NCBI RefSeq assembly: GCF_026151205.1
Contig: NC_087080.1
Coordinates: 2,769,096-2,833,095, forward strand
DNA length: 64,000 nucleotides
Direction: 5' to 3'
Origin: Bolinopsis microptera
Lineage: Eukaryota; Ctenophora; Tentaculata; Lobata; Bolinopsidae
This document shows, piece after piece, positions 1 through 64,000 of this stretch; position 1 is the first letter of the stretch; every line of letters starts with the position of its first letter. Position numbers and translations under genes: made by a program. Below the pieces are notes generated by a model. That model was not told where the DNA came from and did not search any database. It worked only from the letters and a program-made list of their open reading frames with translations.

Positions 1-1
1 T

Positions 2-1024
2 CCCGACATCCTGGCTTCCTACGGCTTTCCTAAAAAAATCATAAAAGCCATTATGTCACTCTACATCAACACCAAGGCTAAAATCATGACCCCTGAAGGT
101 ATAACCTTAGAATTCCTTACCAACCTCGGAATTCTCCAGGGCGATGTTCTTGCACCTCTCATTTTTATCATCGTCCTGGATTTCATACTAAGACTAGCAA
201 TAGGGCCACGTGATGGGTTTAAAGTTGGAAGTAACTACATTGCTGATTTGGACTTCGCCGATGACCTAGCAACAATTACTGACAGCTTCAGCGAAAATGG
301 CCGCCTTTGCCAAAGCATTTCTGATATAGCAGCCCGTTATGGTCTCCTTATTAACATCGGAAAGACCAAATACATGTCCTATAATATCCCGCGACCTGTC
401 AACTCAGACGATAGAGTCTTTATTAACGGCAACCCTTTAGAAGAAGTTCATGACTTTAAGTACCTTGGATCCTTTATAGCCTCAACAAGCAGAGACATCA
501 ATGTCAGGAAAGGCCTCGCATGGAAAGCTTTACAGAGTCTAGATGCTTTTTGGAAATCTAATATGTCCAGGAAGATCAAGACTAAGATTTTTCGAACTGC
601 AGTAGAACCTGTTCTGCTGTATGGTGCAGAAACCTGGACTCTTAAAAAGGCTGATATCAGAGCACTAGACGGTGTTTATACTAGAATGCTACGAAGGGTC
701 TTTGGTATCTCATGGAAATCACATACACCTAACTCCGTTCTTTACGGAAAGATTCCATCGGTGACAGATACTATAAAGACACGAAGACTTCGTTTTGCAG
801 GACATGTCTACCGTCTACAGGACCAACCTGCTCAACAACTCCTTTTCTGGCAACCATCCTATGGCCAGCGTTATCGAGGACGACCACATAAGACCTTCCC
901 GGACGTCCTACTTGAAGACACTGGAATGGAACCTGACCAGCTGCGTTTACTCATGTGTGATAGGGATAAATGGAGAGAAGCGTTGACACGAAACTCGTTC
1001 CAGATTTCATCTGGATCGACCTAG
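2..1024 (+). CDS. non-LTR retrotransposon reverse transcriptase, C-terminal part
   Basis: The frame is open from base 2, so the protein starts left of the window; the first ATG at 53 is internal. The visible 340 residues cover the second half of a LINE reverse transcriptase: the GILQGDVLAP turn before the catalytic strand, the catalytic LDFADD box (FADD variant of YxDD), a KTKYM thumb motif, then the usual C-terminal tail with YLGS, LLYGAETWTL, a cluster of arginines and RRLRFAGHVYRL, and RGRP near the end. This protein copies element RNA at a nicked genomic target. The frame is uninterrupted to a TAG at 1022, so this copy is fairly young. Just after the stop lies a short GGCAGGTA-like repeat, which could be the element's 3' tail. 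The clade (RTE-like or I-like) is not resolved. It is a different element from the LINE at 21-25 kb. Confidence 0.9.
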   Translation, partial: PDILASYGFPKKIIKAIMSLYINTKAKIMTPEGITLEFLTNLGILQGDVLAPLIFIIVLDFILRLAIGPRDGFKVGSNYIADLDFADDLATITDSFSENGRLCQSISDIAARYGLLINIGKTKYMSYNIPRPVNSDDRVFINGNPLEEVHDFKYLGSFIASTSRDINVRKGLAWKALQSLDAFWKSNMSRKIKTKIFRTAVEPVLLYGAETWTLKKADIRALDGVYTRMLRRVFGISWKSHTPNSVLYGKIPSVTDTIKTRRLRFAGHVYRLQDQPAQQLLFWQPSYGQRYRGRPHKTFPDVLLEDTGMEPDQLRLLMCDRDKWREALTRNSFQISSGST

Positions 1025-2945
1025 GCAGGTAGGCAGGCATAGCTAACATGATTATTCGAACGAAGTAACTTCATGGTTGATGTTAATTACTAGCGCTACA
1101 ACTTATAAAGTACTCAGTCATAATATTTTGCTATAACCATTACCAACGAAGTTTGTTTTGCCGGCTTAAAATAAAGAAAAAGGGACACATAATGTATGCG
1201 TCAAAGCACATGTCTCTTAGACAGCTAGTTGTTTAGCTACGTTTCTTAAATCTTGTCCATTTTAACGATTACATGAATGGAAAGTACCTCGCGCGCAGTT
1301 AATTGTATACATGTGCAGCGCGCGGTCAATTGTCTTTTATCAAATTCGATTAGAATCGTAAACAATGACATTAATCATTGATCATTCCTAATGACATTAA
1401 ACATGATTAATGTCATGTATCGACTTAACGATTGTGTATACCTAAGTGCTACGTATTGTTTTACATCGATATCGATGTTGGGAACTCAGTTGTTGACCTT
1501 GATATAATTATAAGATGATTGTATCGAGACTCGAGTATTCGGTCCTCCACCATCATCTTCATTGTTCATTTCATGCTTCTCTTCCCGAACTTCTGTTCGT
1601 ACCGAATGCAGTCCAGGTAGCGCACGGAAGTTCGTCTGAGTGCAATATAGCTGATTACATTGGTGATTACATTGCGTTTCGAATGATAGCGCTTGTCGAC
1701 CCATGCCGTGCGTGTCGAATCTATATAATATGGCCCCGCCCCCAAGCATTCCCGAGGTAACTGAATTATTCATCGTTCCACCCTATATCCTTGTCTTTTT
1801 TTCAGCAGATCCTTGTTATGGTGGAGTAGTAGGTATACAGGGTGTTTTAGCTGCAGTCAGTGGTCATTAGCCATTACTTTACTCGTTATTACACAATCCA
1901 CATACAGTAATAGTCCTACTCCGATTATTACCTCGCTGCCTAGTCTGTAGACCAGTTATTTGTAGTTCAAAACAATTATCGGTTAAACATGTTTACAACA
2001 ACAGCAGGAGTCTCGTGCTTACTGCCTACTTAGCTAATCTGCGTCATTATCATAAGAAAAGTAAGACTAACACTGGAAACAGGTCAGACTGTCAGAGTAA
2101 TTATATTAAAAATTCATGCACAGCAAGCCGGTACATTAACACTGCACAGGTACAAGGCAGAATATGTAGCAGTACATATTCAGCTGTACTCAGGGTGGTA
2201 GGAGCATACTGTTTGAGAGGGCTTGAGACAGCAGAGATGACGCGCTTTTCCACCGCCCTATCATAGAGCTATATAATGCAGTGCTCTCTCGACTAAACGC
2301 TTCAAAGTGTATTTTACAAGGCATTGTCTCACGGAGAGTGGCTGCTGTTAGTATTATGATCGTTATACATGCAGGTGCTTTACCAGGTGATACAAGGTGT
2401 AAATCAATTGGAGGCCCCCTGTGTGCTTGTAATATTTTGTGAACGTGTTTGATTATAGTTGCTGTGTTTGTTTCAAGATGACGTTTCCAGAACATCAGTC
2501 CGGACAACAGAGTAAGCCAGGTTAGTGGTTCTGTTTTTAGAGTTTAAGTGTACTTTGTCTCTGATCGTATGTGGTATTATGGTTCCCGAGTTCAGGGATC
2601 ATTTGCGAGAACAAAAACCCCGTACCGTTTACCGAACCCCTTTTCACAAACTGGACTTTCCACTTAAAGGTAATGGAGTGGGTGTACCGTAATAATTTAA
2701 CATTGTGTGTTGCTAAGTCTTTTGTTAAATACTGACTTATATTCACAGTGGAATTATATTGATAAGATTAACTAAAGTTTCAATCTAAATTATCATTCCG
2801 AATTAAATCCTTGAATCGTCAGTGTATAAACCAGTTTACAGTTGGCGGCAGCCGAGAAGATCAGCCTTTACATTCTCAATACCTCCCAGTAGATCACATT
2901 ATTATACTGATAATGAGTACATACAATATACTACAACCTATGCAA
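1025..2945. other. non-coding stretch, nothing identified
   Basis: The first few hundred bases may include the 3' untranslated part of the preceding LINE. Beyond that I see only short chance frames in AT-rich DNA and no recognisable exon, RNA gene or long repeat. Confidence 0.4.
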
Positions 2946-3071
2946 GTCGGCTAGTTCTAAAGTTCTAGGCTACAATGTTACAAGAAGTTACTGTAAGCGC
3001 ACTGGTATGTCGGCTAGTTCTAAAGTTCTAGGCTACAATGTTACAAGAAGTTACTGTAAGCGTACTGTCGG
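2946..3071. repeat. two-copy 63-bp tandem duplication
   Basis: A 63-bp unit beginning gtcggctagttctaaagttc occurs at 2946 and again at 3009 with almost no change, so the duplication is recent. Confidence 0.9.
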
Positions 3072-6000
3072 TTATTCTAGTAGGCTTCTGGCAACTTCTT
3101 ACGTGAACTTCTGAATAGAGTGTGTACGTGGTTAAAGTTCCACACTTTGTCACTATTGTCAGGGATGTCTTCTTATGGGGTAATTGGTGCGTGTCCCACC
3201 TTATAGAGCGTACAGTATAATGGAATGGAATTCCTGATGTTTCGAGAAAAAGAAGCCCTAATACTCACAAAGGGGTAGCTAGACTGCTGAACTAGAAGTT
3301 GGAACAGGCGGACAGGCGGACCAGTGCTGGTCCTACTTTATCCTTGACGCACTTTAATTTTAGCCTTGTTTCAGCGTATACTTTAGTATTTCAAAAGCAG
3401 TAGTAGTACCTATTACATAGTTAAAAAGTACATCAGAAATTGGGACTTGAGTGCAGTGAACCTAATAGCTTTAATTGTAACTTCAATGCAAACTTAGTTC
3501 AAATTAACTCTAGTTTGCTGTTAAAACTAAGTTATGATTATGATCATATCATATCTTCGGGAGTTAGGCTGTGTAGGTGACCTACCTATGTGACCTATGT
3601 GATGTTAAGTTGATGTTATCGAGTGCTCCTCAGTGAAATACACATGTTTACACGTTTAACGCATGTTTGCAGTAAGAACAGCTACCATACAAAGTGATAC
3701 AATGTCCTTTATGATTTGTAGCGTGACCGATAAGGCTGAAACCTTTTAATTATTGACCTTGTCTGAAGAAAAAACCTTGAGAAAACGAATGATTTTCAAT
3801 TTTAGTTTTGATCACCAGTGTCCAGTCGATGTCAGATCCAGTTTGAACAAAAATTATTTTGAAATTCTGATCGTTTTGGTTTACGTTGTGACGTAAGTTT
3901 TGGCTGGGAGCATTACGGCTTTCTATAATCCTTGTTAAAGCAGACGAAATGAAACCGGGCAAATAACTGGTGTGTACTCTCTCTTCCCGGTTGTATGCTT
4001 CATTTCATTTTGTCTCTGTTAACCAGAATTGTCGAAACGCTTTCTACCAAAAACCAAATCATTAGTGTAAAACCTTTCTGGTAAAATTTCATTCATATTT
4101 TCACCAAGTTACAACCTCTACTATTTTCTCTGTTTAACTTCACAAAATCTTTAGTTAAATTTTTGTGTCTAGAGCTTAAAGCGTTCCCTACTATCACCTA
4201 CATCCTAGAATATCTGCATTTATTGCACACAGCTACAAATAACACTGCTGACAGCCGTCACTCGTCAGACACAAAAAGGGACTCATAACCGTCCTTCCTC
4301 CGCGCCGGAGTTCTATCCGCGCCGGAGTTCTATCATTGCTGGGATGAATTTCCAGGTTCCTGTTATATGTAGGCCTGTAACAAACTTTATTGAACACACT
4401 TAGAGGTAGTTAAAACACTTTAGGGCTTCAAAAAAATAAATTGTGCTTAGATGGTAGAAGGTATTTTAGAAGGTATGGCCATTGTTTAGCCACATTTTTA
4501 TAATTTTATTTCAATTTAACGCAGACTCTTCATTAAACTTTCGTTCATATCTGTCTCAAGGCTTCTGAGATAATTTTAGTCAAGTGCTTTGCCAGACTTG
4601 ATAAAAAATTCGTCGTTCGGCTCATGATCTTGAAAATTGAAAGATTAATTACTGCGATCCGAACTACTGTAATTAGTATAAGTACTGTAACTGTGAGTTA
4701 CTGTAAACTGTGTTTACTGTTTTACTATCGAGATTGCGTTTACAAACGGAAAGAAGAATTCAACATTGCAGATTGTAGATTAAAACCTATTGAATGATTA
4801 CACGACGACTATTGTCATTCAATTTATCTATACGTTTATTTGGCAGTATCCAGTCCGCAGACTACTTATGACATGATGGTAAACAGATCATATGAATAAT
4901 GATTGGTATACTGGATGCAATTAGTTACGGCTAGCATTAATTGTCATTCCGGTATAACCTGCTCCACAAATTACCCTGTAACCGCAGTGAACATTCTTAC
5001 TTTTGTCCTCCTCGATCTTGGATACTACCATATATTTATCGTTTCTTGAATATCATTATAACGGACTAAACCAGTACAAATTAGCTCAGGTTCTTCCTAT
5101 CTATATGCAGATGCTGAATCTAGAATTCTCAATCTTTCATATTCATAAAGAGGATTCAACTTCTATTGGCCTGTCTTTCTGCTTAGCCTATTTTAAACGA
5201 GCCGTATGGTTATAACTGCATAACTGCGTATTTGTTTACTGCAACATGCATTGAACAGACTCTCCGCGAGCAATTTAAGCGCACAATTTATCTAATTTTA
5301 GTTTAGATCACCAAATCATCAAATGTTGGAGTTGTCATTTCTTAACTACAGTTGTAAATTTTACTCAACAGTGACCTCGCAAAGTTTGAGAAATCGAACA
5401 ATTTTACTTACGGAGTGAGGATGATATCTAGTAATATTAATAGTGTCTTCAAGTCTTCTGGTGTCTTCAAGTGCTGAGTTTTAGCACTTGAAGACGTTTT
5501 ATCCTTGTGACGCGTATCATCTGATTAATACTAATAGTAGTAAAATTTGGTGGGTAGTAAAGTTTAACCTGTCTTCACTCAAAATTCTAAACTGACTTGA
5601 AACTGAACCAGATCTTCAAGTGCTTCTGCAAAAAATACACTTTAATTATGCGCTCAACCCCATATCCTTAACTAAACGGACGTCGGACATCACTATCAGT
5701 ATGAAGCACTAGATACGCAAGCACCGCAGGATTAGGATGTAAACTTTGGTATTCTCCTATCATTACCTAAACAATTTAGCCTTAACGTTGGAATTATTAT
5801 CGTATCCATAATGAGTGGTGGATATAATAATGTATCTAAATCACAATTAGTAAGTGGTCTCCTGGCAATCTGCAGATAGCACAATGTAGCACGATGTAGC
5901 TAGCACAATGTAGCACAATGTAGCACAATGGGTGCACCTCTGATCACAGGCATACCGTTGTTGCTGGTTCAAATGTTCGGGCTCTATTGAGGATTTGATC

Positions 6001-6145
6001 CTTCTCTTGGTAGTATCTTTCTTGTCGGTTTGTCTGGTAGTGAGCACATTTCGTGATACAGAATTAGCAATATTAGTGTGCTTACATATGATAAGAGTTT
6101 CTTATTGAGTCGCGAAATAGACGGGTTTGCAGTGGTTTAATCACG
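3072..6145. other. non-coding stretch with minor repeats
   Basis: No coding exon is recognisable. The stretch holds a two-copy 18-bp repeat around 4300-4336 (gcgccggagttctatc) and a small hairpin at 5463-5495 with 13-bp arms (gtcttcaagtgct) and a 7-base loop. The remainder is plain AT-rich sequence. Confidence 0.45.
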
Positions 6146-6234
6146 ACGAATACTATATATAGTATTCGTGAATTTATGACATAATACTTGTTGCTCAATA
6201 TATTGAGCAACAAGTATTATGTCATAAATTCACG
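6146..6234. repeat. two adjoining perfect palindromes (24 bp and 68 bp)
   Basis: Bases 6146-6169 form an exact 24-bp palindrome centred on tatata. Bases 6167-6234 form an exact 68-bp palindrome, two 34-bp arms with no spacer, centred between 6200 and 6201. They share three bases. Perfect spacer-free arms of this length would extrude as a cruciform or hairpin, and their identity implies a recent origin. No transposon ends were recognised around them. Confidence 0.95.
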
Positions 6235-8009
6235 GAATTTCAGTCATAATGATATTATTATGATTATGATGACTGATATCCGAAAATTTGCGCAAATCTC
6301 TGTTAACGAAGAATGTGGGGTAGTGAAAAACAAATTGAAATTTTAAAAATCTAGGGCAAGATCGAACGGAAGTGTCCAACAAATTAGAATTTTTAAAATA
6401 TAGGTTATGATTTGCACAATTTTACGATTTTGCAATAGTTTGGAACCGGGAAAATTCTTTAAGGTACAAAATATTTAATATCTGATTCTATAGCTAGCCT
6501 GTATCGTCATTTGGCGGTGACTCGGGTTGTAATATAATTGTCAGTAAATAGTAATACCTATCCATTTCCATAAAATGAATAATGTAACTAGTGTATCTGC
6601 AGTCTGCTGTACGGACATGATACCTTAATACGATAAGCAGCACCTGAACGATAATATTGTAATTGTGAAGCTAGTCTACTTTTTAATGAATTCTTCAATG
6701 ATAAACGTTGCAATTTTGAATGGCCGGTTCAACTTTAATTCTTGTAGTTGTAGTTCTTATTTTGTTGGCCAAGCGTAATGGCATTTAGTGAACTCCTAGT
6801 TGCAACATCTTGATGTCTCGAAAGATCCCTGGTGTAGTTGTACTGCATTAATTCGCCAAATGTCTCTACGGCCACTGTGATGCTTTAGTTTATCCCCATT
6901 TCCCATTAAACGTTTAGCGTCTTCCTTCTGTTTACCGTATTGTCCAGACCGTCACACGTTATGCTTCCAGAGATTTATTTGCTTGCTCTATACGCCTTAA
7001 GTCTTTTCGTTGCTTATAATGTTTCAAATCCACCATACCTGCGGTTTTGTACTGATCGTTAAGTTTGTACTTTGATATCGAGCATCCGTAATAGAGAAAC
7101 GGTTTTTCTTACCTTCCTAACAATTACGTTTGCGCTTAAACCGGGATTTCCTTTACTTACATTTCCATTTCCAACAAACCAACCTTGCAAATTCCGAGAT
7201 TACCCCTGATTTAAAAAACTAAACCCAGAAACTGAAGACCCACGATGTATGTAGTGTCGGCACTGCTAGACAATTCTGTTCCTCTCCTTGAAGGGCCCAT
7301 CCTTTCCAACTCGCTCCTGAAAGAACGGGACAAGAAATGCCGGAAACTGGACAAGAGATTTGGTCTTAGCTCTTGTGAGTGTATTAAAACGGGCTGGCTG
7401 TTTGGGGGGGGGGGGGGGGGGGGGTGGGGCAGATAACCACGATGTACGTGGTTAAGATTATAGTTTTGGGGACTACGATCAGTTTAATTAATTTACAGGG
7501 TGCAAGCTTCCGGCTTTTGGGCGATGCTTTATTATTTTTCTGCCAATCTGTACAACAGGGTGCAAAAACTACGCTTATTGATTTCCTGCTCCACCGCAAT
7601 TGGTGGCCCTTATCATATTAATGATCGTAAGCAAAATATTGGATAATTATTACCTCGTTCATACGATCTTAGCAGGGCTATAAGTATATGCCATATTTTT
7701 ACCTCGTTTGATGTGTATCCTGGCTACGAGCCTATAACTCCTGACTAAGTGATGAGTGAAAATCTAGGTTATTTATTGACTTGCAATATTTCCTGATGTG
7801 TTTTTATTCATTGGTTAATTTGTCCGATTTGTACTTGCATCAGCGACGGGTTCTTGGCTTGATTTGTAGTATCTAGGAAAAGTGTATCAAACAAATTTGG
7901 TGACTTTTGGAAATCTGAAATAGCTCTTGGTTTTGAATTTATAGGATTCTTATGTCTTGAAACTACTGTCTTATAAAGCGTTCTTGAATTTAAAGTCTCC
8001 GCAGTGTTG
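6235..8009. other. non-coding stretch with a 21-G run
   Basis: No gene was recognised. A run of 21 G residues at 7404-7424, followed by t and gggg, could form a G-quadruplex. The short frames crossing it on both strands are artefacts of the run. Confidence 0.45.
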
Positions 8010-8017
8010 CATCATAG

Positions 8018-9207
8018 TCTAGGGTTTGCAGTATCGGTACAATAATTTGTATCGCCGATAACTGATAACAATTTTGGAATTATCGGCGATAACGATAATT
8101 ATCGGCGATAAAATTGGTTCATAACAATGAGCTAAGTTTCTGTTGATTAGCATGACTGACATAATCAATTACACTTTCGTCACCTTTGTGAATGAGGATT
8201 GCGGAAGTCCTGAGTTACTGTTACACGAATTCTAAACACATAATTTGAAATTCCACAACGGCATCGTAAATTTCTTTAGAAAGCATTTGCTAGACGACTA
8301 CTATACATTTCAGTTTGAGTCTTCTTTTCTATGTACGGTACGATCAGGGGTTGAATTTTTGGTCGTTTGACCTGGGGGGATGTGGACGAGTTAGCACTTA
8401 TAGTGGCTGGATTTTCAATAGCGTGCTTTACTCGCAAGTGATACCACAAACTAGGAAAGACTTCTCACAATGTATGCAGGTCACGTTGTCTCCCTCTTTT
8501 TTAAACGTTTCCAGATCCCGTTGGTTGCCATATCAAATAAAACCGTTTTCGCATGACACGACAGGGGACAACCAAGCACGTTATCAATTAACAATTTAAG
8601 CAAATGAGCTATCAAATACAAACGCGGGGCGTAGAGCGTGTGCTGTTTTGAAACTAATTATGACGTCATCAGTCATATAGTGTATCATATGAATTTAATT
8701 GTGAGAAGTTTTAATTTAAGTATAGCATCTGATCAACCGACGTAAAGATCACTTATTATCATCGCACCACACGAATACATAGCTTATAGCTAGAACAACT
8801 TATATATGGGTGGGGCGAGACTTTGGAGTTTGGGATACCTATGGGAATTGGCCATTGTGAAACATATGCTATTAAAATGATTGATATCAAGTGCAGGATA
8901 AATAGGCAATAAGACATGACAATGGAATGTGAAATGTGAATAACTTAACATATTTCGATTTAACAATGAAAGGATGACACTGATTTGAGTAGCAAATTCG
9001 GTTAATAAATACCTGTAGAGGTTCAATAACGCTAAATTTGATCGATGATTTTACGGAATTTCGAACTTTTTGAAAATAATTGTTGAAGAAAAAAAATGTT
9101 GGTATTATCGGTTTATCGGTTAGAAATTATCGCCGATAACGGATAATAACTTTTTCACAAATTATCGCCTATAATTTTATCGCCGATAATATCGGTTGCA
9201 AACCCTT
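8018..9207. mobile_element. hAT-like non-autonomous DNA transposon, about 1.2 kb
   Basis: The left end reads agggtttgca followed by repeated TATCGGCGATAA-type motifs (8021-8115). The right end, from about 9100 to 9206, is the inverted counterpart: ATCGCCGATAA motifs, then tgcaaaccct. Dense subterminal repeats and an AGGGTTTGC terminus are typical of hAT elements. A possible 8-bp target-site duplication is CATCATAG at 8010-8017 and CATCATAA at 9208-9215, one mismatch. The interior has no transposase frame, so the element would depend on an enzyme supplied elsewhere. The exact ends are uncertain by two or three bases because the two termini are not the same length. Confidence 0.7.
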
Positions 9208-9597
9208 CATCATAATTTATTTTTTGGGATTCGCACAGTACCAATTACCATACTTTTCCAAGTAAGCTACGTTATACATCACATATTAGTTTAAATTATA
9301 CTACACGTCCTGTCATTATTTCCCACTAAAAGTGCAAATATTAATAAATTATATTGATAATCTGCCAACATTTAATTAAGTTAACTAAGGGAACTAATGC
9401 TAAAAAACAGGCCAGACCGACAGGTGGAAGTACGCAGGATTGCTGCCTAATTCATTCTAAAATTACTGCTAAATGACAACACTCCTCTTTCGTCGCAATC
9501 ACACGAAAGTTTAAACAGTTTAATTCTTTCAACACTAACTTTAACACATTGACTCGGTCTTTATGACGATTTTGCCACCAACACACTAAGTCGAAGT

Positions 9598-9607
9598 TAT
9601 ATAAATA
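9598..9607 (+). promoter_or_regulatory. TATA-box candidate with a possible first exon to 9780
   Basis: The sequence TTATATAAATACCC stands about 30 bases before a pyrimidine-rich start region. A consensus splice donor (CAG then GTAAGA) lies at about 9780, preceded by an ATG at 9743 that gives a short open frame. Together these look like a promoter and first exon, but no downstream exon was recognised. Confidence 0.3.
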
Positions 9608-9911
9608 CCCGCTACTTTTGTCTCTTTCCTTGGCTCGTAAGCCAAAATGGGGGTATCTAAAATAAGCTTCGAGTCCTTAAGGTGGTTTATGTTCTTTCAT
9701 ACCCGGAATAAAGTGAATCTGTGATAGTTTAAAGGAACAACGATGCAGATGATCACGAAATCTTGTGCTCGGAACAACTCAGGTAAGAATCAAGATTTAA
9801 AGTGAGTTCTACGTTAACTAGACTAAAGAATTAGTCAAACATTTTACGGCGAATGTTTTACGGCAAGTTATTATGTTCAGGCTTGTGTTTAAACCAACTC
9901 CTTTTATTTAA

Positions 9912-10305
9912 CCAGGATAACTTACTTAATAACTTAATAACCTAATAACTTAATAATTTAATAACTTAACCAGGTTAACTTACTTAATCTACTTAATTTA
10001 CTGCCCGTTAGGATTTGAAGTTCTTGTTGTAACTAAACGTTTGGTCATTGTATCATTTCGTATGTACTTGTTTCGTTTTACAGTATTATTATTCCGCTTG
10101 AATTCATTCCATATAGGGGGAACTATAGAACGAACACCGATGGGACATTACGACAACATTAAGACAACATTAAGACAACAATAAGACAACATTAAGACAC
10201 CAATAACTAATAAGACAACATTAAGACAACATTAAGGCAACAAACACCAATAAGACAACAAACGATAAGACAACATTAAGATAACATTAAGGCAACATAG
10301 ATGGT
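9912..10305. repeat. short-unit tandem repeats (TTAATAAC and ACAACATTAAG types)
   Basis: About 9912-9990 is built of ten-base units of the kind taataactta. About 10140-10305 is built of eleven- to twelve-base units around acaacattaag, with irregular variants. Neither is coding. Confidence 0.85.
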
Positions 10306-11208
10306 TTCAATCCTTTCGGACTTTGTTCACTCAATTTTTATAAGCTAAATAAAGAATCCACATAAATTCAACTTTCGCTGCTACAAAATATTCGAGGTGA
10401 TGATATTCGTACTGATGTTCCATGCAAATAAACAAATTCAACATATTCAGTATTTTGATGTGTTATCATTTATCAATTATCGATATTGATCAGTTTATTT
10501 ATATCAATGATTTGTCTGTTAGTGGAAGTGGCACGTAGCCATTTGTCATTAAAATATGAAGGTGATTAGAATCAAAAATAAAGGAGTAAATGATTAGGAA
10601 TATTAAGATAGTTTCTGTGATTTTTAAATCATTGATTAAATAGCATTGGGATTGAATTTGATAAGTATGCGATCTTACAGTTTTCATTAATCTTTCAACA
10701 ATGACTAGACTATCGAATTCAGTTTCTCGTTGTACAGCTTCGCATGCACTCCCGCCGCCGCCTACGATGCAAGATGATGGGCTGGGCAACGTCTAACAAG
10801 TTCTTCGTTAATAAAATTTCAATTCCGTCTAAAAACAAGTTTTTGCCAATTTACTTTTCAGGAATTTGTATTGTCAAGTATGTAAAAGAGTTGCGACTTT
10901 TAAGACAGAGTAGCGTAGAATTTTATAATTTGTATTCATGTACTTAGTTCCTTATCTCTCATCATACGAACATACAAATAACGTGCAGACAATAATGACC
11001 GCTGGTAACCCTGGTATTTGTTAACACCAGGATTGGTCCAGTATTTCCAGACCGTTTGAGACTGAAAATGGAGATAAAATCTTAAAATGATTCTGTAGTT
11101 ACCTGGTAGAACCATTCAGCCGATCTTGTATTTCTTGTCATTAAGTAATGTCTTGGTGCCACTCGCCGCTACCTTGATACCACTTTTCTACCCTGACTCT
11201 CTCGCTTA
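10306..11208. other. non-coding stretch, nothing identified
   Basis: No recognisable exon, RNA gene or transposon end was seen. Confidence 0.4.
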
Positions 11209-11338
11209 GTTCATTAGGTTCTCCTTTATTATCCTCCCATTTCCTCGCTGCACAATCACATTGTTCCCGCATGTTCATTAGGTTCTCCTTTATTATCCTC
11301 CCATTTCCTCGCTGCACAATCACATTGTTCCCGCATGT
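11209..11338. repeat. two-copy 64-bp tandem duplication
   Basis: A 64-bp unit beginning ttcattaggttctcctttat is present twice, at about 11210 and 11274, with near identity. Confidence 0.9.
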
Positions 11339-14319
11339 TCTGTATCTCCAGAACATGTCCGTTCTAGGGTGTTCCAGTCGACCCCAACCGTAATCGCTCT
11401 ACAGGCTCCCTCCAGTCGCATTCAGAGATATTTACACAAATTCACAAAGAGTTAAATGGCCATTGGTTGGCCTTTAACTTCATTATATAGGTCATTATGA
11501 ACAATATAACGTGTGGTCTCAGCTAAACCTAGGCCAACTCTAAAACCTTATAACAGCTGCTCACCTACGTATTTAGTTTTAACAGTAGATGCATTTGAAT
11601 ATTCATATGAAAATATACATATCTGCATTTTTTGTCTGTCACAATCGCGGTTGGGGAATATGTTTTTATTGGAAGTAGCTTGATTGAAGTAGCTTGATTT
11701 ATTACTATTGTGGATTTTTATGTTTACCAGCTTTGCAAGATTCTTCGCGGTGATTTCCGACAACGATTCATCTAGAATAGGTAATACTTCGTAATCATTG
11801 TTAAAACATTATTAAATACTAGTTCGTATTGCGAGTTCTTGGTTGTAACCTGCAAAAGTGGAATAGGGTTTTAATTATCAGTAAATGCGTGGCTATGGGC
11901 CAAATATGGGAAGCAAAATACAGCAACTACTCACCACAACTCGACATTTCATGATGATTACCCCTTTGATTTCTAAGTAATTTGCGGCATAATTATATAA
12001 AGATATTTAAGAGCTGTAAAATCGAAACGTGCGAGAATTTGCAAACTAGAAGTGAGGCACTTTGGTTTTGCGGAGAGTTCGTATTTAGTATATAAAATCA
12101 GGATTCAGGATTCAGGTGGTATTTGAATAGCTTTGCTTAAGTGAAGTTGATATTATTTGCTTCTGTAAAGTTGCCAGTTGGTAGATTCTTTGGTTAAGTA
12201 AAGTTGATAAATTCTTTGAATATCGAGGCGAATCAAAGAATTTAAGCATTAATAGTTGAAGAATCCCAACAAAGACTGTCGTTTTGATGCTGTCGCACAA
12301 AGGATCACTTGATGTACGCCCAGTGCCCACATCCAGAAAAACGGTATGAGATCGGCAGATGATTTGCGAGGAAATTTTTGATTTTGAATGAAATTTGTGG
12401 CCAAAGAGGAAGTTTAAGACTGAGAAAATATTTAGGGGGAAACATGGCTAGGGGTTTTAGGGGTAGGTATAGTTGAATCTTCTAAAACATTACCACACCA
12501 AAATCTAACACTGACCTAGTTAACTTTACCCCAAACCGTAGCCACAACAAATTAACCTAGACTTTAACTCAAAGCCGAAAACTAAGTTAAAAAACGGCAG
12601 GAGGTTGAATTTCGTTGGATAAAATGACTGTTCCCAAATATAATCTTATTATGTTAAACATTATTGTTGAAAAACTTTTACGGTGACTGTTTTTTCCTGG
12701 TTGCTTCTCGGCAATCGGCATATACTAAATTAGTTAATACCTGATAGGAATTCAAAAACTTTTAAAGATTTTTCCATTCACTGTCAAGCTCTGGTCTATT
12801 TATATGATTTGTTTTTCGTCACCTATCAAAACACTCATGTGTACGCCTCATGAAGCCGTATTTTTCTAGATTCAAATGAAGTCCAGCAAACAGTCATGTA
12901 GACGCTTACTGGCTAGAAATTAAGTGAAAGGAATCTTGTTCGAGAACGGGGTGACACTTAACATTTTATCAAATCTGCATTTTGAAGCACGATTTTCAGA
13001 TCACAACGTGACCAACTGTTAGTCTCGTGGCTACCCACGTTTATCAACTGAGCAAAACTGAAAATGTTCATTATTTTATAGTACAATTTTCTCAAATTAA
13101 ATGGACTGTTCTGATTCATTAAAACATATTTTATAGTTTTGTCTGCACACAAGAAATCGCACAATTTCGGCGCCATCATTTTAAGGCTTCGGACTAAATC
13201 GCTGAGTCCGTTATAGTAGTATAATTTGACCATGTGCATAACAACTGGAAAACATACAGATTAAGGTCAAGTTGGCTATGTAATATTAACACGTGTCTTG
13301 TCACCAGTGAGATATTTCCTAAAATATCACATTTTAACTTAATTCCCCACTGCACATCTCATATCACGCTACAAAAGTTTCATACTTAGCATATCTACCA
13401 AAGGGGTTTTCACACGGGCGCTATAGCCATAGGAACGGCTTCTTTTCCATATTCACGTATAGGGCAGTCATACCATATAAAAAGAGTATATTTTAAAAGC
13501 TTAAAGAAATGTTGGGAAAGAAATTGAAACATTTGAAATTGAAATACATAGTTTGTTGTTGTTTTTATCAAGACACGCACTAAATTTCTGACCTAGGTTC
13601 GCAGTCCGCTATCTTGCAAAGTTTTAATACAATTGTACCATTTTCTGATACAAGTTTACTGTCTAACTATTTCTGATAGGTCTAATAATGTGTCTAACTA
13701 CTTAGAGGGGCAACTAGTTGGAAAACTGGAAACTGAAACAGTTAAATAGTAGTTAATCAAGACACGTATTTCTAACCTAGGTCTACTGTCTCGTAAGATT
13801 TTAAAACAATCGTACCTACTTCAGTACTTATGATATACCGCTGTCTCATTATTTCTGATACAGTCTCATAATGTGTCCCTTATAGACAGAATCATACGTT
13901 TGTTTCACTTTGCGTCAATCAATTTGTGATATTACATTAGTATTACTTAAATTTGATAAGAAGCTTATATCATTTCGCCAAAGAATCCTCATCGTGTACC
14001 ATCGTGTCATTCCACGTTGCGTGCCGTATTAAAAGTTAAATGTGTTGATTCCACCAGCTGTACGTGTGGTGTTAAAAAATAAAGCTTGGTTTGTAAATTG
14101 TAATACCCTGTCATGAATTTTAGTTGCACATGCAAGATTTTCGTATCACGTACACATTTGCAACTCGTATACAAAGGCTGATTCATTACAACTATCAGTT
14201 TGACTTATCACTTTTGTTGAAGCATAATATAAGTTGTTTGTAGTCGTACATACATGGCACATGCTACATGAAGAGGTCTCCTCCTAATCGTTGGAGTGGC
14301 CTGCATCACGCACATCTGT
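11339..14319. other. non-coding stretch with an old degenerate duplication
   Basis: No gene was recognised. About 13570-13690 and 13760-13880 are related, both containing aagacacg, acctaggt and atttctgata in order, and look like a diverged tandem duplication of roughly 190 bp. Confidence 0.4.
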
Positions 14320-14582
14320 TCAACGGTGTAACATGTTCCTCCATTCCACTAGTTTTAGAGCCAACTGTTTTACTGCGTCTCTGCTGATGTTATCGACACC
14401 TGTAAAGTCTGCCGCATCCTCGAGTACACAGGCCATCCCGCCTTTGCGGGGTCGTCTTCTCAGTCTCTTTCCATAGTTTGGTTTCAAATCCAGCAAAAAT
14501 TGGGAAACCGTGTCTCTGGCATTCTGACAAACGTGTCCGTACCACCTTAGTCTAGCCGAACCGATGAAAAGGCTTAGTCGGC
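14320..14582 (-). pseudogene. 5'-truncated LINE reverse transcriptase tail
   Basis: Read on the minus strand, about 87 codons encode the C-terminal tail of a non-LTR reverse transcriptase: RLRWYGHVCQNARDTV, then NYGKRLRRRPRKGGM, then VLEDAADFTGV, ending VEWRNMLHR and TGA at 14322-14320. The order (RLRW.GHV, then RGRP-like, then a short helical end) matches the tail of the element at the left edge, but the residues differ clearly, so it is another family. Nothing of the catalytic domain remains upstream, as expected for a copy whose reverse transcription stopped early. It cannot be functional. Confidence 0.85.
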
Positions 14583-14950
14583 ATTGTACTTATTTATTAT
14601 ACTTAACCGCTTGGCATAAACTTATTGATTAGTATCAAACGGAAGTTGACTCCTAATCATGGTTACCACTACGCGTTTCTGCCTGTCTCTATACTTTGAA
14701 GTTCACTCTACAGAGACGAGATTGTAGTGAATGCTCATTGGGCTCATGAATTGTAGTTGTCTAAATGTCTATACTAGCTGCTTTCAGTTACCACTATTAG
14801 ACGATGTGATAGTTTACTGATGGTTCTGCGTATTTAGAGATATAAGTCTGATAACTGATTCTATTCCAGCCAGGCTATTAAGAGTGGATATCATTTGTCG
14901 TCTGTTTTGATTACAGATTGGGCGGATCTTGAATATTATAATTGATTCCC

Positions 14951-15235
14951 CATCTTCTATTCCTCAGAACTTTAGTATATAGATTTGCCCGAAAGTTGAC
15001 TTCTGATATGCGATTCTCGTAGAGAATGTTAAATTTATGTCAGAACATCTTCTATTCCTCAGAACTCTAGCATATAGATTTGCCCGAAAGTTGACTTCTG
15101 ATATGCGATTCTCGTAGAGAATGTATAATTTATGTCAGAACATCTTCTATTCCTCAGAACTCTAGTATATAGATTTGCCCGAAAGTTGACTTCTGATATG
15201 CGATTCTCGTAGAGAATGTTAAATTTATGTCAGAA
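14951..15235. repeat. three-copy 95-bp tandem repeat
   Basis: Three units start at 14951, 15046 and 15141, each beginning catcttctattcctcagaac and ending gtcagaa. They differ at only a few positions, so the amplification is recent. Confidence 0.95.
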
Positions 15236-15814
15236 CCGTCTCTAAAGAGGAGACAGTGTAAAATGTTTTATTTTTAACCTATTCATTGGGACTTTGAACT
15301 GCCTTGCCATGATCTCATATTGTTTTCAGACTTAAAATTTGAGAATAAGCTAGACTTTTAACCCCTAGTCGGGTTATAACATAAACATTAAACATATCTA
15401 TAACAGGCAGTATATACTATTAGTAATACTACTGAGTATTACTTGGGATATTTTCCAGTTGCATCGTTTAGTCACGCCGATATCTTTCCATATTTCCAAC
15501 AGTCCTAGTCCTACAGGCAGTCCAACAGGCAGTCCTGATCCTCTAGGCTGTATGTTCAGATTCAATTATCTATTATAGATATCATATATATTATATATAA
15601 TATATATAAATATATCTTACATGATTTGATTGTACGGAAAACATTATACTTCAATACTTGTTTGATTAAAAGTTCGTTTTGTTTGTTGTATCCGGTTCTC
15701 CCTCAATCGCACGTACCCCCATGATGTTAGAACTTACACCGGTGACTGTGTATTTTACAGTTTTTATCTGATGCAGCGGACCATCACTGTTATAAGTGAG
15801 TACTGAGTAAGTGG
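15236..15814. other. non-coding stretch with an AT-rich run
   Basis: No gene is visible. About 15575-15625 is a nearly pure AT stretch of tatata type. Confidence 0.4.
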
Positions 15815-16040
15815 CTCATGATATTGCGTGTTTGTCATGATATTGCGTGTTTCTCATGATATTGCGTCTCATGATATTGCGTGTTTGTCATGATATTGCG
15901 TCTCATGATATTGCGTGTTTGTCATGATATTGCGTGTTTGTCATGATAATGCGTCTCATGATATTGCGTGTTTATCATGATATTGCGTCTCATGATATTG
16001 CGTGTTTCTCATGATATTGCGTGTTTCTCATGATATTGAT
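15815..16040. repeat. minisatellite, tcatgatattgcgtgttt units
   Basis: Roughly a dozen units of two lengths alternate: a long form tcatgatattgcgtgtttg and a short form lacking the gtttg part (tcatgatattgcgtc). The mixture of lengths suggests repeated unequal exchange. Confidence 0.9.
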
Positions 16041-19000
16041 GTTGATTGTTGCCCTACGGTTAAGCTATACAAGGACCGTGTATTCTCACAAAGTTGTCCA
16101 CATCACATTTTCAGTTAATTTTTGGGAGACCTTATCGAAATCCTGACTCATTACTAAATGCTAGGATGTTTCTACTTTCTTAAAAATGTATCCAATACAT
16201 TTCCTCCCTTTTTTCCCTCTGCATGAACCTTAAGATCACTAAAAGATATAGCGGACCTTGCACCCACACATGCAAAGTACCGCCTGCATGTAAAATGTAT
16301 GTCGGAGTGAGTGACCAGGGGTTTGTAAACCTGTCGGCCACTGTCACCAACTCCGTCAAGCGTGTGTCCTGCCACTTACCAAAGCACCAGGCAGCGAGTG
16401 CAACACGATATCCCTACCAGCACAACTACAACGGAGCTTGTACTGAGATATATCACCATTACATACGCACTCAGCCCGCCACTGCCTGTCTTGTATACCT
16501 CTTACACTGTTCTCCAGAATATTACGGTCTTATTGACTACTAGCATATTCCACTGTTTAACTCAGCTGCACCTCCAATTCTACTTGAACCTTGCGTCGGG
16601 GAACAAGTATTTGCTCAGGCCACATTCAGTTTTTGCTCAGGCCTCATTGAGTTTTTGCTTAAGCCTCAGTTGGAATTTGCTCCAACCTCAGCTTCAGACC
16701 AGCTGCGTTTGCTCTCGCTCCCCACTCCTCTACACCCTGTGTGTGCTCCTCGCTCCTCTGATTATATAAATCCTGGCTGCCATCGTGGAGCTACATTGTA
16801 GGTTGCTTATTAATTATTAAATTTAACCACTTATACTTGCATATTATTATAGTGGTTATGTGTGTATTGATTGTCATGTTTTATAGTTACCGTTAATTTC
16901 ACTGGTTGAACAAAGAACACCCGGGATTCTGCAGTTATCTGTTCACAAAGCATATTTTGGGATATTAGAGTATTAGGTATGGCATTTATGCAACGCGGCC
17001 ATCATTATAAATCATCATACTTACTATCATAATATACAGCCTTCAAAGTATGCACTGTGCAGCAGCATACCGACATCCAAGTGCATTCTGCCTTCAGAAT
17101 CACAAGTAATTTGAGATATTGTGACTAAATTTGTTTACTTGCCGACTTACCTAAACAGTAAACATCCAGTTTAATTTATACATCACGCTTGTCCAGGGTC
17201 TATTATTTAGTATTATATGTGAAGCTGTTTGGTGAGCATACAGTCTTACAGTGGACGTTAAAATACGATTTCTAATAGCCCAGCGGAAGAATTCCAAGAA
17301 GTACAAAATACCTGATAACTTTAAAGAATAAGACACAATAATATGTTCATGATTTCTGAATGAAGTAACATATTTTAGTCTATATGGAGTTAAAGTAACA
17401 ACATGTTCGAGCAATTTCTTTGGCGTGCCAGCCGTGAAAATTTGAGTCTATCCCATCCAAAGTGCAGGTTTACTTTTACGAATTCTTTTAAGTTTACTCT
17501 AAGGACAGATACTTCTCAGTTTTGATTAATCGCAAAAATTTGTTGAGTATCATACTTCTTACTGCATTTCTTACTTCAAATCGTTCCAGTGCCTTAGGTC
17601 AGTTATTTTGAACAAGTAGTTACGCATGGTAGGAAATGGTAACATAAAATCTGCAATGCAAACTAAAGTACATAGTTTCAGTTTCGAGTTCGATTCATGA
17701 TCAATTTCAATTCCACAGTTCACATAAGCATAACATCAAATTATAAATAATGTTTTCACAATCACGGGACACTGTAAGTAGTAACATGCCTATTACTCAT
17801 AAGAACAGCGAGACACTTTAAAACTCAAATTTCCCAGAAATCCGGCTGCTAAAACTTGTCTACAACTTCCGTTACACTCAAGAACTGTCTAGTTTTCAAT
17901 TAAATAATCTTTAGGAGAGCTTCTCATAGGGATGTAAAAATCTGCCCAAAACCTTTAAAAATGGCAACAAAATAATTACAAATAGCGAATTTTTTGAAAG
18001 TGCATATTCTCATAATAGAAACAAAATTTTAAGTGCCAAATCATATCGTTTTTGACTATATTTTAAGAAGTCATATCCCTGGTTATATCATAAAAGGTTT
18101 TGGTGTATGTCCCCTAAGAACGATGGAAATAAATCAAATGATCTCTTGCTCATTCATGGAATGAGATAAAGTATACCTAATCTGTGGACACGTGTAGTAT
18201 AGCCAAGACAAGTCAGTTAGTGTTCTCCTTGGTAATTTGATGTTTAATTCCTGGTTAATTTAATGTTTTAATTTAATTCACGTGACAATCTCTAAACAGT
18301 TTACAATTTTCTTGGTATCTCCTGGCATTTCAACCTCGTGGAACTCATTAAGGAATGTTCCTCTTCTTCTATACGCATTGAACAACTGTTAGAGCACGGA
18401 GATCGTATTATAATTGCGGAGACCATTCTGAAAATTGAATTGGCACAATGGACATTTTAAACTGGATAAAGATGATCATTTTAAATTCTTGTGATTGTGC
18501 AGGTTCGGTCCTGTTCTTAAGTAAGATTTGAGTATATTATATTATGAACGAGCATCATTTTCTTAGTTTACTTTTACATTAATCATACATATGGCACAAA
18601 TGATTGGTATTGGCAGATTATATTCCTTCAAATGTTTACTCCCTTCGGATCAGTTACCTCGGATCAAACTGTAACTAATCGAAGAAATTATACTGATCCA
18701 TTTATCTATTCTTCACCCAATTACGTACCAGCCGTAATATAAGTGTTGTGCTTCTACTAATGTAACTATGGTAACTAGTAGTGTAACTATAGTAACTAGT
18801 AGTTTTACTATCTCCGAGCTGAAATGAATTGCCACTCCATGGGAAGGAAGGAACTTTCATGCCGACCCACTTCGAAACTTAAGTAATAAAGTAGTTAAGT
18901 TAGAGCCAGACTACGACTCCAAAATGAGCTAATTCCTTAAAACTTTGAAATCTAAGTTTACATTGCATTTAGTAATTTGCTTTGAAGCCAACCGACGGTG

Positions 19001-20890
19001 GGTATGCCCTTAAACCGAGAGCCTCTCTTAAGTTCTGATGCCGAATATAGCTTCCTGCACTTTACCACCTTTTAAAGATCCATTCACCAAAACAGGGTTT
19101 AATGTCGTCCAGCCCAAATAACTTTACACTTTACAGGAAGTTCAGTGACCACCTTGCACATCAATCCCAAATCAAAAGAGTAGATCCGTTTAGTTGAGGG
19201 TTTAAAAATCTCCAGGTTTGAGGATCATGCCATTCTTTGTCAGCCACAAAGACTTTAAAAACATTTTATCTCAGAATTCGTAACCCGATCAAATATCAGT
19301 AGAATACCTAACACGATTTATTTACGTTGTGTTGAAAATGATTTTTTTGTTCGAAAAGAATAATTTTGGTTACGATCGATACAGCTGGAACGTTTAATTA
19401 TACCGAAAGAGCAGCTGTGTTAATACTCGTTATATTTTAGTTATTTTAAAGATAAATTTAAGAGGGCAGTGACAAATTACAATTAACACTTTAATTTTAA
19501 ACATGTGACCAAACAAATGATTCTTGCATTGTATTTTTTGAAACAAGACAGTGATTTTAAATCTTTTTGGTGTACAATTCTTTTGATTCCATTCACTGAT
19601 CTTGCAAATGCGGAGTTTGTGACGATGGTAAACTATTTCTGACTTAAAGATTGATGAGTCCAGACATCTTAATTTAGACATTCAGATAAGACTTCTGAAC
19701 GATGGAACGTTGGAGAGTGGTTATTAATATCGTACGTGCCTGAACCCATTACCCAGACGTATGCTAATTGTATGCGGGCATTCTGCATAAATTATACTAG
19801 CGATCAGGCGTAATTGTTAAATGTTAATACGGTTTATAATTCACATCAGAACGCTTATATTCTTCAGAAGTCCCGCTTCTGTTTTAGTTTAAATTTCGTT
19901 ACAATTTACCTTTCCCTGACTGCGGTGATTTTGATAGTTTCCGAAGTGACCATGGTTCAGCTTGACTACCATGCGCAGAAAAACTATAGCTGTGAACGGA
20001 AGTTAGTGTTCGATTCCAAGGAAGGTAGTTTTTAAATCCAAGTTTATCAATCTTTAAATCAGATTTAATTTTACGTCTTCGTTTACGAAATATCAATCAC
20101 ATACTTTCCATCTTATACCTTCAATTCCAACAATCAAAATGCTTAGTTCACACTTAGCAAAATGGTGATACATTAAGATATCAAATCCTTAAATTAAGTG
20201 GATTTCTAAATAAAATTTTAAAATGAAAGGTCTCCATGGCGCTATTTTTATTTTAAGTTGTATACTCTAAATTTCTTATTCCAGTTCCACTCAGACTAAA
20301 GTTTACCAACAATAACATGCATCTTACCAGCGTGCAGCGTGTGTCTATAACCTATTACGGCTTCAGCTTATTTACTCAACTCATTATACCGAAATTAATA
20401 GAACCTTGGGTGGCAACTTGAATGAGATGGCCTCTTCTAATCAGATAAATGAGTCAATTGAGTCGTACAAACTCCTCCAAGGATTGGGTTAATATCTTGA
20501 AGTAGGTTGATGAGAGTAGTCATGGTAACACGGTGATTGTAAAAGTCAGCTACAAGTAATGAGAAGATGCTTCTATAGCTCCGTCTTTATAGACATAGGT
20601 GTTAATAAATATGTAGTTGACCCGCCGGATTTGTATATATTTCTGGATAATTCTAATAGGCAATAGTCTGCTTCAAAACAGAACACAGTTAAAGGTCGTA
20701 ATTCTAAACACAGGACGCTGTTTGCTTATTGCTGTTTTCATGCTAGCTTTATCTGCTAATATAACATTACCTTATCGGCCCTGATTTGTCCAAACCTAAT
20801 TTTCCGGCCCTATTTTGATCGGATTTGCCTCCTGTGGTCGTAATATGAAGTTAACAGCAGGGCCAGGGCATAAAAGCTTTTGGTGTATGT
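16041..20890. other. long non-coding stretch with minor repeats
   Basis: No gene is recognisable over nearly 5 kb. At 16611-16690 there are four degenerate units of about 25 bp around ttgctcaggcctca, followed at 16764 by TATATAAAT, a possible but unsupported TATA box. At 18089-18117 lies ataaaaggttttggtgtatg followed by tcccct, which recurs at 20868-20897 just beyond the 3' end of the intact LINE. Confidence 0.4.
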
Positions 20891-21049
20891 CCCCTTAAAG
20901 CCAGAAAGACTTGGTTGGCCAAATTAGGGCCAATAAAATACTAAGTCTACTCTCAATTTATGACTGACATCCCGATTGAAACTGTAAAAGATTTTTAACC
21001 ACGATACGTACGTTTTTTGGTACGTTTTGGTGAGTTTGGCAGGGCGTGC

Positions 21050-24000
21050 TCAGGACAACTGCATCGAGTGCGTCCTCCTCCAGCTCAGCATTGAGTTATC
21101 GTTTGTCGGAGTGTAGCCCGGAACCGGTGGTGTGTCTGGGTACTGTTCCATAAATCTGCCTAGACCAACTTTGAAACTGTCTAGCAATGTGATACTCCGG
21201 AGCTCCGATGGGAGCACGTTGAAGAGCTGAGCTGCTCTAACTCTAAAGCTGTTGTCGTAATCTGTTCTTACCGACAACTGTGCGCTTTTGTTCATGGCTG
21301 GGATCTCTGCCTTAATACCATACCTTTGATGAGACTTGAACTCGAAGCCCGTATCGTTCGGAGCATGTTCATTAAGAATTTTCCATACATGAATAATAGA
21401 ATAACGCTCTCTCCGCCTCTGGAGGGACATCAACTTAAGCTTCTTCAGCCTGTCCCAGTACTGGAGATCACGGCAGCCAGATATCTTTCTAGTAAAGGAT
21501 CTCTGTACAGTCTCCAGCTTTTGTATCTCTGTGACTTTTGTAGGGTTCCAGACTGGACAGCAGTACTCTAGCTTGGAGCGAACCATGCTTTTGTATAAAG
21601 TCAGCATGACTACTTGTGACCGGTCTCTAAAGGCACTCAATGTCCAAGCCGCCATTTTTCTAGCTCCTTGAACTGTCTTCTCAATGTGAGGACCCCATGA
21701 CCTACTGCTGCTAACATACACTCCAAGGTCTCTGACAGTTTCCTGTGGTGATATTGCGTGTCCTTTTGGTGTAGTATACTCAACAGTCTCTGGGTAGAAC
21801 GGGAGCTCTCTTAGAGCTTTTGATCCATTCAGGGGGTAGTTTACAACCTCAAACTTCTGTTCGTGTAGCTCCATGTTGTTAACACGTGACCACTCGATGA
21901 CTATGTTGAGATCATCTTGCAGTAACTCCACACTACTCATTCCTCGGATAGCCCCAATCAGCTTTGTGTCGTCTGCAAAGCTGAATCCGTTACTATAGCT
22001 AATGCTGTTCAACAGATCGTTGATGTACAGGATAAATAGGATCGGTCCTAGGACTGTCCCTTGTGGCACCCCACTTGCCACTGGCTGGAAGGATGATTTG
22101 CGACCTTCAACAACGACTGTTTGTTTTCTGTTTAGCAAAAACTCTTTGATCCACCTTAAAACCTGACCACCAATTCCGTATCGACCAAGCTTGGCTAGCA
22201 GCACTGCATGGTCGACCTTGTCAAAAGCTTTGGCAAAGTCGAGGTAAATCACATCAACTTCTTCATCATTGTTGAGTGATTTGTAGATCTGTTCGATGTG
22301 ACTGAGAAGCTGCGTCATGCAACTCCTCTTTTTTCTGAACCCATGCTGGTTCGTATTGATCATCATGTTCTCTTCCAAATGACGAACCAGGTTTTTTCTG
22401 ATTACACGCTCAAATGTCTTTATGATGTGCGAGGTTAAAGACACTGGTCTATAGTTTGCTGGGTCCGTTCTGTCCCCCTTCTTATAGATAGGGGTGATAT
22501 ATTGGGTTTTTAATCCCGCTGGTATATACCCACTGCTGAACGATTCCTGCCAGAGGAGTGTAAGCGGGTCTGCAAGTTGTTCTTTGCAGGCTGTGAGTAT
22601 CCTAGCAGGAATCTCTCCGTCAGGTGCGGCCGAATAGGGATCCAGTTCTCCTAATGCTTCAATGATATCTTTTCTTGTGAAGCTTAGCTCGTTGAATCCG
22701 GAATCCAGTCCCTGAGGTAATCCTTGACTCTTCATACATTCATCAATATCGGCACTCATAGGGTTACTAAATACCTTCTGGTACTGCTTCTGAAGTAACT
22801 CTGACTTGATACTGGGGTCGTCCACTAATGCCCCAGTTTCATCTCTCAACACCGGGATCGTAGATCTGGTCTTCTGGAGACGCTTGGCATACGAAAAGAA
22901 GTATTTGGGGTTCTTCTTTATTGCATCGACTGCCCGGAGTTCTTTTTTGTTCAGTTTCTCAAGGGTCCCTTCCTGTATGGAGTAACACAGCAGTGAAACC
23001 TCCGTTTTCAGTTTAGGGATTAAACTCGAGCTAGGATTCATTTCCTGTAATGCACGTATCCTAGCATTCATCTTCCTTCGTCTTCTTTTCATGACATAAA
23101 CGTGCTTATTCCCTCTTCTCTTCCTTGAGGTAATCTCCGCTGCACTCTCTTTCTTTGGGGAGAACTCCAAGGTTATCTGGAGCACTGTTAGCTTGAACAA
23201 TTCCAGAAAAGCGTTCAAGTCCTCGTCACAGAGTTCCCAGAGCTTCAGCCAGTCGACTTTCTGAAGGCAATCACTGATTGCCACAAAATCGGCTTTGTGA
23301 TAGTCAACTGCCCTGAAAGAGTTTGGGTCGATCTTGCTGGTTTCGTTCTTCTTTCTTCCAGTCATATTAAAACCAAGCTGAATTTCGACCAAGCTGTGGT
23401 CTGATAAAGATGTGGGGTTCACCTTTACTTCTGCGACATACCTAGGAACATTTGTAAGTACAAGATCTAGGGTGCTACCTTCTCTTGTCGACTGGTTTAC
23501 GACCTGTGTTAGAAAGTTACGGTCTATAAACTCTATAAAATCATGACACCTGGCTTCACTTCTTAAGCCTCCATGTTCCCAGTCTATCTCTGGATAGTTG
23601 AAATCTCCAACAACGTATATGTCTGGCACCGTTGTATTTTCTGAGATCGCGTCTATTTTGGCTTGCAGTCTGTCTAGTAAGTTCTTCCAGCCTGAAGTAT
23701 CTGCTCCAGGGGGCCTGTAGACAGTAGCAAAAAGGGTGTTGCATGACTTAACATAGCACATGACCATGTTATTGCTTCTATCCTCGTAGTGATCGGTTTC
23801 TGTCACCACTAGCTGGTCATGAACATAGAGGAGGCAACCTCCTCCTACTCTCTCTGGTCTATCAGATCTAAACGATTGATAGTCTTTTATCTGCACCTGA
23901 GCGTCAGAGATGTAACTCTTTAGCCATGACTCGGTTATGGCTATGAATGGTGGGGGGCAGCTACTTCCTTCGATGATGGTTTCCTGGATGTAGGGTAGTT

Positions 24001-24154
24001 TCCATCTAGAGCTGCTAGTAGCTGCCGGAGATACGCTCTGCCCATTTAAGAGGACAATGGTGGAAAGTTCTGGCTGAACCACTGTGGTGCCATCATGTAC
24101 GGGTATGGGATGGGCGGGTGCAGTCCCGGAACAGCTCGAGTTGCGGGGTGGCAT
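21050..24154 (-). CDS. LINE ORF2: AP-endonuclease and reverse transcriptase
   Basis: This 1034-residue protein nicks target DNA and copies the element RNA from the nick. The first ATG, at 24154, lies inside ORF1. The N-terminal 260 residues are an apurinic-type endonuclease: ITESWL (Glu about 75), YRPPG (about 146), VVGDFNYP (Asp about 184), STLDLVLTN (about 227), and the terminal SDH (about 251). A basic linker (about 265-400) leads to the reverse transcriptase with PIYKKGD, NYRPVSL, LDFAKAFDKVDH, GVPQGTVLGPILFILYIND and the catalytic FADD at about 725. The tail contains RSKLEYCCPVW, typical of CR1/jockey-group elements. All catalytic residues are present and the frame is intact. No RNase H domain is seen. 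Confidence 0.95.
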   Translation of the reverse strand: MPPRNSSCSGTAPAHPIPVHDGTTVVQPELSTIVLLNGQSVSPAATSSSRWKLPYIQETIIEGSSCPPPFIAITESWLKSYISDAQVQIKDYQSFRSDRPERVGGGCLLYVHDQLVVTETDHYEDRSNNMVMCYVKSCNTLFATVYRPPGADTSGWKNLLDRLQAKIDAISENTTVPDIYVVGDFNYPEIDWEHGGLRSEARCHDFIEFIDRNFLTQVVNQSTREGSTLDLVLTNVPRYVAEVKVNPTSLSDHSLVEIQLGFNMTGRKKNETSKIDPNSFRAVDYHKADFVAISDCLQKVDWLKLWELCDEDLNAFLELFKLTVLQITLEFSPKKESAAEITSRKRRGNKHVYVMKRRRRKMNARIRALQEMNPSSSLIPKLKTEVSLLCYSIQEGTLEKLNKKELRAVDAIKKNPKYFFSYAKRLQKTRSTIPVLRDETGALVDDPSIKSELLQKQYQKVFSNPMSADIDECMKSQGLPQGLDSGFNELSFTRKDIIEALGELDPYSAAPDGEIPARILTACKEQLADPLTLLWQESFSSGYIPAGLKTQYITPIYKKGDRTDPANYRPVSLTSHIIKTFERVIRKNLVRHLEENMMINTNQHGFRKKRSCMTQLLSHIEQIYKSLNNDEEVDVIYLDFAKAFDKVDHAVLLAKLGRYGIGGQVLRWIKEFLLNRKQTVVVEGRKSSFQPVASGVPQGTVLGPILFILYINDLLNSISYSNGFSFADDTKLIGAIRGMSSVELLQDDLNIVIEWSRVNNMELHEQKFEVVNYPLNGSKALRELPFYPETVEYTTPKGHAISPQETVRDLGVYVSSSRSWGPHIEKTVQGARKMAAWTLSAFRDRSQVVMLTLYKSMVRSKLEYCCPVWNPTKVTEIQKLETVQRSFTRKISGCRDLQYWDRLKKLKLMSLQRRRERYSIIHVWKILNEHAPNDTGFEFKSHQRYGIKAEIPAMNKSAQLSVRTDYDNSFRVRAAQLFNVLPSELRSITLLDSFKVGLGRFMEQYPDTPPVPGYTPTNDNSMLSWRRTHSMQLS

Positions 24155-25455
24155 GGTAGCTCCGTGGGGTTCAGTTGCTGGGGAATCGGTTGGCGTTGGA
24201 CCTCTTTCCCCCTCCCGATGATAATCTCGTTTCTCAGGCCATCGATTTGTTCCTGAAAACCAGCCTTCATGTTCTCGATGAGCTTCAATAAAAAAGACTC
24301 ATCTTGATCAGTCTTCTTCTCTTGGTTTTCTACTCGTGGCTTGTTGATGGTTGGGGGATACGTAGTGTATCCTGACGAAGCAATGCTGAATTTGGGAAGC
24401 GCATTTCGTCTGTAGGGCTCAGTAGTATTTTCTACTCGTCTGTAAGTCTCTCGTTCTTCTTCTTTTCCGTGGCCAGGACCGTTGCGGGTAAACACCAGGT
24501 GTTGAAAGGTACATTGATCGTCTTCACATCTGATGTTTTTAATGGAAAACTTGCATATTCTGGGATGCCAGTATAGGCACTTTTTACCTTTCTTGCACCC
24601 ATTCTGATGCTTGGCCCCAAAGTCGCAAAACTTGTAACATCTCTTAGGGTGGCTCCTCTCACAGGTTTTGCCGTCTACAAGGACTTTGCCAGTTCGTCCA
24701 TGTGGGCATGCCCTTTTCTTGAAGAGCTCACAGATTTGTTCTTTCTTGTGCCCTGAGGTATTGGGATTCCTCTCCCTCGTCTCCCTTGTCTCATCACGAC
24801 CTCTTCGTGGGCTTATCCTCTCTGATGACTCTGCTTTTTCTTCTTCACTTTCAATCTCATGGTCACTTTTACCTGTATTTTCCTCTGACTCTGTAATAGT
24901 GTCCAGTTTGTCGACACTAGCACTAAGTGCTTGTTTCGGAATCGGTTTCAGTGAGCCTTGTTTTGGAGGGTTTGATGAAAGCAGCATATCCTCCAATTCA
25001 TTCTTTTCCAGACACACGTGGCACATCCAGACAAATCCTTTTGGATTTGTTTCACTCATACTCGTTGCCTTTTTCTTCAGCTCCTCACAGTCGTGACTTC
25101 CCAATAGGCACAATCTGCAGGTGAAAAGAGGCGCGGATTCCAGTGTGTTCTGGTACACTGACTTGCAGTCACTGCATTCAGCTTCAAATAGTGACTCTAT
25201 CTTCAGGATTATTCTGTCAGTCAGGATATCCTGGTTTCGATAAAGCTTTTCCTTACCATCCTCTGACCTGGCTTTGAGTCCAACTAATTTTGCACAAGCC
25301 TCTAGCTGCTGGGCATTGCACTTCTTGACGTTAGTTTTATTTTCCCCATAAGGCAGTGAAGGACTATAGCTCGCAAGGGCTTTCTTGGCGTGCTCATCAG
25401 CTATGTTTGCAAGACCTCCAAGCACAACTTTCTGATTCTCTAGTATCGCTGGCAT
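24046..25455 (-). CDS. LINE ORF1: PHD-like and CCCH zinc-binding protein
   Basis: This ORF1 protein of about 469 residues presumably coats the element RNA. I take the start at the ATG at 25455 (MPAILENQK); the frame is open further upstream but has no earlier ATG nearby. About residues 90-150 contain paired cysteines and a histidine in PHD-like order: CSDC, then CRLC, GSHDC, and finally WMCHVC. PHD-type fingers are known in ORF1 of CR1-like LINEs. An acidic, serine-rich stretch with many Glu follows. About 240-325 carries three to four CCCH-type motifs, seen as CELFKKRACPHG, CERSHPKRCYKFC, CKKGKKCLYWHPRIC and CEDDQCTFQH. A glutamine-rich helical segment (FQEQIDGLRNEI) near the C-terminus could trimerise. 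The last 36 codons overlap ORF2. Confidence 0.9.
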   Translation of the reverse strand: MPAILENQKVVLGGLANIADEHAKKALASYSPSLPYGENKTNVKKCNAQQLEACAKLVGLKARSEDGKEKLYRNQDILTDRIILKIESLFEAECSDCKSVYQNTLESAPLFTCRLCLLGSHDCEELKKKATSMSETNPKGFVWMCHVCLEKNELEDMLLSSNPPKQGSLKPIPKQALSASVDKLDTITESEENTGKSDHEIESEEEKAESSERISPRRGRDETRETRERNPNTSGHKKEQICELFKKRACPHGRTGKVLVDGKTCERSHPKRCYKFCDFGAKHQNGCKKGKKCLYWHPRICKFSIKNIRCEDDQCTFQHLVFTRNGPGHGKEEERETYRRVENTTEPYRRNALPKFSIASSGYTTYPPTINKPRVENQEKKTDQDESFLLKLIENMKAGFQEQIDGLRNEIIIGRGKEVQRQPIPQQLNPTELPCHPATRAVPGLHPPIPYPYMMAPQWFSQNFPPLSS

Positions 25456-25560
25456 TTTCAAAGAGCAGTACCCAGACACGATGTATGATGCTGGATCCAG
25501 CCGGGTCTGAAAAAATGTGCGACAGAAACTTGAAAGTAAGTTACCCTTGTAGTAGGGTAG

Positions 25561-27223
25561 GGGTTATTGGGTAGGTTTTGAAATAACTGATTGATCACGA
25601 TTTTTCTTCAAATAACACAGACAGCGTAATTCTTCAAGCTAAACTGCGTTCAAACGATAACAGCAATGAAATATCCAGCTCCCTTTTAGGATCACAATTA
25701 TAAAATACTGTTTTAACAAAGATTCAAACCTCCCATTAACATCATAGTCGAAAAGAACAAGTTTAACATGTGCATGCCTATCATAGCGGTATGAGTGGTT
25801 TAATCATGTTTTATACCATATTTCAAATTTCAATATCATTATTTAAATGCAACTTAGGACCGGAAAAATTATACCGATATGGTAAGTTGCGCAGTGTGCT
25901 TATGTGCGTATAGTCGTGAAGTTAATAGGTTGAAATTTCAAATTTTAATCTATACCCAGATGCCGATGAGAGAAGTGAAACGAGATCTGAATTGGTATTT
26001 CTCGAAGAACACTTCCACTACTAAATGTAGGTAGTTCGAGAGAACTATTTCATTTTGTTCACTTGGCACATCGCCAATTTTACAAATTTGCCCGATGTCA
26101 TACGTTCCTGTTATGTCAAGATTAAACAATGTTCATCCGTACCCGTTTAATTTTAATAGACATATTTTAAAAGATGATAACGAAATGTACAAAGTTTAGA
26201 TCTTAGATCGGATTGGTTCGTGTCATATGAATGATATGTATTAGTATTAGTATTGCTGTAGCATTAGATGCAGTTCACCACCGTCTCCAGTTAATTACAT
26301 CATCTGGACTGGTACTGGACCACTGCGAGTGCTTTATGGAGAAAATGGAGAAAATTGCATATCGATTACCGTGTCGGCATGCATCTGATAATAGTGAGGT
26401 GACCAGATGCAACTTAGGCTACATGAGGGCAATAGTCTTATTACATATTTGGTGAAATTCGGGTTTAATAAAAAAGGTCTGCTTTGCCGACCCGAGGCCA
26501 AGATGGCTTCCCAGTGGCGTCGCTTGGGTAGGACCTGTATTTACTGGGTTCAACCCGTCTTGAAGTTGAAATCTTAAACGTCCCGACTGATAAGGATTGA
26601 GGAGGGTTCGCAAAGTCAGTACATCTCGTTAGACACATCAACAGCAAAATGGGAACTGGACTGCGCATTTTAGTGCGAGTCGCAAGATCATCCGGAGCAT
26701 AGACATCTAGATTCTAGGTTACCAAAAGCAATTTGATTACTGTGATGCGCATTCTCCTAGAGACCTATAATTGAAAGCCTACTTTAATTGAGAGCCTACG
26801 CCTTCTATAATTGAAGACCTTTCCTGACCGGTTTCATGAAGCTGAGCGTCCAATAATATCAGGTGATCCTGATTCCTGATGTTCCTACTATTGTATTGTT
26901 CGTTAGCCTGATTAAAGTTATATAGTTGTGGGTTACTTACTTAAAATCATGGTTTCCAAGGAATTTTGTTATTGTCGTTGAAGCTAATCCTGCATATATA
27001 TGAACCTTTTCTTGTCCTGTATATTTATTTGTCTGCTTCTATGAAACATGTAAGCTTTGTTATTTCCAGCTCTTAGTATCCATCTTGTTATATTGCTGGC
27101 TAGTGACTACCTTTATTACTATTTTTATTAATATCTTTGTTATGTATCTGTGTCATGTATTTGTTGGGCTGCGTACAGCGTTTAACAATTTGTCACCTAT
27201 TGCTACAGTATACCGTCAAGCTT
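25561..27223. other. non-coding stretch, nothing firmly identified
   Basis: No exon was recognised. At about 26512 the sequence cagtggcgtcgcttgggt resembles the terminus of some DNA transposons, but no inverted partner was found. Confidence 0.4.
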
Positions 27224-27322
27224 GAATAAGTTACATATTTCCATATCATTAACAAATAATAAGTTACATATTTCCATATCATTAACAAATAATAAGTTAC
27301 ATATTTCCGTATCATTAATTAA
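27224..27322. repeat. three-copy 33-bp tandem repeat
   Basis: Units start at 27224, 27257 and 27290 with aataagttacatatttccat. The third unit carries one substitution and a changed end. Confidence 0.95.
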
Positions 27323-27934
27323 CAGATTTACCGCTTCTAGTGCTGGTCTAAGGTAGTGTCCTACGTCAATATGTTATCTGTGTTGATCGTGTTTTGTCCT
27401 GCACTCAACAACCAATAACTCGTATCCATTCACAGAGCTCACTTTTTACTTTTGTAGTGTATTGGATTTTGTTGTAATCTGTATGTTTATGAGGTAGTAA
27501 TTGTCCTTCTAAATGCAACACGAAACTTGGCCCCGGCTAGACAATGAGTAGGGTAACTGTGATACAAATGTGCAGTTCTAAATAAGCACCTTTTGAGCCA
27601 TCATGTCCCATTGTGCATAAGGTGGCCCTGACGCCCTGTGAGCCATTCCTTTAATTTTAGCCCATTACGACTACAGCTCCGACCTTCTCCATAATACCCT
27701 GTAACCATTTTCTTAAGACCTCGAAGCTTCGTCAAGAGAATCCCCGTCCGATTATGATCATATAAGACACTTTTCGTAGCCCTTTCGATCACATTTTCAA
27801 CCACCCAATAGATCGACTGATGATATCATCTATGGGTTATGAATCAGTTTATTTCCGGCTTAATCAGACGTAACCTCTCTTCTCAATATGACGACCCAAA
27901 ACTAAAAATGACATTGTAAGGAGAATATATAATA
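27323..27934. other. non-coding stretch, nothing identified
   Basis: No recognisable gene or repeat was seen. Confidence 0.4.
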
Positions 27935-28579
27935 TCACGGAGCACAATATGTTGTACTAGTTGTTGTACGGCTAGTATCGACTATCGATATTGTATTATA
28001 ATTATTAAAGTGCATAATGGTGGATGGGGGTGCTGTCTGATCACCAATAATTCCTCCACTCTCCGATCCAAATCCCTCTGCTTTTATCTTTATATACCTC
28101 TGACCCGTCATCTCTCCTGTACAAGCAGCCCACTGATTGGAGGTCCGCTGATTGGTTGTCAGTGCAAGTTGAGTCCGCTGATTGGATGGGTGTGTACAAT
28201 TAGGAGGGATAGGAACTGCTGTGTAATGCCTTAATGATGACAGCCTAGAGCAGCGGTGGTGGAGTTGATCATAATACGCGGGCACACAAACTGTATACCT
28301 GATATTATATCTATAATGTTGCCACAGTGCCTCATCTAGTACCCTGGCAGAGACCTGGTGATATTCTGTAGAAACCGTGTGTTCTTGATAAATACCAATC
28401 ATTGTCCATTTATTGTTCATCATTGGACGATTTGTGGCTCCAAAATGCAGCATTTCGTCATATTTCAGTGAAATATGCGTAGTTGCTACGTAGTTGGCGT
28501 AGTTGCTATCGAGCCTGTGATAGGCATAACCCTCTTTAACAAGGGCCTCTCTAAACCGAGCAATTAGGAACTGGCTCAT
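27935..28579 (-). CDS. unrecognised 214-residue open frame
   Basis: The frame starts with an ATG at 28579 and runs 214 codons in AT-rich DNA, longer than chance frames elsewhere in the window, but I recognise no domain. The first 110 residues are rich in Tyr, His and Asn (NYANYVATTHISLKYDEM, IYQEHTVSTEYHQVSARVL) with no signal peptide or membrane segment. The second half is low in complexity and includes repeated NQRT. Its 3' half runs through the CCAAT/TATA promoter candidate at 28088-28185, so both cannot be fully right unless the frame belongs to an older element. It could be a fragment of a transposon protein or a chance frame. Confidence 0.25.
   Translation of the reverse strand: MSQFLIARFREALVKEGYAYHRLDSNYANYVATTHISLKYDEMLHFGATNRPMMNNKWTMIGIYQEHTVSTEYHQVSARVLDEALWQHYRYNIRYTVCVPAYYDQLHHRCSRLSSLRHYTAVPIPPNCTHPSNQRTQLALTTNQRTSNQWAACTGEMTGQRYIKIKAEGFGSESGGIIGDQTAPPSTIMHFNNYNTISIVDTSRTTTSTTYCAP
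28088..28185 (-). promoter_or_regulatory. minus-strand promoter candidate: three CCAAT boxes and TATATAAAG
   Basis: Read on the minus strand, three boxes follow each other: CCAATCAGCGGAC at 28185-28173, CCAATCAGCGGAC at 28155-28143 and CCAATCAGTGGGC at 28140-28128. Then comes TATATAAAG at 28096-28088. Spacing of 30 and 15 bp between boxes and about 35 bp to the TATA box is normal for an RNA polymerase II promoter. Transcription would start near 28060 and run leftward. No recognisable coding exon follows within 500 bases. Confidence 0.5.
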
Positions 28580-28671
28580 TTGGTGGAGAGTTCTATCGTT
28601 TTGTAGTTTGTGACATATCTGTTATCTCGATATCATGGTGACTGCTTCTAGGTCCTTCTTTTTCTATCCTA

Positions 28672-28737
28672 ACATAGCGTAACATAGCGTAACATAGCGT
28701 AACATTGCGTAACATGGCGTAACATGGCGTAACATTG
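28672..28737. repeat. ten-base tandem repeat, acatagcgta
   Basis: Six to seven units of acatagcgta occur, the later ones changed to acattgcgta and acatggcgta. Confidence 0.95.
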
Positions 28738-30689
28738 TCAAGCTATGTAGTAATTGCATACGTTTAGTTAATCAAATTTCTTAATTGACTTACTTTAGTG
28801 CTCACTATGTAATCAGGGCAACAAGCTTGAAACTAGATGGAGGGGGATGTAGTCCCCCAGCATAGCAAACCTGTGTTTCATTTCTTAGAAATCATATAGC
28901 TACGGGATATAGGTTCCTATAGAGCTATAGTTACGGGATATACATAGGTTTACATAGGAAAAGGCATTCATGTTTTACAGCTTCAGAGTTTAATAGTTTT
29001 TAAAATAACGACTCATCAACTTTAATTCGAACACTTACAGTTACAAGCTGATCCCATACGGCATAGAATCAGGCACTAATCTAACATAAGTAATACTGAA
29101 TAACGGAAATATCTCACTATCCCGACAGATCTTACATATTACAAGTCAATATAGCATCAAATTATCCGATTATACGTCAGTAATGGTACCCAGATAATGT
29201 CTAATTAGCCATGATAGAGGTATGATTACAACTCAATAGTTTCATGGCGCCACGATTAACAATATCTTGTGGAATATGTATACTTGCTGGTTGTTGCAGT
29301 TCTATATAAATAGCATTTGCGTTTTTGTGAGTTTTACAATCGGTTGCTGTGTGTCTGTAAAGTATAAAATGGTTCACTTTGGTAAGGGATATTCTTTTTC
29401 AAATATTGTGTTGAAATTGCCAATTGGTAACAAATTTGGGCATGTAATTAGGTTTTCACGCATAAAATTTTTATCGTATAGTTCTAGTAAGAATGTTAAA
29501 TATTTTTCAAACTTTATAGTCTATCTAGTTTTACATTATCCTCGCACATTTTCGAATACCTTGTGTTGCTGACTTAATAAACTCATGATACTTGATTCCT
29601 TTTCTGGTAAGCTTCTATTAGTCTATACTGCGAAATTAAATGTAAAATAAAATCGTATCAGCTAGATTTTTGAGAAAGTGACCGACTTAATTGATATTAA
29701 TTTTATTTCGAATTTTTTGGACCATATCTCGTCTTTTTTAACCCATGTCCAGATGACTTGATGAAACGGGACGGAATGCAAATTCTGCTTAATTTCGTGG
29801 TAGCGTACTTACGACCATTTGTCCAATGAAGTTAAGTATTGTTTACATAAGGGTAAGCACTAAGCAGCCTAGGGGAGATATTGGGGTTTGGAAATACTCA
29901 ATACTTACGCTAGTGTCATTTCTACACAAAATCTATATGTGTAAATCGATTAAGGAAAAGCCGAAAGGGTTCTTAAATGACCAAAATCTGTAATACGCAT
30001 GATGTGAACGATTTCTCGTTTAGTGTGCTCAATAATTAAGCGGTAAATATTAATTTTAAAATTATACCACTACTCACAATGTCTTAATTTATACCGATTT
30101 TTGGGCCATGAAATTCCGTGGCTACTGGCTAGCCAAACAAGTCAAAAACAATTTAGATTCGTTGGTGTTGCATCTATTTTCCAAGAATAAAACATAAAGT
30201 TACAGACTACAGTAGATTTTGTCGAATCTTTTAGTGTTACTTAAATGTATAACATGGGTTAAAGCCTGTAAGTATATCCTGGAGGGGGATTATTTAAAAC
30301 ATATAACAAAATACATGTGTAAATCGTCTTCTGTAAGTATATTCCATTTTTACAAATAATTATATTAAAGATTTGTCCGGTTTTTGTCAAAATTAAAATT
30401 TACTGACAAAAAAGTTGAACTGATTGTTAACACCCTGAGCCGCGAAATGTAAAACTTGAAAGTTTAAAGAATGTATCTATAAAAAGCAGTCACTATGATA
30501 TCATCACCAAAAACTTGGTTTTTGAAGCACATTTCATTATTCTCATTGTACATATCTCTCTGACTTTTCTTTTGACATTCTTCGCAGTTTAAATTATGTG
30601 CTCCCATATTTGAAATATTGAACCCGAGCGTTGTGAACTAAGTTTTGTGAACTAAGTTTTGAGCGCTTCTTGGGGTACCACCAAGAATC
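28738..30689. other. non-coding upstream region of the Kv gene
   Basis: No exon was recognised. A possible splice acceptor (ttcttcgcag) at about 30588 could end a 5' untranslated intron of the channel gene. No TATA box was seen in the last 300 bases. Confidence 0.35.
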
Positions 30690-33600
30690 ATGGCCGGTGC
30701 TACACTGTACGCAATCGTTCAACGAATAATCGATGATGGCGAAAAGGGTAAGTTATTTAGTAATACTATTACGACACTGCAGTCAGCTCTACGTTGTCGA
30801 TACTAATCCTAGCTTCCTTGGGTGCCGCGCTAACAATACTTGGTCCCTTATGGCATTATGTTCAAAATTCATAAAGTCATGAGTCTCATCAGTAATGTAT
30901 TGATACTGATATTGATTGAATAAGGAAATTGTAATGAATACCCAAATGCTTGCACCAGGAAATCGTGTTATCAAAGTGTTAAATTTAATAACTCGATATG
31001 AAAGAAACCTCAAACAGTAAACAAACCTGCCGAATCTCAGCGAGCGGCAAGTTTACTTTTCTCATCCAATTATATTCGGGGCGGGGCCCTGTGAACTCTC
31101 CTAAATTACTGGAATAATAATGATTGCAAGTATAAGATAATGATATGAGACTCGCCGATGAGGGTTCAGTTCAGGCAAGCTAACACCATTATAAGTCAGC
31201 ACACTTGCATAATGAATATAATAGACACGTTTATTGATTATTCAGTATATTGGCGGGGGGAGGTCATGTAATACTGTTATTATTGTCCCGGAGTGTGCCT
31301 GGTAAATGTAATCACCTGATTCAGATGCCAACTCAACTCAGCGGCCTACATCTGAATATTGTCACATCCATGTTCGTCGTCTTTTTCTTGCGCCCTTGTA
31401 CTTATTTAGTGTTGTACCAATGATGAACGGGGTGAATAGAGCATTAGTCCTGGGCTCCGACGACGAAACTTCGTCCCATGTTTCCGATGGTAACTAAATA
31501 GAATGTGTTATATCTTGTAATCAGTAATGTTGAATTTTATGTCAGGTAATTTCGTCACCAGTAGACAAGCCAATGTAATATTAGACCGGGGAATGTTGAG
31601 TAAGATAATAATAATAAACTTAACTTCTCAGATTAACAATATTGGAGAAATCACACGCGGGACACAATCACAGCGTTTTGTTAAACACACAATCCTCAAT
31701 CGCTACATTAATCACGGTTGTTGGCATTTTCTTTACACACTCATTATTGTTTTTTTTGCTTAACATGTTCACGATATTGTTGCGTTCTGAATCCGAGAAT
31801 TTTTAGATCAGAGGGAAAGGGACCCTATACCATTCCATGAACATCTATGCGAGGCAATCATGGTTTGCATAATTTTATTTTTCCAGATAATTTCGTAATA
31901 TGATTTACCGAACGTTCACGTTAAGTTTTCCAAACTTATCAAGTTGTATGCTGCTACAACTTGGAATAAGCTGTAGTTACTTACTCCTGTGGTTCAGATC
32001 TTTTGTAATGTACTAAATATCTCTCAAAAATTGTCGGTATTTTTTGACACTCTTGGTAACTTTAAGAAACTAATTTAATAAATTAGGATTTAAATCTTCG
32101 TAAACTTGGTACATATCATTCTTTGGATAAAACCCAATCATGAAATTGAGGGTGTCGCCTCAAATTCTAACGCGTGTTCTCTTTTATAAAGCTTTTGACG
32201 AAATATCAAGTGTGTTCAACAGATTATTGTCAATTGTAATGCATAATTATTGTGAATACATAACTTCCGTATATGCTCATGCTGCACATTAATATACTTG
32301 TTTCTGGGATTTCTTAAACGTAAATTGCTATTTTGGTTCAATCGAATCAGTGTACTATATTAATATAGTTTTTGTATGGTTTTATCGTACATAGTCCACA
32401 TTGGCATTAAGGCAGACGCTGGTCACGTGCCACTAACAATGACATAAGGCTACTCTGTGAAAACCGGACGGACTGGTTCATGCAATGGTTTCTACTTCAA
32501 ATTCTGGCTATAATTCAGTCGAAATTGTTTCCTTTACTCACTAGTCGGTTCCGAACAAATCTTTTGTTGTCCTTGACTCACTTGCGTCCATGACCTGAAC
32601 TAGTCTTGGTTTAGGGTAGATCCGGGGCCCTGTATTGTTACTGTTAGACTGATGAGGCAGAGTAATAATTCCTCTCTCAATTCGGCGGGAGTAGGTAGAT
32701 ACGCGAGGACAGGTAATTTATTAGCCCAGTATAAACATCTTAGCCATGTCGCGTCTTCGCGAGTATTGATGACAAATTAAGTGTAATGTGAAGTGAATTA
32801 GTTTGTGAGAATGACTAATACGATTAGAAAAAATATCAGTAAATAATTCCAGATTATAATTTCGAAATCAGTTGTTGCATCCCCCTATCCCATTGTTATA
32901 TAACATCTTTTCGGTTGTTAAAAGGAGAGAATCGTCTCGACGGTGAGGGGTGCCGATGAAGTATCCAACGGTACGTAGACGAACCTTTAAAAATTATCCA
33001 CGCTCAGCGATTTTGTAGAAAAAAGTCCCGGACTAATAATTGTGTTCCACCTCACAGACCCCAGTACTGACCACGTGACAAGTTTCTGTCTCATGAGAGG
33101 GATTCTGTGGGTTTTATAATCAGTTGCTCCTGTCTTTACAGTCTGCCTGCTAGTCTACTATAGTGGTTATGTATTTTATCAAGGAGACATCTCAGTGATT
33201 AGCAGTATAGATATTGGGGAAAAGCCCTGGAATACAGGCCTTTAGGGCTAAGTTATGCTAACTTGGATACCAATTAAACTGTATTTACATGAGATAGCTT
33301 CTTCTTGGGATGTTTATAAGATGTTTATAAAATCATTTCATACTCTATTCGATCCAGAACCAGAACCATTTAAGGCAAATATATCATATGCTAAACATTA
33401 TTTCATGAACCGTATCTTCAGTTCAGTAGTTTCGTCTCTAATCCATGTGACTTGATCCACAGTGATTCGAGGATCAAATTCATGGCAGATTCAAAGTTGC
33501 CATTTAGTCAAGTCATCGTTCCTGCATAAACAAAATATGCAGAGATAACATGATATATTTTCTGTTGTTTTAAAGTATGGTATTTCCAGATGTTTGACGG

Positions 33601-36600
33601 AGATATATTTCAGATCTAGGGTCGGCGGCAGAGCACAGAGAAGTATTTACAGACGGGAGGTCGACTCCAAAACAACAAGACAGAAACAACGTTCATATTG
33701 ACGAGTTTTTGGAGAAACCTCTTAAAAATAGGGTAAGTTTTTCATCTGAGTTTTTCCAAGTTTCAGATTTTTTTTCAAGTTTCAACGGTTAATAATTAGG
33801 GTATGATTATTCCCTCCGATAACACAATTATAGCTTTTTCCTTTCCTTTAAAAACTCAACTTTTCTTAAGTTTCTTATTGAATTTAACTCGTATGAAGGT
33901 TCTGGAAACATATAATTGACTTAAAGACTACAAAATTTTCTTATCCTACAGGTAAAACTGAACATATGTGGACTCCTGTTCGAAACGTACAAATGTACTC
34001 TTCAAGAATACCCACAGACATTACTAGGGGGTTCAGAACTAGACAACTATTATGATCCCAATAAGAACGAGTACTTCTTCGATCGAAACAGAGAATCCTT
34101 TTCATATATTTTGAACTTTTACCAGACGGGCCGCCTGTACGCTCCCAGCCATGTACCGCCAGATATTTTTGAGGCCGAGCGAGAGTTTTATAAGATAAAC
34201 CTGGCACTACGCCAGAAAACTGCCGCTCAAAATGGGACTAAGAAAATTGTGGCTAAGAAATCAAGGTGGGAAAAGATTGCAAATAAGGTGTGGAAGTTTC
34301 TGAACAATCCTAAGTCGAGTAAGGCGGCCACTGTGTGGGCTTGGCTAGATATTGCGTTTATCATGGTCTCAGTCACTTGTCTAATCGTTGAGACATTACC
34401 AGAGGTAAGCTTTTTTTTTCATGGTATCTATTTCTACATTAAAATACCATTTATGTTCGTATATTAAAACTCGTGAAATGTGGTATATTTTTACCTGACA
34501 TTATTCGGGCTCTGTTAATCGGTTAATCTTCCATTTCAGTTTTAAACTTTAAAATCTTCAGATCAAACTGATGGTGTCAGACAATTCCTCCAGAGAGTAC
34601 AAAATTCTCTTTACGCTTGATACTATCTGTGTAGGATTTTTCACATTCGATCTTATAGCTAGAGGTACGTTTATTGATCATTAGGAAGTAGACATTTCCG
34701 ATAGGAATTGAAATAATAAAAAATTTTATTTTTTATGTTCCCCTCTTGCCCATTTTTGGCTTAAAGTTTCTATTTGTATCCTCCTTATAACATTTGTAAC
34801 ATATGAAACATATTACTATTAATTTATACCATATGTAACATATTATGTTTGGCAGGTGTAACAGCGCCAGACAAGAAAGGGTTCCTCACCTCTCTTATGA
34901 GCTGGCTAGATTTTCTGGCTATACTTCCTTACTTTGTTCTCCTTTTTACTAAGGTAAGTTACAACTTAGTAGTTGTGTGTGAACCGCGTCAGCACTTTCT
35001 CAGCCAGGGTTGGAAATTTTTAGCGAGGTTAAATGATTATGGGTGGAACCGTGGAGGTCCCAACGCTGCCATGAACCATGTTCCATGTGCTAGAACGGAT
35101 GGGCAAATGTAGGTGAGGTGATTTCAGAATCGTCCAGGTGCTAAAGCATAATGCTGAGATTGTTGCTGGTGAAGTAATCGAAGAGGTCGTTCATCGAGAG
35201 GTAATACCTGTAGAGATTGTTCACATATTACGGTGACATTTTTATACCCCTCCCCTTCCCCCTCTCCCTCCTTCCGCATGCTGTAACACATTGCTATTGT
35301 GTGGTCATGTGATGACCCTAGCCCAGGGACAAAAGGAAATCGCGGCGTGTGCGGGATCGCGATTTTTCCCATTATTTGCGACATATTTTACATGTCGACT
35401 GTTATAAATAATCGCCAAAATAATCGCGATTTTCTTTTTTCCCTGCCCTAGGCTGGTATACGTAATATGTGAACGGTCCCAGTATAAGCCCAGTGGTGTG
35501 TTGAGGATTTTCTAGATGTTCTCGTAATTGTTGTGAAGTGTCATCTCGGTGTGTTAACTATCATGGGCCACTGGTACAGCATTCCACTCGGTTCAATCCG
35601 TGAAATCTGTTATTCGTTGTAATTTTAATATGGCATTGCGGTAAGGGGCGAGTCAAAGTAGCATATTTACTTTTGTTATTATTATTAGGAATTGAATGAT
35701 GCAATAGATACGTTAGTCCTACTGACATTAACAATTTACTTTTGTTGCTAGGAATCGAATAATACGATAGAAATATTACGAGTGCTGCGGTTAGCGAGGG
35801 TACTCAGAGTCTTCAAACTTGTGCGGAGAAGCAAAAAGTTACTCCTTATAGGTCAGAATCTTCAATATGTAACACTTTTGCTATTCGCTTATTTTAAGAT
35901 GACATTTTTCTGGGTGTTTTAAAATACCGTGAAACTTCCATTTCTGGAATATCAAATAACGGTATATGGTTTTATATCAGTTCGGGGTTATCATATTATT
36001 ATAAAGATCGGTATTTCACTGTAAAATTGTTTTACCCACGATAACACACTCTTAAAATATAGCTGACTCGCTGTTAGTCTCTATTTCCTTATTTATTTAA
36101 GCTATTTTAAGATTTTCATCATGCTCATTTAACAAACTGCAGCACACGTGATGAAGAAAAGTACGAGTGAGTTGTCACTACTTGTCATGGTGTGGCTCAT
36201 GGCCGTAGTCGTTTTCGGCTCTTTCCTCTACTACGCTGAAAATGGGGTAGGAAATTTATTTTGGAATCTTCACTTCGAACTTCGAACGCTCGTTAAAAAT
36301 AACAACATGAATAGTGTTCATGTTCGAAGTGTTCATTGAACACTGAACAGCGATATACCTTAGTATTTTAATGAAGATTAGCCGATTCTTGTACATTTCC
36401 GAGGAATCTTTACGTTCGAATGTAAAATGATTCAGCACGCTCGATGTTTTTTTCCACAATATTTAACTTGGCTTTGTTTACAGAAGAACGAGAATATCAC
36501 GAGTATCCTGGGTGCATGTTGGTGGGCTGTTGCTACAATGTCAACTGTGGGCTACGGGGACGTATATCCTAAGGTTAGTTTTGTCCTAGAAACCAGGACA

Positions 36601-37786
36601 TTAACTTTTGGTTATTCAGTATTAAAGAAGATTCCTTAAGTGCAGTTATTTAGGGAAGACCATTTTTTCTTACAAACATTTTCAATCAGAACTAAAAGAA
36701 TGAACTTGTAAGTCCTAAAATATTTATTTTAGTGCCATTTCAAAATTAGACATGGTTCTCAGGGTAATTGAAACGATCTGAAAATTTGTCAGATAAATTC
36801 TTCTTTCCAGAAGAATTTGAACTTGTGACGGTATTGCTGTTCATAACTTCAAGGGTCCATTCTTGAGGCACCAGTTTAATGCGATTTGAAGGATTAGAAA
36901 ACTGTCTTACGTAAATGACTCCTACATTAAGGAATCTTATACTATTTCATATTTGTCAACTCAGTGTCTCAACGGCCCTTTTCATACCTCACAATTGCAT
37001 TAAATAATTACCAGGAATGCATAAAGTGTCCATCATTGACCTCTTTTCACTGTAAATTTTGATCCTCCCTACAGAATATATCTTTGTGTTTGACAATGAC
37101 CAATTTTCTCAGACTACGTGGGGTAAAGTGATCGGGACGGTAGTGGTGTTCCTCAGCATGATATTCCTCGCCCTGCCTCTCACCATTATAGTCAGCACTT
37201 TCAGGTTACTACTACTACTACTACTACTATAGGTTTATAGTACTAGTGTACTACTACTAGTGTACTACTACTGTAAACCTATCATGTTCTTACTTCTCAG
37301 GTCACTTTGCAGTTTGTTTTAATATTTCTAAAATTATTGTTATTACAGTCTAGTCTTGACACATTTGTACCCCCCAACTCTAATATATAGACCTGTTAGT
37401 CACGTGATCATGGGATTTTAAACAGTGTATTTGTGGGGATGACGGAACTTAAATTGAATTTCCTACATTTACGTTTGAAGTCTTTTCTTGTTTCTAGTCT
37501 AATTTTATGGCCGAGTTCTAAGCAACTAAGTTTTATTATGAGGCGCGACAGGTTTAGACCAAGAAGCGCAGGCTGCAGCTAGAGGCAGCTGAATAACAAT
37601 TTTGGGGAATTCAATCATCTAATGAAATAAACATTCCATTGGTGTTAGCATAATGACTAAACGTTTCACCCCCTCAGTAAAACGTACAGAGCTAGAAAAT
37701 GTTTAACAGCAGATGACAACACTGACGAAGACGACGACGATGAAGAAGAGAAGGATGATGCTAACGGTCCAGTTTCTGTAACCTAG
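30690..37786 (+). CDS. Shaker-type voltage-gated potassium channel, ten exons
   Basis: The coding exons are 30690-30747, 33614-33732, 33952-34404, 34562-34664, 34856-34953, 35752-35851, 36143-36246, 36484-36573, 37113-37204 and 37678-37786. All have GT/AG borders and matching phases, giving 441 residues. Residues 60-150 form the T1 tetramerisation domain (NICGLLFETYK, NEYFFDRNRESF) without the zinc-binding HxxxxxC/CC motif of Kv2-4, as in Kv1. S1 is about 183-209, S2 211-245 with FFTFDL, and S3 254-275. S4 (285-303) keeps all six basic residues at every third position (R287, R290, R293, R296, K299, R302). S5 is about 322-342, the filter TVGYGD is 366-371, and S6 is 378-405. The S6 hinge reads PLT (397-399) instead of PVP. 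A sequon (NSS) sits in the S1-S2 loop, and the C-terminus is short and acidic. The protein forms tetrameric plasma-membrane K+ channels that open on depolarisation. Exon 1 rests on phase and splice consensus only. Confidence 0.95.
35324..35445. mobile_element. 122-bp hAT-like MITE in Kv intron 5
   Basis: The element has imperfect inverted ends: cagggacaaaaggaaatcgcg on the left, with cgcgattttcttttttccctg on the right. It is flanked by a probable 8-bp target duplication, ccctagcc (35316-35323) and ccctaggc (35446-35453), one mismatch. CAGGG termini and 8-bp duplications are hAT hallmarks. An outer 14-bp inverted pair (gttcacatattacg at 35219 and its complement ending 35474) may be the remains of a host element. 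Confidence 0.8.
37206..37275. repeat. ACT microsatellite at the start of Kv intron 9
   Basis: The run of act triplets begins two bases after the splice donor of exon 9 and continues irregularly with tagtgtactactact. Confidence 0.9.
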
Positions 37787-38640
37787 CATAGATTCTCAAC
37801 TAATGATTTCAGAAACAATTCTCTCTTCACGTCCCTTCCTCGTGATACCAACGCTACCCTCACCACCACCAGTATTAAGTTTGACTTGTTACGATAATTG
37901 GATAATTGCCAATTAAATTGGATCACCTCAGCTGACTGTCAAGAAAATATTGGAATTGCTATTGTCCAAATATTCTATGTCCTCATGTGAAACTTTAATC
38001 GTGTCTTCGGTGGAACATTCGGAAAACAGAGACGCCATTAAAATCGGGACCCTATAATCGTGCTCTTTTCTTTGAGCTGGGCGGAAGCTGATTTAAAATC
38101 AGATTATTTTCTTTTCAAGGAGCGCAGTGCACAGTGTATTTCAGTTTATGACACAGGGCCGGGTTGCCTTTTTGGTGGATTTGTCTGCTTTCTTGATTTT
38201 CAGCTTATTTTGAACATATGCAATATGCATTCTCAAATTTTACCTAATATTTGAAGTTGTTCGTTGTAAATTTAAGTAGTAGTGAATATGGCGAAGTTTA
38301 GTTTTGATTAAACGATATGCAAATTAAGTATGCCATCTTGATTGTAGATTCTGATAATTGGATCTGTTAATAGTAGTAAAGATTAGGATAATTTGAGATT
38401 TTCGTTTTTATTCATTGATTCAGTCGTTATACCTATCACCTAATCTGCTTCCTAATATCATGCAATACCACATGGTGGGGCCGGGGTTGGTATGGGAGGG
38501 AGGGGTGCTACTGCTGCAGTTCCACTTCCAAGCATAGCTTTATTGTGCGCTCTCTGACAAGGCGCTTGCGGAGAGGGACAAAAGAAAATGTAATTTATTA
38601 TTGAATACTCGTCAATATTGAATATGTATATATACCTTAA
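37787..38640 (+). other. 3' flank of the Kv gene
   Basis: This presumably contains the 3' untranslated region. The nearest poly(A)-signal-like hexamer is an ATTAAA near 38308; no AATAAA is close to the stop. Nothing else was identified. Confidence 0.35.
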
Positions 38641-38755
38641 GGGGCCCCATCTTGCATCTACTTAGGACGTCCGCCAAAATCGCAGATTTTCAGACCACCA
38701 CCACCGGGTGCGTCTGAATTTTCAAAACCACCTTTCCCCCGGATTTCCAGTCTAG
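38641..38755. mobile_element. fragment of the TIR family also seen at 61141-61551
   Basis: Starting ggggcc, the stretch tacttaggacgtccgccaaa continues with cagattttcagaccacc. The same terminus, inverted, ends the element at 61551. Only one end is present here. Confidence 0.6.
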
Positions 38756-38765
38756 TTGTACTTGT

Positions 38766-40578
38766 GCGATGCGTTACCGGGCCGCGCATCCAATATTGAC
38801 GGATGGCGGTGCGCGCTACTTTACCTGGGGACCCCAGGCTATTATGTTCATAAACATTTGGCGGAATGACAGGCTGAGCGCGGCCCAGTAAGTAGGTAGT
38901 GCGCCATCGACAGTGAGCCGCGCGTGCCGACTGTAGGATGGTTTTTTAGCGCTAATTTCGGCCAGCACAATTTTCTTCAAACAAATAGATATTAAGTATC
39001 CTTCCCGACCTCCGATTGCAACAAAAATTGGTAAGCTTACTCATAGACTTACAAAGAAAGTGTCCGAAAAGTTTAAAGCCTATCCAACCATCAAACATTA
39101 TGTTACAGCTAAAAGCAGCGTATTTTGCCCCATTTTGATCACTATATCAACTCCGATATCCACCAAATTTTTCGGACAGTTGTAAAAGCCCTATTGGAAG
39201 GTCGTCGCCAATTTTCAGAATGATCTTATTCAAGGAACTGAAGATATATCCAAATAATACGACAAAAATCAACGAATTTGGTCAAATTTTGTCAAATTAC
39301 GCGACTTTTACAGCTAATTTTGCTCCAAAAGCCGCGCACCATCAAATATGGCACCTAGGCGACACTCACTGGTCTTTCCAAAAAGGTATGACAAATTTGG
39401 TATTGTGAAAATTCTCACAGTCTCTAGAAAACAATGGTACAAAAATTTTTAAAATCCGAGCAAGTTTATTTTTATGGTGCACCCCCTACAGTAAGCGCTA
39501 CTTCGAAGAAATTTAGACGAGTAACATTGTTACTCGTCTAAATTTCTTCGAAGTAGCGCGCACCGCTTTCTTCTCAAAATAGGGGGTGCACCATAAAAAT
39601 AAACTTGCTCGGATTTAAAAAATTTTAGTACCATTGTTTTCTAGAGACTGTGAGAATTTTCCCAATACCAAATTTGTCATACCTTTTTGGAAAGATCAGT
39701 GAGTTTCGCCTAGGTGCCAAATTTGATGGTGCGCGGCTTTTGGAGCAAAATTAGCTGTAAAAGTCGCGTAATTTGACCAAATTTGTTGATTTTTGTCGTA
39801 TTATTTGGATATATCTTCAGTTCCTTGAATGAGATCATTCTGAAAATTGGCGACGACCTTCCAATAGGGCTTTCACAACTGTCCGAAAAATTTGGTGGAT
39901 ATCGGAGTTGATATAGTGATCAAAATGGGGCAAAATACGCTGCTTTTAGCTGTAACATAATGTCTGATGGTTGGATATGCTTTAAACTTTTCGGACACTT
40001 TCCTTGTAAGTCTATGAGTAAGCTCACCAATTTTTGTTGCAATCAGAGGTCGGGAAGGATACGTAATATTTATTTGTTTGAAGAAAATTGTGCTGGCCGA
40101 AATTAGCGCTAAACAACCATCCTGGCCTACTACAGTCGGCACGCGCGGCTCACTGTCGATGGCGCACTACCTACAGTCAATACAAAATGGCAAGTGCTAC
40201 GAAGTAGTGCGCGCCGGGCCAGATCATTGACATTAACAATGGTCAAATCCAATAATGCAATTCTCGCAACCAATCTCGTTAGCAGTTAGATCGGCAAAAT
40301 GCGTTACTGGGCCTCGCCGAGCTGCGAAGAATTGACATCGTCAATTAAGATTTCCAGGTACTCTTAAGTTAGTTACTTAAAATAGACAATAACAGTAATA
40401 TAATATAGTTATACATTTAGTGTCGAACAAGTACAGTTTAGCAGTTACATTTAAGTACTCGTTTTATATTTAATCATTAATTGACGATGTTGCAATTTTT
40501 CGTAGCTCGGCGAGGCCCATAGCGTATCTCTCCGATCTAACGAAGCATTATTGGATGCGCGGCGCAGTAACGCATCGC
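38766..40578. mobile_element. long foldback DNA element with 35-bp inverted ends
   Basis: The outer ends are inverted copies of gcgatgcgttac followed by gccgcgcatccaata (38766-38800 and 40546-40578). Inside lies a foldback, 38892 to 40174, whose arms of about 640 bp mirror each other around a centre near 39527, for example gacgagtaac att gttactcgtc. A second smaller inverted repeat (40249-40554) with arms containing ctcggcgaggccc sits in the right part. There is no transposase frame. The element fills most of the gap between the convergent Kv and CK2-beta genes. High arm identity means a recent or conversion-maintained structure. Read-through transcripts would form long double-stranded RNA. 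Confidence 0.85.
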
Positions 40579-41965
40579 GTTAAAACTGGTTGAATCACGT
40601 GGTGAAAGTCACGATACAACGTGAGGCAAGTTGCTGGTAATTACATGAGCGACGAAAATTGACAAAAGTTATTTAATGACTGTACGATCCCTTTTCACAC
40701 AATGAATGTTAACAATCTAAAAGCATATTTTATAGCCCGTCGATTCGACTTTAGTATAATATTTTATCATAACAAATTGGTAAATAGAACAGTTTCGACC
40801 GGTTTCTTAAACTCAAAGAGAAATATGAAATATGAATTTCCACACTTTAAGAAATATCAATTTCTACACTTTAGGTAACAGTTAAAAATGTTTAGAGAAA
40901 GGGATATAATCGACTTTAATGTAGAATGAAACTGCCTTCTCTAGTCAAAGACACTGGTCGAAATCTTTCAGAATGTAATAAAACGCCTTGGTTGCTTATA
41001 AACTTGTAATAAGATTGGTACGAATGACAATTAAATCTAATACACAAAGGTTCATGTTCGCGCTACACACGGAACAAGTTTTGACAGAGCCAACCTATTT
41101 AACAAGACAACCCCGCTTCAGGGTAAACATTCAGCCAACATCTATAATAAGTCACACCACACCAGATTAACCTTTACTTCAAGTAATCTGGTGGATTCGT
41201 GTAGTATTATAAGAGTCTCATGATTTTATAGCTCTTTCATTCAAATTTCTGATTGTTTCTGAATAGACTCAGTGAAGACAGATTCTAATTTAGACAGATT
41301 CTAATTTATTTCCATTAAAATCTGTCTGCACTGAGTCTATTCAGAAACAATCAGAAATTTGAATGAAAGAACCTTACTTCAAGGTTAACGTGGTGTATTT
41401 TCAGTGTAGTTCTGGGTCTGAAGGATACACTGAGAGGAGACTGATAGTATGTATTCGGCACAAAGAACATCTCCCCAATATCACGAAGTTGAAGGTTGGT
41501 CAACGCAAGAGAGTGCATTATATATTATGACTACAAGTGCAATTACATTTACTAGTGTTGTCCTTACTTTGATTCTGAAAGTAACAGCGTGAACTACCCG
41601 AGGAAGAAACGTAAGACAGTTAGAAAACGTAGGTTAGACTGTAACGCCGAAATCCAGCTTCGAAAATGCTTATAAAATATACATATATATAACTGCGGTA
41701 TATGACATGACAAAAGGGTAAACTATGTATAGAACATTATTCAACTGCTATATGAAATTTCTTTGACGAGAAAGCTTCTAAAAACAAATTATATAGCACT
41801 CCAAGGATGGCGCATCGAATTAATAATATTGTGGAGGAATTTCAAACATTTGAAATCGGCTCAGAGTCTACCGTCTATGACCAGAGCAATTCTGGCTGCC
41901 AGTTCGCTATTACGTTATATTTAAAAAATTCGATACTTCTGTTGCCACCATTCGTTTCATCTTCT
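40579..41965. other. intergenic, with one hairpin repeat
   Basis: Apart from the hairpin at 41234-41369, no gene or repeat was identified. The left part contains the 3' flank of the minus-strand CK2-beta gene. Confidence 0.4.
41234..41369. repeat. 136-bp inverted repeat (hairpin element)
   Basis: Arms of about 45 bp begin ctttcattcaaatttctgat on the left and end with the complement, gaatgaaag, on the right, separated by about 45 bases. The flanks on both sides share related sequence (ttacttcaag, then tggtg and gtgtag). They look like a duplicated target or an outer direct repeat. Confidence 0.9.
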
Positions 41966-44900
41966 TTACGCCCTCTTTCTTGATTCTGAAATATTCCTTA
42001 TTTCAATTGAAATGATTTTCAAGATAAATCGCCCTATATAGAACATGGGAGATCTCCTTTGAAATTGTCATTAATACAAATTTTAATCGGATAATCTACA
42101 TACAAAGGAAATGGAAGGATCGTTCTAGAATTAAAAGTTTACCTTTCCAATGAACAGATGCTTCAACCTGTAGCTGATATGCCAGAGGATGGATTTTAAA
42201 TCCGTACAATCTGAAATAATGAATCCGTATTAGTGTGGTTACCAGATTAAAAATGGAAACACTAGAAAACTGGTTAATCAACGCAGTAACGTTAGTTTCC
42301 TCAGTTTTATACATTAAAATAACATGGTTGAGACGATAAAATGTGGCATGTAACCGTAAGCATGTACTAGTTATGCAACTTTGTGCAAATCTACCAGAAC
42401 AAACTGTACTTCATGCCAGGTGTCTTCACGATGACGTCATTTAAGAAGCAAAACACATGAGATGTTTAACACAACATGTGGAAAAACGGGCAGTATTATG
42501 GGCACTGTGAAGGACGTTAAGTTTCTCCCCTTTCGGCAGTAGTCTAGTAGGCTGTGATAGAAGCTCAGCAGTTAAGTTAGAAATTTTACGGGAGAAATGA
42601 GCTGGGATTGCAGGAAGTGTAGAGTTAAACGGGTCATAAATTAATTTCCTGGATAAACACTGTCCCAGAAACCGCTAACTATGCAACACTATCATGAGGG
42701 CCTAGTCCTCTAACTTATATCAATATTATGCTTGATTCAGTTTTTGCCGACCGTATACTTCTATTAATGTAGCATATTGTATATTATTATATATGGGCCG
42801 TTTCTAGTCTGATCTCATAGATGAATTAACATAATTCGATATGGGCGCAACAGCTAGCTAAATCAATGAGAAAACGCGCGCGCGCGAGAAGTTAAAATAT
42901 TGCGCAGTCAACACTACAGATTTGTTCACTAAGAAGACCCTTTTGATACGTATTGCGACATGTTGCCAAATCACGTCAGTGTTCAATCAAATTTAGGTCT
43001 AAGATGAAATTAACAAAGCTCGGCCCTACTGAGAGAGAGAGAGAATGACCAGACACGAAGTAATCATATCATAAATGTTAAATGTGATCAGGCAAGGATT
43101 AATCAAGATTTTAACGCTCAATTTTAATCAAGCAAGATAATATCACACCTTACAACTGCAATCATACAAATAACAATGTTCCGCGTAGAAACACTGGTGT
43201 TACCTTGGTATAAATGAGCTAGGGGAAGGTTTAGGTCGATATTCTGGATGGACCATAAACAGCATGTGAGGAAAACTTGTACCAAAATAGGCTCCATCTG
43301 AAGAATAACATCATATAAGATTTATAGAACTTGATGATATACTAACAGTAAAGATAGATGGTAATATGTATATTGTATGTCTCGTATCATTGTATACTTA
43401 TTATATACATACCTGCATACCTAAATGTCCCGTACATACCTATATGATGATATCTGGATGATTTAGGAACATAGACATCTTGACATTTTGGACAATACAG
43501 CTTCACCATACTTTCACCTGTAACAGTAAATTTCTAAAATATGTGTGGTAAGATTAATAATAAAACAAGTATTTCTCATATTGATAATAATTATATGTCA
43601 AATATTTAGAATATTTCATGTTGAAACTTAATCTGGTGAACGATTCCCCGAACTGGGAGAGGGTGCCATATCGCAGTGTTTGATTACACCATGTTTTGAT
43701 ACTAGATAAATATAATAATAAAAACACGTTCATTCTGAAATCTCAAATTTAGCAGAAAACCAGAAGTTTTTGATTTTGGAATGGTACCAGCCAACTTAAT
43801 GTCTTATTCTAATTCCACAATCTTAATAACTATCAGGTTACCATAATGTCACGCCCAATTGAAGGTGAAGTTCCCTTACCAGGGTTGTCAGAGAGTCCTA
43901 TAGGTAACATTAGTTGGTTCTCACAAAATACTCTGATACAAGTCCCGAACTCAGAATTCTGGTACTTCTCAAGCTGAAACAAAAATTATGTTATTAATAT
44001 GTAAGGCAACATTCAGACTAATTTCACCTCTAGGAAACAGGAATGTACATACTTCACATCTTTACACACCAATTCTTACACCAGCCTAAACCCTGATGGT
44101 AGCAGGATAACTTTAAATCAGGGTGTTTCAGCACTTCCCCGTCACAGGTCACTAAGCACCTGTTCATCAAATATACTGCTCAATCAAACATGAATTGTTC
44201 TTACGTTCAAGTCGGCCAGTAAACGTACAGTATTTCATAATAATTCTCGCATAAGTATAATGTCCAATGTCCGTCAGTGTGTTACATATAAAAATCGTAT
44301 ATTATATAAAAATTGTTTGTGAAGCACGTGTATTTGTCGGAGTGACAGTGTTTCAGGAGATATAAGAACAAATACTATCGCTTGTCAATTGCTCGACAAA
44401 ATAGCACACGATTGTCACATTGTCACTGCATATTGTCACTGCATATTGTCACCGCATTACACATAGTTACACAGTGGTACCGTTTGGGACTGGGGATGGT
44501 TTTATTTAATCCGCATGTAATATTGAAATTATTCTAACGACAGATTGTTAACCAATCGGACAATCACCGAGCCCGAACCTTTTAAAGGACCTCACAAATT
44601 CCGATTAATATCTAGATTTCATTTTGGTGTAATTGATCACGCAGCCTGCCATGTCATCGCGGTATCGAAATTTCAAATAAAGGTAATCTGTCAATGACGG
44701 CCAAAATTAGTGAACAAAATTACAGCTTTGATGGGGAGTCAATACGTTTGTTATGTAACTTTATCGTCAAGCGGACTTTCATGAAATCCGTTACACGATA
44801 CCTCGTTACAGCTGCATTATTAGTGCACAAAGATGTTTAATAAAGTATATAACAGACTTCAGACATCGTAACTGTTAATCATTTTCTGTTTTTAATCCCA

Positions 44901-47900
44901 GACTTAATGAGATACCATCCATAACCTAGGAACAGTTAGCGCTGCTATTAATTAACAACACTGCAGACAGAGAACATGTCAGCGTCAGACAGGAGCAAAC
45001 ATGAAGGTGCCCAGAATTTAGATTTCAAGAAGTAACAAATCTTGTCACATGTAAAATGTATAGCGATCATGGTACTCGCGTCATGAGTGGGAACATTTTG
45101 TCAGTTCTATCTAATTACCTTAATATGAAGTACGAACCGTAGCTACGTCCACAGAATTTAACAATTTATGGTCCAACATCTATCAAATTTGGTGCGTATG
45201 CCCAAATATGGGCATATGGTTTTTTGCTTAAAATATTACAGCCGGCCTACTTACCATCATAGCCAGCCCTCTGTTAGTAAGAATGTAACGTGCGTGTATC
45301 AGTCCGTACAACATCTCCGCAGCTTGTTCTACTAAGTCGTTCTGACCTTGCGCATCATCCCCATCATCGTCTGGTTCTAGATCCAGTATCATATCTAGCG
45401 CCTGAGGGGTTACATGTTAACATCCAGTATCATATCTAGCGCCTGAGGGGTTACATGTTAACATACAGTATCATATCTAGCGCCTGAGGGGTTACATGTT
45501 AACATCCAGTATCATATCTAGCGCCTGAGGGGTTACATGTTAACATCCAGTATCATATCTAGCGCCTGAGGGGTTACATGTTAACATCCAGTATCATATC
45601 TAGCGCCTGAGGGGTTACATGTTAACATCCAGTATCATATCTAGCGCCTGAGGGGTTACATGTTAACATCCAGTATCATATCTAGCGCCTGAGGGGTTAC
45701 ATGTTAACACGAGTTTAATCAGTTTCTAAGAATGTGTAAGGAATGTGTGTTTATAAGAATGTGCAGAGATTGGAAATGGTTGTTAATCACACACAGGATG
45801 TTTGTGATATTGTGTAACATACGTTACACAATATAAAACACGTGTGAAGTGCTAACACGTCACTCCACATCACTCTGAGTGGTTTCTAACCTTTCACTAC
45901 ATCCGATTTAAACTTCTGTCACTTCACATCAAACATTCTTCCCATTACATTTAGTGTGAACCCCATCTGAACTACCGTGTATTCTTGTATATCCGTAATC
46001 GATACAAAGACCAAAAATAACAATGTTTTCGTGTCGACCAGTCACCCTATTAATATTCATGTTTCTCTCCGACATGGAGAGCTATTATTATATTATATGG
46101 TCAAAAGTTCTAAATGATGAGCTGTCAGCAAACTTATACTTACCTGTAATTATGATACGTTAAATGTTAGATGTACTACAGTTTGCCACAAGATCATTAA
46201 ATTGAATGTAAAGCTTGGCCTTCGTCACTTGAACCATTAGTTGTGGTACTTTGCAGCCGAGTTTTAAGAGATACAGCAGCAGTCAACTTTATTAAATTAA
46301 GTATGTCATGTAACAGTGTTGGCAGGGAAAGTCTCAATATTAAGGCGCTGAGTTTACAACATGTTTACAACACGTGTACTCTAAACGTCAGAGAAAGATA
46401 ACAGGAAACTGTCTGGGTGTATCAGCTCAGTACACTACATCCTGTTCTACAATACACTACACTACATCCTGTTCTACAAGACACTACACTACATCCTGTT
46501 CTACAAGACACTACACTACATCCTGTTCTACAAGACACTACACTACATCCTGTTCTACAAGACACTACACTACATCCTGTTCTACAAGACACTACACTAC
46601 ATCCTGTTCTACAAGACACTACACTACATCCTGTTCTACAAGACACTACACTACATCCTGTACTACACTACACTACACTACACTACATCCTGTACTACAA
46701 GACACTACACTACATCCTGTACTACAAGACACTACACTACATCCTGTACTACAAGACACTACACTACATCCTGTACTACAAGACACTACACTACATCCTG
46801 TACTACAAGACGCTACACGACATCCTGTACTACAAGATACTACACTACATCCTGTACTACAAGACAATACACTACATCCTGTACTACAAGACACTACACT
46901 ACATCCTGTACTACAAGACACTACACTACATCCTGTTCTACAAGACACTACACTACATCCTGTTCTACAAGACACTACACTACATCCTGTTCTACAAGAC
47001 ACTACACTACATCCTGTTCTACAAGACACTACACTACATCCTGTTCTACAAGACACTACACTACATCCTGTACTACACTACACTACACTACATCCTGTAC
47101 TACAAGACACTACACTACATCCTGTACTACAAGACACTACACTACATCCTGTACTACAAGACACTACACTACATCCTGTACTACAAGACGCTACACGACA
47201 TCCTGTACTACAAGATACTACACTACATCCTGTACTACAAGACAATACACTACATCCTGTACTACAAGACACTACACTACATCCTGTACTACAAGACACT
47301 ACACTACATCCTGTTCTACAAGACACTACACGACATCCTGTACTACAAGACATCCTGTACTACACTACATCCTGTACTACAAGACACTACACTACATCCT
47401 GTACTACAAGACGCTACACGACATCCTGTACTACAAGATACTACACTACATCCTGTACTACAAGACACTACACTACATCCTGTACTACAAGACGCTACAC
47501 TACATCCTGTACTACAAGACACTACACGACATCCTGTACTACAAGACATCCTGTACTACACTACATCCTGTACTACAAGACAATACACGACATCCTGTAC
47601 TACAAGACAATACACGACATCTTGTACTACAAGACAATACACTACATCTTGTACTACAAGACAATACACTACATCCTGTACTACACTACATCCTGTACTA
47701 CAAGATACTACACGACATCCTGTACTAAAAGACAATACACGACATCTTGTACTAAAAGACAATACACTACATCCTGTACTACACTACATCCTGTACTACA
47801 AGATACTACATTACATCCTGTACTACAAGATACTACACGACATCCTGTACTACAAGATACTACACGACATCCTGTACTACAAGATACTACACGACATCCT

Positions 47901-50699
47901 GCACTACAAGATACTACACTACATCCTGTACTACAAGACACACACCGTGCTACAACAAACCTTGGGTATACTATTCCGGGGATATATTCGGATGCTAAGT
48001 GAACGGGGTAGGTGGTACCAAGGTGTTGCCAAGGTGTTACCAAGTTGTTACCAAGGTGTTACCAAGGTGTTACCAAGGTGTTGTGCAGACACAAGAGTTG
48101 AGTGTTAGATCGGGCAACTCTTGAAACATGGGTATTATACTGGGTACTGTGTTTAATCTTATTTTGGTTTAAAGACAGAATCACATGAGTTTATTCTGAA
48201 CAATTTGTTGGTTGAGTAGAATAATTGACGCAATTTCCAACACGGATGAATTGTTCATTTTGATGGCGAAAGTGGCGAACATCAGTCATTAACATAACTT
48301 CTTGCCATTGTTTTCTACTGTGCAGACAACTGTGGTCATTTTCGCCCACAACATTCGAGTGTACTGTGATTATTCACGATCGACTTACTATGTAAAACAG
48401 AAATAAAAGTCACTGCAACAATAGCTGATTATTGCAGATCATTTATTTGTTCTATTAATTGTATCTCTCGATCCAGGTGAGCCCTGTATCCAAATATATG
48501 AGAAATAAAAATCAAAATATGTAAAAAATGATTGCGAAAAGTTCAATTTAGTAGTTTAAATGTGAGCTCAGGCGAAAAGTGAGACTCCAAAATTTGTTGC
48601 TTACTGCTTAGTCTCATTTTTTTCGCGTGGCCACCCCACCCCCCTCCCCGGTCCCCCTAGTAATTAAAATAACAGAGAGTAAACCAGGTACGTGACAAAC
48701 TGTACTCGTGACAGTGTCACGTACAGTTGGTCACGTACACTCGTGACTCAGTTGACAGACAGTACGTGAGTTAGCCACTGTACGTGACACTGTACGTGAC
48801 ACTAAGTTAAACATTGAGAAGTGTATCTTGAAAGTGGTAAGATGATAAGTAACAAACGAGGAAGAAAAGTTGTGTAAAGTGGGAATAATGGGCGTGTAAC
48901 ATTACTGATCAACTGTTGAGCTAACAATTAACATCATGTATATTATACATTGTATACTTTACATTGTACATTCTTTATACATATCTAAACAAAACAATTC
49001 TGCAGCTTAATTGAAATACAATCCCACTTCCACACAATGACCAATATAATATACACATTACACGTTGATTTATTATAAAAACATCAACCAGCCTTTGTCG
49101 ATAACATAGCAAACATATTAACATCAACTTGCTAAATATTAGATCATTGAGTCACAACCACCTGTGCTCTTAAACACTGTATTCTTCAGAAATAGATAGC
49201 ACTTGTACCAGCAAGTAATACAGAAAGTTATGTATATTATTATATACACACACACTAAGTCTGGCTTGAATGACTTAAATATACATCCTTGTTGGGTATA
49301 TTTTAATGTCGAAGCGTGTAATAAATGTTAGAATTTATTTATTTAACATTTAATTAATATAACTTAAATATAAGTATATTATGTACAACATGAGAAGATT
49401 GTTACTGATTACATGTGCAGGTGAGTATAACTTGTTACATTACAGTTTTAAAAAGCGTACACTAAATGTCTCTTTATATGATTAATCATTAGCGGAGCTT
49501 GATCATCATGGCCTCCGTCATTATTTTTATCGTGATTTACTTTTGAGAAATGTACCGTGATCAAAAAATAATTTGATGTTCCCGGGCATTTCAAGCCAAT
49601 TACATGATTGTATTTTGTGAACATACGTGTAAAAAGGCACGGGCAATACCACAACTAAAAAACACGCTTGTCTACAGTAACTGTCTAGTACCTTCTAGTA
49701 CCTTCTAACTAGTACTATACTAATACGCCTCAGATCACTGCCCGAACCACCAATTTGAAGAAGAACAGAACTTGCCCATGCTCACCATGCTAGAATTAAA
49801 AACCCAGACTTCCCAACATTATTCGGAGGGAACCATGTCAAAAGAGAAAATACAGCTCACAATTAGAACATGACTGGTTAGATCTCATGACGTCACCAAC
49901 TATGTCTGTATATAATGTATACACTGTATAATGTATACACTGTATATAATGTATACACTGTATATAATGTATACAATGTATATAATGTATACTATGTCTG
50001 TATATAATCTGTATATAATGTATACACTGTATAATGTATATAATGTATACACTGTGTCTGTATATAATGTATACACTGCTTTATTCAGTCTGTATGGGAT
50101 GCACTGCTACTACAAACAGTAAAGTCTCCACTTCATGTTGAATATTTAAGATTGTCACTAAATATTTCCTGTATTTTCTGGTAATTAAAATTATAGAACT
50201 GGAGATATCTGTCACGTGACAGCAAATGATCAATCATTACACTTATAATCTTAGTCTAATGTTAGCCATTTACCCGCAAATCTATTACATTTATTGATTA
50301 TTACGTAACGCGATGGAACTATTTTAGGCGGGTAATATCCTGTCCAAACCCAGGATACATAACATATGAAGACTGTGTTGTAACTTTGTATGAAAAGCAT
50401 TAATATATCATATTTATTGGCAAATCAACTGATCATGATGAAAAGGTTGGACCGTTGGGTCAATATTTTAAAAAGTTTCTATTTTATGACCACGTACTGC
50501 TGAAATCCGTAAATTTGAAAAGTATTGAATAATTTTGAAAAACCAACCTTTTTATAATGAGGAATCATGTCCGATAAACCGGTGAGGTTAAATTTGTCCT
50601 GGATGTAATCCTCGTCAACCTCACAGAAATACTCATTACCTCGCAGGCCACAGAACCAATTTATCCAGGATACTTCTTCTGAACTGGACATATCTGAAC
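41966..50699 (-). CDS. CSNK2B: casein kinase 2 regulatory (beta) subunit, seven coding exons
   Basis: The exons on the minus strand are 50699-50548 (ATG at 50691), 45401-45255, 43973-43880, 43517-43440, 43297-43204, 42210-42143 and 41985-41966. Borders are GT/AG and phases match, giving 214 residues against 215 in human. The protein dimerises and links two catalytic CK2-alpha subunits, setting the substrate choice of this nuclear and cytoplasmic Ser/Thr kinase. It starts [20 protein letters not shown], the autophosphorylation site region. An acidic loop (LEPDDDGDD) follows, then the zinc-finger dimer interface with C109, C114, C137 and C140 at the same numbers as in human, then the alpha-binding RLYGFKIHP. 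Divergent spots are the C-terminus (WKESRKRA) and [12 protein letters not shown]. If the last intron is retained, the protein instead ends [15 protein letters not shown]. Coding intron 1 is 5.1 kb and holds large repeats, including copies of its own acceptor. Confidence 0.96.
45383..45710. repeat. eight 41-bp units, each carrying the CK2-beta exon 2 splice acceptor
   Basis: Units start at 45383, 45424, 45465, 45506, 45547, 45588, 45629 and 45670, almost identical (one has acagta for ccagta). On the minus strand each unit reads gttaacatgtaacccctcag, an intron end with a branch-point-like ttaac, and then the first 21 nt of coding exon 2 (ALDMILD). Only the unit at 45383 joins the full exon. The other seven are extra acceptors lying upstream in the transcript. 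Confidence 0.97.
46431..47945. repeat. 27-bp minisatellite, about 56 units, in CK2-beta intron
   Basis: The unit contains actacactacatcctgtact followed by acaagac; most differences are t/a at one position and small variants such as cgctacacgac. A block of fourteen units (378 bp) is itself repeated: the variant cluster at 46807 recurs at 47185, showing higher-order duplication. Because 27 is divisible by three, several frames stay open on both strands for hundreds of codons. These are not genes. Confidence 0.98.
48006..48085. repeat. eleven-base tandem repeat, tgttaccaagg
   Basis: About seven units of ggtgttaccaa with minor variants follow the 27-bp minisatellite in the same intron. Confidence 0.9.
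48686..48805. promoter_or_regulatory. cluster of six TACGTGAC-type motifs
   Basis: Within 120 bases, gtacgtgac or its near variant occurs in forward orientation at about 48688, 48761, 48780 and 48791. It occurs inverted (gtcacgtac) at about 48717 and 48730. The ACGTGAC core resembles sites bound by bZIP or bHLH factors, and clustering in both orientations would suit an intronic enhancer of CK2-beta. It may equally be a decayed repeat. Confidence 0.35.
48806..49905. other. CK2-beta intron sequence, nothing identified
   Basis: AT-rich intronic DNA without a recognised exon or repeat. Confidence 0.4.
49907..50085. repeat. TA-rich repeat, tgtatataatgtatacac
   Basis: Roughly ten irregular units of tgtatataatgtatacac, with some lacking a few bases, lie in CK2-beta coding intron 1. 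The unit is partly self-complementary. Confidence 0.9.
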
Positions 50700-50999
50700 C
50701 TGACAATAGATATATAGTTATAAAGAATTTATTTACCAAAAAAGGCCAAGGGTCGTTTACTGAATATTTGTGAAAATTTCAAATCATTGAAAGCTTCTAA
50801 TAATGATTTTTTTAAATTTATCAAGGTTATGATTGTGATCAGCAATAGGTATTCTAGATGTATTAAATAGAAGATTAATATTAAAATGTATGTTGTAGTT
50901 TATTAGCACAATGATAATATTAAGAATATTCAATCCGACAAATAATAATGATTAACAGTAATTAATCAACAACCTGACACTAGAACACATCTAGCTGCC

Positions 51000-51110
51000 A
51001 CTACAATTTACATAGTACATTGCTTAGTACATAACATAGTACATAGTACATTACATAGTACATTACATAGTACATAGTACATTACATAGTATAATTTACA
51101 TAGTACATCA
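51000..51110. repeat. acatagtacatt tandem repeat
   Basis: Irregular units of acatagtacatt lie just upstream, in transcript sense, of the CK2-beta start exon. Confidence 0.85.
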
Positions 51111-51535
51111 TGCTTCTTATATTGATATAGCTACTTTTAACTGTTTAACCTTAGCAATAGTGGTTTTGCTTCAGTAGCTATCCATAAGTGTTTTTCAAAG
51201 CAACGTTTGCATGTTTTCAAGTTTGTATTTATAAAGACTGGAAAGATCTGTGCAGTGTGAATCTCAAGTGCAAGGAATAAGTTATCTTTTCTGAAGTTGC
51301 ATACACAGCTCAGCATAAGTTGAACAAAATAGCGGCACTTAAAATGCATTTATTGTCATTATTGTTCAAGTCAAGTGATGCATAAAGCAAAAAAATTCAA
51401 GTTCATACATCCTTTACCATATATTGGGCCATATGCATGCAGCAAATAATTTTGGCAACAGCCCAACAGCAGTCAATAAAAAATAGAGTGCTAAAGTTAT
51501 AAATAGAGAAAATAAAAACTGGAATGACAGGTTAC

Positions 51536-51562
51536 CTGAACTGGCAGTAGATTTACTGGATC
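51536..51562 (-). other. possible 27-nt untranslated CK2-beta microexon
   Basis: On the minus strand a good acceptor (acttcctcag) and a good donor (CAG then GTAACC) bracket 27 bases containing ccagtaaatctactgccagt. Upstream of the ATG exon, it could be a 5' untranslated exon. Splice motifs are the only support. Confidence 0.25.
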
Positions 51563-51659
51563 CTGAGGAAGTAACGTGAATGGTGGCAACTATGAGGTCA
51601 TGCTACCTGCGAGATGGGGACAATTAATAATAATCCAAATGATGAAATTTTTCATTTTA

Positions 51660-51785
51660 CAGAATTATACAATATTACACAATATTAAACAATATTACAC
51701 AATATTACACAATATTACACAATATTACACAATATTACACAATATTACACAATATTACACAATATTACACAATATTATATAATAC
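51660..51785. repeat. ten-base tandem repeat, acaatattac
   Basis: Ten to twelve nearly perfect units of acaatattac occur here. Confidence 0.95.
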
Positions 51786-53130
51786 AGCATCAAAATGTAA
51801 ATACAAATACGTTTGGGCTTATTTCTCAGTTGGAGAGTACAGATTGAAAGTTCTAGTATGACTTGCTGTTATCACTAATTTGAGAAATAGATCAAATCAA
51901 ATAATAATGCTTATTTTTTCCAAATAAAACGTTTTTGATATTTTGAATGATGGAAAAAAAATAAATTTGTACTAATGGATTGTGCTTTTCTTTTTTAGAT
52001 AAACTTGTGGACTGAAAAAAATGGGTGCTCCAGCAACTCACTGAGTAGTTATCAGATGATTGAGATCAGAGATGTACATGTCAAGCATGAAGAGTTTCGA
52101 TTTATTAGGTTATTATGTCAAGACACTAGATCCACAATAAAAAGCCCAAGTGTACACTATCACTGTATGACATGATCACCCAATCAATTTCCACTTTTAA
52201 TGAACTATTATTATGTGTCAAAATGGAGTTTCTGGCATGTTTGCAAACACAAACATATGCAATTCACTGTTGATTGGGTGTGGCCTCTAAAAATTAAATT
52301 TTTAAATTTTGGCGATGGAATCCTCAAATGAGTAGGTACAGTATACCATCTGCGAAGTTACAGGTCTCAAATATGAAACATAGCTATGAAACATGGCTAA
52401 GTATATTTCGGCTTTAGTACACTATCATAGTTGAATCGATGATTTTGATTGAATTGATTATAATGAAACACAAAACACAAAAGCAAGTATCCATACACAA
52501 TTAATTATTAATTTAGTTAGAAGCGAGGTAGCGTTTACAAATTATTTTTAGTATGGTGTCTTCCTCTGATGTGGAATGTGAAAGGTAAACAATTTTTAAA
52601 GGAAAAAAATATCCAAGTTAAACAAAAAGAACTTTTGAGATTCTGCATGCTTTGTTTTCTATCACAGCTATGTTGGCAATGAAACTGAAACGGGATTTCA
52701 AGGGTGTGTAACGGAGTGGTTTTCCCCTTTGAAAGCAAAGTCGAGAAGGGGACTGGGGTAAGATAAGATAATAACGACTAGTCATGAGGGCTAGGCTACG
52801 CAACCTTTTACTGTCATGTAATGGTATGGTACTATGGTTATTTGTTAATACAATTTAGATGTACTGTCTCCTTCAACCTGATCCCTCAGGAGAAGAGTTA
52901 CAAGGGATAAATAAGATGACAAAGTGCCCCTTTCGGAGAAAGCATGATGAAGAATAGTTTTTCGTCAGTTATTTTGCTCAAGATTTATAATTGTGCTCTG
53001 CAAACTGCTGATTGAATTGAATGTTTTTAAATATGTAGATGAGCTGATTTACTGATGTACCCTTACAACACAGTAGATACTAAATCTTTTAGCAGGGATC
53101 AGCCTTATTTGAATTGGGGTTGTTCACACA
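51786..53130. other. non-coding stretch, nothing identified
   Basis: The CK2-beta promoter probably lies here or further right, but no core element was recognised. Confidence 0.35.
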
Positions 53131-53716
53131 TTATAAATCAAGAGGCTTGCAGATAATGAACATATTGACACGGGTGCAGAGTTGAGTCTGTACGGAACCT
53201 AGTAGTTTCAGATCCTTGTTTAACTTGCCGTACAGCAAGGTCATCCACTACTTTAGCCCGGCGAGGCACATAGCTCCCTCTACAACTCCATGACAAATGT
53301 TTCATATATACTAGCCGAGTTCACAAGTTATATCCTTGTGTTTGAGAAGAGCTCGTTAGAACTGCTACCTTTCCCTTCAGTATCCCACAGTCTCTCGAGT
53401 TTCGTAACTGCCAGAGAACTCTCTTAAACAATTACTAGACTCGGTGATTATAAATCAAGAGGCTTGCATATAATGAACATATTGACACGGGTGCAGAGTT
53501 GAGTCTGTACGGAACCTAGTAGTTTCAGATCCTTGTTTAACTTGCCGTACAGCAAGGTCATCCACTACTTTAGCCCGGCGAGGCACATAACTCCCTCTAC
53601 AACTCCATGACAAATGTTTCATATATACTAGCCGAGTTCACAAGTTATATCCTTGTGTTTGAGAAGAGCTCGTTAGAACTGCTTCCTTTCCCTTCAGTAT
53701 CCCACAGTCTCTCGAC
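53131..53716. repeat. 268-bp segment duplicated in direct order
   Basis: The segment at about 53131-53399 (starting ttataaatcaagaggcttgc) is repeated at 53448-53716 with only a few substitutions. The copies are offset by 317 bp and separated by 48 bases. No coding frame or transposon terminus was found in it. Confidence 0.95.
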
Positions 53717-54448
53717 AGCGGACGGGGGAGGGGGGTTTCCAAATGATTACGCTCAAGAAAACAAAAATGTATTAAGTAACATGCAAATGACCCCTGGCCC
53801 TTTAACCAGAGGCAGCTATTGAGGGTGTCCAGGCGTCCATGGACACCCATCTGGTGGCTGGTGCTTAAAAATAGAAATAGTGATTAGTAATAGTGTTCAG
53901 AAATATCTTATCGCAATAGAAAGCTCTTTAATCACTCAAACGTTCGAATGAAAGCGCATGCATGATCTTTGTGAAATTTTGTGTTGTTGGTCGTCCAACC
54001 CTACATTTGGACGACTAAGCCGCGCAGTTTTAACACAGTACATAGTTATATGTAAACGGTACAAAGCACATCAAGCGCGTCCAACTACAGGTAATCTATA
54101 TGATTTGTTCGTCCAGGACACCTTGCAATTTGAACTATCGACTGTTATGATACTGCGCGGCTGAGATCATACACGTGTGGTGTCTTGTTTCACCCATATT
54201 GTAAGTTTTTGTTTTTGTTAGCTGTCGCCTGTGAAGTGTGACACATCACATACATGAGGCCCTGTGTGTAATGCAATCGATAGTTTGGAGGGAGCTTGGG
54301 CTGACCCCAAGTCACCCACCCCTCCCCTCCCCAGTCCGTCGATTGGACACCCAACAAAACTGCCAGCCAACTCCCACGAGCCGCCTCTGCCTTTAACCTG
54401 CAATCACGGATTTCGCCAACATTCACCCATGATACACATGGTGTAGAA
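53717..54448. other. probable transposon debris
   Basis: This contains a partly palindromic ggtgtccaggcgtccatggacacc at about 53823 and an inverted pair agccgcgcagt (54018) and actgcgcggct (54152). These suggest fragments of small DNA elements. No gene was recognised. Confidence 0.35.
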
Positions 54449-54525
54449 TAATTCAAATAATATACACATAATATAGCATTGACCCTATATAAAATTCAAT
54501 ATGAAATTCAATAAAAAATCTTAGT
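54449..54525. repeat. dispersed repeat shared with 61317-61445
   Basis: The stretch attcaaataatatacacata followed by tgaccctatataaaa is repeated twice, in slightly different form, inside the TIR element at 61148-61551. Confidence 0.7.
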
Positions 54526-54889
54526 AAATTTTATAAAAACCCTTTAAGTAGTAGAAGTAGCCAGTTCAATTCGTTGGATCTAAATTTATAAACAGGGTGT
54601 ATCGTTTACATCAACTACATCAAATAAAACCACATCTATACGAAAACGTGACAAACGTTACGTATCGCGTGAGTTCACCTTTGACATAGATATTGGCAAA
54701 CAACTGTTTTGATCACGTAATATGACCGTATAGGGAAGTTGGCTTAATTTTTCGTTAAGGAAAACAAAATTTTAATGAAAACAAAATTGAAATTTTACTG
54801 CCATTACAATAATTATTGATATCATAATAAATATAACTATAACTCAGCATGAAGCAAACCTTACTGACTCGCCGTGTTACTAAAGGTGG

Positions 54890-56760
54890 TTTTATTTAAA
54901 CAGACGGCTTGAGCTCGCGCGGCGCGCGACATTAACAATTAAGTGATTTGCCCACGTGGCGTTCACATAGCCATGTGTATACGCGCTACTGCAAGCGAGA
55001 GGGCTCTGGTTAGAGCAATGCGTGGCGCATTCCAATGTTCAAGCAGCTAATGACACAATTCAATTCAGCCAATCAGAGTACAAAAATCTGCATAGTTAAA
55101 ATGGCAAACTAGACTTTCGATCGGCCCAAAATGAGACTTTTTTGGAGATTTTAAGATAACTCGAAATTAACTTTGTCTTAAATTTCCTTGACATTCGTTG
55201 CATGCCACTTTTCGCGCGCGAAGCGCGCGCCGCCAAAGGTATATTTGGGATACGTAACATGCAGGGCCCGGCTCATCTGGGCCACAGCAAATCGGCGAAT
55301 ATGGGTTCGAAAAAGCCATTATTGGCACTCGAGTCCTTGATCTTTCCGATGGTGCACTGGGCCTTAACTTTTGAGCTGCCGTCCTTCTTGTATCACGTTG
55401 CGACCCCCATCGTCAGAACTATCGTTCTGACGATACAGGAGGAGCCGCGCACTTCGTGCGCGGCGGGTCATACAACGTATGACAACGTCCTTCAGCTTCT
55501 GTCAACTGAAATTACTACTATAATCCAAGTTGAGGAAATTAGCCGACGCGCGGCTTTTATGGTTATATATAATATGTTTAATTTGTAATAAAGATCAAAA
55601 TTCAAATTTGTAAAAATTTGTATTCCTTGTATCGAAAATTTCCCTTTATTGTTTATGAACATTTTACGAAAAACCGTTTACTGGGCCGCGCTCAGCCTAA
55701 CATTTCGCCTAATCTCTTTTCGTTTATTAACATGATAGCTTGTAGGTTTACAACCTACCAGGACGGGCGCCGAGTTGGACTCGTCGACGGTCCTGTATAT
55801 GGAACAGATATTTTACGAGTATCACCCGTTAACATGATAGCCTGAGGTCCCCAGGTAAAAAACCGGAAGCCTAGCCACTAGCTTTTTACTTTCGAAGTAA
55901 GGCCAGCTGGCCAGTAAGGTTTCCTGGGAAGTAAACATCAGATAATAAACTTGTTAAAACCAGTATTATTGCTCTAACCAGAGCCATCTCGCTTGCAGTA
56001 GCGCGCGACCGCTGAAGTATAATTCTACTTGTGAAACAAGCGCGGCATGCAGTATTCGTATACACATTAGTCAGTGTAATAAGCGCCAAGCGTACCGAGC
56101 ACAAAACTTTTTTCTCCGATTTCGATAAATTTGGTACCAAAAGTTGTCTAAAATTGTAAATAAAATAAATCCGCCGTGTAGCAATTTTCGCTAAAAATGC
56201 TACACGGCGCTTGCGGCTTGTTCGCCGCGCGTGCTTTTTACGCGCAAATTTTTAGTTTTTGGCCTATAACTTTCACATTTTCAGTTATTATCACTTAAAC
56301 ATTATGGTATCGTAATCAGCTCATTGAGACGAAACTTTTAGTACTAATATTTTAAGATTTAAAGGAAAATTATTTTCAAAAATTTTTAATCTGAACACAA
56401 GAGAAATTTTGAACAAATTTTCAAAAAATGTTGTTCTTCAAATATTATAATTTTGGTACTAAAAGTTGCGTCCGACTAAGCTCATTACGATCCTGTATGA
56501 ATTATTTCAAAATATTCAATATGTTAGAAGTTATAGGCATTTTAAGCAATAAATTACCCATTGGCCATTTTTCGTCCTTTGTACACTATTGCGATGCACA
56601 AAAGGTCCACATACAGCTCGACGTTATCGTGCTAAACGGTGAATTTTCATTATTCACACTTAGAGGCAACTTTTGATACCAAATTTTCCAAAATCAGAGA
56701 CAAAAAATTCTGTGCCAGCTCATGGCGCTTATTACATATACACCCCAGCGAACGCCGCGG
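54890..56760. mobile_element. GC-rich composite DNA element with an internal foldback
   Basis: An inverted pair, cgcgctactgcaagcgagag (54978) and its complement ending at about 55999, encloses the first part. A foldback with mirrored arms runs from about 56079 (aataagcgccaagcg) to 56718 (complement tggcgcttatt), centred near 56400, with inner arms holding acttttagtac. Segment 55678-55860 matches the inverted left part of the 38.8-kb foldback element (tgggccgcgctcagcct, gtccccaggtaaa). Several tight GC hairpins occur, for example ccgcgcac ttc gtgcgcgg at about 55448. The pieces belong to the same foldback family but are scrambled. Confidence 0.65.
55202..55588 (+). CDS. unrecognised 128-residue open frame inside the composite element
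   Basis: The ATG at 55202 opens 128 codons of higher GC than the surroundings, including GPAHLGHSKSANMGSKKP and LPSFLYHVATPIVRTIVLTI. I recognise no domain. The frame spans GC hairpins of the element, so it may be structured non-coding element DNA. A short hydrophobic stretch (FLYHVATPIVRTIVLTI) is not convincing as a membrane segment. Confidence 0.2.
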   Translation: MPLFAREARAAKGIFGIRNMQGPAHLGHSKSANMGSKKPLLALESLIFPMVHWALTFELPSFLYHVATPIVRTIVLTIQEEPRTSCAAGHTTYDNVLQLLSTEITTIIQVEEISRRAAFMVIYNMFNL

Positions 56761-57630
56761 GCTTCATACGTCGCACAAAATGATTGAATTTCACTTTTAA
56801 AATCTCCTCAAGCTTCATGTTAAGTCAAATTACGTATGTTTAGTTTTAAAGTAATCTTGTTCTTTAGATAATTGTCTCAATAATCGAATATCGAAGAGTT
56901 CAATTCAATCCAAGGAAAATTGTTCAAACTATGAGTGATCATGAATAAAAAATGGATAATTTACACGTAAAATTTGCCTCAAAATTTGTTTTGAAAAATA
57001 ACCATAACTCTGGCTATGATTTAAATTTTGAAAATTTAAAATGCTAGTGCCGCGCACAAAAATGTTTCGCGCATTTAAAACGTGTCGATAATGCGCCCAA
57101 ACCAATGTCGCGTTGGATAATAGTGAATAAGCTGGTTGAATTCACAATTTTCATTTTTTGTTACAGTCTGTTGCTTTGTGTGGCAGCCATATTGGTTTTG
57201 TGCGTGAGCAACTATTGCGCGCTATCTACATATCTTACCGTTAAATGTACGTTTACAGATTTATTCGAGATCTTTGCGAGGCTTTCATAATTATGTAATA
57301 TGTATGATATAGCTTGATATGCTGTTACTTCAAATTGCTGTAATTTCTATTTATATTGACTTAGGTCGAGTACAAAATGAAATTATTTGCTCTTTAATTT
57401 TAAGGATGACGACCTGCAACTGAAATTGAGTGATATTCGACTATTTCAATTTAGATTCGCTAGTCAACAAAATGGTTGCTCACTCCGAAATAACGACTTT
57501 CAAGTAATGGTATGTACCCTATTTTTTACAACAAGGCTCCCAGCATTATAGTAAAACATAGACAATAGACAATATTTTAATATAAACTATAATTAATTTT
57601 TGACCGGGAACATTCAGCAGTTAACTTTGT
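56761..57630. other. non-coding stretch, nothing identified
   Basis: AT-rich sequence between the foldback element and the minisatellite; no gene was recognised. Confidence 0.4.
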
Positions 57631-58888
57631 CGTATTTTAAAACAAGTTACTTGGGCCCCGTTTGTAGAGAAGATAGATTTGCTGTGTTTTAAAACAAGTT
57701 ACTCGTGCCCAGTTCGCAGAGAAGATAGATTTGCGGTATTTTAAAACAAGTTACTCGTGCCCAGTTCGCAGAGAATATAGATTTGCTGTATTTCAAAACA
57801 AGTAACTCGGGCCCAGTTCGCAGAGAAGATAGATTTGCTGTATTTTAAAACAAGTAACCAGTTTGCAGAGAAGATAGATTTGCTGTATTTTAAAACAAGT
57901 AACTCGTGCCCAGTTTGCAGAGAAGATAGATTTGCTGTATTTTAAAACAAGTAACTCCTGCCCAGTTTGCAGAGAAGATAGATTTGCTGTATTTTAAAAC
58001 AAGTAACTCGTGCCCAGTTTGCAGAGAAGATAGATTTGCTGTATTTTAAAACAAGTAACTCGTGCCCAGTTTGCAGAGAAGATAGATTTGCTGTATTTTA
58101 AAACAAGTAACTCGTGCCCAGTTTGCAGAGAAGATAGATTTGCTGTATTTTAAAACAAGTAACTCGTGCCCAGTTCGCAGAGAATATAGATTTGCTGTAT
58201 TTCAAAACAAGTAACTCGGGCCCAGTTCGCAGAGAAGATAGATTTGCTGTATTTTAAAACGAGTGACTCGTGCCCAGTTCGCAGAGAAGATAGATTTGCT
58301 GTATTTTAAAACAAGTTACTCGTGCCCAGTTCGCAGAGAAGATAGATTTGCTGTATTTTAAAACAAGTGACTCATGCCCAGTTCGCAGAGAAGATAGATT
58401 TGCTGTATTTTTAAAACAAGTAACTCGTGAGTCGTGCCCAGTTTGCAGAGAAGATAGATTTGCTGTATTTTAAAACAAGTTACCCGTGCCCAGTTCGCAG
58501 AGAAGATAGATATGCTGTATTTTAAAACAAGTGACTCGTGCCCAGTTTGCAGAGAAGATAGATTTGCTGTATTTTAAAACAAGTTACTCGTGCCCAGTTC
58601 GCAGAGAAGATAGATTTGCTGTATTTTAAAACAAGTAACTCGTGAGTCGTGCCCAGTTTGCAGAGAAGATAGATTTGCTGTATTTTAAAACAAGTTACCC
58701 GTGCCCAGTTCGCAGAGAAGATAGATATGCTGTATTTTAAAACAAGTGACTCGTGCCCAGTTTGCAGAGAAGATAGATTTGCTGTATTTTAAAACAAGTT
58801 ACTCGTGCCCACTCCGAGAAGATAGATTTGCTGTATTTTAAAACAAGTAACTCGTGCCCAGTTCGTAGAGAAAATAGATTTACTGTAG
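57631..58888. repeat. 52-bp minisatellite, about 24 units
   Basis: Units contain agatagatttgctgtatttt followed by aaaacaagtaactcgtgcccagt. They vary at a c/t (gttcgcag or gtttgcag) and at gtaactc/gttactc/gtgactc. A larger block carrying an extra gtgagtc occurs at about 58420 and again at about 58640, so amplification also happened in multi-unit steps. It is not coding. Confidence 0.97.
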
Positions 58889-59338
58889 TTGTCAGTTTAC
58901 GGACAAATAAAGTCGAAAAGCATTAATCAAAATATGTTTTAGGCTGTCCCAAAATTTCGGATTCTTTTTCTGGAGTTTGGAATTGGCGGGAATTTTAAAA
59001 CTCTCGTTGTGTTACCAAACCAATATTTTCAGCGCAGAGTTTTAGCGCGCGCCGAGAGCACACGCGTATTTTTGCATTGAAGTCGCGCGTTATTTGCACG
59101 TGCACTTCTACAGATTAAAATTAGGAGAGGGCCCTTACTGCTTACATTACTAAGTTGTTATGTAGTAATATTGTGAATTTGTCCGAAACTGGAAACAAAT
59201 CTTGTAAAATTTTACGAATAGAAGTTATAGTATTACTTGACTGTAAAAATTTACTGAGTTTCACTTCCATATTTCAGGATCCGACTGCTGATATTAAAAT
59301 TGAAGAGTTAGATTTCATTGGAACATGGAATTACTGTA
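58889..59338. other. non-coding stretch with an isolated splice acceptor
   Basis: A plausible acceptor (ccatatttcag) at about 59277 opens a short frame (DPTADIKIEELDF) that stops at 59348. No matching donor was found. Confidence 0.3.
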
Positions 59339-59551
59339 ATGGAAAATAAAACAGGTCTTGCTGAGGATGAAGAAATGTTATGTGGGGAGAAAATGGGCTA
59401 CTGGAAGTGGACCTTCTTAAACAAAGACGACTTTCACAAAATGTTTAAAAGATCACAGTCGCTGCATCGAACCCTGGACGCTTCCCCTGCCACGGTCAGA
59501 CACTCGAGATTAGTATTAGTAGTGTGCGCTACTCGAGCTGTTGATATATGA
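59339..59551 (+). CDS. unrecognised 70-residue open frame
   Basis: The ATG at 59339 opens 70 codons: MENKTGLAEDEEMLCGEKMG, then YWKWTFLNKDDFHKMFKRSQ, ending in a TGA after ATRAVDI. Composition is protein-like and richer in charged residues than typical chance frames here. No domain, homologue or splice partner is recognised, so it may be a remnant exon. Confidence 0.2.
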   Translation: MENKTGLAEDEEMLCGEKMGYWKWTFLNKDDFHKMFKRSQSLHRTLDASPATVRHSRLVLVVCATRAVDI

Positions 59552-60060
59552 GTTCTTCGGTGTTATTTATATAATTGTAATATGTAATGACTGACAGTGT
59601 GAGATATCTTTTTTTGTTTCTATTTGATGTGTTTAGTGTTTGTGTTGCATTCTAATATAAACCGCGTATTAGTTTCGTGTCAATTTTAAATTTGATAAGT
59701 TTATCTTTAAACTGTATTTATTAGCAGTAATAGTTACATTTTGGTATTATACCTATATTTATTATTGTAATACTGTTGTATAATGCTGTTTCTTCCTCAT
59801 TGTAGCTTACATATAGGATAGCATACTTTGCTCTGATCTTTAATCACAGTTGACAATACTTGATTAGGGTTAATGATTGTACGCGTTTGAAATCTTGATT
59901 TGATATCATTATAACCTTTACTAATGTTCAGATGAATGAATTTGATGTTTTATTTTTCCACGGCACTATTGAAAATCCTTTAAGGGATAGAATCGGCACT
60001 GTCAAATATCTTTAAAAGGTTCGTAAACGGAATTACAGTCGATCTCCTGACAAATTTATG
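59552..60060. other. non-coding stretch, nothing identified
   Basis: AT-rich DNA without recognisable features. Confidence 0.4.
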
Positions 60061-60560
60061 TCGAAAATTTATTTTAACACGCGCAGCAATATGAAGCCCG
60101 CGGCGTTCGCCGGGGTGATATAGAATACATGGCTATGTGAACCAGCGGAGCGCGCTACTTTTAAAAGAAGTTTTTAATTAAAAGAAATTTATACAAAGTG
60201 AGTATCATTTGTTTAAAAGGGAATAATACGCCATTAAATACACTTAAACCTGTCATGACGTCATGTACGGCACATTTTGCACTTATGAGAAAAGCACAGC
60301 AAAGAATAAAATGTATGAATAAAAAGTAACTAACATATAGGCAAAGTGCCGCGCCGTCCGTAAAAAGTTATCGAAACGCTGAAAATTGTTTTTGTTCTTT
60401 AAAAAATACAAAGGGGGGTTTAGAGGACTTCGACGCTTCGACGCGCCGCGCAAACTAGCATTCTTGCTTCGCATCGAATCTGTCGTCGATCGTTGTTCTG
60501 CTTCGCAGAGCAACGATCTCGACGGATTGACATCGTCAATCAAAAGGGGGGTTTGATTAA
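60061..60560. mobile_element. foldback-family fragments
   Basis: The stretch at about 60085-60155 (gaagcccgcggcgttcgccg, then catggctatgtgaacc and gcgcgctac) is inverted relative to the sequences at 54955-54985 and 56745-56775. At about 60526 gattgacatcgtcaat recurs from 40331 in the Kv/CK2 spacer element, and a hairpin atcgttg/caacgat lies at about 60490-60515. These are pieces of the same repeat family. Confidence 0.55.
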
Positions 60561-60632
60561 TTATCAAAGAATAACGTCGGGAATTAATAAATGTAAGGTG
60601 ATGATTTTGCAGGCCCTACAGTGAGTTATGAG

Positions 60633-60896
<264 letters not shown>

Positions 60897-61147
60897 GTTG
60901 TGTGTACAGCAGGTCTTTCCTAAAGTTTTGTCTTTCTTTGGTAGTGACATCTTTCAATGTAGAGGTTGTGGCAGCTGACACGAAACCTTGTTAAACATCA
61001 GGGACTTTGATCGCTCTTCTGGTTCAAAATCGTACCTAATTATATGATAGAATTCTAATTTTGGTGTCAATACCTGAATAATTTATTTCGTTCACCATGA
61101 AAATTGTATATAAATTGTTGTTAAACACATAATACGTATAGGGGCCA

Positions 61148-61551
61148 TCTACTAGGGACATCCGGCGAATAGGGAGGGGTGGTTTCTGAAAATCCGGACG
61201 TCCGGAAATTTTGGCAGAATTAATGAAAAATTCTCATTTATTTCAACTGTTTGACACTAATTACTCTGTAAGTTTAGATCCCTGTATTTTGAACGAGAAG
61301 TCGATAAAGTAAAATTATTCAAACAATATACACATAATTGTCACAATGACCCTATATAAAAACAACCCTTCAAAAAATCAATATATAATTTTAATAAATT
61401 GTTTCAAACAGTGAACACATAATGTCACAATGACCCTATATAAAAAAAACGAGAAGTCGATTCCCAGAGCAGCTCATGAGAGTGGCTTTAAAAATTTGGA
61501 CAGGGGGAGGGGGTTGGTCTGAAAATCTGAGATTTTGGCGGACATCCTAAG
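61148..61551. mobile_element. 404-bp non-autonomous element with inverted ends
   Basis: The left end is tactagggacatccggcgaa and the right end is the imperfect inverted form ggcggacatcctaagta. Flanking this are mirrored purine/pyrimidine blocks (gggaggggtggtttctgaaa against the complement of ggttggtctgaaaatctgag). Inside are two copies of a segment with cacataat and gtcacaatgaccctatataa. A one-ended fragment of the family lies at 38641-38755. It stands about 100 bp upstream of the zinc-finger start. Confidence 0.65.
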
Positions 61552-61655
61552 TAAATATCGTTTAAATTAAAATTAAGATTCGCTTTCTCTATCATTTTTA
61601 ACTATGAGCACTTAAAACTTCAATTTACAATAACATTATTGCAGGATAATTGACT

Positions 61656-62830
61656 ATGCCAGAGCTTAGTAACATATCACCAGCTGCTGCTGAAGAAACG
61701 TTTTATCAGAATTTTGACAATTTAACTCAGATAAATCAGGAGTATAAAACGGAACAGGATTTAGACAAGCCAACCCTGATAAAACAGGAGGTTAAAACTG
61801 AGCAGGATTTTGACGATTTAATCTTGATAAAACAGGAGATTAAAACTGAGCAGGATTATGATAATTTAACTCTGATACCTAATCTGGCGATTAATACTGA
61901 GCGTAATGAACTGGAAGGAAATAGTTTCATTTGCCCGAAATGTGATACCTATTTCCTGAATGACTATTGCTTTGTTGAGCATGTAAAAGAACACCATCAA
62001 GAAACGATCAGTTCAAATCCAAATTCTAATGAATTGATAAGTGCTGAACCATTATCAGAGAGAATGTTTAGTCATTCAAAATTCAATTCTAAACTTCTTG
62101 CACATGAGCGTCGCGTATTCATACCGGAGATAAACCTTTCAAGTGTAATAAATGCTCCTCATGTTTCACTGGGAAATCTACTCTCAAAATACATCAGAAT
62201 ATTCACACAGGAGGTAAACCTTTCAAGTGTAATGATTGCTCCTCATCTTTTACTCAGAAATATAATCTTAAAACACATCAGCGTATTCACACTGGAGAAA
62301 AACCTTTCAAGTGTAATGAATGCTCCTCATCTTTCTCTCATAAATCTAATCTCAAAGTACATCAGCGTATTCACACTGGAGAAAAACCTTTCAAGTGTAA
62401 TGAATGTCCCTCATCTTTCTCTACGAAATATAATCTCAAATCACACCAGGGTATTCACACAGGAAAGAAACATTTCAAGTGTAATGAATGCCCCTCATCT
62501 TTCCAGGACAAATCTTCTCTCAAATCACACCAGGGTATTCACACAGGAGGTAAACCTTTCAAGTGTAATGAATGCTCCTCATCTTTTACTCAGAAATATA
62601 ATCTTAAAACACATCAGCGTATTCACACTGGAGAGAAACCTTTCAAGTGTAATGAATGCCCCTCATCTTTCTCTACGAAATATAATCTCAAATCACACCA
62701 GTGTATTCACACAGGAGATAAACCTTTCAAGTGCAATGAATGCCCCTCATCTTTCCAGAACAAATCTTCTCTCAAAACACATCAGGGCATTCACACAGTC
62801 CGAGAGATATCTTTCAAGTGTAATGAATAA
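61656..62830 (+). pseudogene. C2H2 zinc-finger gene with a frame break before the finger array
   Basis: The ATG at 61656 follows a possible acceptor (ttattgcag, 61644). About the first 150 residues hold three lysine motifs of the VKTE/IKTE/IKQE type, matching the SUMO-attachment consensus, and one C2H2 finger (CPKCDTYFLNDYCFVEHVKE). A decayed finger follows (SERMFSHSKFNSKLLAHERR) in which both cysteines are lost. At about 62112 the frame breaks: eight intact fingers (FKCNECSSSF, then LKTHQRIHTG) continue from 62114 to a TAA at 62828 in another frame, with a TGA just before them at 62105 in that frame. Removing two bases (cg) would rejoin the parts. After the stop, degraded finger sequence continues to about 62930. 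Poly(A) signals (AATAAA) occur at 63094 and 63145. An intact gene would encode a nuclear DNA-binding protein. A sequencing error remains possible. Confidence 0.85.
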
Positions 62831-63290
62831 TCATTATCTGTCACTGATGAATCTACTCCCAAAAGAGATCAACGTATTTACAATGGAGATAAACTTTTAA
62901 AGTTAATTGAAATGCTTGTTATCTTTCTCTCAAAGTTTCGTGCTGAGATTCTTAATACAGATTTTGGAGCATCATAGCACATAAAAAAGCCAAGGGGAGT
63001 TATTTATAGAAGTCACTTTATTGCCTTTTTTGAAAAACCCAATTATTATTTTCTGTTGAGGTCGAGCCTGTTTTTTTCAAGTTCTTCATTTCAAATAAAA
63101 ATTTGTATGGTTTCTTAAAATTTGTATGGTTGTATGTTGTTTACAATAAAAGATATTTTAATCATTTTTTTGCCTTATAATGAGTTATACTTTTGTTCAC
63201 ATTTACACATTTGCTCACCTCACTCATAGTCAGCCGCTCTGTCATGGTTAACCACCTTTCTTGTTATGTTGGTTAATCATATGAGCGGGA
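62831..63290. other. zinc-finger gene 3' flank
   Basis: The first 100 bases are decayed finger units read past the stop (for example QRIYNGDK). Two AATAAA hexamers, at 63094-63099 and 63145-63150, mark likely transcript ends. A short direct repeat (aaaatttgtatggtt) lies between them. Confidence 0.6.
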
Positions 63291-63297
63291 TATAAAT
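63291..63297 (+). promoter_or_regulatory. TATA box of the RPL7-like gene
   Basis: TATAAAT stands 59 bases before the ATG at 63350, leaving room for a start site near 63320 and a short leader. Confidence 0.5.
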
Positions 63298-63349
63298 ACC
63301 TCATTTCATTTCAGCATTCTAATTTTCACTATAATTGTAGAGATTTGTT

Positions 63350-64000
63350 ATGGATCCTATAGAGCAACCTGCCTTAAAAACGGTGCCAACCGCTTTGTTA
63401 AGGAAAAGAAGACAGCTTAACAAGGAGCGTGTGGCAAAAGCCATCGAGAAAAAGATTCAGGAGAAGGTATATCTTTCGTTTTTTAAAGATTTTATTTTAT
63501 TTTGACCATTTAGTATAGTATGGAAAAGTATAGTAATATGGCACTAGTATAGTATTATAGATTACAGTACACTACTTTATTTGCTTTTATATAAATCTGC
63601 TGTTGATTCAAATGATTTAATAAATATCTGTTGATCAATTTAAAGTAACTCTCCTTAGTAATACAAATATTAATTCAAAACGAATGTTATTTGAACTAAT
63701 TGATTAACATTGAATTTTTCAGAAACGTGTAGGGAAAGCTAAAGCACCATTCAAACGTGCTGAGTACTTTGTTAATGAGAGCTACAGAACTGGAATGAAC
63801 GATAAACGGATAACAAGACTGAAACATCAGGTAGTTTATTACAAAAATAAAATAGAAGGTGATTGATGTTCCCATGTTGGGTTGGCTCTGTTAATCTTGT
63901 CACATATTTAATTAAAATATGAAACCATGCGTTTAGCATCACTGACTTGCAGGTTGTGAAAGTTCCAGAAACAGTCAAAATCTTGTTCATCATGAGAATG
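63350..64000 (+). CDS. RPL7-like (RPL7L1/Rlp7 type) protein, 5' part
   Basis: Three exons are visible: 63350-63466, 63723-63830 and 63953 to the window edge, all phase 0 with GT/AG borders (introns of 256 and 122 bp), giving 91 residues so far. The start is MDPIEQPALKTVPTALLRKR. A lysine/arginine-rich segment follows, then FKRAEYFVNESYRTG, a basic RLKHQ, and VPETVKILFIMRM, the first strand of the uL30/L7 fold. The order VP..LL.KR, FKR.E.F...S.R and the final hydrophobic strand resemble RPL7L1 more than RPL7 itself, whose matching segment has KARRKLIYEKAKHYHKEY. Family members act in nucleolar pre-60S assembly. RPL7L1 versus RPL7 cannot be settled without the rest of the protein. The gene starts 519 bases after the zinc-finger stop, in the same direction. 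Confidence 0.8.

What the first reader, a model, noticed from the sequence alone, without database searches (positions are those of the whole stretch)
45255..45710. Eight tandem copies of the CK2-beta exon 2 splice acceptor
Each 41-bp unit holds a branch-point-like ttaac, the acceptor CAG and the first 21 nt (seven codons, ALDMILD) of a highly conserved exon. Seven extra acceptors precede the real one in the transcript. Using an upstream copy as a simple acceptor reads [10 protein letters not shown] and then TAA, a truncation that nonsense-mediated decay could remove. If the gttaac after each 21-nt piece acts as a donor, each unit becomes a 21-nt, frame-neutral microexon that could add ALDMILD repeats. 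Either way, copy number could tune CK2-beta output. That a tandem array is fused to a core kinase exon without destroying it is unusual.
Basis: partly seen in the sequence, partly recalled or inferred. Interest (0 to 1): 0.85.

Follow-up and report, generated by a model that had tools for sequence, protein, structure and literature searches.

The report
Repeated splice site before CK2-beta exon
A short stretch spanning the start of an exon in a core kinase-subunit gene has been copied eight times in a row, leaving seven decoy splice sites before the real one; it is most likely a young repeat of a type already described in lancelets ("mirages"), useful mainly as a natural test of how cells pick the right splice site.

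Summary
On the minus strand, 45708-45381 holds eight 41-bp copies (seven identical, one with a single change). Each has 20 nt of intron end and 21 nt of exon start (ALDMILD). The last copy opens the real coding exon 2 of the only CK2-beta gene found in a 264.65-Mb genome of unnamed species. Every upstream acceptor leads to an early stop. The microexon idea is weak: gttaac scores like an average GT, and neighbouring units would need 20-nt introns.

The array is best read as a young minisatellite seeded by tandem duplication across the acceptor. The genome is rich in minisatellites and the window is typical of it. In 200 kb sampled elsewhere I found a second case, on the donor side: 47 copies of a Cep192 exon end plus donor.

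The same structure is in print as "mirages" in amphioxus, where mRNAs are reported to splice normally, and as a donor-type minisatellite in human IFI6. So this is a new member of a known kind. My inference: most transcripts use the 45401 acceptor, with some leak to NMD. Whether copy number tunes CK2-beta output is untested.

The parts
45381..45708 (-). Tandem array, eight 41-bp units, each 20 nt intron end + 21 nt exon start (ALDMILD)
45463..45503 (-). Unit 6, the only one with a change (CTGGAT to CTGTAT, D to Y if read)
45422..45708 (-). Seven extra units; acceptors at 45688, 45647, 45606, 45565, 45524, 45483, 45442, each leading to an early stop
45709..45725 (-). Unduplicated intron just upstream of copy 1; holds branch-point-like CTGAT, A at -31 from acceptor 45688 only
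   Evidence: inference from consensus yUnAy (recalled)
45255..45401 (-). Coding exon 2 of CK2-beta (147 nt), acceptor 45401, donor ATG|gtaagt
50548..50691 (-). Coding exon 1 part from ATG to donor AAG|gttggt, phase 0
43880..43973 (-). CK2-beta coding exon 3
43440..43517 (-). CK2-beta coding exon 4
43204..43297 (-). CK2-beta coding exon 5
42143..42210 (-). CK2-beta coding exon 6; the last exon with the stop was not located

Best explanation
A young 'mirage'-type minisatellite. A 41-bp tandem duplication that happened to cross the intron-1/exon-2 acceptor of CK2-beta was followed by expansion to eight copies. The last copy kept the real exon, so the coding sequence was not broken. Shown: the anatomy, the near-identity of the copies, the single CK2-beta gene found, the minisatellite-rich genome, and a second junction-straddling array (donor side, Cep192) in the same genome. 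Inferred: the spliceosome mostly joins 50548 to 45401, because that acceptor gives the shortest exon (147 nt) in front of the strongest donor of the gene; some transcripts use an upstream copy, gain a stop after [10 protein letters not shown] and are removed by NMD. The array is tolerated rather than selected.
For: Eight units, one difference in 328 bp, so young or recently homogenised. One place found in the genome, so not a dispersed element. Sampled 200 kb: 14 arrays of period 15-100 with 5 or more copies (70 per Mb) against 4 in the window (62.5 per Mb). Random placement of a 41-bp unit in the span of this gene covers an acceptor junction in 2.35% and a donor junction in 2.35% of positions. 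Donor-side analogue: 47 copies of 43 bp in Cep192. Published amphioxus mirages have the same anatomy and are reported not to interfere with regular splicing (passages of PMC3087553 and PMC3902484). Donor behind exon 2 scores 6.54, the highest of six.
Against: No transcript data, so the splicing part is inference. The branch-point-like CTGAT at -31 stands only before copy 1, which would favour the farthest decoy; copies 2-8 have only TTAAC at -16. The acceptor itself is the weakest of the six in the gene (1.06 against 2.0 to 5.3). Frequency of such arrays rests on one case in 200 kb; 0 of 24 proteasome exon matches are overlapped by an array.
Confidence: 0.8

Rival explanations
1. A selected regulatory device: copy number sets the share of transcripts lost to decoy acceptors and NMD and so tunes CK2-beta output.
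For: All seven decoys give an early stop far enough before the next donor for NMD; the acceptors share the same 20 intronic nt; amphioxus mirages vary in copy number between haplotypes (PMC3087553, passages).
Against: Near-identity of units and the abundance of minisatellites fit neutral origin; the published mirages are reported to leave mRNAs normal; no expression or population data.
Confidence: 0.08
2. Microexons: single units are spliced in as 21-nt exons and add ALDMILD repeats to the protein.
For: 21 nt keeps the frame; the 20-nt spacer begins with gt and ends with ag. Weak donors do occur in this gene (AAG|gttggt, 1.86), and my attempt to calibrate donors on proteasome exon matches was too noisy to exclude weak ones.
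Against: gttaac scores -4.8, about the median of all GTs; neighbouring units would need 20-nt introns, and the last unit cannot be joined to the real exon except over 61 nt or more. The best pseudo-donor in the unit shifts the frame.
Confidence: 0.03
3. Assembly artefact: the array is false or of wrong copy number in the assembly.
For: Identical short units are a known source of error; one published amphioxus mirage appeared aberrantly assembled in a draft (PMC3087553, passage).
Against: The array is only 328 bp, in a contig of 17.4 Mb of an assembly of 232 contigs; one base marks unit 6; a 2-kb array of 47 units in Cep192 is laid out with individual differences. Which reads were used is unknown to me.
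Confidence: 0.05

Closest known systems
Amphioxus 'mirages' in Adh3, globin BflGb6 and BflGb9, troponin C, and similar imperfect repeats in PGBD5 (PMC3087553 and PMC3902484, passages seen)
   Same: Minisatellite-like tandem copies that span an intron-exon boundary, on either side of exons, with the authentic boundary kept; Adh3 units of 10-72 bp cover the 41 bp seen here; many copies carry splice signals.
Human IFI6 (6-16, G1P3) minisatellite giving several splice donors (Turri et al. 1995; seen only as cited in passages of PMC4526556)
   Same: A minisatellite at an exon edge that supplies repeated splice sites.
   Different: Donor side, and downstream units are reported to be used as donors; here the acceptor side. 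The 1995 paper itself is not held.
[quoted passage not shown] abstract and results section seen)
   Same: The duplication crosses an intron end and exon start and inherits branch site, pyrimidine tract and acceptor.
   Different: Two copies with ten differences, and a cryptic GTAAG donor made a new intron, shown by 106 RNA-Seq reads. Here eight copies and no good donor, so no new intron is expected.
NAGNAG tandem acceptors (PMC3250501, search listing only)
   Same: More than one acceptor at one exon.
   Different: Three bases apart and frame-keeping; here 41 bp apart and truncating.

Membership tests
Amphioxus-type mirage | Minisatellite-like tandem repeat | tested here: met
   8 x 41 bp, 99% matches
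Amphioxus-type mirage | Each unit spans an intron-exon boundary | tested here: met
   20 nt intron end + 21 nt exon start in each unit
Amphioxus-type mirage | Authentic boundary kept beside the copies | tested here: met
   Last unit opens the 147-nt exon, frame and next donor intact
Amphioxus-type mirage | Copy number varies between haplotypes or tissues | not testable with these tools
   One assembly, no reads
Amphioxus-type mirage | Regular mRNA splicing not disturbed | not testable with these tools
   No transcripts
Amphioxus-type mirage | Found in a cephalochordate (where described) | not tested
   Species not named; COX1 not found in the assembly. 161 of 207 residues shared with human CK2-beta and 264.65 Mb make a lancelet unlikely in my judgement
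Intron gain by tandem duplication | A usable donor inside the duplicated copy | tested here: not met
   gttaac -4.8, gtaacc -0.17, ACT|GTATGT of unit 6 0.04, against 1.86-6.54 for the six real donors; matrix recalled, and calibration on other genes failed
CK2-beta (casein kinase 2 regulatory subunit) | Family profile match and the four zinc-binding cysteines | tested here: met
   PF01214 E 4.5e-76, profile positions 1-182 of 182; Cys 109, 114, 137, 140 kept (positions recalled)

The most novel reading that the evidence does not exclude
Junction-straddling minisatellites are a genome-wide class in this animal, hundreds or more, on acceptor and donor sides. In some core genes such as CK2-beta their copy number, changing fast between individuals or somatically, sets the fraction of transcripts lost to decoy sites and so tunes gene dosage.
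Probability: 0.08. Interest if true: 0.75.

Novelty: new member of a known kind. Interest (0 to 1): 0.35.

Why it matters
Eight acceptors that share the same 20 intronic nt in one core gene, and 47 near-identical donors in another gene of the same genome, are natural competition experiments on how the spliceosome picks one of several equal sites (first made, nearest to the partner, or best exon size). They may also be an early step from which new introns or truncated isoforms arise. If mirages occur well outside lancelets, they are a by-product of minisatellite-rich genomes rather than a lancelet peculiarity.

Tried and rejected
Microexon model: weakened by the donor score and by 20-nt internal introns. 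In-frame read-through of an extended exon: rejected, each of the seven upstream acceptors meets a stop after ten codons. Dispersed repeat family: one place found. Known structured RNA: no Rfam match at gathering score in the window. Naming the species: COX1 profile found nothing in the assembly, left open. Splice-site calibration on 20 of the 24 proteasome exon matches (four single-exon-like ones left out): 19 best-guess donors, 2 at or below -4.8 and 9 at or below -0.17; 18 best-guess acceptors, 9 at or below 1.06; many guesses are plainly wrong, so not used. Proteasome exon survey: 0 of 24 matches overlapped by an array; small arrays lie about 6-12 bp (L037) and 55 bp (L030) past a match. 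ORFs abutting ten other window arrays (period 15-150, 2.7 or more copies): 22 scanned, no Pfam family at E 0.01. A bacterial promoter scan was irrelevant. A figure printed for the chance of a random 41-mer match is a crude order of magnitude and is not used.

Full report
What is there. On the minus strand, 45708-45381 holds eight head-to-tail 41-bp units. Each is gttaacatgtaacccctcag (intron end) followed by GCGCTAGATATGATACTGGAT (exon start, ALDMILD). Seven units are identical; unit 6 (45503-45463) has one change in its exon-like part. The last unit runs into the real exon 45401-45255, which ends in ATG|gtaagt. The 481-bp region was found at one place in the 264.65-Mb assembly.

The gene. A six-frame search with the CK2-beta profile gives four exon matches, all in this locus, one of them just below the curated cut-off; so this is the only copy found. 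Six coding exons were placed by hand: 50691-50548, 45401-45255, 43973-43880, 43517-43440, 43297-43204 and 42210-42143, each followed by GT, the last five preceded by AG and the first holding the ATG. The final exon with the stop was not located. The joined protein is colinear with human CK2-beta (E 1.4e-117): 161 of 207 residues are identical and the four zinc cysteines (positions recalled) are kept. The gene looks intact over the part examined.

What the extra copies could do. Six of the seven upstream acceptors give [14 protein letters not shown], the one of unit 6 [14 protein letters not shown]. The stop lies 155 to 401 nt before the exon-2 donor, so NMD is expected by the usual rule (recalled). 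With acceptor 45401 the exon is 147 nt; with the farthest it is 434 nt. The 20 intronic nt are the same at all eight sites, so the acceptor score is the same (1.06 on a matrix written from memory); the other five acceptors of the gene score 2.0 to 5.3. A branch-point-like CTGAT (A at -31) stands before copy 1; copies 2 and 8, and by identity the others, have TTAAC with its A at -16 and no nearer match. This counts against exclusive use of 45401 and is a result against my reading. In favour of 45401 are exon size, the strong donor behind it (6.54, highest of six), and the reported behaviour of amphioxus mirages (below).

Microexons. Joining neighbouring units would need a 20-nt intron; skipping one unit gives 61 nt. 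gtaacc scores better (-0.17) but yields a 29-nt frame-shifting piece. Weak donors do exist in this gene (AAG|gttggt, 1.86), and my attempt to calibrate on proteasome exon matches was too noisy. So the idea is unlikely, not excluded.

Is the genome prone to this? Twenty 10-kb stretches from ten contigs hold 14 arrays with period 15-100 and at least 5 copies, or 70 per Mb; the window holds 4, or 62.5 per Mb. Scaled up this is about 18,500 arrays (95% interval 10,100-31,100). A 41-bp unit placed at random in the span of this gene covers an acceptor junction in 2.35% and a donor junction in 2.35% of positions, and a complete acceptor (at least 16 intron nt) in 1.5%. Arrays across exon borders are thus expected without selection.

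A second case. While scoring array units for splice motifs (26 arrays of period 20-100 and at least 3 copies, six of them in the window) I noticed one on L016 with CAG|GTGAGC in its unit. Reading its edges showed an exon, 3152-3252, whose last 22 nt plus the first 21 nt of the intron recur, with 47 CAG|GTGAG donors between 3253 and 5262; 25 of 47 units equal the consensus and 42 of 47 have at most two differences. Joined with its neighbours the exon matches Cep192 domain 3 (E 2.5e-5, 24.7 bits, just below the curated 27) and, next best, a HYDIN/CFAP65-like Ig domain (8.2e-5, also below its cut-off); in the PDB the best chains are FAP65, Hydin and CFAP65 at E about 1e-4. Neighbouring exons of the same stretch match Cep192 domain 4 (6.3e-5, below cut-off) and domain 5 (1.5e-18, above cut-off). 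I take it as a Cep192 gene with a donor-side array. Of the 47 donors, the first two read to the end of the next exon without a stop, the second in a shifted frame; the other 45 meet a stop.

How common. The sample has 33 arrays with period 15-150 and at least 3 copies. Of 328 listed ORFs of 38 aa or more near them, the 83 distinct ones that reach an array edge were scanned. Fifteen families appeared at E up to 0.05; Cep192 D4 and D5 and a KH domain looked real, the other twelve (0.0016 to 0.047) I took as chance without further test. The Cep192 donor exon itself was found by eye and not by this scan, so the scan is insensitive and 1 of 33 is a lower bound. One in 200 kb scales to about 1,300 genome-wide, with an interval of 34 to 7,400, so little weight can be put on it. 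Against commonness: 0 of 24 proteasome exon matches overlap an array, and 22 ORFs abutting ten other window arrays gave no Pfam family. The KH exon (L023, minus strand; 7.4e-4, below its cut-off) has a 26-bp, 13-copy array starting about 20 bp after its donor, units ending in acceptor-like ttatttcag or tcatttcag; that array is intronic and holds no exon sequence.

What is known. [quoted passage not shown] Troponin C is another case and PGBD5 an imperfect one (PMC3902484, one passage). Human IFI6 has a minisatellite supplying several donors (passages of a citing paper, PMC4526556). In potato RdRp a duplication across an acceptor made a new intron (PMC4974935, abstract and results); some Drosophila introns are attributed to tandem duplication (PMC2891723, passages). 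The CK2-beta array meets the three anatomical features of a mirage; copy-number variation and undisturbed splicing could not be tested. A search for 'mirages' with related words returned one paper, on amphioxus, and one with 'mirage', 'minisatellite', 'amphioxus' and 'intron' two.

I did not see this CK2-beta case in print, but only one search named the gene (csnk2b: 8 of 322 papers listed, none of the 8 holding the gene name); the other nine answered searches were about repeats and splice sites in general, and the library holds open-licence PMC papers only.

Verdict. A real, correctly read, young mirage-type minisatellite in a core gene: a new member of a known kind. Origin by local duplication is well supported; mostly normal splicing with some NMD leakage is inference; a regulatory role is possible and untested.

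Noticed in passing
L016 3231-5275 (own genome C6, near 6.003 Mb): Donor-side counterpart in a Cep192 gene: 47 tandem 43-bp copies of an exon end plus CAG|GTGAG donor.
   Followed up: yes
L023 4415-4755, minus strand: Intronic 26-bp, 13-copy array starting about 20 bp after the donor of a KH-like exon; each unit ends in an acceptor-like sequence (ttatttcag or tcatttcag).
   Followed up: partly
L016 7312-7963: 69-bp, 9.4-copy array that fills most of the intron between exons matching Cep192 domains 4 and 5.
   Followed up: partly
46431-47945: 1.5-kb minisatellite (27-bp base unit) in the same CK2-beta intron, open in several frames on the plus strand; looks like simple repeat, no protein evidence sought.
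   Followed up: no
21050-25563, minus strand: LINE-like element: ORF with endonuclease and reverse transcriptase domains (RVT_1 5.8e-32) behind an upstream ORF without a Pfam match.
   Followed up: partly
33925-34467: Open frame with a BTB_2 domain (2.2e-22) that looks like the start of a voltage-gated potassium channel (recalled).
   Followed up: no
61650-62930: C2H2 zinc-finger region with an 84-bp coding repeat, and a 48-bp repeat upstream (61707-61877) in another open frame.
   Followed up: no
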